Origin: Liolophura sinensis
Taxonomy: Eukaryota > Mollusca > Polyplacophora > Chitonida > Chitonidae
DNA length: 64,000 nucleotides
NCBI RefSeq assembly: GCF_032854445.1
Contig: NC_088301.1
Coordinates: 54,795,187-54,859,186 of the forward strand
Direction: 5' to 3'
Part shown: positions 1-64,000 of the stretch, piece after piece
Numbering within the stretch: position 1 is the first letter of the stretch
Layout of the letters: each line of letters opens with the position of its first letter
Program-made: the position numbers and the translations under genes
Notes under the pieces: model-generated
What the model was told of the DNA's origin: nothing
The model's input: only the letters and a program-made list of their open reading frames with translations
Database searches by the model: none

Positions 1-357
1 AAAGGCAGATAGCGTTTATGGCAAAATGTGCATTAATATTTCAGCTATCAAAAATTGCCGTGATTTATATGTAGTCAGGATGAATCTAATGCGCATGCAT
101 CCGAATTGAACGAGGGGACAGCTCTTTCTAAGCATCAAACCAAAATGGTGTCCACATAGCTCATATATATAAGACACCCTTAGACCGTGCTTTTGGGCTT
201 TTGATTTACAAAACTTGCATGTTTTTTGTCAGTCAACAATGATACTTCCCGCTTGACTTGTACTCGAAATTTAGAATGAGTATCAATCTGATTGGCAAGG
301 TTTGAGTTGTACAAAGTGAAACAATGTAAAATTTTTCAGATCTTTGTGGATATTCAC

Positions 358-1751
358 CAAGTAGGTTTGTGCCTGTTACAAGGCGTCGATCAGGCACAGA
401 AGAGATCTGGTGTTCATAGTTTCCATTGTCTGTAGATATACTGAGAGAATCTACAAATCCCAAGTCTAAGGCAAGGCTGGGATTAAACTAACCTACATGT
501 ATCTACTCGACAACAGTCGCCAACCATTTTCCACACACACTCATACTGAAGGAATTATCTCTACCAGAGTTTCAAGTCGTCAGCCGACGCAGCCATGAAG
601 TGGCCTAGCCACCCAAAACCTTTTCCCACCATTTACAGTGAGGAGCTGTAGTTACAAAACAACAACAACAACAACCATGTTCATGTAGTCATCTTAATGG
701 CAAATGCAATACTATTACAATGTCTCTTTGCAGCTTAAAGCTTTTCAAGCTCTGTTTTATTTCGAGCTATGTATCACTGATTAAGGGGAGAGCAAAAAAC
801 AAAGTCTGGTGTTAGTGCTGGGGTGTATTGAAGTGAGTGAAGACGCAGGGCAGCTTAACCCAGACAGTGAGGGCATCCTTAAGGCAGCCATTGTGTGAGG
901 GTGGTTCACAGGTATGCCTCTGCTGAAAGCTGACAGCCACAAAGATGTAGGTCAGCTATTGAGCTAGGGTCTAGCTCAGAGGCAAGCAGAAAGGCACATC
1001 AGCTAGTACATAAATAGCAATGCCTCTGGGCCTGCTGGTGAGGAGAAGTACATGTGCGTACTGTAACACCATGCACAAGCACAGGTGTTTGTAATGCTAA
1101 ATAGTGTGCCATAACTTGTACACAACCATAACTATTTACCATCCAGTACCATGTGGTACATGTGCAACATAACCCACAGCAGATCATTTGCTTAACCTTG
1201 TGAGTAGGATAAGTCTGCAAAATGTTCATGTTCATGTAGCCTACATGCTACCGCACACATATGTAGACGTAGGCCTATACATGACAAATACATACATGAG
1301 CACTGGTACTAGAATTAGACAGGGTACTGTATAATGCTTCTCGACATTTGTCTGTACTCTGAGGTCTGTCCGTTAGATCAGACAACATTCTATGTTCCTT
1401 TTTGTTGTCATAATGCCATGTAACACCCTTATAAATGAACTGAGGTGATCAGTATAACATAATATGATATTTTTGAGCAGTACATTCAAGAAACTTGTCT
1501 GCAGTGATTACTGCAAGGCAACTACTGGAAATGCATAGATTTTAAGCAATTACTCCATTACTATTAATGGAATGAATAATTAACTTAAATGAGAAAAAAA
1601 ATTAAAAACATGACACTATAGGCTGAAAAGAGCACATTTTTTTATATCTAGTGGTGCCTGTTTCATAATTTTGCGATTTTTCCTCACCATACACATGAAG
1701 CCTGAAAACGGCAAAACTGGCATAAATCGCTGAGTCCATCGCGTCCTCCAT
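358..1751 (-). CDS. tentative minus-strand gene start, two exons, product unknown
   Basis: Two open segments on the minus strand join in phase. Exon 1 (1751 down to 1688) begins at an ATG and ends one base into a codon before a GTGAGG donor. Exon 2 (465 down to 358) follows an acceptor ending CCTTAG, adds two bases to complete an Asp codon, stays open for 35 codons and stops one base into a codon at a GTGAAT donor. The joined peptide starts MEDAMDSAIYASF and includes SISTDNGNYEH. I do not recognise it. A CCAAT motif (1795-1799, plus strand) lies just upstream of the ATG on the coding strand. The gene would continue leftwards, possibly beyond the window. The exon 1 frame also runs upstream through a possible acceptor, so the ATG may be internal. 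The support is phase and splice signals only. Confidence 0.28.
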
Positions 1752-3085
1752 CTTTAACACCCTGTAGTTTATGCTGGGGGAGTGTTGCCTCTCAACCAAT
1801 GAGAGTCTTTAAAACTGCCAGATTGTTCGTGTACTCGGAACCTACATCCAACATTCCGGTTTCCTGATCGTCAAACGGAAAACGAAGTGTAATGTTCGCT
1901 ACCTTCTGGGAAGAAGAGTTCTACCAGAAATGTACGAACTGCACTTCGGCGGTTTCCGACAGCAATTCTCCTCCTAACAGAAGACTTCAGGACTAGTTCT
2001 TAGGCCCAATGGAGTCGCCCAAAGCGGATTTTGGCACTGACTTTATTTATAATTTATCAGCTTGAGGTACATATTAGAATTTGTTTTATGGCATGCACCT
2101 GTGAGGAAATGCATACTCTTTTCAATGGTTTTTGATTGATATTTAAATTTTTCTCCTTTAAGCTAAGATAAGTTACAATGGCAGAAAAGTATATAAAATG
2201 TTCAATTTGAGGTAAAAAAATTAAGAGAATTCAGCAGTCAACACGAGGTATTGTAGCAAAAACATCTCAAACAATTTTTGACCAGTAGAGCTGTACCCAT
2301 ACTAGACTTTTAGCTTGACCAACATAGCAATATACAATGTAACTTTATTCTGATCAATGAGACAATTTTGGTAAACAAATCAGTCAATATGGTGGGAGCA
2401 GTGTAAACTTGGTTAAGGAACTGCTTCATGTATTTGAATCACATCCGCCATTCTACACAGAAAAAGTAATGCTACATCAAATGTATAACTACCATCCATG
2501 GCAACAAGCGTGTATCTGTGCAGTTCATGTATGTGTCATTATAACAGTTTCTTTTGATGCACGTTACGCCCTCTCTGTAAAATAGGCCACAAGGGGCGTA
2601 GCACTATATTTAAAGAGGCTGTGCAGCATAGTTCTAATCCCAATTAACTGTACCAATGATTACCCTACATATAGTTCCTTCAGGCTAAAAACAAAAGTAT
2701 TGTAACTGTCACCATAATACAAACTGTTACCAAGACAGGTTCTCAGAGAAGTTAAGGGATATTATCCCCTTAGGGCTTAGAGACATTCTTTAAACAATTG
2801 TAGATCCACGACTACAAAATTAAACTTAATGCAGGGTCAATCATTTTCATTTTCACAATCAATATTCAAATCATTCTTGAGAAGCACACCTACGTTAAAC
2901 ATGAGATGATCTGTTCTAGTAAACCAACATACATGTGTAGGGACTGAACATACATGTGTAGGGAAAGCATGTACAATCACATGTACTTGTACGTACTAAG
3001 ATAAATATGCAAGGTCATCTATATTAAAGTATAGCCACCAGCCTCAATGTAGACCTCCAGATTGAAACCAGTCATACTATGCTGG

Positions 3086-3520
3086 AGTAACAAAATAAAA
3101 CTTACATTTGGTAGTAAGGCGACCAAATAGCTTGCCTGTAGAAGACTTACGAATGCAATCTTCAGCTCAATACATAAAGTGCTCAAATCCTGAATGTGGT
3201 AATTTTCTATAATTAATAAGCACAATCCATCAATGTTGGAATCCCCCCCCCCCTCGTGTTACTGTGCTTTACATGTATGCAAAACCTCAGCTCAATACAT
3301 GTCAATGCTTTTGGAGATACCACCACTAGCATTTACTTTCCCACTGATTTTTATACACAATACACAAGTGCTGAAATGTGTAAAATTTACAGTAATTAAT
3401 ATGCACAGAGCATATCCTCCTTATGTTACTCTGTTTTACATGTACATTATATATCTTTCAATATATGCAGTACATTTTGAGATATACCACCCGTAACATT
3501 TACACTAAGATTGCTTTCCC
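3086..3520. repeat. dispersed divergent repeat, copy 1
   Basis: Two to three diverged units contain the recurring phrases AGCTCAATACAT, GAGATACCACC, ACACAATACAC and TAATTAATATGCACA. They match the longer array at 30274-30955, including the head phrase TTGGTAGTAAGGC (TTGGTAGCAAGGC there). The unit is roughly 200 bp. No coding potential is evident. A run of C sits inside it near 3242-3252. Confidence 0.6.
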
Positions 3521-4088
3521 TATTATTGGATGTCAATGATCAGGAGTATGACATAAGTTTAATAAGAATACATCTCATATGTATTGAAAATAATGAACTG
3601 TCAAACTCATTTACAGGATAAATTATATACTATTTACAATAAACCCAAGGACACATATACCATATACTTTAGAGCGATATTCTCTCTAAGTTCCATTAGT
3701 TACATCTACTCCAATATGACTTTGTACATAAAGTCATACAAACTAGGAAAGTCATGTAATTCTTCTAATTTTTAGGCCAGATATTAATATTGCTGAAAGC
3801 AGAGAATAACATATCTCCCCCATTTTTTTGGAACAGTACAGGTATAAATATGTTGTTTATTAAATCTACTAATGTGAAAAAAAGGTAAATGTTATTGCTA
3901 AAATTTCATGTAGGGCTCTATTGGATAAAGAGCAGACCAGATGTCCCAAAACTTAGAAGAATGAGAGACTCAAGGACAAACGAGAAGGAGAGTCCAAATG
4001 ACAGTCCAACAGAACATTTTCCTCTCTGACATTGAAGTACCTGTGTACTATAAAAATGTTTTATGTACACAAATACACCAATAATGGG

Positions 4089-4380
4089 GAGCTCACAAAA
4101 CTCCTTCCCGCCTGTATCAAGATGGTCCATAGCTGTGAACTCGTTTGTTCTTTCCTTTGTTACCATATGTCACAAGTATTGGTGTAAGTGTGATCATAAA
4201 ACATATAAGAAGCACACACGTACTTTAACATCACAGCAGAAAACAATGCATTTCATTATCACTTTGAACCTTCTCTGTACTCGTCCTCACCTCTCCCATT
4301 GTGACGTAACAAAGGAAAGAAAAAATGAGTTCACATCTTTGGACTGTTTTGATACAGGCAAGGAGGAGTTTTACGAGATC
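4089..4380. repeat. imperfect inverted repeat, 75-bp arms
   Basis: The arms at 4089-4163 and 4306-4380 are reverse complements over 75 bp. By eye 62 of 75 positions match without gaps, and the spacer is 142 bp. The inner ends read GTTAC and GTAAC; the outer ends read GAGCTC and GAGATC. Each arm is open on the strand where it starts VTKER. A third, single-armed and more diverged copy lies at 11656-11714. This looks like a foldback or MITE-like element. No target-site duplication was found. Confidence 0.6.
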
Positions 4381-4799
4381 TAGAGCATACCCTGTTTGGT
4401 CCAGAAATCAATATCAATACAAGTACGCATTAAAATAAACAACATGGACTTCACAAGTGGGGTACTGATAAAATTGGCGTACGTGTGAAACACAGCTCTC
4501 AGCATGCCCAATAAAACAAATGTTATGATTTTAATGCAGTGTGGGCCTACTGTCAAAGGCTACCAATCAGATAAGCGCTACCAAACTACATGTTCTAGTA
4601 AGTTCTGAGTAATCTGATAGGATTACAGTTAACTGTTAGTATGTTGAAGTTGCAGAAATGTTCAATGGTGTTTCTCCGCATTGATATACTGTATAAGATT
4701 TGCATAAAAAAAAATCCATGTTATAGGTAAATAAAACTCATTAATTTTCAGTAGGATATGATCCTACCTTCAAAAAAAAAACGGGACCGGTAGATCCAG

Positions 4800-5106
4800 G
4801 ATTAATCCTTGATCGAGTCACACCTAAGACTTTAGAAGAGGAAGTTGTAACTTCCTCGCTTGGCGTTCAGCATGAAGGGGATAGTGCAACGACTGGTTGA
4901 CCCGTATCAGTATAATGGCTCTGGCGGGGCGGCTTACTTGCCTTCAGTAAGTCGTCTCAGTGAAGCAGGACTAAATAAAAGAGCGGTGGAAATCCGTCCT
5001 GCAACAAGGATGCACATTACACATACATGCACCCTAAGGATTCCTTTGTCGTCATATGACTGAAAAATTAACGTTAAACCCCAAGCATTCACTCACTCAC
5101 TCAAAA
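4800..5106 (+). repeat. SINE with (CACT)n tail
   Basis: The element includes the phrases TTGACCCGTATCAGTATAATGG and GTCATATGACTGAAAAATTAACG, then GTTAAACCCCAAGC, and ends in (CACT)n followed by A-rich sequence. This layout is typical of a SINE family I associate with molluscs and related lophotrochozoans. The left end is not sharply defined. A short self-complementary stretch, GAAGTTGTAACTTC, lies near 4840. Confidence 0.55.
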
Positions 5107-6615
5107 AACACAAAAAAAAAAGAAAAAAAAAAATAAGAAAAACTAAAAATGGCAACACCTTTGTCAGTTGTAAACTCACACAATTTATAGTCATTTTAGA
5201 CAAATGCAATATGTTTATCTTGGATACATTCTTATTAACTACTGGTACTGCATATATCACTTCAGTATTAGGTTTATACACAACATAATAAATTTACTTC
5301 CAACCCAACCTGACCTACTTTACTCTGATACTTGCAGATTATGAGCTCCATGACATTTGACACTTTCTATATTAAAAAGCCACAGAAATGATAATGGTCA
5401 CAACAATATTACATTAGTAACTACATGTGATAATAACTTGGCTCACTTTTGCAATACAGTAAGTACTGATGGATATCCTAACTTTAGGAAAAATGTTGAA
5501 TTAACTGTATTTTGAAACAGCTTTACAAGTTAGAAGCTTAACCACTTGACATACCACAAGATGTACTACAAAACCTTAAAAACCTACCCCAAATTCAAAT
5601 TTAGCATGTAGTTTCCCCCACCCAGTGAATGTTCAAAACATAGACGAACATCTTAACCAAACAAAACTACACAAGGGCTCATAAAAGCTCATCCACTGGT
5701 TGATTAGGTTAGTTTGCAAACATTTATCTTTTTTGTATCATATACAAATGTTTTAATCACTGTTTAGGGGTAGTGGGACTGCAGGCTTTGTTGGTACTTC
5801 CTGCCAAAAGGCTAACCACCTGACCCGGTTTTCCCTAGAATTGGCTTCGAGTCATACCGGCACGCTCGAAAGAGAGGCTCTTCGAGGCATAGGGGGCCTA
5901 CAGTTTTTGGCCTACGAACGGAAAACACAAGTTTCCTTCAACGATCTGAGTTAATATGCACCCTGCATGTCAGAAAAATAAAACAATTCTCACTATGAGG
6001 GACGGGTGCGGTCGATGAGTGAAACATCGTTAGGGGCCTACGTGAGACAACAGAAAATCATAATAAAATAAATCCAAGGGCACGTAACTTCTACCGCGCT
6101 TTTCTTGGAGTCCCATTTGTTATGACTACCCCTCGCATACCTGTACGCAGAATTGCAAAGTACCAACACATGGACTAATTAACTACAAGTTTAAAAGCAG
6201 TCAGAGCGAAAGCAATCACCGTTATTACCCTGAAATATACATATCAACATTAAAAATAATACAATAATACCACAAGGTAAGAAAATAATTGCACCATTCT
6301 CATGGGGGGTTCTGACATAACTGGCCTACGTGTCAAACGCTATCTTCACTATGCCGGATAGATTTTAGGTTTAAGCAGTTCACTCAAAGGAAAGGGGCCT
6401 ATAAAATTTCGATTAATTACCTATGCAAACTCATCAAATAAATATAAACAGTTTCAATGCAATCGCAACTTAAAGAAAACTGAAACATCCGACGGAAAAT
6501 TGCTGAGGGGATCGAGGGTGTCCGCTAAATATCGCCATTTTGAAAGACTGGGTAACGCGGTTAGCGTCACTGGACCCTGTAAGATATATAATCTGGTATT
6601 GAAAAGACTACTTAC

Positions 6616-6738
6616 TTCAGCAAGCTTCTGGCAATAGACTATGGTTGCTTGTTCATCTATCTTCTGAACTGCACGATAATTGCTTGCAATAATGGTTAGG
6701 TCATGATCAACCGAAGCGATAAGTTGAAGGTGCTCCAT
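6616..6738 (-). CDS. tentative first coding exon, product unknown
   Basis: An ATG at 6738 opens 41 codons on the minus strand, starting MEHLQLIASVDHDLTIIAS and ending QKLAE at a codon boundary, directly before a strong GTAAGT donor. The surroundings are CpG-richer than most of the window, as expected near a promoter. I found no partner exon with certainty: the next minus-strand candidate, near 1751, begins in a different phase unless intermediate exons exist. The protein is not recognised. It could also be a chance open frame next to a GTAAGT. Confidence 0.28.
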
Positions 6739-9700
6739 CCCTCCCGAGCCCCTACATGTGCTCTAGCGAGCTCTCACTGTAGCTACTCGCGGCGACCGAG
6801 GGGTAAACAGGGCCTCGATCGTACGCTGGCTTGCATACACAGAACCTAGGACAGGCCAAGCCTGAAGTTTAAGTCATGACACATATCGACACACTTACTT
6901 TTAGGCCTAATATTAAAAGGGAAACTTTTATGTTGCTCGTGTAAGTAACAGTTTCGTTAGTAATCCTTGATTTTTTTTCTAAATGCAGGTACCGGTATCC
7001 GATGTTTACATACATGTATTTACATTTTTTTTGAGTGTTTTGAATTTATTTATCGTATATAGTCGTAAACTATATGTATGTCATGAATATGTATATGCTA
7101 CAACTATAATTTTTTTAAAAATAAGTTGTATGTCACACTTTCTTTGAATAGTCTATAATAGGCATGTGCAAGTAACCTAGACCAGCCTTAATTAGACGTT
7201 AAATCCCAAGTCTTATGTATGGCCTATGCGATTAGATCGTTACAAATGTTAACATGTAGGCCTAGGTACGTTTGTCGTTTAATTTCTCAAATAGTAAGAT
7301 CTTCATGTGAAATAAATAAATAAACAAATAAATAAGGCACGATGGAAGGAAAGAAAAAAGAACAGAGAGAGAGAAAAGAATAACAACAGCAACAAGCACA
7401 AAGAGCAGGCATCTTTACGGATAAATAGCTGTTCTCAGGTGATTGAACTATGAGTGTATGTTATACCATTTTAAATGATGAGAAGCCCGAATTTAAGACA
7501 TAGGCCTATCGATCTAGATCTTCTTGGTTGTGCCTACAAGCAAAGGTCGTGCTTTCGATAAACAGGCCGGGGCCTATATGCGTCAGTTACGAATTTAAAG
7601 AGTATATGTGGCTAATTTCAGTGACGTATAACTAAATCAACTGAAATCAAAGTTTATTATCAATGGTTTTAGATCTCAAAGCCACCTGCGAAGCAGACCC
7701 ACATACGCGTACTCATCCCCACTATACCATAAATAATAATATTTATAGAGTTTCATAACAGCTACATATACTTAAAGAGACTTGAAAAGTATATTATGCA
7801 CACTTTGTACAGCAGAGATTTAGCGTTGACGTGAGCTGGACTACAGATAATAGGCCTACAAGGAATCACCATGCGTGCATGTGACGGATAAACCAGGGCT
7901 CCTTTCTGGTACGACATGAATTACTCCCCCTTGACCACAGTATGCCACATATTTGCATGATCAAAAACGGCCTATACGCCAAATCGTAGCCGTGCAGTGG
8001 TCAGTGACTCAAGAGGGAAATTATGTATCAGTCTCATTACATCGTCATAAGACTGTCACAGTTAATTACATTAGAAAACGATCCTTAAATGAGTTAAATG
8101 TTTGACTTAATCAAAATACATATGATGATAATTAAAGAGAAATAAGTGGCTATGCAGTGAAAAATTGCATGGAATATAAGCTAGTATGAACGCCCGTGGC
8201 TGGGTCTGTATTCCTGGAACATGTGTTCGTTTCCTGGTAAGACACAGATATAATTGGCTCCTTTATCATTCTGTTACATATGAGAAGGGCTAAGTAAATA
8301 TTGACAAATATACATTATGATTGTGAAATACTTTTATGTATCAAAATGTATACATGCAGATAATGAGACAAAAGTGCCGTATTTGAAAGTGGGGAAATAC
8401 AGTGTTGAAATGAACCCAATCGTACCTTATTTCTCAACCTAACTTTTTTTTTTCAATTCTTTCATATTTATTACTTCAGAAAGAAATAAAAAAAAAATAA
8501 TAACATATTTAAGTACCGGTAATTGATTAAACTCTGATCATGACTTCGTCCCCGTGACATGTGAAAATGCTGATACAATGCATGGGCAGTTGTGCTCTAA
8601 TGGGTAAAATTAATTCCCTGCAAACATGTAACAGCACATTTATATGTTCACATAGCACATGTGAAACGACTAACTGTTGACAAGAGTCGTTCAACCACAG
8701 CAATGAATACAACATCTCTAGATTCGACAAATATACCTTGCTTAATGATTCATGGCTTTGCTCTGGAATTTTATAGCCAGTGCATAAAAAAATCTGGTAT
8801 AATGTCTGGGTGAATGGTCTACTGAAAGTAGTATAAAAGTCAGCCTGTTAAATATGATTTAAAAAGTATATGGGAAAGTATTTAGAATGGAGTTAACAGT
8901 TTTCTGTTATGCCCGGAGAATATGAGGCATGTTCTTGGCGAGTACGAATTTATTCAGAATTTAAATCATAACTGTAGAAAATAGGTGTCGTTAACCCAAA
9001 CTATGCATCTCTGTTGCACATTGTGGGATTGTAATTAAATTTTATATCCCATGCGGCAGTTATATTTATCTCGATTTCAACGCTGATTATCACTCTAGGA
9101 CCATGAATGACCTGTGCAGTTACACTAATCTAAGTTTTTGATAACCAGGGTATACAACTTATTATATTGTATTAAGGATATATTACAAAGACAAAAAAAA
9201 TGGCATATTCTTAATAGATACATGTTTTTTGAACTATGGAACAGCTCCATCCCTGCATATAATAGTATTCAAATTGGAACAGATATACTAGTATATACCT
9301 GCCAAAATAGGATGCAGACCTATAGTCCCATGCATCTGAATACTTACGAACTGGTGACGGACGGTATCAGCATCCGAATTTCTGAGTCAAGTGACCCAGC
9401 CAATGATGAAATAACGAATGATAAGAAATAAGCAGAGTTTTGCTGCTTGTGCGATAAAAACATTGAAGAGGCAGCTGTCCACTAAGGGTAATTTCTGGAC
9501 ATCAACAAAAGGCACTACAATCACGTGCACTTGCATGTATCGAGTGAAAGTTCCGAAGTTCAGTTAATAGGAGACGGCTACATGGATAAGATACCCAAAC
9601 ATCAACGCCCAAGTTAGCTCCCAGAAATGCCTTCATTATACCGTCAATGTGATTTTCAGCATTAAATATGATCATGAAAGAGCTTTCAGGACGAACTGAC

Positions 9701-9908
9701 CGAAACATATGGCACATATCCTAGGTAAGACTATACGTTAGATATAAATGGATTGAACTGTGCACACTCAAGAATATTTCACGTACAAATACATGCATGT
9801 ACGACAGCAATAAGTTAACTAGATGAACGAAATCTGAGAGCCAGCATTGAATAAACCGTGAGTCCTTTGGCGAGTAACGTAGCGACATTTCATTCAGCTT
9901 ATTACTAG
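6739..9908. other. no gene recognised
   Basis: AT-rich sequence with A/T runs and no exon that I can support. An open frame of 97 codons at 9138-9431 (plus) has no recognised motif and no good flanking splice sites, and I do not call it. Confidence 0.4.
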
Positions 9909-11322
9909 AGGCGACAACCCCACCACAGACAGCCACAAATTTACTTGACAAAGATTTGTACAATAGGCGACAAGCCCACCACAGACAGGCACAAATTTAC
10001 TTGACAAAGATTTGTACAATAGGCGACAAGCCCACCACAGACAGGCACAACCTTACTTGACAAAGATTTGTACAATAGGCGACAAGCCTAACACAGATAG
10101 GCACATCTTTACTTCACAAAGATTTGTTCAATAGGCGACAAGCCCACCACAGACAGACACATCTTTACTTGGCAAAGATTTGTACAATAGGCGACAAGCC
10201 CACCACAGACAGGCACAACCTTACTTGACAAAGATTTGTACAATAGACGACAAGCCCACCACAGATAGGCACATCTTTACTTCACAAACATTTGTACAAT
10301 AAGCGACGAGCCCACTACAGACAGGCACAACCTAACTTGACAAAAGTCTGCAAAGACGATATGTCCATTGCAGGCTCTGCCGTAGTTGCCAAAGGTTTGT
10401 ACGAGGGGCAACATGCCCAATGCAGGCACAAGCTTACTAGCGTAGGGGTTTTATTTGAGACTAGTATAGGGGATTGTACTAAGACATCAAACCCAATGTA
10501 GGCACAACTTTGCTGACAAAGTTTTGTACTAGAGACGATATGTCCAATGCCGGCACAATCTTAGTTGCCAAAGGTTTGTACTAAGGCGAGATGCCCTATA
10601 CAGACAGGCATAGCCTTACTTGACAAAGGTGTGTACTAAGGCGACATGTCCAATAGAGGCAGGCACAGCCTTACTTGGCAATGGTTTGTACTAAGGCGAC
10701 AAGCCAAGTGCAGGCAGGCGTAGCCTTACTTGACAAAGGCTTGTACTAAGGCGACGTGTCCAATGCTGCCAGTCTTACTTCACAAAGGTTTGTTCTAAGG
10801 CGAGATGCCCAACACAGACAGGAACAACCTTACTTGACAAGGGGTTTTATTCGAGGCTACTAATAACGGATTGTACTACGGGCTATATATGCAATGCAGG
10901 CACAATCTTAGTTGCCAAAGGTTTGCACTAAGGCGACATGACGAATGCAAGCACAAACTTCCTTGGCAAAGGTTTGCACGAGAGGCGACAAACCCAATGC
11001 AGGCACAGTCTTACTGCCCAAGGGGTTTTATTTGAGGTTACTAATAGAGGATTGTGCTACAGGCTATACGTCCAATGCGGGCACAACCGTAGTTGCTACA
11101 AGTTTGTACTAAGGCGATATGACGAATGCAGGCACAAACTCACTTGTCAAAGGGTTGCCCCAGAGGCGACAATCCCGATGCAGCCAAGGGGTTTTACTTG
11201 AGGCTGCTAATACATTAGTTGTAAAGGCACAACTTTATTGATCACAGGTTTGTACTAGAGGCCTCATGCCCAATCCACACCCAACCATACTTGTCAAATC
11301 GTTTTACTAGAGGCGGAAAGCC
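9909..11322. repeat. 56-bp satellite array, decaying to the right
   Basis: Units starting AGGCGACAAGCCCACCACAG recur at a 56-bp period; consecutive starts at 9965, 10021 and 10077 were measured. About six or seven units to about 10320 are very similar. Beyond that the array drifts, but keeps the phrases GGCGACA, CAGGCACAA, TTACTTGACAAAG and TTTGTACTA to about 11322. It contains no genes. Confidence 0.85.
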
Positions 11323-11489
11323 CATGAGGTATAGGCCCGATCTCATTTTCTTAAGGGTTGTGCAAATGACACTCGAGGAGGAGCTGCACAAAAGGTCCAG
11401 ATCACAGCAGAAAAAATCTTTTTCTTCTGTGACGTTACAGAGCTTGTGTAGTATATGATGGCTGATAGCGACCACAGCATGCCTGCAGT

Positions 11490-11600
11490 AATATCAAGGT
11501 CGATGAAGCGAAGAAGCGAAATTGCGATGCGAAGGGGCGAAGCTGCGATGCGAAAGGCGAAGTTGGGATAGAACGAAGAGGCGAAGTTGCCTTGAGTCAT
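11490..11600. repeat. short GCGAAG-type degenerate tandem repeat
   Basis: The hexamer GCGAAG and its variant GCGATG alternate with short spacers (AAGCGAAGAAGCGAAATTGCGATG and similar). This is a degenerate, CpG-rich minisatellite on a background that is otherwise AT-rich. Confidence 0.6.
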
Positions 11601-11655
11601 TTGTCACTTGCGCTACCTCACGGGATTAAAAAATTTGCCGTCTCCCCATTGTGGC

Positions 11656-11714
11656 GTAATAAATGACAGAACAATTAAGTTCATAGCTTTGGACTGTCGG
11701 GACAGAGCTTTCGA
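11656..11714 (+). repeat. single arm related to the 4089-4380 inverted repeat
   Basis: Starting CATTGTGGCGTAAT, this segment shares with the right arm at 4306-4380 the ordered phrases GTAA-AAA-GA-AGAA, AGTTCA, and CTTTGGACTGT. It is more diverged and no opposing arm was found nearby. Confidence 0.45.
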
Positions 11715-11899
11715 AGCCCATCTTTGGTGGGAGACAAGTGGTGTTCAACGAAAGTTACAATCGGCTTTGTCGACTGTTAATTGTCATCAAGACCCCACGT
11801 ACACTGAGAGCTTAGGAATAGCTCGACGAAGCACGGCACATGCACATATGGGTGAGCCAGAAAACGAAGTGCCAATATAAAGAGGACTTAATGAATCTT

Positions 11900-13926
11900 T
11901 ATTGTTTCGTATTAAGCGTTTTACATTCCACTCAATAGAGGCCTACTAATGGCGAGCTAGAACGTCATCACTTTTCATGATAAATGCCATTTATAAACCG
12001 GTTTTCGTGAGAACTTTGGCCTTTAAGATGACAACACCCAGTAACTTCAAGTCCATAACAGCTGTGTGAAAGCTGTTTACGATCACCACCCAGGCAATAG
12101 GCGTTCGAAGTAAAGCATGTGGATTATATACAGCTAAATTTAATTTGTTACACGCTTGCTTACAGATGGAGAAGGTCATGATGCCAGGCATATATAATGA
12201 GGTTACTTATACAGAGGAAAAGTGAAGTGTATTTATGTTTTGCCGTTTAGGTCGAGATAAAGATGATTAGACAAAACATAAGTCCGGCTTTGTTTATGAT
12301 GATCGACGAGTCATGAGGATCCAGCGGAGCTGTTATTTATTACCATTATATAGGCCTACGAAGTTTTCAGCTTCCAAGCCACATCTCGAACAAAGTGTAT
12401 ATACAAAGTTTTAACTCATTCCTGAATCGACTAACGGGTGGCATGTGTGGATATGTATGAAACAACCTTGATAATGGTAAGCACTGTGATGTAATATTGA
12501 ATGGCAACCTTATTAATTTGGTGCACATAGTTAGCCAGGCACACTCTGACAACTCTTCGGTCGGCTGCATGCCAAACTTGCTCATTCGGTGCACAATTAA
12601 GGGGCTGCGAGTGACTCAGTGGGGATGCTTGAAGAAGATCACATTTATTTATTTGATTGTTGTTTAATGCAACTTGAGAACTACCTTTCAACATAAACAG
12701 GAAGCATTTGTCAATATACAGACCCCTCCTCTCTCAACACGACAGACCAGACATACACTTGACACCATTGGTGCCAGTATTGGCTCGTCATTTTACTCTG
12801 ATATGACCTATACCAATTTACCGGTTGCTCGATCTTCATAGGCGGCTGATAACTTGTGTCAAGCTTTGGGGAAATGACAAATTGCCCTTCCAGTTTACAC
12901 CTATCATTGGTAGAGTATTTATATGATAAAGTCAGTGAACCTAAAACCTGCATGTGTATTGTTTAGGCCATAATAGTTCTGCTTCTTTTAACTCCTATGC
13001 TCAGACAAGCACAGAGCTATTTCGCTGCGGTTGTTACGGCTTTGATCAATGCGACCAAGTGTTTGAATCCAGGACTGACTGCGCCAAAATCGATACTGTA
13101 CTAGGTTAGATTTCAATATCTCATTCACTTATGATGCCAAAGCATTGTCTTTTTTCTATTTTTGTAACGTCGGTATTTCAAATCTGAATTGATTTGTTTT
13201 TGTCTTAAAAACCAGAATCTACAGAGTCACCCTGTCCCCTTTAATATAAACTAACCTATAGAAAAACCGTTGAACATTTAGTGAATTAATTGAAATTTAA
13301 TTTAATTAATAGTGAATTTCAAAGTGAAAGTAAGCGACTTTACTTCGTTAAGAATAAAGTCGTGCACAATGGCATGTACAACAAATCATGCATGCGTTAT
13401 ATTTTTATACTGACTTACACAGAATATCAGCATTAGGATTTTGCCTAAGTTTAATTTAATTACTGAAAAAATGTTGCAATTAAGTATGAAAACACGACGT
13501 ATAAAATATAAAAAGCGTAGGCAGTCTGAGAGCCACGAATGGCCTTTATCGTATACATCATATGCTTCCTAAGCATTGATGTCTCTCAAATCTCCGAATT
13601 TAGTTCGGGGACAAATCCGTAAACATCTGGTTATATTATTTCTTCGTACAGCATCTATATTATAAATTTTTTGAAGTTAAAGTTTTATAAAAAAAAAAGA
13701 AAGAATGAAAAAAAAAACGAGCTTATGTGAAAATAAGTGTTCTGGATCTATATAGGTCTGTTACAGAAATGTATACACCTTAAAACTTCTCATGCCAGTG
13801 TTTTTCCATTCCCATTGCGTTAATCTGCCGCTATATCTTCTGTTCATTCTTAAAGTTTGAGAGGTAACGTATATCGTCGTATCAAGGCCTAAAATCTATC
13901 TACGTGGTGTCAAGTTCAACCGCGTC
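11900..13926. other. no gene recognised
   Basis: AT-rich intergenic sequence. Open frames on both strands near 12367-12953 overlap one another in several frames and show no motif or splice context. I see no supported feature until the possible exon at 13927. Confidence 0.4.
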
Positions 13927-16900
13927 ATGTCAAAGGTGAAAACAGCCTGCCAATCCGCTTGCCATTGTAAATATTGTAAAAACGCTCCCGTAGTTCTGTT
14001 GTTAAAGAACAAAGATTTCATCTTCTGGCCAACAATATTTGACCGTATACCAAACCGGCATTGCAACAATGTGCACTTAGCAGCTAATATCGTAGTTGAA
14101 AGGAAATGTCTATACGATGTGTGGTTGAAAGCAAACAAGTCGTTCCTTAAAGAGAAATCCAGGTAGGGGCTTACCCCAATCCTTTAAATCTATGCGATTA
14201 ATCCAGGCAGCCTTTAGAGTGATTAACGTCTTAGGGCATAGTTTGTCACCAGGCAACGCCCTCGCTATGGAGCATCTTAGTAGGTGAGTTTAATATTTTA
14301 AGGACTGTTGGCTAAGTGAGTGTGCACATTGCAATTTGGAAAACACGAACAGAATGATTGACCACACTTCCCAACCCCTTTCCTCCGGGTAAGTATTCTT
14401 GCCTTCGTTCTTGTAGCACATGGAAGGATCGCGTTTAATTATTGATCACGTTCATGCCTACAGTATGAGTATGAGTTACATGTAGGAGTGGAATGATGTC
14501 TCGCTTCACGCTTTCCGGATTATTTAAGTTTCTGTGATTTCTCAAAAATGGGATGTTTTTCATTATTTCTGGCGGATGAGGTACATAATGTCTCCTAAGC
14601 AAGTTAGTTTGATACTATACTTGACACTGTAACTGTAAGCTTATAGTATAGTTTAATACATCTTCATGCAAGTTCTGGCATATTTTAACCAACGAGCGAT
14701 TTATTTACTTTTTCTAGAAATATTTCACTTATTGCATGACGGCAGTCAGTGTTTTGGACGAAAGCAGGTATAGCCTTGTTGAAACCACCACACCTCTTAT
14801 AAAGTACTGACTAAACCTTCTGACTTTAAAGCCGAAGTGAAATGTTTCGAGCTGGTTTCGAACATTTGAGGTCACAGGTTAAAGGCTGTACATGTCTTCG
14901 TGTTGAACCCTGGAGCGTCTCTTAGTACAAGGCAGCAACGCAGGCAACTTCGGGTCAACATTTCCAAGCTGACTATAGTCTAATACCACAGAATTAAAAA
15001 CATCTCCAATAATTTTACTGGTTAGCCCTATATACAAGAAAATAATTGTAGAAAACAAGTAGTGTTACGTTCTGTTTGTAGTTTCAGTGCCCTTAATTCC
15101 TTTCTTTTTTTGTGTTGTCGTTGTTGAGGTAAAGATCAGAAAACGTCTTTATAAATATAACTCCATATGCTCAGATCAATTGTAATGGTCATAATCAATT
15201 GTAGACGATGGAATCGCTTCATTTTGTTCGACGTATTAAATTACTTTGTGTTGATCGCATGATCCCCATTACATACTTGATTTTATAAGGGTGTTGGGAT
15301 TAACAATCAACCCAACCGGTGACCTGTACTAATGCACATTGACCCTTTTCAGGGGGTACATTCCCTCTTGCCGATTGTTGTAATGTATGTTCATGCCCAG
15401 CCAACAACTTTCTCGTGCGATCGCCTTATTGTGTATTGTAAGCGTGATCAGTAATGTGTAGAAGTCTGAAAATCATGCAAGGCACGATTGATCATGTATG
15501 AGGTTTGATCATGTATGAGGTTTGATCATGTATGAGGTTTATCCACGAACACTGTCGATATGTGGTACCACTGAGCATCCCGTATGGAATGGACACACGA
15601 TGACAATTATGGTAACATATGGAAAACTTCAGAGCACCTTATACCAGTAAAACAACTCTGGTCAACAGTGTATAGGACGTCTGATATCTGCACGTCATTT
15701 ACACTGTGTACTTATATGCTAGGTGAAACTTCCCCTTTTAATGAATTAATACGTTTCCTGCATTGAAGGTGACAAACAAATGCCGAGTCGATAAAGCATG
15801 TCATTTTCAAGTCTAGACCGTTTAATTCGACAGATTTGCTCTTGTGCACGATTGTATCATGGAGTAGTTTACCGCAAATTTATGACCAGGATTAATTCTG
15901 CCAGATGTCCATATTGGATTTACCTCCTGCAGATCAAATTACTCTTTACGATGCTGTCTGGTGTCAACTGGTGCTTTCTGCCGTCGCTGACATGCGTCGT
16001 CTGCACCTTACACGTTGTATGTTCAAGCTCAGCGTTAGGTTTACAGGTATGTTCACAACGCTCGTCTAAACCTCTCCGGGAGACGTGTCAATTATATTCC
16101 GTTATTACCTCTGGGTCAAGCTGCCAGACATGAACCTCATTCATCAAAAAATATGCATTGGTCGTTAGTATACTTCCAGAAAGCCAAACTGTCGGCTACA
16201 ATTTGCTTAGTGGCCCGTCTCCTGCGTTATCTACACAGGTTATCAATCAGTGAGGGAACAGCGGTAGCGGTGCCGCGCTTGAGACAATCGCTTAGCTAAT
16301 ATTCATGGGTTAATCATCAGTCTTAAACCCGACATTATCGTCTCAAGAACTGGCTTTAATTAGTCCTTCGCACTGCAAGAAACAGCTAGTACGTATAAAC
16401 ACATGACAGTCTACTCATGGCTAATATATAAGGAGAGGATAAAAACTTTATTTTAGCGTACGGTATATGTAAGAGATAGGTGGACTGAATACAGACTATA
16501 CTCGCACTCTTAATTCATTTGGTTAATTTGTACGCGGTTTTTTTTTTAAATTTATTTATTTATTTATTTTTTGCAGCCTGAGCTCTTGGTCACGGTACGA
16601 CGTGGGACAATACCGCCCTAGCAGCACCGATCACTGGGCCAAGAACAGAACCAAGGTAAAGCCCCAGTATATCTCCCTTTTGCGATCTGTAACGAACTTA
16701 TATACTTTATGTGAACTCCGTTATATTTTTGGGAGTTAAGTTATATACCACAGATATATTTACTGTGATCCATGTGAATATACCACAGTATTCCAGAAAT
16801 CTAGTTGGGCGTATTGGTATAGTAAATTGGTGGTACTATCGATTCCAGGTAAGCTTATTCATTGCACTCCTGTATTCTGGCTATTACGTATTATTCGCAA

Positions 16901-18833
16901 ATATAAGACTGTGAATCTGTGCGTCGAATCAGACACTTGTATACTAAACGTCAACAAAAATGGACGTTGCTAATCAATAATTGCAAGGCTATTTCTCGAA
17001 ATGGGGATTAACACAAACCACCAAAGAAGTGAGACAGTGTTTGAAGTACGAAATTAGGACAGAATAATGACGCTCTTTTCAGATAATATATATTTCCTGT
17101 AAAAGAGAGGTTGGTTGTCTATATTTAATACAGCACATGTAACTTTCGAAGTGTTTGGATATATGAGCATCTGGTATTTAGCCTATGAAAGTGAAAGAGT
17201 GGGGTGCAAAGTTGACAATGAGTAAAAAAAAACTTGTTTACAACAACATGGACATGCACGCAGGTATGCCACAATTCAAAGCCTTACTGTGTCTGTGTAT
17301 ATAGCGATAGTTGACTATGGAGTGATTTTCATCTATGGTTGACTCTTCTAATTTCTTCAGCGCCACTTTCAACTTTACTTTAAATCACCATTAAATTCAC
17401 ATCAGTAATCGCATTTCTATTGTTCTTTACCGTTTCAGGCATTGCTGGGTCTCGAGCCACGGTCACAGACGTTCATTAGACAAATAAGACCAGGTGAATA
17501 CATGTATATATGTGTTTAATCATCAGCTTTAATCGAATGTTAGGTTATATTTCAGAATATCTGCTGTGCTTATTCTTACATTGGATGGCACATTTTAAAA
17601 ATATATGGTAAATCTGTTTAGTCGAAAATGTCATGGAGCACTTGTATAACTATATGGCTGCTAGACTGCTTTAGACCAGGTAAGTCGAAAGTTGCAGATC
17701 ATTTTAAGGCACATCATATTAATGCTGCATTTACGTTGTGTATTATGACTGATAAACATCCTGTTTTACGTTATATACATTATTGATTTTCTACAAAGAT
17801 ACATGACGTATTGAGATATTTTATACCGGGTTCTTATACCATTGAGAAAAGGACCCCCATTTATATCTGTATAATATGATTATCGTGCTTGGCTTGTCCA
17901 AGCTTGCTAATCTTTACTACATAGAAATAGAGACTGTATGAAAAAGTGAATGTATATAACTTTCTTTCTTGTTTACAGTGCCCACGTCCTTTGACGAACT
18001 CGTTGCTGGCGGCCTAAAGATGTCCCAGAACGGGTTGCCCCAACCTGCTCGGCAGAGTCTGAGACTCAGCCGGGAAAAAACCAGGACGTCCTTTAACGAA
18101 CGCGCCAAATCCGGTTTCCAGTACTGGTTGATTGACAGACCAAAACCAACTTCTTGTAAGTGGGATAAATATATAAATTAACGTATAGTTGTTTATATGG
18201 TCAAAAATAACCAGTGTTTGTGAAACTTTGTAATCAATCGGAGCATCAGCTATAGCTTTCTCCATATAAGTGTGCATGATCATTAATCACCTGTTCATGC
18301 AGAAACGATGGAAACATAACATGTAATACATCAGTGACATGGAATGTCGTCGTTGCAGCGAGTTCAAGCCCAGATCATACTGACTTGCTCTCTCGTAGAA
18401 CACGTGGGATGGTCTGACAGCAAAGTGCCGATGGCCATGGGTCTCTCAACGATCCTACCGTCCCCATAATGCTAGCCCCTGTCGTTTAAATTAGATAAGA
18501 TCTGAGATCTGTTTCATTCTTCCCAGTTTAGCTTTCAGAAATGGAAGCCATGCTGGGAACGTGACCAAGCGACCTCAGAGCTACAGTGAAATATTCTTGG
18601 GTACAGCATAAAACTCCAGTCAGATAAATTAATAAATAGTTAAGAAATTTTTGCTCAGGCTGTAACGCATAACGGTTAAATCACTTTTTTCACCCAAAAT
18701 GTGGCCTGGTTACACATACACATTTTCTTATCGATTGCTTATATTTCATTCTTTGTTCTCGGTTTCAGTTGGAAAATACGGAATGGGATCTTACAAAACG
18801 GTCCTAGGAATAGGCAATGCTCCCAGAACTTAA
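13927..18833 (+). CDS. unrecognised protein, about 203 residues, five exons
   Basis: Exons: 13927-14162, 16577-16655, 17439-17493, 17979-18155 and 18769-18833 (TAA). All junctions are GT-AG and all phases agree, giving 612 coding bases. Exon 1 is the least sure: it starts at an ATG, carries a Cys cluster (C-x3-C-x-C-x2-C near residues 8-17) and ends two bases into a Ser codon, matching the phase of exon 2. The rest is basic and rich in Ser, Arg and aromatic residues, with phrases SSWSRYDVGQYRP, TSFDELVAGGLKMSQNG, GFQYWLIDRPKP and a C-terminal FGKYGMGSYKTVLGIGNAPRT. There is no signal peptide or membrane segment. Short Tyr/Gly/Pro-rich proteins like this are often axonemal microtubule inner proteins, but that is only a resemblance in style; the family is not recognised. 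AATAAA occurs at 19743-19748. An extra exon in the 2.4-kb first intron is possible. Confidence 0.55.
15489..15540. repeat. 17-bp tandem repeat, three copies
   Basis: The unit GATCATGTATGAGGTTT is repeated three times in a row, the last copy slightly changed. It lies in the first intron of the gene at 13927-18833. Confidence 0.7.
18340..18640 (+). repeat. degenerate tRNA-headed SINE
   Basis: A decayed copy with GCGAGTTCAAGCCCAG (B-box-like) near 18357, GGTCTGACAGCAAAG, ATGGCCATGGGTCTC and CCCATAATGCTAG, and the tail GTGAAATATTCTTGGGTACAGCATAAAAC near 18587. It lies in the last intron of the gene at 13927-18833. An insertion seems to split it near 18480-18560. Confidence 0.5.
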
Positions 18834-20173
18834 TGGTCATTTTTCGTTACACCTAACTTCGCTATCTCTATCTATGCAACTCCTTCGGGACAAGGTTGTT
18901 GACATTACACAAAACACTATACCATGCCGTTTGTGATAATACAGCAATGTTAAAAAAAATTCATTTTATTGATGTCGGTATGTACACAGATGATACTTTC
19001 AACGATGCCCTTACATTTTATGTTTTTGATCTCTGTTGTCTTCTTTAAGTTTAAAACATTCCCAGTGTAGACAAATACTGTTAGCGACGGTTGGTTGATG
19101 TTAAGTTATGTAAATATTGTAAATAGTATTTATGTTGCCCTGCTTTTAGTCCGGAATCTCTTGCGTATATAGGGTCAAATCATGTTTCGCTTGCTGTACC
19201 AATGTCAAAAAGGATGATTGTTCTTCTAAACTTAACACTATGTAAGGTTTTGTCTAGTATTTATGCTGTTTGAGGGACATTAATTTAAGATATTTATAAG
19301 TATCTTTGTTTTCCTCTTTCGTGTTTCCTTCTTTATCTAATTTGTGTTACCGGACTTGTTTATTTATGTTGATGTACAAATATTCCTAAGGTAGAGTTAT
19401 CGCATGATATAACAGCCTTAGCATTTGCCATAGCAGTATTACATTTGTTGTATAGAATTTGTTTGACCACTTATAGAATGATATCGTGTTCTTGTAATAT
19501 TTTGTTGTTCAAAATACACTCATAAAGGACTAGTGGTCAGTGACTTGCCCACTACACACAAGGTATATCAAATAAATGCAGGACATGCACCTTGTGAAGC
19601 TATGCTTTGCTTTGTGTATATGTTGTAAATAAATCTGATCACAGAAAGTTGCCTTATTGTGTTTTGTCAGTGCGTTTATCAATCTAAGGCGGTATGTAGA
19701 TACACAGATAGATCTACCTTCCAAATACCTGTGTCTTTGGTCAATAAAGAAATGTGTAATATTTAATATAAAGAGAGGTTCACGTAGTCACGCGTACTCT
19801 TGATGAGTGGTAACTTAACATTTTACCCCTTTGTGATAGTGATTAATTTACAACATGCAGGAATGGAACACAACCCCTCGCATGCTAAATAACGCGCATC
19901 ACCAACAATAATGAGATATACGCTTGTCAAATACGTCGGAGGCAAAACGCTTTTCATGATTTCACTTAATAAAAACTAGTTTTTGGATTAATACAATGAA
20001 ACCTACTGGGCAGTGGTTACAAGAAGTTGTTATCCATAAATACAGTGGTTTCGATGACTTAATTTCTAAATGAAACTTAGATGGTTCTTACTCGTCCTTA
20101 TAAGTGGGGAACCCGCCTAAAGTAATTTTGGTCGTATTTACTGTATATAGGCTCCTGTTAGTTCCTGCCTTTG

Positions 20174-20245
20174 AGAACAAGATAACTGGCCGAACAAGAT
20201 AACTGGCCGAACAAGATTAGTGGCCGAACAAGATTAGTGGCCAAA
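20174..20245. repeat. 17-bp tandem repeat, four copies
   Basis: Two copies of GAACAAGATAACTGGCC are followed by two of the variant GAACAAGATTAGTGGCC, head to tail. Confidence 0.75.
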
Positions 20246-21395
20246 CTAGTAACACAGTACTCACATATTACAAGAAAATAATGCCAACAATGTAGCTCGT
20301 TACACGAAACCACTGGGTGCATGTTACTAGAGCACAATCCTTGCTTCTGGGATGCAACGTTATTGAGGCCACTGTTAAAGGTTCATGTCACCTTTAATAA
20401 CGTCACTAAGTACACGTGTCTTGTTATGCTGACTGAATAGCCATCCATCCATGAGTGGAATCATTGGCGTGTCTTGCGATTTCGAGTAATGGCACAAGAA
20501 ATTTTTGGGAAGAGAATCATGAAATTCTGCAACAATTTATTTCCTGGCTCTATACATAGTTCAATAGACTTGGACGCAGCTGGATTCGAACGTCCGACCT
20601 TATTGTTCAAGGCCTAGTGCTGTCAAGTGCAGCAGATTTACTTACTGACTAATGATTGTTGATCGCCATGCAGCTGGTCACAGGATCATGAGACTGTGTT
20701 ACACTTAAGTCAGGCTTAATATTAATTTCAAATCAGTTTACTGGCCTAAAATTGAAATATAAGCCTACGTTCGTGATTTTTATTTTAATTTAGAAAGATG
20801 TCTTATATTTTTAGCACCAAATTGAAAATTAAATCTCAAATCTAAGTTCAGGACCACTACCAAATGTTAATCGTGGGGGCTAGGGTTTTCCATGGCCACG
20901 ATCGAAGAGAAAAGATTGATACAGGCCGGACTAGTGCGGACCAAGGCATGATTTTGAGAAAGCTAATGCATGGGCGATACACGTCTTGAGAATAACTGTA
21001 CAGTATGTACGCAACCACGAGCTGAAACCCACATCTCATAATGGTAATTGTGTTTTTACGAACCCTGTGCCAACATGTCCGGAAAAATAATTTGGCCATT
21101 TAAGCTCCTAGCAGATCACCACACCCACTATACAGTGGTCAGGGCTGACCATGAGAAAAGCGTGTCGCCATTGTACTGATCAGAGGACCAAGAGGATATC
21201 GAGTTATTGTCTAAAAAGAAATGTTTCCTTCAAAAGTCAAAAAAAACAACTTCTTATTTAGGTTAATATACATGTATATCTTTTTAAATTGCTGTGACAG
21301 TGTGTATATAGCAGATCGATATCTAGTGGACGATATAATATATAATTACTGTATCGCTTCTGGTTCAGATTCACCCGGCCATTTTATATATAGAG

Positions 21396-21402
21396 TATAA
21401 AA
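21396..21402 (+). promoter_or_regulatory. TATA-box candidate for the Rolling stone-like gene
   Basis: TATAAAA inside ATATAGAGTATAAAAACG lies about 280 bases upstream of the ATG at 21682, in the same orientation, with no other gene between. No transcription start is known, so this is positional evidence only. Confidence 0.35.
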
Positions 21403-21681
21403 ACGAGCTGTCTAGCCCTCTTGAGCCTCACATGCATGCATTCAACTTCCAGTCTCGGGTCAGTGGACTGCATGTTATTGAAGCGGCTCACGGCCTGTAT
21501 ATAGTAAAACGCTAGTATTTGAAAGGATGTGTGACCCAGAGCAGTGAAACATAGACATAGCTATAGGACCGGACGACAGTATATACTGTTGCTTCATATA
21601 TATATATACAAAGCTGTGCATGTTTGACCTCAAGGGAGCTTGAGGTATTTAGTTATTTACTTTAATTAATTCTGCTGAGAC

Positions 21682-24600
21682 ATGGGTTGTTCTGAGTGGT
21701 GTAAACAGGAATTCAAGCCTTGTAACTTTGGTTTTGGTAAGCATCTGCGCCCTGAACTCACAGTCACCTCACAGGTAAGTCATTTTCAGGTGAAATGAAA
21801 CGCTGGGAATTGCACACCCTCTTCAGACCGATACCCGATCGAAGGTATCGATTTGTATATATCGCAAATAGAGCTAGAATATCTACTGCACTCGCCAGTT
21901 ACATGTATCATCAGTGTATGTGCTGATAACCATGTTCTGTCATACTGCCATCAGTCCTTAGAAAATCTACAAACGGTAATACAAATATTAAGTACCCTTC
22001 TCCTTTGAACCTGATCCTTGTGTAAGGGTTCAAAGTTCAACAACTGAAAGCTGCATAGTTCTTAATTAAGCTGCATGGTGAAATGTCATAATTTGGCTGT
22101 AGCTTTATGTCGGGAGCAGATATATTCAAACGTGCACATCTGTTGAATAGATGTGACTAAAGGGTATCTGTTAATATGGTCCTGTTAATATGTCAGGTTT
22201 AACATCTATCCGTAATGAAGCCTTGAAAAGGCATATACGTTTGGCACAACAGGGAAAGAGGGAAAAGTAAACATCGGAAACGTTGCTCTCCTAGAGCCCC
22301 TTGCTATGTGGTTCAGACAGTTAATGAGGCACTTGACCAACCAGGCCTCGTGTTCGAATCCATCTCTCGCTGTTAAGGCCGCGGTTTGGTCAGACTTGCC
22401 CCTGGCCTTGGCCACATTACCACCAGTCACACAGACAATTAAATAATACTTTGAATTTGTACACTTTCACTTTCGGAAATTTACATTTAATAAAAGGCAG
22501 TATGCGATTTGGTAGGGAATGGTCATGTTTAAGTCCTATGCTCGAAGCATTGGCCCACATATAAATAATTATTTAACTTTTAAATTCCCAACATTGTGAT
22601 GGAAACTATGTGAATCTTTAATTTGATATTAGGCACACTACAGTATACATTTATTATATAATTTACTGCATAGATACTTCATGCATTTAGTGTCATGTTT
22701 GTTTTTTGTTTTGTTTTTTCATTTGTATATAGTGGCCGAGCCTACCGCCAGTGATATACTTGGCATGGAGATGGTTCGCTTTTGCCTACCACCTCGCATG
22801 GCTAATCGTAACTGTGGCAGCAGCAACGATATATACCGCCGGTCGGGCCACGTGGTTCGCCTATCTCACAAACTGGACATACTTCCTCTTGACGGTTGAC
22901 GTCCTCATAGAGGCTCTGGCTTCACTGGTATGGTATTTTCGAGCTCGGAATCCAAACGTCGGTGAGTTTCCCACTTAATGACCGATTTAGATCACCTATA
23001 CAGATACATTTGTATTACATACACAGTGCCAGTACCATCGTCTATTTACATGTTCAGTAATATTTATGTTATGATTTGCGAACTGAACGCACGTTACAGA
23101 TGCAATTATTTGTCCGTATATAACCGTTATTGTAGAGCCTACACTTAGTTAAAATGGGCATTTGTCAAAGCAGTTGTGGTGATATGCCTGCTTACACACG
23201 GTGATATAGGTATAGCTGACATCATTCTAGATATATATAGCACTGAGCTGTGCATGCACCCATAACCCCTAACAATTTTGGTGAAAGTACTGCAGTGTAT
23301 GGCCACAGTGATGTTTATCACACAGCACCATAAAGTGGTCTTTATGATATACACGAAACAAAAGTTTGAGATTCCTTGACTTTAATCTGACGTAATTTTC
23401 ATTTATTTGGATTGCCAAGTTCCAGCTGCAGGCATCATCTACACTTAAATGATTTTGAAATTCAGCTAGTTGAGGACTTTTTAGTTTCTGGAATGTCTTG
23501 CAGACAAGATTGTATACAACGATAGTTTGAACATCTCACAAAACACGCATACCAACCTACCAACCGGTGTATGGGGTAGGGGGAGGTTATATATACGACT
23601 CCATGTCCATGTATTACGGCTTCAGTAATGGTAATCAGGATGATGTTGGAGACAATAAATAAGAGTTAACATCACTGGATATATTTCTTGTCCTATACAA
23701 GTGGTATAAAACTTAAGGACATTTATTGCTAGCGAATGTTTTTATAAAGCGTTGTTCGTTGTGTTCGTCAGATGTTGTTCCAGAGACGACAACTTGGTAC
23801 ATGAAGCTATCCTGGTTCATGTACTCCATAACCACGACGGTGGTTGTGCTCGTCGGCCTCACGTATTGGGTAGTTATATATGCACGTAAGTGATGGTCAT
23901 TTGGGGCGACATATTTCGGCCCATTTCCGTGTAATTTTTTTTTAAAATCCGATATTTCACTTCATTGTATGGGTGGTTAGGTTTAAACCAGGCAGACACC
24001 TGACAAATAGGGCGACTGAGTGAATATAAGGCCGTCGCAACTTGTCAACCGCTGGATTCGAACACGCGGTGAAGAGTTAATATAGTGGCCTTTAAATATT
24101 TTATGTTGTTCTTGGCAAAGCCACTCAACCAAGGCCCCACCCACCAACCAATTTCAGTAGCATTATTCTTGGCCTCTTTCGATGCCTACGTTTGCTGCAA
24201 ATAGAAGTAAACTGATTGTACGGGTACATATACTAATCCCGAGTGTCTTGTCCTCTTTATATGCATTGAAATATAGTCTACCCCCCCCCCCCCCCCCCAC
24301 CCGTCCTTTACTGTTTGACAGCCAGATGTAGAGAAAATGATGTGTTCTTTCAAATAAAGCATGGAGAAATTGCATGCATTAAAGATGACTTGAAGCAACC
24401 CACAAGAAATGGTAGTATGAAATTTTTCGGCCATAATAAATTTTACATTTTTAGACCAGACTATTTTAGTCCCTTAGAAACTGCAAATATTTGTCAGTGA
24501 AACCTTGAACACTGATAAATCCTATACACTTTTGCATACAACTTATTTACATGACTAATTTACCGTATAGCCACACGTCACAAAGCGAACGTGTAATGTG

Positions 24601-25186
24601 GAGACGGCATATTTGTTAATCCCTTGATGTGGTTCTAATTTGAAGCCGGGCGTTGAGCCATTGATACACAAAGATAACGTTGCTCGTGCATGTATAGCAA
24701 ACATGTTATTCACAGTATGATAATCACCACTGTCTTTGCTTTTTTCTTGCAGCTGGTGCAGATGATTTCTATATAGACGTTCAGACGCATGGAATTACAC
24801 TTGTCTACGTGGTGCTGAACCTAGCACTAACAGGTGTGCCCGTTCGCATCTACCACCTTATCTACCCATTCGCCTTCGCCGTCCTGTACACCGTATTCAC
24901 CGTGATTTACTACTATGCTGGCGGAGTCAGCAAGAACGGCAAAAGATACGTTTACAAAGGCGTCTTGGACTGGGCCGACCCTAACACCTCTCTCACCTGG
25001 ATTAGTATATTAGCCTTTGTTGGCATACCTGTAATTCACGTGTTGCTAGTGTACGGCTTACACCTTGTCAGGGTGACAATCCACAACAAGTGTTTTGGCG
25101 ATGACTGCATGGCGGACAACAAAGTTAGGCAGGCCGAAATGACGACTCTTTCAGACGAGAACACAAAATCTTACTGCATCGCATGA
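21682..25186 (+). CDS. rost: Rolling stone (Rost) family multipass membrane protein
   Basis: Exons: 21682-21774, 22733-22961, 23772-23885 and 24753-25186 (TGA), all GT-AG with matching phases, coding 289 residues, about the length of Drosophila Rolling stone. The N-terminus has the family's Cys/Trp start (MGCSEWCKQEF) and PELTVTSQWP. Then come about six membrane segments, near residues 43-65, 78-98, 121-145, 158-175, 178-202 and 226-252. Diagnostic phrases are YLTNWTYFLLTVD in segment 2, the VPVRIYHLIYPFAFAVLYTVF stretch, and YVYKGVLDWADPNTS before the last segment. The hydrophilic C-terminus holds Cys, Asp and Lys and is probably cytosolic. In Drosophila, Rolling stone acts at the plasma membrane in myoblast fusion; the role of lophotrochozoan members is not established. 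The family is expanded in many invertebrates, so one-to-one orthology is not claimed. AATAAA follows at 25423-25428. Confidence 0.9.
22285..22425 (+). repeat. tRNA-derived SINE head, fragment
   Basis: ATGTGGTTCAGACAGTTAATG resembles a pol III A box, and CGTGTTCGAATCCATC is a near-consensus B box. The sequence between and after does not fold into a full tRNA by eye, so this is read as a SINE fragment in intron 1 of the Rost-like gene. Confidence 0.4.
24000..24150 (-). repeat. tRNA-derived SINE fragment, reversed
   Basis: On the minus strand the sequence reads GGGCCTTGGTTGAGTGGC (A-box-like), then GTGTTCGAATCCAGCGG (B box), about 60-70 bp apart. No full cloverleaf is seen. It lies in intron 3 of the Rost-like gene. 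Confidence 0.45.
24279..24300. repeat. poly-C run
   Basis: An almost uninterrupted run of about 20 C residues in intron 3 of the Rost-like gene. Its length may be unreliable in assembly. Confidence 0.9.
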
Positions 25187-25882
25187 TGTAAAGTATAATG
25201 AATGACCAATGCTATACAACCTTTATATTTTCTATGTGAAACGTAAGAAATGTAACATTTGCAAATGATGTTATTTATCGGTGTAATGTTGAAGCATAGA
25301 CATACATAGGCACGTTTTGTACACTAATGTATGTAACATCTGGCCTACAGGTGCATGTCATCATATAGCCGCATACAGATTGATTTATTCGAATAGTGAT
25401 ATATTTAACTTGACTGAATTGCAATAAATCATCGTCTTGTAATGAAAAAAAAATGTGTCTCGCTACTTCGTTCATTACTTTATTTATTTATTTATTTAAA
25501 CCCACCAATCATACATAGGTAAAATTAATAGACAACAATCAAATAAATAACAAACCAATTAATTCTGTCGTTCCATAAGTTCCGGTTGTAAAAAGTCAAA
25601 CTTCCAGTAACAAATGTGAGAAAGACAAACAAGTCTGTGTATTCCGTATTTGTCGGATTATCTTCTCAAGTTTCTAAAAGTTTGATTCACCTTCCCTTTT
25701 AGCTAGACTATATAGGCGAAAACAATTAGTTACCCTATACTATAAGTGGAACGTAATCTTAACCACTGAAATCGGACGTTTTACAGAGCCAAGCAATAGC
25801 AGAGTACAACGACTGAGTGTAGGCCTACAACCCTAAGTTTAATTTCCCATTTAGGGTCAGAGCCAATATACTGTTTAGAGCA

Positions 25883-25934
<52 letters not shown>
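25883..25934. repeat. (TA)n microsatellite
   Basis: About 26 uninterrupted TA dinucleotides. The open frame reading IYIYIY across it is an artefact. Confidence 0.95.
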
Positions 25935-25939
<5 letters not shown>

Positions 25940-26594
25940 CCCAGTTCTTTTTGTTTCTCCCAAACATATATTGTTTGGCTTTTCCGTTGTCTATAACACA
26001 TTTAGCCTAGACTCAGACGATGTACCGGTATGTAGTACAATATGCTCTAGCTGGCAACAGATACGTTACTAACTTTACAGAATTGTTGCCTGTGTAGGTC
26101 CATATAGTTAAAATATGACTTTTCTCGTTGCTTTTCAACAATATTACAGTAATGTTTAACATGATAATTCAACATATAGGACTAGTTCACTGGTCGCATA
26201 TGCGATAAAAGAAACACTATGACTTCTGCCAACCCGGCGCAGTATGTCATAAAGTTCTAAGCTCTGTCGATGCACAAATAAATACGGTACATGAACCAGC
26301 AGTCGATCTACCAGTATGGGTTGAATCCATTATGTAGGATTTATAACTTCAAAAATAAAATTGTTACCGATACGTTTTGATACCATTTTGAAAGCCGAAC
26401 TCTTTACAGGTGTGCTTTTATTAAACTGGATCGTTGAAGAAACCCGACCGCAGCAGCAAATCCACGTGTGTAAGTTCTAACTCGTCCCTACATGCCCTCT
26501 TTGTTTACATTTTCTATAAGCCTCGTTTTGAACCCGTTAAAGTTTTATCCAATGAAATGTAAGTAAGGTCTCTAGCCCGGTGAACATTCTCACT

Positions 26595-26608
26595 GTTGCC
26601 ACAACAAC
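26595..26608 (+). promoter_or_regulatory. X-box-like (RFX) half site upstream of MEIG1
   Basis: GTTGCC followed after a short gap by ACAAC resembles one and a partial second half of an RFX X-box (GTTRCC-RGYAAC). It lies about 110 bp before a plausible non-coding exon end at 26721 and upstream of a ciliary and spermatogenic gene, where RFX control is common. The second half does not match the consensus fully. Confidence 0.25.
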
Positions 26609-27429
26609 AGTGTAAACAAACTGAACGCGTCCCAGGTGGTGCGTTTCAAATGTTTTAAAGCCAGAAAAACGCACTCCGCAACATTTATCCACCGGATATT
26701 GTCTGACGCAGTAACCTTAAGGTAAGCTTTAGGTACATTTCTTTTACTCTAATATTTAATCTCTTCGAATTAGAAAGTGAACAAGTGTCCTACGAACCGA
26801 CAAGATCGATCATTTTCTCAAATGTTGTTGTTGTATTGTATGTCAATCGTATTTTCTCAATATCAAGTCAGCTGAGCTGATATCGCCAGCCGACCCAAGA
26901 CAACTTGTTAAGTGGTATAGCCATCTGGTCCAATTCATCTGGTTTTACACATTTATCTGTCTGCTCAGAATAACATGCACCTAAGCTAACTATTCTAGTG
27001 ATATAACTAGTGATTTTTTGTGATTGCACAATTTTCCGGACTATATAAGATATCTTAAAGTACACAGATGGAACTGAAACAGACGTCTCATGCAATTGTG
27101 GACTTACCACGGACACTAAATGTGAGAGTATATTCCCCCATATAAGTTAATTCATTAATCTTTCCGATAGATGAAAATGGTACTTTTTGTAAAACTATTC
27201 TGAAACTGAGTGAAATATATATGCTCTCTTAACACTGAAATTTTATATGTAACTGTAATATTACATTCACAATACATTTTGACAGTTGAGGAAGGAACGC
27301 ATTTATAAATAAATGTTGAACACTTTCCAGAGAGTTTCACAACAGACAACTAACAAACATACAAAAAAATTGTTTATTATCAACTCTGTTAAGTATCCCT
27401 GGTTTATGATTATATTCCAGATTTTAAAC

Positions 27430-28403
27430 ATGACAACACTTGTGCTTCAACCAAAATCAATGACACGTGCCACTGAGTGGAGCGCACAAGTAGAAGAAGC
27501 CTACAGATTCCAGCTTGCTGGTTACCGAGATGCTAATGAGTACGGCTCTTTTCATGGGAAAAATGTAAGCACACCGACATCTATGATACATGTAAGGCAA
27601 ACTTATTTGCTATGTCTCCAATGAATTATAAATTAAGAAGATCCTTGGCTTGGACTTCTGCATTCTCTCAGAACTTGTATATTACATACATGTTACTAGT
27701 ATGACATACTTATAGCTCATTAAATGTACATGGGCTTATGTGGACCTGTTCTGTTTTTTTGCGTGGCGCAAAAAACAAGCTTGCAGGTTTCCCCTTGTGC
27801 AAATCCAAAGAAGAACAAGTGTAGCGAATCCAGATAAGTCTGTATTTATTCAATAACCTATTTTTTATACACCAAATATGAATCGCTTCCACTAGGAATC
27901 AAAATTTAGCCTCTGAAATTGAAAATTTGACAGAAAAATTTAAGATCCTAAAACGCGTAGGAATACCATTTTGAATGGCACAAGAATTTGTACGGGGAAA
28001 ATTTTTCATTGAATGATGTCATGGTAACGTCACATTACTTACAACAACGTGTGATATGAACATTGCTAATGGAGATGTGCAATGCAACACATGTGCCACA
28101 ACTAGCCATTCTGTTTAAGAAAACCAATCCACACCAAAGTTTACTACATTTATAGCTATTCAGTGAAATTTGCTTTAATATGCATTAGAATTTAGTTTTC
28201 CTAAAACCCATGCTCCTTCTATTTTGTGGAACCAAAAAAAATGATTTATTCACTTGATTCTGTTAATGTTGTAGGTTGACAGGTGGCCACACAATGGTTT
28301 TGTGAAAAAGTTACAACGGAAAGATGGCTGTTTCTACTACTTCAACAAAGAGAGAGAGTGTCCTGAAAAAGACATTCCCAAATGTAAACTCTACGCATAC
28401 TGA
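27430..28403 (+). CDS. MEIG1: MEIG1, meiosis-expressed gene 1 homologue
   Basis: Coding exons 27430-27564 and 28275-28403 (TGA) give 87 residues; human MEIG1 has 88. Family landmarks are [15 protein letters not shown] in exon 1 and [32 protein letters not shown] and the C-terminal KLYAY in exon 2. The ATG is in an exon that begins at 27421 after a TTCCAG acceptor, so a non-coding exon lies upstream; the donor at 26722 (AAG then GTAAGC) is a good candidate. In mammals MEIG1 binds PACRG and helps carry cargo along the manchette during sperm flagellum formation; in other animals it is a likely ciliary or flagellar assembly factor. Nothing is missing or broken. AATAAA follows at 28606-28611 and again at 28918-28923. 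Confidence 0.96.
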
Positions 28404-28605
28404 AGCCATTGGTGTATCATAAGACTGGATTGGAATTTGTTGAAGCTGCTGAGCAGCAGTGAACATAGAAAAGTGACTTCATTGTGTGACCCTGCAAAAA
28501 AAGTGCAAATGTTGTTTAACTGGAAATGTAAACTTTTAGTTGTCAAGAACATACTGACATGGGACTGTCATGATTTGTTTATAAGCCAGTTTTATAAATA
28601 TTAAC

Positions 28606-28611
28606 AATAAA
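28606..28611 (+). promoter_or_regulatory. polyadenylation signal, MEIG1
   Basis: AATAAA about 200 bp after the MEIG1 stop codon. A second AATAAA at 28918-28923 could be an alternative site. Confidence 0.55.
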
Positions 28612-28929
28612 CTATGCCTTGGTACTATGTTCAGGCTGTTATTCAGCAGTAAAACACAGCAGTATGGTGTTTTCATTCTAAGTCATTCGTGTCCATATTT
28701 ACATATACAGCAATTATTATAGTTTCCCACTGGTGGGGTGACATACAGCACTTGAGATTTGAATCAATATTTCTTCATCCAATTTTGATTTCCTGGCAAA
28801 TATTTTTGAGGATACATTTAGTATCACTGAATGATATAGTACACATTTAGATGCTTGCTTACATTTTCTTGACCATTTGAAATATTTATTTTACCCATGT
28901 TCCAAAGAAATGTTGATAATAAATCGACT

Positions 28930-31393
28930 GAAATGAACATTGTTTGAAATTCTTGTCTGTTTCTTTTTTCTATACACCTACTTATTTTTTTATTTAGAAT
29001 ACACTGTTGAAATCATCAAATTTACCAGTTACCAGTGAGAAACTGAAACTGGCATTTTATGATTACCATGGGCTTGTTAATCTTGGTTATCATAACCTGA
29101 GCATATGAGCATCTGAAGATAATGTGTCTTATGTTTATCCAGGGCCCAGGGATTTATTCCACAAAGCCATTTCAGACTTAAGTCAAAATTTGAAATAAGA
29201 TTTTGGAGCTTATTTTGGAGTCCTGTAAAATTTTGGCAATGTTATATAAAGATAAATGTGTTAAAATGGCTACATCAAGTACCAAAAACTAAGCACTGTG
29301 ACAAGGTATTGAATTTTTTACTGAAGTCAGAAATGTCTTTGTGGGATTGGCCCCCATTCTTCAGAAGTGTATTAATACACTTTTGAACAAACGGTCTCAC
29401 AGAAGCTCACTTCCAAAACTTCTCCAGTGTACACAGGAATATTTTAGCATGAAAAGATCTCCACATAGTACTGCCTGCAAAGTACCTGAATTTCCTAATT
29501 TAAAGGCATAGGTGAGTTGGTGAGAGCTGAATTTGAAGAGAATGGATTTCCAGCAGAAACCATTACTGGTAGTTAGGGTATAACTTCTTGGTTCATGAAT
29601 TAAAGCAGAAAAAAAACTGACAGAATATTACTATAAAATATTAAGCTAAACTGAATTTTTAGAAAATCTAGAAGGTTGGGGATATTGCTTGTTTATTTTT
29701 TTAAAAAATGTATACTCTATTTTTAAAATAATTAAAACAAACAGATATTAAACTGTCAGAAATTGTCGGTTTAATCAATCCAAACTGAACTTTCAGTTTT
29801 CACCCCAATACACAACTTTATGCACTTTCAGAAGTAATCTTATGTTTTTACACAATAATTTATTCTCTTAGTAGTTACATTTCGACCCAGTTATAATGCA
29901 TGGATGTAGAAAGTGACTTGGTAAATGTCATACAAAATGAATGCTTACATTTCATTCCATTCTCTGCGTAAGATTGACAGTTGGGAAAATGGTCTGCCCT
30001 AAACTTCAATATTTATGAGATTGTGTTTGTCAAAGGAAAGTGTAGAAAATTGCGTTTCTAATCTAATTTGTTCTCAAATGCTTATTTTTAATCCTGTAGC
30101 ATGCATGTCTACTTCATTAATTCAAGTTATATACAAGTTGTGATAAAGAAATTCTCTGGTATAGTTTCTTTAAGAGGCTTACCTGTATGACATGTCAACT
30201 AATGTACACAAGATGACATGATACTAAAGTAACCTATTAACTGTCATCAGTATGGCAACAATGTGCAGTTCACATAAAAACTTAGAATTGGTAGCAAGGC
30301 TACTAAAGAGCTCTTCTGTATAAAACACATGAATGCCCAATGCTTAAAGAACTGAAATTGTGCATTTGGTAATTTATAGTAATTAATATGCTCACAGAGC
30401 ACAGAGTGATGCTTTATATGCATGTAAAGCTTCAGGTTAATAAATACAATACTTTTTTATGATACAAACCCTAAAATTTTGCTTATCTAATACACAATAC
30501 ACTAAGTCCGGAATTCAGTCATTTACAGTATTTAATATGCACACACCCAATCAATGATGGAATATCCCCTTTGTACTTCTATGCTCTACATGTGAACATT
30601 GATTCTCATAACTAATAGTCAGGAATTCAGCAATTTATGGTGCTTAATATGTACACACCAAATAAACCATGAAATATTCCTCCTGCTAGACTGTTCTACA
30701 TGTGTGCAGACTGTGAGCTCAATACATGCAGTACTTTTTGAGAAATCACCCCTAACACTTTGTTAAATATTAATCCCTATACACAATGCACTAAGTCAGG
30801 AATTCAGTAGTTTACTGTACTGAATATGCACCCATCCAATCAATAATGGGATATCCAGCTCATGATTTTTTTACTCTACATGTAAGCTCAATAAATGCTA
30901 TACCACCCCTAATATTTTGTGTACCATTGCTTTCTCTAATATTGCCTGTGTAAGCTATGTCTGTGTAAACTGGCAAGCTACTAGATTTCAGATGCTCGGG
31001 ATACACCTGCCAAGATCCATCTTCAATAGAGGGTAGGGGACTAACTGTGTAGTGCAATTATCCAAAAGGTACACCGTAAAATTATTACAATACATTGTTT
31101 ACACATTTACATGGAGAATCACTCAGTTCATCATCATGAACAGGCAAGAAATTAACACAAAGCCTTTATCTTATAATTACTGTGTTCTTTCTAGTTCAAA
31201 TTAATTAAACGTTGAGGTCTATTATCAACAATTTCTGATCTGAAAAATTCCTGAAAATAGACCTCAACTTTTGATTTAATTGAACTATGCTTTATGAAGA
31301 CTCATTCATCTTTCTCGATTGCAATGCACAACTCCATATTGCTTCAAACCTGTAAAGGGATCCATAAGCAAATTTCAGAGTGAAATGTTGAGA
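28930..31393. other. intergenic between MEIG1 and ABTB1 3' ends
   Basis: The two genes converge here. AT-rich sequence with the repeat array at 30274-30955 and no exon that I can support. A self-complementary pair, GTTGAGGTCTATT near 31211 and AATAGACCTCAAC near 31257, could form a small hairpin. Confidence 0.45.
30274..30955. repeat. dispersed divergent repeat, copy 2, tandem units
   Basis: About three to four tandem units of roughly 200 bp carry AGTCAGGAATTCAG, TAATATGCACAC, CCAATCAAT-ATGG and AGCTCAATACATG. The head, TTGGTAGCAAGGC, and the unit phrases match the array at 3086-3520. A shorter possible relative lies at about 39533-39640, at the start of intron-side sequence of the glycosyltransferase gene. 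Confidence 0.6.
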
Positions 31394-31399
31394 TTTATT
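31394..31399 (-). promoter_or_regulatory. polyadenylation signal, ABTB1
   Basis: On the minus strand AATAAA lies about 50 bases past the ABTB1 stop codon at 31448. Confidence 0.6.
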
Positions 31400-31447
31400 T
31401 ATGGCACAAATTTCCAGTATAAATAATTATCCTTCTAGTTTATCCTT

Positions 31448-34400
31448 CTATCCTTCTAGATCCAGATGTTCAAGTAGATCATCTATTGCAACTAGTTTCT
31501 CATTCGCCTCTTCTACCTCACTGAATGTCTGTACAAAATTTGTGATGTGAAAGCGAATTTCATCAATGATGTCTATTGTATCTGTCTCTTCTCTCATCTC
31601 AACCTCAGCGGCATCTTCTTGAACTAAAGCAGCAAAATCTTCACGTTGGATGATCTGAAACATAGACGATTCGCTCTTGATAATTCTGCATACTTTCCTC
31701 ATACCAGCCACAAGCACATGCAATCACAATACATGAACCAAATTATTTTTCATTTTAAATGGGATTTAACATCTCTTAAGTTATTAAACCAACAAATCAT
31801 GCTATGAATCCATGCACCAGGACTGTGTGAAATATAGTGTTGCAGACAATACACATGATGGTCTTCAGATACCAGTCTACCATTACTATGTGGGATGCAT
31901 ATACCATACCTCATATATTTACATGTAGAACTGCTAAGCACCAAGAGAGGCAATATCAAGATACACTGTAGTAGCTGTTTTCATAGCCTTTTTGACTCTT
32001 ATGGACAGTAGCAAACTAGATACTCCTTATTAAGAGGTATGTTTGTTTACTCTTTATTATAATGCACCTGAGGATGTCTCTTACCTCATCTAGATTCTCA
32101 GCCATATACTGGGCACACTGGTCTTGGAGGCGAGGCAGATTATACACTCGCGCTGTCCTCAGTATGCTGATGACATTCTCCGTGTCCATGTATTGTCCAA
32201 TCACAGCAGCACACTGGCGCTTTAATCCAGGTAACAGGTACATGTCTGCTATACAGAGTACCTCATACACCAGCTCCTTGTTTAACTGAAAATAAGAATG
32301 GTGAAATTTGTACACTTAGGCCATCAATTCTAGAGTTAGTTTTTGTTTAAATACCACACAATCTTGGTTGCCTTGTCTTTCTCTGCTTGGAGTAAACCAA
32401 CAACTTTTGGCATGTATTTGACGAACTGTCCACATGTGATGAGCACATGTTCACCCAAAAAGCGAGCTCCATCTGAACATTGATGGCCGATAAGTTCACA
32501 TATCTAACAAACTTGATACCTAAACTTGCCGTTTCCAGGAAGGTCCTGAACATAGTGAAGAATCGGAAAAATTCTTTGCCTCAGGTAGAATTAAGACCAG
32601 TACAGACAGGACCCAAACCAACACAGTACCTGTAGTTTGTAGCCCCTGGTTAAATCCCACTTCAACTTGCACTGATGTCTCAATGCTGTCAGATTCCCAT
32701 TTTTTTACAGGTATGTGTGAGAGGTCAAATGCCACTGAAGTTTTTGTAAAAGCTAGCATGGTCAAGAGTTGCCGCTGTCAAGTGGGCAGGCACTACAAAA
32801 CAGACAGAAGCTGATCCCTGTCGCATCACTGATCCAAGCTGCATGAATTTTGAGTGAAATGGGTTGTAGAGGAAAAGAAACTAGCCATATATTCAGAGTG
32901 CCTAGCATTATGTCTATATAATCAAATTTCACTTTTTCTTAGGACCTGGAGTTGGTCAACTCGTATCATACCTGGCAATTATCTTGGTATATGTGGTACA
33001 TCACAGCTATGAAGACATCTACACTGATACCATGTAAAGTCAGCGTGGGGAGATCGTCACTTGTCTCCAGCTCACCAAAGTGGTCTAGTAACAGCACCTT
33101 AAAGTAGTCGCTTCGTCCACAGAAGAAAGCCTGCAAATGTAATAGGTGTCGGTAGTTTGCTCAACTATGGTTATGACCCAGCCCATATAGTCCTATAGTC
33201 TTGTACCAAAACTTTTTCCAGTTTATTTGAACTGAAATGGGAATGGTGGTCACAAATTATATGCAAATAACACATTTCGATACAAAAAAGTTTATGACAC
33301 ACCATTGTATGCAAGTATGGAGTTGCACTTAATTTGGCTGAGTAATGTTGGATATATGGTACTAGCAAGTCAAATACAATTTATGGCCTCAGATAGTTGG
33401 TCAGTAAAATATTATAGGACAAACTTCACTTTTTGATAGGCTTCTCTCATAAGAGGAAAAAAAGTTCACCAACTCTTAACAAAAGCTACATGAATCTATT
33501 TCTACAGTTTTGGTAACAAATGGATGGAAGGTCTGTTCATTTATTTGATTATTTTGAAGTGCAGGAAACCGGAGTGTCAACAGTAAACAATCACCAGTTG
33601 CCAGGCCATGTCGGCCACCAGACAAAACGAAAACAATAGCATTACACCTGAACATACCTTATGACACAGGAAGTTATGTCCTTCAACAACAAAGCAAACA
33701 TCAGGGAACAAACAGACAGCTTCTGGTTCAAATGGCAATTCTCCAAGAGCCTAGGATATCACCAGAAATAACAAAACATCATATGGTTTAGTTAATATTT
33801 GGCATACGGGCAGTTCCAAATGATAATTATCTGTAGCAAATATATGAAGTCAGAAGACATACATGGTGAACTCCATAATACTGGTAACTGTTTTTAATAA
33901 TAATTTTTACTTGTGCATATGAGTATATGTGCAAACCCTCAAGGAAAATAAGTACAAAATGGATATCAATGAACAGGTACAATAATTAGGAAGTTACAAG
34001 GAAGAAGACTAATGTAGATGTAGCAGCCATGGCAAAAGGCTGTTCACTCACCCAGTTACTAAGTTCTGTAGGAAGAGCCATGTCTGCTAGCTTCCCCAGG
34101 TGAAGCTGAAGCTCCTCAGAATTGGGCTCTGTACACAATGTGGTCACATTTACTCCCAGCTTGGTGGATTCTGGAATATTAATGCTACAATATCACAATA
34201 TATCACACAATCCAATATTCCAATGCATATATTACTTGTGGTCTACAGAACCACTAGTAATGATCCGTCCAGAAAATTGATCTTTTGATTTTTTCTGAAG
34301 TTAGAACACCCTGGAAGTGGAGAAAAATACATTAAAACCACATGAGTATTCTGTGTGGATAAAAACACTTGGTGACAACATCTAACTTTCAAATGCCTGT

Positions 34401-37400
34401 CATGGCTTTAACTTTTCACATTTAAAAATTTTCAGAGAATATTGTTAATCCTAGTCACAAGAATTGTAATGAAATATTCAGCACTGGTAGCTGATAACAC
34501 ATCAGAAAATGAAAGAGTAATAAAATGATGCTTAAAAATAGTTTATCAATACTGGTGATTACAGAGTGTGAAAAAAGTCTTACGGAAAGAGGCAATTTTC
34601 TTTACTTTGTCTTCCATTTGCTCTATAAGTTCATGAAGACGGCACTGCTTTGCTAATCTTTTACAGTCTTCCATGTTCTTAATGTGCACTTCTAAGTGCC
34701 CTGAAAATGAAATGGAAGGAAAGACAATATCCAAATGAGTTTGAAAGATGACATAAATGTACATTAAATACATGAATAAAGTATGTACATGCTAATTGCT
34801 TCCCATGCCAGATGGGTTTGAAGACATAAATCTACACTAAATACATGAGTAAAGTATGTACATGCTAATTGCTTCCCATGCCAAATGAGTTTGAAAGATG
34901 ACATAAATCTACACTAAATACATGAGTAAAGTATGTACATGCTAATTGCTTCCCATGCCAAATGAGTTTGAAAGATGACATAAATGTACACTAAATACAT
35001 GAATAAAGTATGCACATGCTAATTGCTTCCCATGTGTAAGAGAGTATAATGTAGTGGCTATCTACAGTTGTGCCAACACTGGTAAGAAGGTGAGTGGGGC
35101 ATTATGTGGAAAGTATTAATAATAACTGACAACTTTTTGCATCACAAAATGAGTGAGATCAATAGGAAAAATGACCTGAATAATGCCACATATGTGTATC
35201 ATTTTTACCTTACATAATATAAGTACTAAGTAAGTATCTTTGTGTCATTACCTGTATAGAGGTATTGCAAAATGGATCGGAAGGCCCAAGGTAAAACCTT
35301 TAAATAGAGACATTTTGACACTTAGAGTAAACCAATATATAAATACATTATTACCCAAACTGGATGAACCTTGATGATCATACATCATTTCCAATGGTTT
35401 AGCACATGAAGGTAGCGATTTGGATGACAAGAAGGTAAAACTTTTCTGACCAATGATATCTCCATGTTACACATCCACAAAGATAACTTGTACACATATG
35501 CAATTAAGCTTTCATTAAAAATACCCCCTCCCCCTCCCAACCTCCCTCGCCCCACCCCCAAAGACAAAGATCATGGAAAGGTGTTGTACCAGCTGGTTAT
35601 TGAGATGGATCTCCCTCCTGTCTCTCCATTTTGTATGGAACATGTCATTAAAATAGACAGATCTCGCACTCAGTATACTCTTATGGGCTGGAATCGACTC
35701 CCTTTGAACAACAAATACCACATCTGTATAAAACGCATCCTCCAGCAATCTGAAATAATAGAATACGCTTGTTTTATAATAAAAGCCGTAAAAACATTTG
35801 TTTTCTCTGCTGCAGAATGGTCTCCCCTGATGCACTTCCATATAATTTCAACCTCTACTTGTACTGGCTGAATGAGAAGTTCAAGGTTTTCCTGTCAAGC
35901 ACTGTTACTAAAAGTGTATCAGTATCAGATTTATATACATATTACCATTAAAAACCTGGTAGATGAGACATTCAAAAAATGTGAAATCTGCAGTCATAAA
36001 CTTGATTCAATATTTAATTCATGGTTAGCAGCGCAATTTAAATCGAACACAACAAGCAGAACTGGATTTGAGCCAAAGACTTCGTGGGTCAGGAGCTGAA
36101 TAGCTGTAGGAAGAACAATGCTTCAGCTGCAATGGCTTGCCAACCCGCTATTGTAAATGTAATGCAGTCTGTATTCATGTTCTCTAATGAAAGCTAATCA
36201 CAAGAGCAAGATATTTTTACAAACCGCCTCAGAAATTCATCATACAGATCCCTCCTCATTGTTCTCGATGAGACCATGTTGTAGGACTTCAGGAGGTTTT
36301 TTATCTCCTTAGTCAAGGCACCATATAAACACCTCTCCCCATCAAATGTGTTTGCCTCACACTTTGCTCCTATGGGCATAATAATAAACATATGCAGGAT
36401 TATACATCTTTTTTTTTAGGGGTGGGGGTGGGAGCAATTTAGAACAAAAAGTACTCTAACTTTTCTTTATTTTCAAAGAACATGTCACACTTACATTTCT
36501 AGACAAAAACTGCATACAGATTTCAAAGCAGATTTAATGGTCACATCTAACAGATGTGATCGCTCAATATTTCCCACAGGCACAAGTGACGAGCCAGTTT
36601 CAAGCTGTGTAAAAACACATTAGTTCCTCCTTAGTTATGCTTCAATGTGACCCATTACAAGAAGAAAAAGTGATTACACTGTTTGAACCGACTTGTTTTA
36701 GGCAGATTCAAACCTTTCTGATGCAAATAGAAATATATTGTGAACTGTTCACAGGCCATAAGACCATTTATATTTGAATTTTACCATTCATGTTATTTAT
36801 GTAAATAAAACTTATGCATACATGTACATGCATTTGGTGTAAAATGGATAATAGCTTTATACTCTATTGTTACTGATAGTAAATACATACCATTATCTAA
36901 TAAATACTTCACAAGGCTTTTGTGGCCACAGAGACAAGCATAATATCTGTAAATGATATAGGTTTAAATTAAAAAATAACAGCTAAAAGAAGCAGAAATC
37001 CATTTTAATGCTCTAAAAATATACTTGTAAAATTTAAATTTGTAATTAAAAGCAACAAAAATCTCTAACATTTTTGTTAAATTCTACACTTTAGTTATTA
37101 TGACTTTTCAGAGTCTTGATGCATATCATAAAGGTATTATTATTTAATAGCATCTGTAATTAATAGTCATAAATGTACTGATCTGACCATAAAGCACATT
37201 AACAGCACTTGCAGCACCAATTACTATCTGACCTGCTGTGCTTGCACATGATGCTCAACTTACAAAGGAGTACTGTCCCACTTGTCCCTGACATTCAGCT
37301 CTATTTCCTTTTGCTCCACCAAATACCTATAAAAAAAGCCACTCTGGTCAGTAATATTCAACATACATGTTAATAAGATAAAGAGATGTACATGTGTGTC

Positions 37401-38456
37401 TCTGTGCTATTAATTTTTTTTTTTCATTCTAAGTGTTCTAAAAACAATATCAAAGCTTTAAATATGATTTTTAGCCTTGCACATATACAGTCTCGTCTTG
37501 TCACCACAGTGAATGCTACTTTACAAAGACTTAACTACACAAAGGCTTTATCAAAGTACTTCTCCTCCACAGAAGGTACTGTAGACTTTCACAACACTCA
37601 CTCTTTGCATTACGGTTTAAAAACATGACACTGACATCTTCGATCATGTTTTTAACTTTCTTCAGCTTGGAACACAGTATACATGAGGACTGTCATGTGG
37701 TGATTTGGGTTCCTGATTCCTTAAGGAGCAATCTGTATTTTACAGATTTTATTTCACTGTGGTGATGCAGTTTTAAAGCTTTAAACATAACTTTCAAAGA
37801 TCTAAAAATGCACTATTTTCTTAGCTTCAAAATGATTTTGAAACTATAAAAGTGAACTTTACATGGGGTGTCTTGGTATTCATGGTGTATATTTAAATCT
37901 TGAAAGGGGGCCTCCATGGCTCGCTGTGAGTTCAACTTCAGCTCATGCTGGCTTCCTCTCCAGCTGTACATGGCAAGGTCTGCCAGGAACCTGTGGATGG
38001 TCGTGGGTTTTCCCTGGGCTGTGCCTGGTTTCCTCCCACCATAATTCTGGCCACCGTTGTATAAGTGAAATATTCTTGAGTACGGCATAAAACAAAAATA
38101 AAATAAAATAAAATAAATAAATAAATCTTGAAAGTGATTTTAAAGCCTTAAAAATGATTTAGCAACCTCTTTTACTTTAAAAGCTTTGAAAACCTTACTG
38201 TTCATCAGAAAACTTCATCAGTTTTTAACAAAAATCATAACATCAGAAACAGTTCATGGTCCACTGTGTCTACCCATCACTGAAACTAAAAGGTGGGATA
38301 TGGTGGAGGGGTATATGGAAACCAAAATCACGGAGATTAAAAGAAGGCAAAAAGTTAAGTTGGTAAATGGATGAGAAGTCATGTGTAAACATCTGCCTAC
38401 TTCACTCTCGGCAGGTCACCTCGCCTACAGCTCAGGAAAAGTTCGTGAAGATCCAT
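31448..38456 (-). CDS. ABTB1: ABTB1, ankyrin repeat and BTB/POZ domain protein 1
   Basis: Twelve exons, 5' to 3': 38456-38401, 37326-37264, 36946-36891, 36369-36225, 35749-35590, 35297-35252, 34700-34584, 34170-34052, 33750-33658, 33130-32972, 32285-32085 and 31654-31448 (TAG). All are GT-AG and phase-consistent, coding 473 residues (human 478). Order: ankyrin repeats at about 1-65 (LFLSCRRGDLPRVKYL, NVRDKWDSTPLYYACLCGH), linker with EANTFDGERCLYGAL, first BTB at about 110-205 (TDVVFVV, ARSVYFNDMFHTKW, ILQYLYTG), then LAKQC, second BTB at about 265-345 (CFVVEGHNFLCHKAFFCGRSDYF), CIADMYLLPGLKRQC, and an acidic C-terminus with EETDTIDIIDEIRFH. ABTB1 (BPOZ) is thought to act as a cullin-3 ubiquitin-ligase adaptor and is reported to promote eEF1A turnover. 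The exon 5 donor (GTACAA) and exon 1 donor (GTAGGC) are weak but phase-correct. The start fits the human N-terminus. Confidence 0.94.
34732..35036. repeat. 77-bp tandem repeat, four copies
   Basis: Units starting CAAATGAGTTTGAAAGATGA recur at 34732, 34809, 34882 and 34959, a period of about 77 bp with few changes; the second copy has a short deletion. The array lies in the ABTB1 intron between the exons at 35252-35297 and 34584-34700. Confidence 0.85.
37906..38126 (+). repeat. tRNA-headed SINE with internal head deletion
   Basis: It begins GGGGGCCTCCATGGCTC, keeps GTGAGTTCAAC (B box), ATGGTCGTGGGTTTTCC, TTTCCTCCCACCATAAT and GTGAAATATTCTTGAGTACGG, and ends in (AAATA)n. Compared with the copy at 40089-40348 about 60 bp of the tRNA-like head, including the end of the A box, are missing. 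It lies in ABTB1 intron 1, antisense to the gene. Confidence 0.8.
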
Positions 38457-38631
38457 GGTTCAAGTCACAAGGTCGTAAGACGGTGGCAGGTAAAGCCTCC
38501 CAGTGGCGAGGAACTACCAAGCACACAATTTAGCCGTCATTACATTGCCATCTCAATATCCAGTTTCCAGCTTCTCCTTACAAAAGATAACCCTCTGAGA
38601 TAATGCTTTCGGTTGTGTTTACACCCAAGAA
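38457..38631. promoter_or_regulatory. short divergent intergenic region, likely bidirectional promoter
   Basis: 175 bp separate the ABTB1 ATG (minus, 38456) from the proposed ATG of the glycosyltransferase gene (plus, 38632). The sequence has several CpGs and no TATA box that I can see. A short upstream reading frame starts at ATG 38603 and ends at the TGA that overlaps the proposed start. The role rests on the proposed first exon of the plus-strand gene, which is not certain. Confidence 0.4.
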
Positions 38632-41600
38632 ATGAATATCGCTAACACCATTAGGAAAAGTAAATATACTCTTTACATCGTCTTCAGTTGTATTTGATTA
38701 AAACATTTGATTTTGTTAACCTATAAACCTCTACTACTAAACATTTTTTCGGAATTTTCTAAAACATTACATGTTATAGTAAAATATTTATTATTTATAA
38801 TGTCGCACGGGACTCACTTCCATGAGGATGCACTTTGACCTTAAAGATGAAGTCACATGGTCTGCGTACATGTAGGTAGAGACGACCAAGAAATATCGGA
38901 CTGCCAAGTGGGCGTCATAATGCTTGTTACTGTTACGTACATGATTCTGTGTTCATTAGGTCAGGTTTTACTGCTGGACTTCTGATATTTTAGTATGGTT
39001 GAATGTTGGAGGAAATTTTCAAGTGGGGTGAAAAAATTTCAAACCAAAAAAAAAAAAAAAAGATAGAAAAACGTGAAATATTTCAACTATGAAGGAGATA
39101 TTGTAAATGTTTCAACTGTGGCCCGAATGAGAGGTGGCGTAATTATTAACCTCATCAAATGTTAATCGCCACCACCTTCAATTTCCCGGCATTTCTTGAT
39201 TGAAATATTTTCCCAAGATTGAATTTGAAATATTTCACTGTGGCCGAATATTCATATCTATACCAAATGTATGAAAAACTATTTTATTGGCTTTGCAGAT
39301 ATAGGCTATCATTACTGTTTGATTGTAGGCCTACCACCATGCATAAGCCTATATATTTAATACAGGGCTCTTGGGATGGCTGATGGCTTATTGACTGTCA
39401 TTTAGCCTGTGCATAGTACACACAATTAATTGTAGGTTGCAGTCTGGTCATCACAAGTTGGAATTAAGTATGTGTTTATCAACTGCTTGCCTGACACCAC
39501 TACATGGTTTACTCAGACCACTCCATTGTAACACTAGGAACTTAGATTTTGTAGGAAAGCTATGAAATTAGAGCTTGCCAACTCAATACGTAAAGTACAA
39601 AGTATCATACAGAAACAATCAGAAATTGTATGACAGTTGTAATGCAATAGGACATTGTTCAATGTTTATTTGAACGTTACAGGTGTGACTTGTTTGTCAG
39701 TTGGGACATCAATCTGGTACTTCCAAAAATATCAGAGGCAACAGAAGAAAAGAAGATGTGTGATGATCATGTCACGTTATCCGAGTCCAGGATCCACGAA
39801 AACACGACTAATTCCTACACTTGGGGAAAAAGGGGCTGCAGTTGTACAGCTTTACATGGTACAGTAGTCTGATGTGACTTTTAAATATGACAGATGTTTC
39901 AGTCATACTTATTGCTTAGTTTATTGAGCACTGTTTTGGTTATATATAAACACAATAAATGTTTCCTGGTATCACGTTAGTCCCATTACTAGGATATTTG
40001 TTGTTGGAATGACATGGAAAAACACCAGACATGACACCTTGCCTAGTCACAATAAATAGTAAAATGGAACCATCTTATTCCCTTAATTGGGGGCCTCTGT
40101 GGCTCAGTTGGTTAGCGCACTAGCGCAGCGTAATGATCCAGGAGCCTTTCACCAATGCGGTCGCTATGAGTTCAAGTCCAGCTCATGCTTCCGTTCCAGC
40201 CTAAATGGAATGTCTGGCAGCAACATGCGGATGGTCATGGGTTTCCCCTGGGCTCTGCCCAGTTTCCTCCTACCATAAATCTGGTTGCCGTCAGATAAGT
40301 GAAATATTCTTGAGTACGGCATAAAGCACCAATCAAATTAATAAATATTCCCTAATGGTCATTCATTGAGGGATAATAATTAAGATTTTGGGGTTTGAAC
40401 CCAGCTCTTTACCCACAGGTGTGTATGTATACATAGTATTATTTAGATGATGACAGCACATATGTAAGTTTGTATGATACAGTAGACATGTGTGAGACAT
40501 GGAGAGACAAAAGAGTGGAACATTTATTCTGAGCCGTCCAGAAACAGTGAACAACATCAGGGAGTGCAACAGGGGCTTCCTATCAGTGTTGTATACAACA
40601 GGCAACAAAAACAATTGTTGAGTAACCATGGTAACCAAAATACCAAAACAAATGTGATATCTGTATGTTACTTACATTACGTGCTTACCCAATATAACAT
40701 TTCATAACAATATCAGCAGTCCATAGAGACTTCAGAGCAATTGACGGGGTTCGTTAAGTACACACCATTACTACTAACTGATAATGATATGTATGTGATA
40801 TATTATTGTACGGGTGGTAAACCGTGACAATCTGTAATTGTATGTTACAAGCTGCATACTACCTATGTAGATCCTTGTGACTACGTAGCCTGTGACTTTC
40901 ATATGGTGTGCTCATATCCACCTTGCGCTATCAGTCTTACATGTATGAATGACCATGGGGATGTAATTGTTAACTGTTATAACTTTGAAATATAATATGA
41001 ACAAGAACTCTGGTAATACATAATTAGCTAACTAAACATGCTTTAATGTAACTGTCAAAAAATGATGTTTGCCTTAAAGGTGATATCTCATTGGAACATC
41101 ATGTAATATGACAATGCACTGCACATTCAGTAATGTGAACAATACTGCCATTTAGCTGATATCGTTGAATGTCTTATCATGAACCTTAACTAAATGGACA
41201 TGTATGAGACCATATTCATAAATGTGTTATTGCCTTTTAACTCTTGATTAAAAGTTATTTACCATATAGCATGACACCAGAGAGCACAATGTTGATCACA
41301 GCCACAAGTCCTGTTACTTACAGGGATTATGGGAACAGCCACATGTAGTAATCCAAAGCAAACAATCACGTTAACACTTACATTGAAAAATGAATGACCA
41401 ACTGCAACACATGTTCATATCTGAAACTTCATACACTCAGGACATTCATACTTGTCCAAATGTCTTCTCACCATAATGCTGACTGTCGTTTTGTAAAGTG
41501 AAATATTCTTGAGTACGGCGTAAAACACCAATGAAATAAATAAATAAATATTTGTCCAAATGAACTAAAATGATGTAGAGTACTTACCCATATATGCTCT

Positions 41601-44600
41601 TATTATCCCAGATGCATATTTCTTACTGTTTTACTGACATGTTAATTGTATTAACACCATTGCTACAGGTAACCAACTGAATGAGAACATATGCACCACA
41701 TTCTTATCAGCCTACAGACTGACCAGGCATGGATAGCTGGTACATTTTCAAAGATTATTAATATTCTTAAATATTGCACAACATATATTTCCATAGATTA
41801 GGTCATCATCACTATCAAGGCACACATGAAATCATGTATTTATGCAGGACACCAGAACACAAGTCAAGTTACCAAGGTACATGTACAGTAAACATTCTCT
41901 AATAATGTACTTTACTCACAGATACAAGAAACAAGTCTGAGCTTATATCCCAAACTACCTTAAAACAGTGTCACATAATTGGTTGATCTCACTACCTGTC
42001 ACAACATCAATTGACTACATGTATAAACATAATGGTTACCCGTGATCACAAGTTACATACATATGAAAACTTCAGTATGCTAACATTCCTTGATTTATAG
42101 TGTACCAAAAGCTCAACTGGTCTCCTTCATCTTATTGAATGTTTACGATTGAATTGTCACACTGAATGCATTTACAGTTAAAAATAATGAACAAAGGATA
42201 TCTTCACACACACAGTCTGTCACTGTGTGTAACTTTACAGTTTATGTAGTGGTATTATATTAGCAACCTACGATCTGCATTTACACAAATCTTAAATATG
42301 TAATGTTGCCATTACGTTCACATCAAGGGAGGTAGCTCATACAATAAGTGCAAGTGATCAAAATCATGTGCGTGATGCTCGAAAAAATTTATCAGGCTCT
42401 CTTAGAAAACAAGAATGAACTCAGGAGTTAATGGGGAAGTCTAAAAGGTGAGCTGCTGCTGGTTAAAACTGACATTGATGCAAACACAGCTGCCATCAAC
42501 AATCTTCAGCAGGTGAAAACAGAGATGAAAATTGAGATGAGTCAGGGAATTAGCCAAAAGTTCAGATAAGCAGGCTTTACGACTTGAAAGGTACACTTGC
42601 AGTTTTGATTTACTCTTTTGTGATTTCTGGAAGTGGAAGGAGAAAACTATGCAGATTTTAAAGGACTTTATTGTGAATGTTATACACATGGAGTATGTTG
42701 TGATTGAGTTGTGATTGGTCAGAGAAGAAAAAACGTAAAACGCGATCTACAATGGCTAAGTTCATCTAACAAACATAGAAATCTGATGTTCTCCATGCTA
42801 TGAAGAAAATCCTTAAGGCGCCAAATTCAGTAAGTTAAAGAAGATTTGCCCAAAGAAGATCAGGAGAAAAAAGAACGGATACAGGATGTTGTCCAAAAGG
42901 TCTGCAAGGAAGACAGGCAGGTGGTGTTTAGAGACGGGCATCTGTTCATAGAAGGCAGACTTTTCGAATGAATTTTCCTTGTGACCCTGGCCAGAAAGAC
43001 CATCTGACTCAGAAATTCTCGCTTACAGCAAATGCTCCAATATTACAAATCTTTCAAGACAATGCATGAAAAGCAGATAGTGCACCTAGCTCATACGTCC
43101 AAACAATACATACACATAGAATGTTTTATTTTAGCACACATTTACATTTAACATTTGCGATTTTTCTGATCTATCTGACTGTCGCCTGACATGAACTTGA
43201 ACTTAAAGCTAATTTCCATCCTTTTCTTTTTATTTCAGTTTTACTTCTTTTGGTTCTTGACGTTTCCATTGGAAAATCAGTTTGATACAGTTGAAATATC
43301 TGCTCTTAGATTAAATATTGATGCCATGATTTGTATCATGTGTTGATTTACTGTGCTAAATTAGTGCACATCATGTAATATCCCATGTCTGCATTAGTGA
43401 AAAACTAATTGTTTCATTCAGGCAATCTCAGTAGCAGTAGTTAGGCCCATTTTAACAAGTGAGCTCTTTTTTTTTCTCAATCTTGTACTCCTTTACATTT
43501 TCTAGGAGATTTGAATTTGGGGGAAAATTCAAATATGTTGTTTGGGGAAAGGGGATCTATTTCATTGTCACAATGGTATGTGTTATGTCATTAACTGTAA
43601 GAGAACTAAGGTATAAGGGACAAAAATAAGAGAAGAGAAATGTTTCTATAGTTGAAAAGCCAAAAAGCTGATTTTTATTTCCTTCAAGAAGTGCATAGCT
43701 CAGTATCCGGAAAAAATCTGGATGAAAGAATGGGGGAATCAGATAGAGTTTTCTCATGGAAACAATGTGTCCAGAGCAGTATCAATCTTATTTCATAAAT
43801 CTGTAAAAATAATGAAGCAGGAGAAGACATAGATGGTCGATATGTTTTTCTTGAAATTGAGCACTGTGCATGCATATACAACTTAGCAAACGTATATGCC
43901 CCAAACTCATTAACTGAGAGAGAAAACCTTTTCCGTCTAATAACTATCATTTTATTAAATAATTTTGATTGCTCTAATTTAATTCTTGGAGGCAGTTTTA
44001 ATACTGTGATCAATCTATACATTGATAGGAAAAGCTGGTCTAATATTCACAGCTCTACTAGGGCTAGCTCATTTTCCATGACCTTATAAGTGATTTAAAT
44101 GTAATTGATGTCTGGAGAGAAAAGAACCCAGTCATTTACGCGGCGGAAAGATAATAACACCCAGTCAAGGATTGACTTTGGGCTTGTATCATTGGGGCTT
44201 TCTGTGAAATGTACTGGAATGAAACGCAATATAAAAAGTGATAGGCAGTTGATATTCTGCTCTTTCTGCCTTAAAAATACATTAAGATCACCAAATGTTT
44301 GGAAATTTTATAATACACTCTTGAACGACAATGTCTTTCATCTCAAGTGAAAGATATGTTGTCAGAATTAAAAGATACTCAGAATAGCTGGGTTCCTACT
44401 CATTTATGGCAATGGCTCAAATATAAAATAATGAATGCTGCAATTAAGTGTTCTAAGGAAATGTCAGTTAACAGGAAGAAAATGAACATGACTTAGTAAA
44501 ACAGCTTACAGTTATTGATAAGCAATTTTAATGGATCTCATAGATCTGTTAAAAATGTTCAGACATTTGACGACTGTTGAAGGCAATTAGAGGAAATATA

Positions 44601-47600
44601 TACAAAAAAAAAAGCTCAAGGTGCATTGCTTAGATCTAGAATACGATGGGAAGAAAAATCCACGAAATACTTTTTTAATTTAGAAAAATCATGTGCCAGC
44701 AAAAAAGTGATTTTGAAGATTATTGATGATGTTGGTGTTGAAGAAAAAAATCCCAGTGAAATCCTGTTAGAATTACACAAGTTTTGTTCTAATTTATATT
44801 CTTCAAAACATGAGATAGACTATAATTTTGATGATAACTCTGACTCTCTTACAGGAAATTTAGAGGCCCCTTTGGCCTTGGAAGCTGAAAACCATGCCCT
44901 GGATTCACCCTTTACAAAGGATGAATTATTTGATGTAGTCAAATCTCTCCAGTCAAACAAATTTCCTGGTTCTGATGGACTGACAAATGAATTTTACAAA
45001 TGCCTTTGGACTGACCTAAAGCAGTTTTAGTTGAGACCAGTACATTATTCTTTTGATATGTTTATCTGAGAGTAAATCAAATGGGAGGTATATTAAGGCT
45101 ACTTGAAACCCTGTCAAAGGCCTAAGTTACCTGAAAAATTGGTGCCCTATGAGTTGCTAAACACAGGATAAGCTACTGATACTTGCAATATACTTGCAAA
45201 AGTGGTCATACTACATGAAACACAAACTGGCTTTATTAAAGGGAGGTATATAGATGAAAATGTGTGATTCCTGTTGGAATTATTAGATAGCTATAAAAGA
45301 AGTGGATTTTTGCTTTTTATTGACTTTTGAATGTAGAATTTCAGCTTTTGGAGAGAGCCCTAAAGGTATTCAATTTTAACGAGAACATTTGCAAATGGAT
45401 AAGGCATTTTTACAGTGGAACGTCAAGTTGTGTTGTTAATAAAGGTTGGTCTACGAATTGATTCAACAATTCAAGGGGACTAAAACAAGGTTGTCCATTA
45501 TTAACTGACTTATTCATAACATGTGGAGATTATCAATATCATATTAAAGAGTATGGCACATATAGAAGGAATAATGATACATGAGCACATTGTTCAACAT
45601 TAACATTAAGAAATGCTAGTTCAGTTGAATCAGCAATGGATTCCTACAAGAGTACTGAAAAATGCAGTGGTCTCAAAGTTAACTCTCAAAAAACTTGCCT
45701 TGTGAGAACAAATAATAAATCCAAACTTTTCAAGAAATAAGTATTGCTTAAGCATTGTTAAGAAAATTGTTTATCTTGGAATGAAGTTTTCCCAAGACTA
45801 CAATCGAATGCAGAAAGAAACTTTAGATCCAAGTATTAAGAAATTAAGGACACAGCTACAAATATGGAATGGTTGAGGTTTAACTTTTTCTGCGAAAATA
45901 CTTTTTCAAAGGCCGAGTGTATATCAAGATTAGTTTACCTGGCTCCCATGATTTGTTTATAAAAGAAGTATTGCAAACAGGTGAACAATGAACTATATAA
46001 ACATATATGGAATATGGGAATATTGTTTTAATGAACAAAGCCTGAAACTCCTTTGGCTCCACAGATTTTTTTCAGAAGAAAATCATTCCGTCATTTTGCT
46101 TTAATAAACTTGCTTCAATAAAGTTTTATATTGAACTGTAACTATAGTCCCAAAAAACTAGCTAATAAAATTTCAAATTTTATTGTCATATTCAGGACTT
46201 CTGGTTAGAATTGTGTGACCAAACAACTACTTTTTCTGATTGAATTACCAGGAACACTAAGCAGATTTTAAAAGGTAGGAAAATGCAGAGGATGTTAAAT
46301 CGCTAAATGTTGTATCAAATGAATTTCAACTTCCTTTGGACTATGGAAATTCTAAATTGTGGAAATCTCTTGAAAAACTCTCTTAGTGATATATTATCAG
46401 GAAATACAGATAGGCCAGAAGTCTTGTTTGACATCAAAAAAAAAAATAAATGATACTGGCTATAAATAAAAACAAAATGTTTCTACAAGCTCCTGGTCAA
46501 AAAATATTGGGCCAAAGTTGATGTTAAGAATATACCTGATAATTTTCTTGTTCTTGATGATTTATTGTGGACTCTGACTTTAAAGTTGTGTAAATAACAA
46601 AAGTCAGTCTATGCAGATTTAACTGTGTTCATCCATGTAACAGTTATTTGTTTTCATTAACAGTTTTGGAATACCCTACCTGTACCGTGTGTGACCAGAT
46701 ACATAGTATTGTGCACAATATTGTTACTTGCTCAGCTGAAACACAGTTTTAGGATATATCCCAACAGTGACTGCCTCAATTTCAAAGGGGATTTCTTTCA
46801 AGAAAATAACTTTTACATCTTGTACACTAAATACTGTATATATTCAAACCATGTTTCACAGAAGCCCATATACTCAATCTGTTTTTCAGCTTTTTTTTCA
46901 AGCGGAAGTCACTACCCTTTTAAAAAGTAAAGGAAAATGTAATTTTTGCAAATATTTGGGTAGAATTTAGTTTTATGTTAATGTTTAATCTATATTCCTC
47001 GTTGTATGTTAATGATTAAGTAAAAGTTTTCCATCATGTGTTCAATTATACCATGATATAGTTTATAAAATAACACTCTTGGTTGATGTCCTAATTTATA
47101 ATAGTGTAAAACTAACATTACTATATGCTAAATTTATTAACCAATGGTATATATGGGGAACGGGTGGGGGTACATTTGTGTATATTGTCAAGTATTGCTT
47201 GTCAAGTAACAAGTATTGCAGTTGCCCATTTGTATTTTTGATTAGTTCTTACTTTCAAATTACATACCCGGGCCATGAGAGCTATATAAATGACCTTTTA
47301 AAAAGTGACATTTGACAATAAACACCAACACTAAAAAAAAAAAAAAATCGTTAAACAATGCTTGCCTATAACACAACCGTCTCAGAAGAATAAGATCAGT
47401 TGGTTGGGAATTTTCTCTTGCAAATGCAAGACATGGGGATTTTTTTTAAAAAAAAAAGGGAACTTTGAGAGCAAAATTAAAAAAAGAAATCTTATCTAAA
47501 GCCCAATGAATCGTCACTGAGTAAGGCCCTTTTTGATTATAGCATATAAAAGTTTTCCTTTGCTTTTTCAAGCAAACAAATCAAGGCTACATTTTCAGTT

Positions 47601-50600
47601 TCAAGAACAAAACTATCATATACGCATACTTTACAAGACTAAATATACAAAATGTAAATATATTTTTTTTCAGACTGAGAAAATTTTGGACAACATTTCT
47701 GGTGAAGCAATTCAAAACCCTGATGTACGTATAGAACTCATGTACTCAGGAGTCTCAGAGTCTAAGATGGATTATTGGTTAGGGAAAAGAAGACAAAGTA
47801 CCCAGCTGTCCTGGAGGCCACAGGCTCCTGGGGGATTAGGAGATAAACTGATTGCTGCCTTTTCTACTATGTTCAGAGAAGGTGTACATCAGGCTGTTGC
47901 TGTAGGTAATTATTTTCTTTTCTGCAAAATTATAGAAACAAGAAAAAAATGAACAGAAACATAAAGTATAGAGAACAAAAATGTTGGTCTGCTAGGAAAT
48001 TTTATGTGCTGAAGCGTGTGTATATGTAAGTGTGTCTGCCATTTTCGCTGTCTAGCTGCTTGCCTGCCTCTGTGCCTCTCCATCTTCCTCTGTCTGTTTG
48101 TAATCTGTCTGTCTGCTGTCTGCCTGTTTACTTCTGTTTATAAGCCTAAATCTGTGTGTCTGTCTGGCTGCCTGTCTGCATCTGTATTTATCAGCCTAAC
48201 TGCATCTGTTTATAAGCCTGTGTGTACCTGATTGTCTGCCTGCTTGCCTTTGTGCCTGTCTTTGTGTCTTTGTCTGTCTGTAAGCATAACTCTTTTTGCC
48301 ATTATTTTCTGCCTGTGTGTCTGCCCATATGCCTGTCTGTCTGTCTTTATTTGTCGGTAAGCATAACTCTATACGCCTGCCTGTGTTCCTGCCTGTCTAT
48401 CTGCCCATGTGCCTGCCTGTATGTCTGTAAGTCTAATTTTATGTGCCTGTTTTTTAACTCTTTCTGCCCACCTGTCTGCCTGTCCATCTGCCTGTATCTG
48501 TCTATAAGCCTAACTCTGTGCCTGTCTATCTGCCTTAGTGCCTGTCTTTGTCTGTATATATTTATTTATTTATTTATTTATTTATTTGATTGGTGTTTTA
48601 CACCATACTCAAGAATATTTCATTTATTCGACGGTGGCCAGCATTATGGTGGGAGGAACTCGTGCAGAGCCCTGGGGAAACCCATGACCACCCACAGGTT
48701 GCTGGCAGACCTTCCCACTTACGGCCGGAGAGGAAGCCAGCATAAGCTGGACTTGAACTCACAGCGACCGTATTGGTGAGAGGCTTATGGGTCATTACGC
48801 TGCGCTAGGCCCCCTTTTGTCTGTATGTAAGCCTAATGTAGCATACACTATTTAAGGGGAATAATTCTAACTATATTCAGTGGTGCTGCTCTCACATGAT
48901 TGAGGGGAGATGCCTTCATGTTGTAGCTACAGGCTCAGATGCTTCCATCCTGTCAACTGAACAATTTGATAAACATTTCTTAAGACAGGCTGTACAGCCT
49001 TATACTAGTTCAATTATTGGCTATGCTTTTCACCCTACACTTACTGTTGGCTGTTTCAAGGCTAACGTTACGTGTAAAAACAAATGTAGCACAGCCAATT
49101 TCATTGTTGTTGAGCAAGGTACGAGTCTGTTACAGAAAGATTTAATCCGGACCCTTGATATCACAATACAGGGTAGTTCACTGTCATGTTTTTCCACAGA
49201 TGTTTGTATACCTGAGATTTCCTGGCCGGCTGTTCAGACAGCAAGAAACAAAAATCCTAGCATAAATGAGGAACCTAAGATTTGTTAATGAATTTCCATA
49301 TTTATTTTAATTTATTGTCATTACGCACAAGAAAAACGGTACTTTGGGTATATGCACAGATTTTAGAGCTCTAAACAAGATGATTGTTCTGGAACGTTTT
49401 CCTCTGTCCAACATTGACGAAATGTTGAATGACATGCATGGTGCTACATATTTTATGCAGTTAGATTCAAAATCCGTGCATATACCCAAAGTACCGTTAT
49501 GTTCATCACACATAAGGAGTTATTTTGTTACAAATGCATCTGTTTTGATCTCTCGTCCACCATGCTCTCAAAAAATGATGCCAAGCATTCTTTCTGACAT
49601 TCCCCGTGTACAGTGTTTCGTTGATAACATCATAATTTTTGGCACTGAGCAGAAGTTTTGTGTTGGACACGACGCTTCATGTTGTACTTCAACACTTACA
49701 GGACAGACAGAAACTTGACACTGAATGACAAATGTGAGCTTGATGTCTCATTGATAAAAGTTCTTGGCTATATTCTGAACAAAGAGGGTATTTGCCTTTG
49801 CGAGGACCTTGTTTCCGGCATTGTTGATGCTGCAGTCCTTGAGTACAAACAGCAACTCATTTCTCCCTCTCGCGGGTACAAAACATCAGTACAAAAGTCA
49901 GATGTGTGAGGTGCAAAACTCTGAACCATTCGTTTGAACCATTCGTTTGAACCATTCTGACCAAAGTTTGATGTATCTGCCCCAGTTTGACACTGTACAA
50001 CCCCAATCACGACATCACGGTTACAATTGATGCCAGCGGTTACCGGTTTGGGGGCACTACTGAATGGCACACATATCTCTGGGGTCATCATTTCACATTA
50101 TACTAGTTACGCTTCTCTTGTATGGCTAAGGTCATAAACCTATGCAGATTGCACGGTGGAATGCACGGTTACTCCACTACAATTGCATGGTTGAATACAA
50201 ACCTGGAACCTCCAATAAGGTGGCTGATGCTGTTTCATGCTTACCGAGACAGTAGGCCAAGCATTGAATGAAGATTGCAGTCTGTGCAATCGGAGTTGAC
50301 GATTCAATTCATGCCGTTACCCAGGCTGAATTACTTGAAACTGCTGATTTCAGTAATTATCTGGGGATGGCTGACGGCAGAGGATTGTGCCACTATCCTC
50401 TCTGACACCTCAGTTGATTGAATATGCTCATGAAAACCATCAGGGCATTGTTTCGAACGAAAGTATGCTTACGCGACTTATGCTGGTGGACCACAATGGA
50501 CAAAAACGTCCAGGAGGCAATACATAACTAAGTTACATGTCAGTTGGCTGATAAATCGGTGGTTACATGAGTTGCACCGATGCAGCAAGTTATGATTGCG

Positions 50601-53600
50601 GAGAAACCGGGCAAAAGCTTGGACTAGATCTTGCAGGCCCAAAACTTAATGCGCCAGCTAACGAGAGATAAATTATATCTCTGATTGACTACAGAAGTAA
50701 ATGGCCAGAAGTTGCCTTTAGGTCCAATATTACAGCCAAAACAACAATTTCCTTTCTACTCTCTGTTTTCAGCAGAGAAGGTTACCCGGATGAAATCGTG
50801 AAGGACAACTGTCCTCAATTAGTCTGAGATTAATGAACGAGTAAAACAGTGACAAGCCCGATCGAAGGAAGGATTTGAGAGACATCATTGTGTCTCGTTC
50901 CCTTACAGCTGGTACATTGGTTAGAATCAAGAAACCCTGGCACACACATAAAGGGGAAAGTAAATTTTCTAGTCCTATAAAGATTTTGAAAACAGTTGGC
51001 TCACATGTTAGTAAATGGTCAAAAATGGAATGAAAAACCCCTCTGTGTACAGTGGACCAATTACACGCTCTTTTACCGAGAGGGGAAATGGTCAAAATAG
51101 CTTGAAGATTTCAGATTTTCAGGGTAATGGAAACTGCGCAGTGTACAACCTGCACTGGAAATTACTCCCAAATCCACTCTGGTAGTCGTAGAATCAGTTA
51201 GTAGAACCTATAGGTTATGTTGGTTTCATTGTGATTTGGTTGTATCTTTACAAACGAGAGGGGAAATCTGGCATACACTATTAAGGGGGAATAATTGCAA
51301 CCATATTCAGTGGCGCTGCTATCAAGTGATTGAGGGGACCTGCCTCGATGTTTTTGATACAGAATCTCTCCTACTCCACAGCATTGTTCTCTCTATCAAA
51401 CTGCAGTACCTAACTCTGCCTGTCTTTGCACGTCTGTAAGCCTGACTCTCTCTGCCTGTCTGTCTACTGTGTACCGGTACTTATCTATCTGCCTCTGTCT
51501 GTCTGTAAGCCTAACTCTATCTGCCTGTCTGTCTGTCCATGTGCCTGCCTTTATGTCTTTGTCTGTAAGCCTAACTCTGTGTGCCTGCCTATCTACTTGT
51601 GTGCCTGTCAATCTGCCTCTGTCTGTTTGTAAGCCTACCTCTGTCTGTCTGCCTGTCTTTGTTTGTAAACCTATTTCTGTTTGCCTCTGCCTGTTTGAGG
51701 CTTAAGTCTATCTACCAGTCTGTCTGCCTGTGTACCTGTCTATCAGCCTCTGTTTTTTGTATGCCTGTCTGTCTACATGCCTTTCCTTCTTTTTAATGAT
51801 AGGAAGTGACATACCTGAACTTGATTCTGAAATCATTGAGGAGGCCTTCAGTTTGTTGTTAAGCGGTAAGTCCATGGTACTTGGAAAAGCTGAGGATGGA
51901 GGATACTACTTGGTGGGATTTCACACCATTTGCAAGATCAGCTGGGTAAATTCTATACAAATATCTCATCATGATCATTAAGAAATCACATATGGAGATT
52001 GCTACTTGTATGCATAAGAACAGATTTTGTCCTATATTGGACTACAAGAAGAATGTGCCCTGTTATGCTGTTTATTTATTTATTCATTTTTTTATGTTTT
52101 CTTTTTTGGCATAGAGCAATTTTATAGATGTACATGAGCCACTATTTGTATGAAATTTAGAAAATACATGTAGGTTAAAAAGATAACTTGATGGTATTGC
52201 TCATCTATAAATGTCTTTCCAGATGATATTTTCAAGAACATAGATTGGGGATCAGAGCATGTATTTGAGCAGCAGATAGAGAAGGCTCGTCACTTAGGTG
52301 TGAATATTGGCATCCTAAGGAGAACTCTCTCTGATGTGGTAAGACAACTGGAGTACGGAAACTTTTCGACCCTTTCATCTCCTCCCCTGGACAACTCTGC
52401 CTCATAGACAGTACCTTCAGTGACAAACCCTTTTCTCTAACCCTCCCCACCACCACCACCACCTATTCATATTTTAGAATTATAAAGAGTTCAACACCAT
52501 GGAGTTAATCGGTATCTAGCAGACGGTATTAGGAGAGCTACATGTACATGTATTGTTTATCAGATGGCTTCAATAGTCTACATTCATCTGTTAGTAAAGG
52601 TCACAAAAAGTCTAACTACCATGTCTTATTTACATGCGTATCAGGGTGAGGGCTATGCAAGGAGAGAGAGAGAGAGAGAAAGTATTCTTACATTCATGAT
52701 AACCAGGATATCGTTTGGCTTTATGTTATAATATCATCCCCCCCCCCCACTCCACCAAAATTTTTTTCAGAAAATTCATATGTTGTTTTTAGTCAGACTG
52801 GTTCAGTATTGTGTTTATTTACTTTTGGTTGTTGGTGTGAATTTCGCATCTTGTATTCCAATTTACATTTCATGTAGATCTGTTATTTTACCATAGACAC
52901 ATAAAAGTAGTATATAAAAGTAGTCTTGAACTAACTATTAACAGCACAGGTAAACCTTTAAGCATTGGATTCTGTAGGTTAAGTCATTAATTATCCCTTC
53001 ATCAGGTACAAGATCAGGTGTAATGGGTTCCTCCTGCCGGCCCTAAAATCTGATGTTCAAAGATTTATCATGAGAAACATTTGTTTTTTCTAGGACTCAT
53101 ATGATGATCTTCCTGTGTTTGAGAAAGCCATTGGGCTATCCACAACTCAGCTGTTGCATCCTTCTTTAAGCATTATTATCCCTGTGTATAATGAAGTTGA
53201 CAACATCAAAGAAACATTAGAGACTATTGTTCAGGTATGTTTTTTTAATAGAAATAAATGAAGTATAAGTTAAATCTCAACAATAGATCTTGAATCAGAG
53301 ATTCTCGTCTAGTATTTTATGTAGCTGTATTGTTTCTGTTTTGTTTTTTTTTCTTTTTTGGAAGTATAAAAAATATGTTTTAATATAGTGTGTGATTTAT
53401 AAGTATTTCTGACAACTGTTTTAGCATGCAAAGTTTAAAGAAAGGCTAGAGATAATAGTGAGTGATGGGGGAAGCACTGATGGCACAAAGTCAGCTGTCG
53501 GGCTGTTTGCTCATCACAATAGCGTACCTATTAGAGTTGTTGACTGCCAACCAGGTAAGTGAAGTATATTTGTAATTATGTATTAAACAAGGCAATAATT

Positions 53601-56556
53601 ACCGTCTTGCAAATGTGAAGTCAGTACTTTTACATTCTCAGAGAGAATCTATTTTTCAATGTTTTGGAAAAGAGGAGCACCATACTTGTTCTCTGGATCC
53701 TTACCAGCTCCACTGGGGACTATAGATTTACCCCTCATCTGTCAGACCATCAAAAATCTGTCCTAAATTCATTATTCATTGTATTTAATCGAAACTTGGT
53801 ATGGCCTTTTTGTCTTGTTTGGACTTACATGTGTGGCTGGATTAGTCCTTCAAAACAGTTTGTCAGAAAGATTTGAAACCTGATATATGACATGACAGGT
53901 TACAGATCATTGGTCGTTTTTTTAGCATAGCCATAACACAATGTGGTAGAGTCAACAGAACCATGTGTAAATATACTTTCGGATATGTATTCCATAAAGC
54001 TGATAAATCCTTTTGTTCTTCTTTGTAAGAGAATTCATGGAAAATTCACAACTGCTGTATTATTGTCTTATCTTTCCCTGATGTTATTACAGCAGTGTAA
54101 ATTCAAAGGAATACAAAACCAAAAAAAAAAAAAAAAAAAAAATGGAAAAGATGTGATTGAGAACTATTCGTATCTTGTAGGTCTTGATTCTACACAGCTC
54201 TTTCAGGCCAGGTTGATTGGCACTACTTTGAATGAATGATTTTGGCTTAAAGCCACATTGGCAGTCCCGGCCGTTGCGTGAAATGTCAGAGATTGTAAAA
54301 TATATATGGATAAAACTGGACCTCAGGATGCTGTGGAAGAACAGATTTGAAATGCAATAGTATATGTAAACACACTAAAACATTGATAAAACGCTTACTC
54401 TGCATACTCCTCCACCCGTAAGCTTGGTCACTGCCATATACATGTAAGTGAAATATCTCTGGGTAAGGCATTAATCCTGATTGAATAAACAAATTATACA
54501 GGCAGAGGGCCGCAATTGATGAGTGGGGCAAGTGCAGCCAAGGGGGATAATTTGCTGTTCCTTCATGCTGATAGTGTTGTACCAGAGGATTTTGATGAGA
54601 CATTAAATGAATGTTTACAAGTACCAGGGAATGTTGGTGGAGCATTTGCATTTGATGTTGACATCTTGTACCCAGAACTTTGGTGAGTAGGCGAACAATA
54701 AAACTAGTATGCAGACATTAACTTTCATACAATTATATTTTTAAAAAAAAAGACATACAGTTTTACTTGTGGAAAAGCTGTTACAATTTCTGTATTGTCT
54801 CAATGTTCACACTCTGTAACCCTTATCTTAAATTAAGCACCATCTGTATGTGTGGCTGTTGAGTGCCACACTAGCTATTTTTACTGAGAGTTACTTTTCT
54901 GGAGCCAAATCTGTCACTTGGTTCTACCAACTTACATGTATGGTCATAGTCATGTACGTCTCTTTGTTTGTCATTGATAAGTCTGAAGAACCATTTCACG
55001 TATCAGTATCAGATTTGGTCGATTTTATCTCCCGTTGAATAGAAAGCCTGTCAAACATACGTGTCAGCAATGTTTCACAGAGCTATGCCCTTTTACATGA
55101 AAGTCAAATTTGCTTTTCCAAATTCAGTGAAATTTCATGCGTGAACTCACTGCAAGGCAAGTAAGACCTTCATGGATATGAAAAAAATATGTTTTGAATG
55201 TCATTGTGACAACTTCTTCTGTTTTCTATTTGAATAAATTGACCAGTAACCTACCATTTATTTCAGTTATATTGTTTTCATTTTGCTTTGACCTTGTGTG
55301 TTCACGCACCTGTGTAACTATATATTTGGGTGAACCTTAATGGGGTATCCTGTAGTGACTTAAGTGTTTTTGATGCAACTTTAATTTAGGAGGTGTATCT
55401 GGTACCTGGCTAAAGGTGGTGGTTTACTCCAGGTGCTCCAGTCTCCTTCACACACTATTTCATTGAAAGTTGCCATATCATGGAAAAACCTAAATAATTC
55501 TTAATAAATGTTGTAACCGGACTAAAGGAGGAGCAGTTATATCAAAACTTGATTATATACCAACATGTACAATGTTGTAATGTGTTAGTTTCTACTGTGC
55601 TTATTGTATTGTTAAAAATGTCTTGTCATTATGAATTTTTCATTTTCTTATCAAATTGTAATGAAAGACAGAATAGAGAGTAAAACAATAGCAACAACGA
55701 CAATGTGACATTTGGCTAATGGTCACACATTACCAGTGAAATATGGCCTCTTGTCAGTTTAGGTTTTATTCTAACTGTTCATGTAAATGCTTAAATAGTA
55801 GTGAGGCGATTTTGTTAGAGACAGTATATTATTTCATATAATTGCATGGCAGGTTAGGGGTTAATTTACTGCCTTGTCCATGACATAGGTTTTACCTGTA
55901 GAATCTGAATTTTTATGGGTTAGAGATATCCTTAAATTAAATTAGAATTTTGTGGAATATTTAGGAAGATTTTGAACATATAGAGACAGGATATTTTGTG
56001 GACTCATGAGCACAAGTTATTTTTGATATAACTTTTGAAGGAAACAGTTTCTGTGGACCCCTGTCCTGTCCAACATAAGAATTTTAATACTTGATGATTA
56101 AATTAGATGATCATATTTCACGTATAATACATTCACATGTTGAAGGAGTTTTGCTGATAATTTCCCCACATATGGCTGACATATTGTCTATATAACAACA
56201 GTAGGACATGCCGGTATCACAACAGAACTAGGATTAACACTTCCCTGAGATATCCATAACACAGTTACCCATACCAACTGAAGTACAGATGTCGTCTGCC
56301 TGCATACAGTACCTGCACCTTTACATATATATATTAACATACTCCGTTTACTTTATTTTAATAAAACTGTTGCTGCTGTTTGTTGAACCTTGAAATCAGA
56401 CTTTTCTTGGTTATTCGAAGTTCAGAGCTAACTAGTGGAAGTATACAGATATTGTTTCAGAGTTCGACACTGGGTGTTTCACGCTACCAATATTGTGTTT
56501 TCCCTTGTGGTAAAGGGTGTGACTTGGAACTGGGATATCTATATCATCAAGAAGAT

Positions 56557-56589
<33 letters not shown>

Positions 56590-59416
56590 GAAATAAAAAA
56601 AATTGCTACAGTAGTAAATGACAGGTTCCCTAGCAGCATAGGTTAAGCAGAACTAGGTAAAAAAAACTGGTGTTTTAATTGCAATTTATTAGATGTCACT
56701 GATCTAAAAATACTCAAAATGTTGTGTTATCACATTTAACATATAGTAACATTTAAAAAAAAGTGCAAAGGGACTGAAGGATGCTTAGTCCACCACCAGA
56801 AACCTTCAGAATGACTGTTTGTCTACCTATTTTCTTTTCTTTATGTTTTGCTTATGTTTTTTTTTTATCAAGGACTAAAAGTGTTCCATTACTGTTCAGT
56901 TGGAAAATGAAAATGATTCGAAAACTGACACAACTCAGATCTTGCAAACTAGGTGAGTCTTGTCACAATATTTATTGTTGAGGTACATGTATGTATTTAT
57001 AATAGAACACACCGACCTGCACATCTAGAAAGGATTTTTTTTTATTTTCTCTGCCTCAGAAAACTTACTAGCATTATAGAAGTGAAAAATTAAGGAAAAA
57101 AGTTATCAAACTAATATTAATCTGTAAATGTGCATCTTGTGTTTTGTTTTTCTTCTGGACAGATACAATCAAAGGTGTCTGTCCAGATCAACGGAATACA
57201 TTTTAGTCATGTGAGTGGTCCATTGTAGCATGCCATTAATCTTGTCCTTGGTTTGTTTATGGTTAATCTCTAGCATTTTTTTCTATATATTGTTTTTTTT
57301 GTGTGTGAGAACAGTTATCATTGTAAATTGACTGAGTTACCTTCCACCATATGTGTACTTGCCAAAGGATAATAGCTTTCTGCTGGTACTGTTATACACG
57401 TGAAATATTTTTGAGTATAATGTTAAACCCCAGTCAAATAAATGCATGTGTGTACATGGAAATAACATGTTTCTTCGTCAGAATTACCCTATGGTGACCA
57501 AGGCCTATTCATGACAAGATGGACCTATGATAAAGTGGGAGGTTTTGACAAAGTGTACCTGATGGAAGATTATATAATGGTAAGCTATTGCTACAGTCTT
57601 TTGAAGAATTGTAAATAGCATAGAATGGTCTTTTTTTTACTTCAGTTTTTGTTAGTAATATAATTGAGAGTCCATGGTACTGGTAGGTTCTTGATATACA
57701 ATGTATGAGAGTGTATGAAAGTGGCTCTATTTTTGAGACCTTTGCGTAGTTTTGAACAGAAATCCATTACATATTGTGTATGAAAAAGATAGTTGGAAAA
57801 CTCTCCGTAGGACACAGTTCATCTATTTATCAAAATCAAACAGTTTTTCTCTCCTTTGGTAAACTTTGGCCAAAGGACATGGTCAGGTTCATGTACATAT
57901 AGGCTCATGTTCATATATGTCCAATTGTGTTTGTGAATCTGGAAACCTGTCAAAGGGCAATCCTTTTGGACAATGTTTTACTAACCTCTGACCTACTTCC
58001 TTGTGATCATATTTTATACTTGACAAGCTGGCATTACATGTGTATCTTCAAACATTCTGAGCCCCGTTTCAATGAATCTTCACACATAACAACTTGCACA
58101 GGTCCATTTGACAGTGATCTCCAAAACTATTGAGCCAAGTAAAACAAAATTCCATACTTGTACATACTTACATGTAACGAGCAAATGTCTTTTGTCTACT
58201 TTTGCATGTTTGAGTTCATAAAAGGCTTGCATACTGTTATGTACTCTAAACTACAGCTGAATTCAATGGAAATCCATACATGGATGAGTTGTTTCCCCAG
58301 ACTGAATGGCCTTAGACCTACGTTCAGTGCATGCACCTTTTCAGGTCCGAGACACATGCTTTTGGAATAGATTATGCTTACAGTGTATTCTTGATGCCTG
58401 TATACTGTCATATACATTGCAGTCGTAGCGAGGATGTAAACACATTCATATTGTTGTTTTACCAGGTAATGTACGTGTCTTTGTTATACATGTGATAGTG
58501 AGAGGAAGTAGATAAAATCCACACAGTGTGTTACCTTGGTTATTTCCCAAAAATTGACATACTAGGACTAATATAAGTAATAATTTTTATTTTATACAGG
58601 TGGAAAAGTTAAAGCAATGTGGCCATGTTGTGATAGCACCAGGTAGCCCTGTTATTACCTCTGCTCGTAGATGGGTGGAAAATGGAGCATTTAAGGTGAT
58701 TTACCCATTTTGAACTGTTTGTCAGCTAACACACATGTGATGTACCTATGTAAATATTATGACTGCTTAAAACACATTATTTTCTGTCGTAAGATGTTTT
58801 ATCCCCAAATATTTTTGTGTGATGTCCTTTGAACAATTTTGCAGAGCTATCATGCACTGTGTAAACTCTGGTCTGAATTTAAATTTGATTTTAGACCTCT
58901 ACGAATGAATATGATCATAAGTTTATGCAGCAATTGAGCATGATCCACGTCAGAGTTTCTTGCTGCACGACCCATTTTCAACAAAATTATGTTAATTTTT
59001 CTTCTATTTTGGAAGTTGATGGTATTCCAGAATTTACTCAGAACAGTTAGTTATTTTGAATTAAAAAGTGGTGTATGTACATGTTACAGACTAAGTTCAG
59101 GTTTTGGGCCATTTCATCATTTTCAACAAAATGCTGGTTGTTGTTGTTCTGTGGTGAATTTTGACATAGCCATTATTCTGATGTGTCAAACCAGTAAGGG
59201 ATATGTAAAAAGCCATACTTCCAGAGTCCTTGGTTTATATAATTGCTCTTATCATTTACAGTATATCTTTAATAATTTCTTTTGTGTTTTGTTTTGCAGA
59301 CAAGCTTACTGAACCTACTGATAGCCACAGCATATCACCTGGGCGTTGCACCTAACACCCTTGCAAGATGGTACTATGGAGAAAAGCTGAAAAAAATTCT
59401 GGATGAGGAGAAGTAG
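38632..59416 (+). CDS. fused TIGR04282 + TIGR04283 glycosyltransferase-like protein
   Basis: Twelve exons: 38632-38659, 39683-39858, 47674-47905, 51803-51931, 52223-52338, 53094-53234, 53425-53554, 54502-54682, 56873-56952, 57482-57579, 58600-58695, 59300-59416 (TAG); about 507 residues. Residues 11-23 are a short hydrophobic, possibly anchoring, stretch. Domain 1 (about 36-230) matches rSAM/selenodomain-associated transferase 1: SRYPSPGSTKTRLIPTLG, GGLGDK (near 124), GSDIP (146-150) and AEDGGYYLVG (175-184). Domain 2 (about 252-495) matches transferase 2, a GT2-type fold: SIIIPVYNE (253-261), DGGSTDGT (288-295), GRGPQLMSGA, HADS (339-342, metal-binding position), GDQ (409-411), MED (432-434) and TSARRW (457-462). 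In bacteria these families adjoin arsenosugar-type radical-SAM genes; the substrate is unproven. Exon 1 is a phase-matched guess. Exon 4 needs a GC donor at 51932 to stay in frame. AATAAA lies at 59745. Confidence 0.88.
40089..40348 (+). repeat. full-length tRNA-derived SINE
   Basis: The A box TGGCTCAGTTGG (40100-40111) and B box GAGTTCAAGTCC (40168-40179) are near consensus. Then come TGGCAGCAACATGCGG, GGTTTCCCCTGGG, TTTCCTCCTACCATAAAT and TGAAATATTCTTGAGTACGG, with an ATAAATA tail. It is the best-kept copy of this family in the window and lies in intron 2 of the glycosyltransferase gene. Confidence 0.88.
41461..41551 (+). repeat. SINE 3' fragment
   Basis: It starts TCTTCTCACCATAATGCTG and runs through GTGAAATATTCTTGAGTACGG to (AAATA)n, the 3' third of the element at 40089-40348, truncated at its 5' end. 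Confidence 0.8.
42360..47347 (+). mobile_element. degenerate L1-like LINE with poly-A tail
   Basis: A 5-kb non-LTR element in intron 2 of the glycosyltransferase gene, same strand. ORF1 remains run from about 42400 to 42971 (a stretch with coiled-coil character, then FRDGHLFIEGRLFE and TGA). The endonuclease region starts near 43570; LKSQKADFYFLQEVHS, NVYAPN and a LGGSFN variant of LGGDFN are visible in broken frames to about 44180. The reverse transcriptase begins in the clear segment 44626-45030 (RIRWEEKSTKYFFNLEK, NKFPGSDGLTNEFYK) and continues in frameshifted pieces to about 45900. The 3' end is 15 or so A residues at about 47333-47347 after AATAAACACC. Many stops and frameshifts make it inactive. 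The 5' boundary is approximate. Confidence 0.85.
48010..48558. repeat. TGTCTGCC/TAAGCCTAACTC minisatellite, left block
   Basis: Pyrimidine/G-rich low-complexity array of CTGTCTGCCTGTCTG with periodic TAAGCCTAACTCTGT. The open frames of up to 185 codons across it (CLSVCL-type peptides) are artefacts. The same array resumes at 51410-51790, after a SINE and a retroelement. Confidence 0.9.
48559..48815 (-). repeat. full-length tRNA-derived SINE, reversed
   Basis: The reverse complement of the family at 40089-40348, with (TTTA)n at the left, CTCAAGAATATTTCA, ATTATGGTGGGAGGAA, the B box in reverse (GGACTTGAACTCAC) and TACGCTGCGCTAGGCCCCC at the right. It is inserted in the minisatellite that flanks it on the left. 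Confidence 0.88.
48841..51352 (+). mobile_element. gutted Ty3/gypsy-like LTR retroelement
   Basis: Two 82-bp direct repeats (48841-48922 and 51271-51352, both starting GCATACACTATT, 69 of 82 bases equal by my count) look like LTR remains. Between them, in order on the plus strand, are broken pieces: a protease-like region near 48923-49280, reverse transcriptase around 49340-49800 with FRALNKMIVLERFPLSN and a degenerate FVDN in place of the active-site YxDD-type motif, an RNase H-like piece near 50010-50110, integrase core phrases near 50640-50830 (DYRSKWPEVAF), and an integrase C-terminal region at about 50860-51100. Gag was not seen and internal length (about 2.3 kb) is less than half the usual. 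Many stops; not functional. It sits in intron 3 of the glycosyltransferase gene. Confidence 0.75.
51410..51790. repeat. TGTCTGCC/TAAGCCTAACTC minisatellite, right block
   Basis: Same composition and the same TAAGCCTAACTCTGT phrases as the block at 48010-48558. It ends about 12 bp before the splice acceptor of the exon at 51803. Confidence 0.9.
54405..54498 (+). repeat. SINE 3' fragment next to a splice acceptor
   Basis: CTCCTCCACCCGTAAGCTTGG, GTGAAATATCTCTGGGTAAGG and ATTGAATAAACAAATT correspond to the 3' part of the tRNA-headed SINE, diverged. It ends directly before ATACAG, the acceptor of the coding exon at 54502. Confidence 0.6.
56552..56590. repeat. (TA)n microsatellite
   Basis: An interrupted TA array of about 30 bp in the intron before the exon at 56873. 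Confidence 0.85.
57345..57446 (+). repeat. SINE 3' fragment
   Basis: ACCTTCCACCATATGTG, GTGAAATATTTTTGAGTATAATG and CAGTCAAATAAATG match the SINE 3' region, diverged. It lies just upstream of the exon at 57482. Confidence 0.55.
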
Positions 59417-62400
59417 TATTTCTTCTTCTTCTTCCAAATATAGCAGTGATAAATATATTTATGATGTATATATTTAAGAAGTACATGGAATATAAGCTTG
59501 GAAAAATAATGTGTAGAGAAAAATACCTGTACTATTTTAGTACATGTGTTGTGTGGATATTGTTCACATTGTGATGCCTGAATGTTCTAAGCTGACTTAC
59601 ATTTCTATTTAATCTGACCTTTTTTATGCTGCCTTTTTATTTTGGCCTCAACTCAGGCAACATAGATATGTATATATCATATTTCCCTCCATTGCGAAAC
59701 GTGTAAACACACAAACCTGAAACACAAAAATAACAGTACAACTAAATAAATGAAAATCTTCAACACTTTTACAGTCATTTTCCATGCATGTTTATTCTCC
59801 TTAAGCCTTTTTCAGACATCTGTTAGTGCATAGAATATAAATATGCTGTAAAGGCTCTTACACCCAGACAGAAAACCAACAAGATAGCTTCATGACAAAT
59901 AATTATCTTATCTGACTGTCACTGTTACTTTTAAATAGCTCCACAATAATGTGAGCACCCTGGGTAGTAGGCTATTTTAAGCTAAATATTACAATTTAAC
60001 AGAATATAATTGTGTTGTGATTGTTCTGAAGGATATATTTAGTTCAATTTTCCTTTTTTGAGCGTCTGGACTGGACTGATTTTGTTATGCTGCAGAGTTA
60101 TATTCAAGTTCCACAATCCAAAATAACCTACTGACAAAATGGATGTTTTCTTATTCCGTGGGTTAAATCAGATTTATTACAGTTGAGATGTGTATTTTGT
60201 TAATATTTGTAGACAATGTGATTGTGTTCAAAGAAAACATTTTCATACCTATGCAGTCGAAACAGATGTTGCCCATTCTTCAAAAAGAATAAATTCTTCT
60301 GCACAAGAATGTATTAAGTAAGATATGTATTTTATATAAAACTGTTCCATTTTGTTACTTTGTGCATGGAAACACATGGCATCAATCTTTACTTTACTCG
60401 GTATTTGAGGTTAAATTCTGTGGTTTCACCATGTGTTTGATGTAAGTGTTTCCAGTTGTGGACTTGTTATTAATTAGTTTAATAAAATAAAATGACGCGT
60501 ATTTACCTAGGTTTTATGGTTGTTCTTTTGAACGCAAATCGTAAGTCTGAGCTGGACTTCTGTTAATATCTCTCTGTGTGATTTCTCCAGGAGTTCTCTG
60601 GAAGGGCTTGCTTCCGCGGAAAGTAGGCCTACAGTCAATTATAACGGCCATTGATTATACACAGTAGAGTCTAACGTAACGTGCAAAGTTTTATATGTGT
60701 ATGTAGATGCTAGCTTATAGGGAGGCCGGAAGGAAGGAGGTAATGCACCTTTACAGAAATTCAGTTTTGTGTTTAGAAGACGAAATGAAGTCTTTAAGCT
60801 TGAGCATTGAACTATCCATAACGACAGAAGCAGTTTCTCTCATGTCACACTGGAATCCGATGCTTTAAGTACCGATATGTGAATTTTTAAATGGAAGTAG
60901 AGAATATCCAGGTAGTAATTAATCAAAAGGTAATATTATGGTTGATTTGATGTTAATATATTGGCCTTGTTTTTCAAATGTTAATTTACCTGTTCTGATC
61001 ACATTACCTTGGGTTGAGAGGGATAAGTTTCGTCCAGAATTACTCTACTCTAACACGGGAACATAGCCATTGAAACATTACAGCAGCATAATGCAGTGTA
61101 AAGATGTGTTGTGACCTTCAAGGAACTATTCCACAAAGCTACATTTGTCAAAATTCGAAATATATATTTTCATGAATAATTATAAAAATACCAAGCTATC
61201 ATCTGTCAATATATTAAAGTTCTAAATTTATATTTAAAGGAAAAATCCGAAAAGATATAACTTGTCATCGCAGGCGAATTATTACGAGAGATTCGAAATG
61301 TTTACCTGTAGGCCTTATTGTTTGACATTGTTCAACAGGTCATGTATCCGAACCATTTGTTTTCTCCATTCAGAATAATTACTAGTTCCAGAGCATTGTG
61401 CAGTGTCCTTGGAGTAATAATAAAGTTTGACAAGAGCAGGTATTACTCAACGGCGAGCAGTTTTGCCTTGTAGGAGCAACTGTAACGTCCATGAAGTTGA
61501 AAACATCAGAACTATCCCTTGGTTCAGTGCTACCTTGGGATTGGATGGATGGGGCTGGGTGTAGCCTCAAGGCATGCCGTGTGTGGCGCCATATCATGTC
61601 GTGTTATGTGTGACATCTTCATGTGTGGCGTCATGTCATTTCATGTGTGGCGTCTCTGACGTATTGAATCGACATGGTGACTGTCCTGCTAAAAGGTAAG
61701 TGAGAAAACCAAAATGGGAAGATATCTGAATAAATTTACCCAGAAAAAAAAGAATCAATCATTAATATTTATGTCTGAGTTTAAAGAACTGACCCCCATG
61801 ATAACAAGAATGTGACCACTTATTCCACAACGCAATGCAAATGGAGTCGAGACGGTCTATTGTCCCTTGCTATGGTAGTTCTCTTTTTCTTGATGTAATT
61901 GACAAACTGATATTTAGATCGTAAGCATGAGGTAAACAGTGCATGTCATTTAAAAACTACCTTCAGACTTTCATCATTTATTTGACCTGGTGTTTTCAAA
62001 GATCTTTTGCTGTATTCACAATGATACTCATTTATTTTGGCTATAACGTACTGTAACAACGCATTCAGACTACACCGCTAGCTCGCATGATTGAGCAGTT
62101 CGTAAAACTGCACAACGTTCCAGTTATAGGTGATAAGCTCAAATACTTGCGACTTGCGATCGTAAGCAACTGGGTACAACTCCACGCAGTCGACATACGC
62201 GTGGCGCTTATGGCGAAAAGTTTAACAAACCTTTCATTAGTTTCGGTGCGCGTAGGCCGACAACGACTGGGAACATCTGCGAGCAGTTACTTATAGCAAC
62301 GTGACTGTTTATGATGGCGGGAACCCTTGTACACGGTGCGTGGATGTAACTGATATAATATAATATATATCTTTATGTTGTCTTTTCTTTTGAAATTTAA

Positions 62401-62970
62401 GGTTTCTTGGAAAATTCCTTATCCATTTATTCCACCTTTTCTACAATCGACTAAAACCAGCGTCCGATTGTATGTACCCAGTGGCTTCCAGCTGCTCCTA
62501 GTTGCTTCCAGTCGCCAAAAACCCAGTTGCTCACAGTCACAAGGTCGATATGCGTCCAGCCAAAAAAGTAAAATGTCATTTTGATACACAGATGTTATTC
62601 TCTAATGAAGTAGTGCCAAGATCTTGCTATTAAATCAACAATAAAGGCCTTAATGGTTATGTTGTCATAAATATGGCTGTTTATCATATGTATAAAGATT
62701 GTAGAGCAGTAACTTTGTGTTATAGAATAATAAATTAATCGATGCGGTGGTAAAAGATGCCATTGTGGGCAGTGATCTGTGATATGCAAATAGCGAACAA
62801 CATTTGGCAACTCGTGTCCTATCGGTAGCAACTGTGAATGGCTGAGCAAATGTTGAGCTATGGTAGTAAAAAACTTCCTTGTGGGGAGTTCGAGCACCAA
62901 CTGGCTGGAATGATCTTTGAATGCAAATCGTCACACAGGAATGGCTATTCGTGTACATGAGTGGCCAGTG
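59417..62970. other. 3' UTR then intergenic, no gene recognised
   Basis: AATAAA at 59745-59750 and again near 60285 are candidate ends for the glycosyltransferase transcript. Short direct repeats of TGTGTGGCGTC lie near 61570-61660. The open frames at 61382-61597, 62087-62296 and 62595-62958 carry no motif or splice support. Confidence 0.4.
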
Positions 62971-62972
62971 CT

Positions 62973-63055
62973 ATCCTACGATTGGCCAGCAATCACTGCC
63001 TGTGTGGACAAGGTAAACAGTATAGGGAGGCGCATGCGTCGACCAGTCGTAGGAT
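62973..63055. repeat. short inverted repeat around a GCGCATGCGT motif
   Basis: ATCCTACGATTGG (62973-62985) and CCAGTCGTAGGAT (63043-63055) are inverted with one mismatch over 13 bp. Just inside the right arm, GCGCATGCGTC (63030-63040) resembles an NRF1 site. Confidence 0.45.
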
Positions 63056-63689
63056 CCTTGTACTGATATAGGTGTGAAAAGCATTTTACAGCTAATGCGT
63101 ATACCATGGAAAAGCCCAAAATCAGGTAAACTTTGACACTCCATAAATCTGCTACAATAAAATCCTCTCTAGATAAGTGTTTGCATAAGAAACTGCAGCC
63201 CCACATGAAAGGCTTGTAGAAATCTGTGTTTACACAGAAACACTGTGAGTTAGCAAAACAGATGTCAAATCTGGTAACATCGTTAGAGGAACCTGGTTAT
63301 CAATATCCTTCTTGTTCTCCTACATAAAGGTAGTTATGTGCGCCAAAAATTGTACCAAGAAATAGGTCAGTTTGACAAAATTCATACATCTCGAAAAAAA
63401 GAAGTCACAGAGAACAAGAAACTGTAGCCCTTGATGGAGTTTTTTTTAGAAATGATGTGTTTACTGCAGAAAACAAAGTTTATATAACTCGTATTTTTTA
63501 CCGTAAAAGTCTGTCAATAAAAGTAACTAAGAAACATTCACAAAGCCAATAAAACTAAAACCAATAAAAATACTTCAGTCTTCCGTCAGTAGGCCCTGTG
63601 TAGATGTGCACTCCATCGATGACTCCGTGAACTTGAGCGCAAAAAGAAGGAAGAAAAGAACTTTCTGTCGCTGTATGATGACTTCAACA

Positions 63690-64000
63690 AAAAGCTAACC
63701 TTTAATCCACGTATTAGTGCCCATTATACAGGAGCTGGAAAAAATGACTATATTCATTTACATATTATACCTTAGACAAGGGAGCTAAAAAAGCTTAACC
63801 TTCCATCAGAGTATGTACGTTTACACTCAGACACTTAGAATAAGGAGTTAAAAACAGCTTTACCTTCATTCCATGTTTGAGAACCCATTATACAGGAGCT
63901 AAAAAGTTAAACCTCTCATATGAGTATGTATATTTACACACCATACCTTAGACTAGCGATCAAAACGTTTAACCTTTAATCCATGTAGGAGTCGAATATA
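63690..64000. repeat. degenerate tandem repeat at the right edge
   Basis: Units of roughly 48-65 bp recur with TAACCTTNAATCCA, GTATGTA-NTTTACAC, CATACCTTAGACNAG and CATTATACAGGAGCTAAAAA. The array runs to the window end. Confidence 0.6.

Follow-up and report, generated by a model that had tools for sequence, protein, structure and literature searches.

A fused transferase gene in a chiton genome

The stretch of DNA analysed here, 64,000 nucleotides from the chiton Liolophura sinensis (hereafter the window), carries a gene that joins two transferase families, TIGR04282 and TIGR04283. The gene comprises 12 exons on the forward strand (window 38632-59416, +), which splice into one open frame of 1524 nt, or 507 codons and a stop, free of internal stop codons. 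This single predicted frame bears out an earlier note on this DNA, which had assigned both domains to one chain over 12 exons. Exon boundaries were picked by splice consensus and homology. Ten of the 11 introns are of the GT-AG type and one, 3' of exon 4, is GC-AG; a donor search limited to GT across the twelve exons gave zero open-frame solutions. With both GT and GC donors the splice search yields 480 in-frame combinations, and among those listed the differences are confined to the joints.

Exon 1 (38632-38659, 28 nt) is uncertain: it is placed by an ATG start and a GT donor, contributes nine codons in a phase that matches exon 2, and has no homology support. Translation could alternatively start at MIMSRY inside exon 2 (39683-39858), which encodes a basic N-terminal tail and the beginning of the TIGR04282 domain with the motif KTRLIP (TIGR04282 genome-wide match, 1.6e-4). 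The middle part of this domain is encoded by exon 3 (47674-47905), its GSDIP and AEDGGYYLVG motifs by exon 4 (51803-51931; genome-wide match, 5.5e-11) and its end by exon 5 (52223-52338). A linker and the start of the TIGR04283 domain (IIIPVYNE) follow in exon 6 (53094-53234), DGGSTDGT in exon 7 (53425-53554), HADS in exon 8 (54502-54682; TIGR04283 genome-wide match, 3.4e-10), a further part of the domain in exon 9 (56873-56952), GDQ and MED in exon 10 (57482-57579; TIGR04283 genome-wide match, 2.0e-7), TSARRW in exon 11 (58600-58695), and the C-terminus with a TAG stop in exon 12 (59300-59416). Exons 3, 5, 6, 7, 9, 11 and 12 are supported by the spliced frame together with the HMM. All of these motifs stand in the translation. 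Residues 1-35 contain eight Lys or Arg but neither Asp nor Glu, and the six most hydrophobic windows listed for the protein, at two window lengths, all lie outside this segment. A classical secretory signal anchor is therefore not evident, and the protein may be cytosolic or mitochondrial.

Family membership of the fused protein

The fused protein scores 157.9 bits against TIGR04282 (NCBI cut-off 134; E 2.5e-46), with residues 36-233 covering profile positions 1-189 of 189, and 201.2 bits against TIGR04283 (NCBI cut-off 182; E 1.6e-59), with residues 252-494 covering positions 1-221 of 221. Both scores, on which the earlier note had staked its assignment, lie above the curated cut-offs, which excludes chance for membership of either family. 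Pfam recognises DUF2064 and Glycos_transf_2 in the same chain. TIGR04282 has 26 columns with at least 90% conservation across 23 bacterial sequences (a 24th was left out for short coverage), and 23 of these 26 are identical in the animal protein; for TIGR04283, with 31 bacterial sequences, 42 of 54 such columns are identical and 12 differ. The retained columns include KTRL, DGGY, HAD, GDQ, MED and RRW. Overall identity to the bacterial homologues compared reaches 31.6% for TIGR04282 and 37.0% for TIGR04283. Across the 609-Mb genome, at E up to 0.001 and among the best candidates scored, the fused gene is the sole match to TIGR04282, to TIGR04283 and to its own protein.

Two other identities were tried and rejected. 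The protein is far under the cut-off of the F420 enzyme CofC (TIGR03552; 23.3 against 105 bits), and it differs likewise from the mycofactocin enzyme MftF (TIGR03965; 34 bits against a cut-off of 280), with which it shares a related glycosyltransferase domain.

What does the TIGR04282 half do? A profile built from eight bacterial TIGR04282 proteins has four hits in the PDB with E no higher than 0.1. The best is 3cgx, a "putative nucleotide-diphospho-sugar transferase" (8.3e-37), and the other three are weak: 2-phospho-L-lactate guanylyltransferase (E 0.0017), 3-phospho-D-glycerate guanylyltransferase (E 0.0042) and "hypothetical protein MM_2497" (E 0.0069), which we take to be a CofC. CofC/FbiD and the 3-phospho-D-glycerate guanylyltransferases thus resemble the TIGR04282 profile weakly, at the level of sequence. 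On its own, the animal protein matches no PDB sequence but 3cgx within this half, and the CofC model TIGR03552 touches both the animal protein and its counterpart from a gammaproteobacterial locus (L001) with scores below the cut-off. An AlphaFold model of the latter protein, computed from a two-row alignment, has a mean pLDDT of 42.3. By these weak E-values, the TIGR04282 half resembles a nucleotidyltransferase rather than a glycosyltransferase. NCBI applies the term glycosyltransferase to both families, as did the earlier note. That label is kept here for the TIGR04283 half but is probably wrong for the TIGR04282 half, since those relatives that have an assigned function are nucleotidyltransferases. 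Because of these relatives, the fusion is read here as a nucleotidyltransferase joined to a glycosyltransferase, which would first activate a substrate and then transfer it.

Bacterial counterparts

The bacterial comparison comprises 31 loci, namely L001 and the 30 top-scoring loci of a TIGR04283 search. In 24 of the 31, the TIGR04283 and TIGR04282 genes adjoin on the same strand with TIGR04283 first, confirming the claim that the two families neighbour each other in bacteria; at least two of the seven loci lacking this adjacency are cut by a contig end. An enzyme pair that activates and then transfers would explain this arrangement. ArsS, the radical-SAM enzyme of the TIGR04167 family, is encoded directly upstream of the transferase genes in three of the 31 loci, among them L001, where the order is arsS-4283-4282.

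The animal gene and the bacterial gene pair are alike in that the same families score over their cut-offs, the motifs are conserved and an ArsS-family gene is present in the genome. They differ in that the animal has one spliced gene instead of two ORFs, the domain order is reversed (4282-4283), ArsS is unlinked and a basic N-terminal tail is added. None of the 31 bacterial loci contains a fusion of the two families in a single ORF. One such ORF was found among nine further loci chosen for long frames (L080:432-1802, -; 456 aa). It resembles the animal protein in carrying both domains on one chain, yet it is intronless and has the opposite order, TIGR04283 then TIGR04282. The two fusions probably arose separately.

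Co-occurrence was examined in 398 genomes from the phylum of one bacterial genome (G001), with E up to 1e-40 for TIGR04283 and up to 1e-60 for ArsS. TIGR04283 is found in 154 of these genomes, ArsS in 117 and both in 103, which gives an odds ratio of 33 (p ~2e-40, uncorrected for kinship and incomplete genomes). Of the 101 genomes in which both genes could be placed, nine have them at most 6 kb apart, six have them farther apart on one contig, and 86 have them on separate contigs; many of the 86 are fragmented assemblies. The bacterial link of the transferases to ArsS is therefore mostly genome-wide and seldom side by side, and the claim that the transferase families adjoin radical-SAM genes applies to a small minority. 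For the same reason, clustering with ArsS is a weak criterion for pathway membership. A further 51 of the 154 TIGR04283 genomes have no ArsS match, so TIGR04283 may have other uses, and the "arsenosugar" name given by NCBI may be too restrictive for some of its members.

Relatives are also found on plasmids, whose records were left out of the co-occurrence and locus counts. A tblastn search of plasmids with the fused protein matched 85 records, 47 of them from Burkholderia; in 48 of the 85, one place covers at least 80% of the query. The first ArsS piece matched 54 records and the TIGR04283 part 96, and identity never exceeded 60%. A viral collection scanned with the fused protein held no relative. 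Scanned with the bacterial alignments, the same collection gave one contig with 4283-like and 4282-like frames beside genes that look phage-derived by eye, and one contig carrying an ArsS end.

ArsS and ArsM families in the same genome

The search for ArsS and ArsM genes that had been proposed as a check on the fusion was productive for both families. An intron-bearing ArsS-family radical-SAM gene lies at 25.577-25.582 Mb of an 82-Mb contig (C6; locus L008 = C6:25575800-25584200), unlinked to the fused gene, which is on contig C7. The TIGR04167 profile matches six exons (L008 1756-1972, 2623-2730, 3231-3434, 4935-5075, 5866-6044 and from 6511), covering profile positions 2-202 and 212-302 of 303. 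The CxxxCxxC motif is intact. Of 158 columns with at least 90% conservation among 33 bacterial sequences, the animal gene retains 114, and identity reaches 50.6%. Exon 4 contains a one-base frame slip: register is lost after NMP, and the next exon fits the shifted frame only. As assembled, the two parts reach 278.7 and 113.3 bits, each below the cut-off of 300; with an X bridging the slip the score is 394.6 bits. Apart from the slip, and with the TGA at the last Cys treated separately below, no disruption was seen in the six exons. The intron after exon 4 includes a run of N, whether a gap in the assembly or withheld sequence, which hints at weak assembly around the slip. Intron 3 of this gene holds a long array of ~80-nt repeats, seen by eye (L008:3440-4560).

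An ArsM/AS3MT-like gene is located at 56.43 Mb of the same contig. Three pieces of its exons are similar to arsenite methyltransferases of known structure (best match 5.7e-46), and further AS3MT-like exons are seen by eye downstream. The ArsM family model NF008823 gives exon-by-exon matches only, the best at 44.3 bits against a cut-off of 263. Animal ArsM is considered to be of bacterial origin, acquired by transfer (PMC5552862). No match to the peroxidase-like partner TIGR04169 turned up in the animal genome. The animal thus encodes the fusion and has genes of the ArsS and ArsM families as well.

A candidate selenocysteine in ArsS

The ArsS frame ends in HCFGCTAGMGSS-TGA-QGTTV-TAA, and the in-frame TGA coincides exactly with the last conserved Cys, a position that is Cys in at least 90% of the 33 bacterial sequences. 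A published table counts TIGR04167 among the predicted selenoprotein families of bacteria (PMC9312934). The position of the TGA makes it a candidate selenocysteine codon, and the protein hence a candidate animal selenoprotein. Alternatively, the TGA may be a plain stop with the last six residues trimmed. No SECIS element was found in L008 6400-8401 at a permissive Rfam threshold. Genome-wide, the Rfam model SECIS_1 (RF00031) gave two weak matches, both on contig C12, and zero matches over the cut-off, in a search low in power because just 150 of 13032 candidates were scored. No selenoprotein gene was recognised at the C12 site inspected. A SECIS candidate at L008:7690-7722, from scans of 1,802 nt, was rejected: it was outdone by four of 40 and three of 60 shuffles, and was not recovered by a stricter scan of 4,749 nt, whose results were themselves worse than shuffles.

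A proposed arsenosugar-type pathway and its alternatives

Considered together, these genes suggest a route in which the fused enzyme would act after ArsM and ArsS. In the first step, AS3MT/ArsM would methylate arsenite to dimethylarsenic species. ArsS would then put a 5'-deoxyadenosyl group on the arsenic; in oxo-arsenosugar biosynthesis, ArsS reportedly adenosylates arsenic (Cheng 2021, cited in PMC12159101). After loss of adenine, the N-terminal TIGR04282 half, as a CofC-like nucleotidyltransferase, would activate a sugar phosphate, here 5-dimethylarsinoyl-ribose, and the C-terminal TIGR04283 half, a family 2 glycosyltransferase, would transfer the activated sugar to a glycerol-type or lipid-type acceptor. 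We infer the order of these steps, the substrates, the arsenosugar product, a working ArsS, expression of the genes and their membership of one pathway. That the fused enzyme is a nucleotidyltransferase and glycosyltransferase serving a host-encoded pathway of this type is a proposition we would put at about even. Counting against it are the frame slip in ArsS, the missing TIGR04169 partner, the unlinked positions of the animal genes, the reversed domain order, the low exon-wise NF008823 scores and, in bacteria, the TIGR04283 genomes that lack an ArsS match and the scarcity of close ArsS neighbours. A broader proposal is distinctly more tentative: that the host pathway is complete, with AS3MT, an ArsS in which selenocysteine replaces the last conserved Cys, and the fused enzyme, and that de novo synthesis of arsenosugars or arsenolipids takes place in some invertebrates themselves.

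Such a pathway would bear on where arsenosugars come from. A 2024 review reads the presence of arsenosugars in vent mussels as hinting at bacteria as their source, and describes the enzymes that join ribose to dimethylarsenic as not identified (PMC11228943). A host gene set would make the origin of arsenosugars (diet, symbiont or self-made) directly testable, and the fused enzyme would provide an entry point to the final steps, activation and transfer, so far undefined. The ArsS gene may, in addition, add one animal selenoprotein. Among the titles listed in a search of open-licence PMC literature, a scope that implies nothing about absence from print, none dealt with animal ArsS, with animal TIGR04282 or TIGR04283 genes, or with their fusion.

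The strongest alternative keeps the same fold and chemistry and has the fused enzyme activate and transfer a sugar that contains no arsenic, the link of the families to arsenosugars being looser than the NCBI names suggest. The rarity of adjacent ArsS and TIGR04283 genes in bacteria (at most 6 kb in only nine of 101 genomes) weakens the arsenosugar reading and strengthens this one, as do the TIGR04283 genomes lacking an ArsS match. It is also consistent with an open-licence PMC search covering TIGR04283, DUF2064 with glycosyltransferase, and arsenosugar with glycosyltransferase, which returned reviews and surveys by title and no assay. Against it, 103 of the 117 ArsS genomes carry TIGR04283 and the animal genome retains genes of both the ArsS and ArsM families; we regard a non-arsenic sugar as a possible but somewhat unlikely substrate.

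A second alternative is salvage, in which the enzymes would remodel arsenosugars or arsenolipids taken up with food and synthesise none from arsenite. According to one article, invertebrates can acquire arsenosugars by way of the food chain (PMC10456119). ArsS and ArsM would be superfluous for pure salvage, yet genes of both families are present, which makes this account improbable.

The frame slip in the assembled ArsS means that the host pathway may be broken. ArsS could then be a recent pseudogene and the fused gene a leftover or redeployed, a reading further favoured by the TGA that replaces the codon of the last conserved Cys, for which the SECIS scans established no element. It is opposed by the lack of further disruption in the six ArsS exons, by the intact radical-SAM cysteines, by the signs of weak assembly in the next intron, and by the exact fall of the TGA on a conserved Cys in a family of predicted bacterial selenoproteins, according to the table cited above (PMC9312934). 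The fused gene itself is open across 507 codons. Decay of the pathway is, on balance, more improbable still than salvage.

Genomic setting

Although bacteria are the main known source of TIGR04282 and TIGR04283, an origin of the fused gene in bacterial contamination or in the DNA of a symbiont can be dismissed with near certainty, refuted as it is by 11 introns with splice sites, by a position 54.8 Mb into its contig among animal-type neighbours, and by an ArsS gene that also bears introns and sits on an 82-Mb contig.

Seven window ORFs outside the exons were compared with Pfam, of which four matched (Rost, BTB twice and Meiosis-expressed) and three had no match. These neighbours are of animal type, and the region of the fused gene is thus assigned to a host chromosome. 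Rolling-stone-like, meiosis-expressed (PF15163) and BTB exons are seen at window 24698-25186 (+), 27313-27624 (+), and 32016-32315 and 35515-35847 (-). Ankyrin-like pieces are recognised by eye at about 36800-37400.

The long introns of the fused gene contain repetitive material. In intron 2, window 43600-46600 holds motifs that we take to be fragments of a LINE-like reverse transcriptase and endonuclease; an ORF in this intron (44581-45027) has no Pfam match, nor does one in intron 3 (49311-49715). Intron 3 also contains retroelement-like fragments, seen by eye, and TGTC-rich repeats (48102-51700). Tandem arrays occur elsewhere in the window, at 9909-11183 with units of ~51-181 nt and at 34731-35034 with units of 77 nt.
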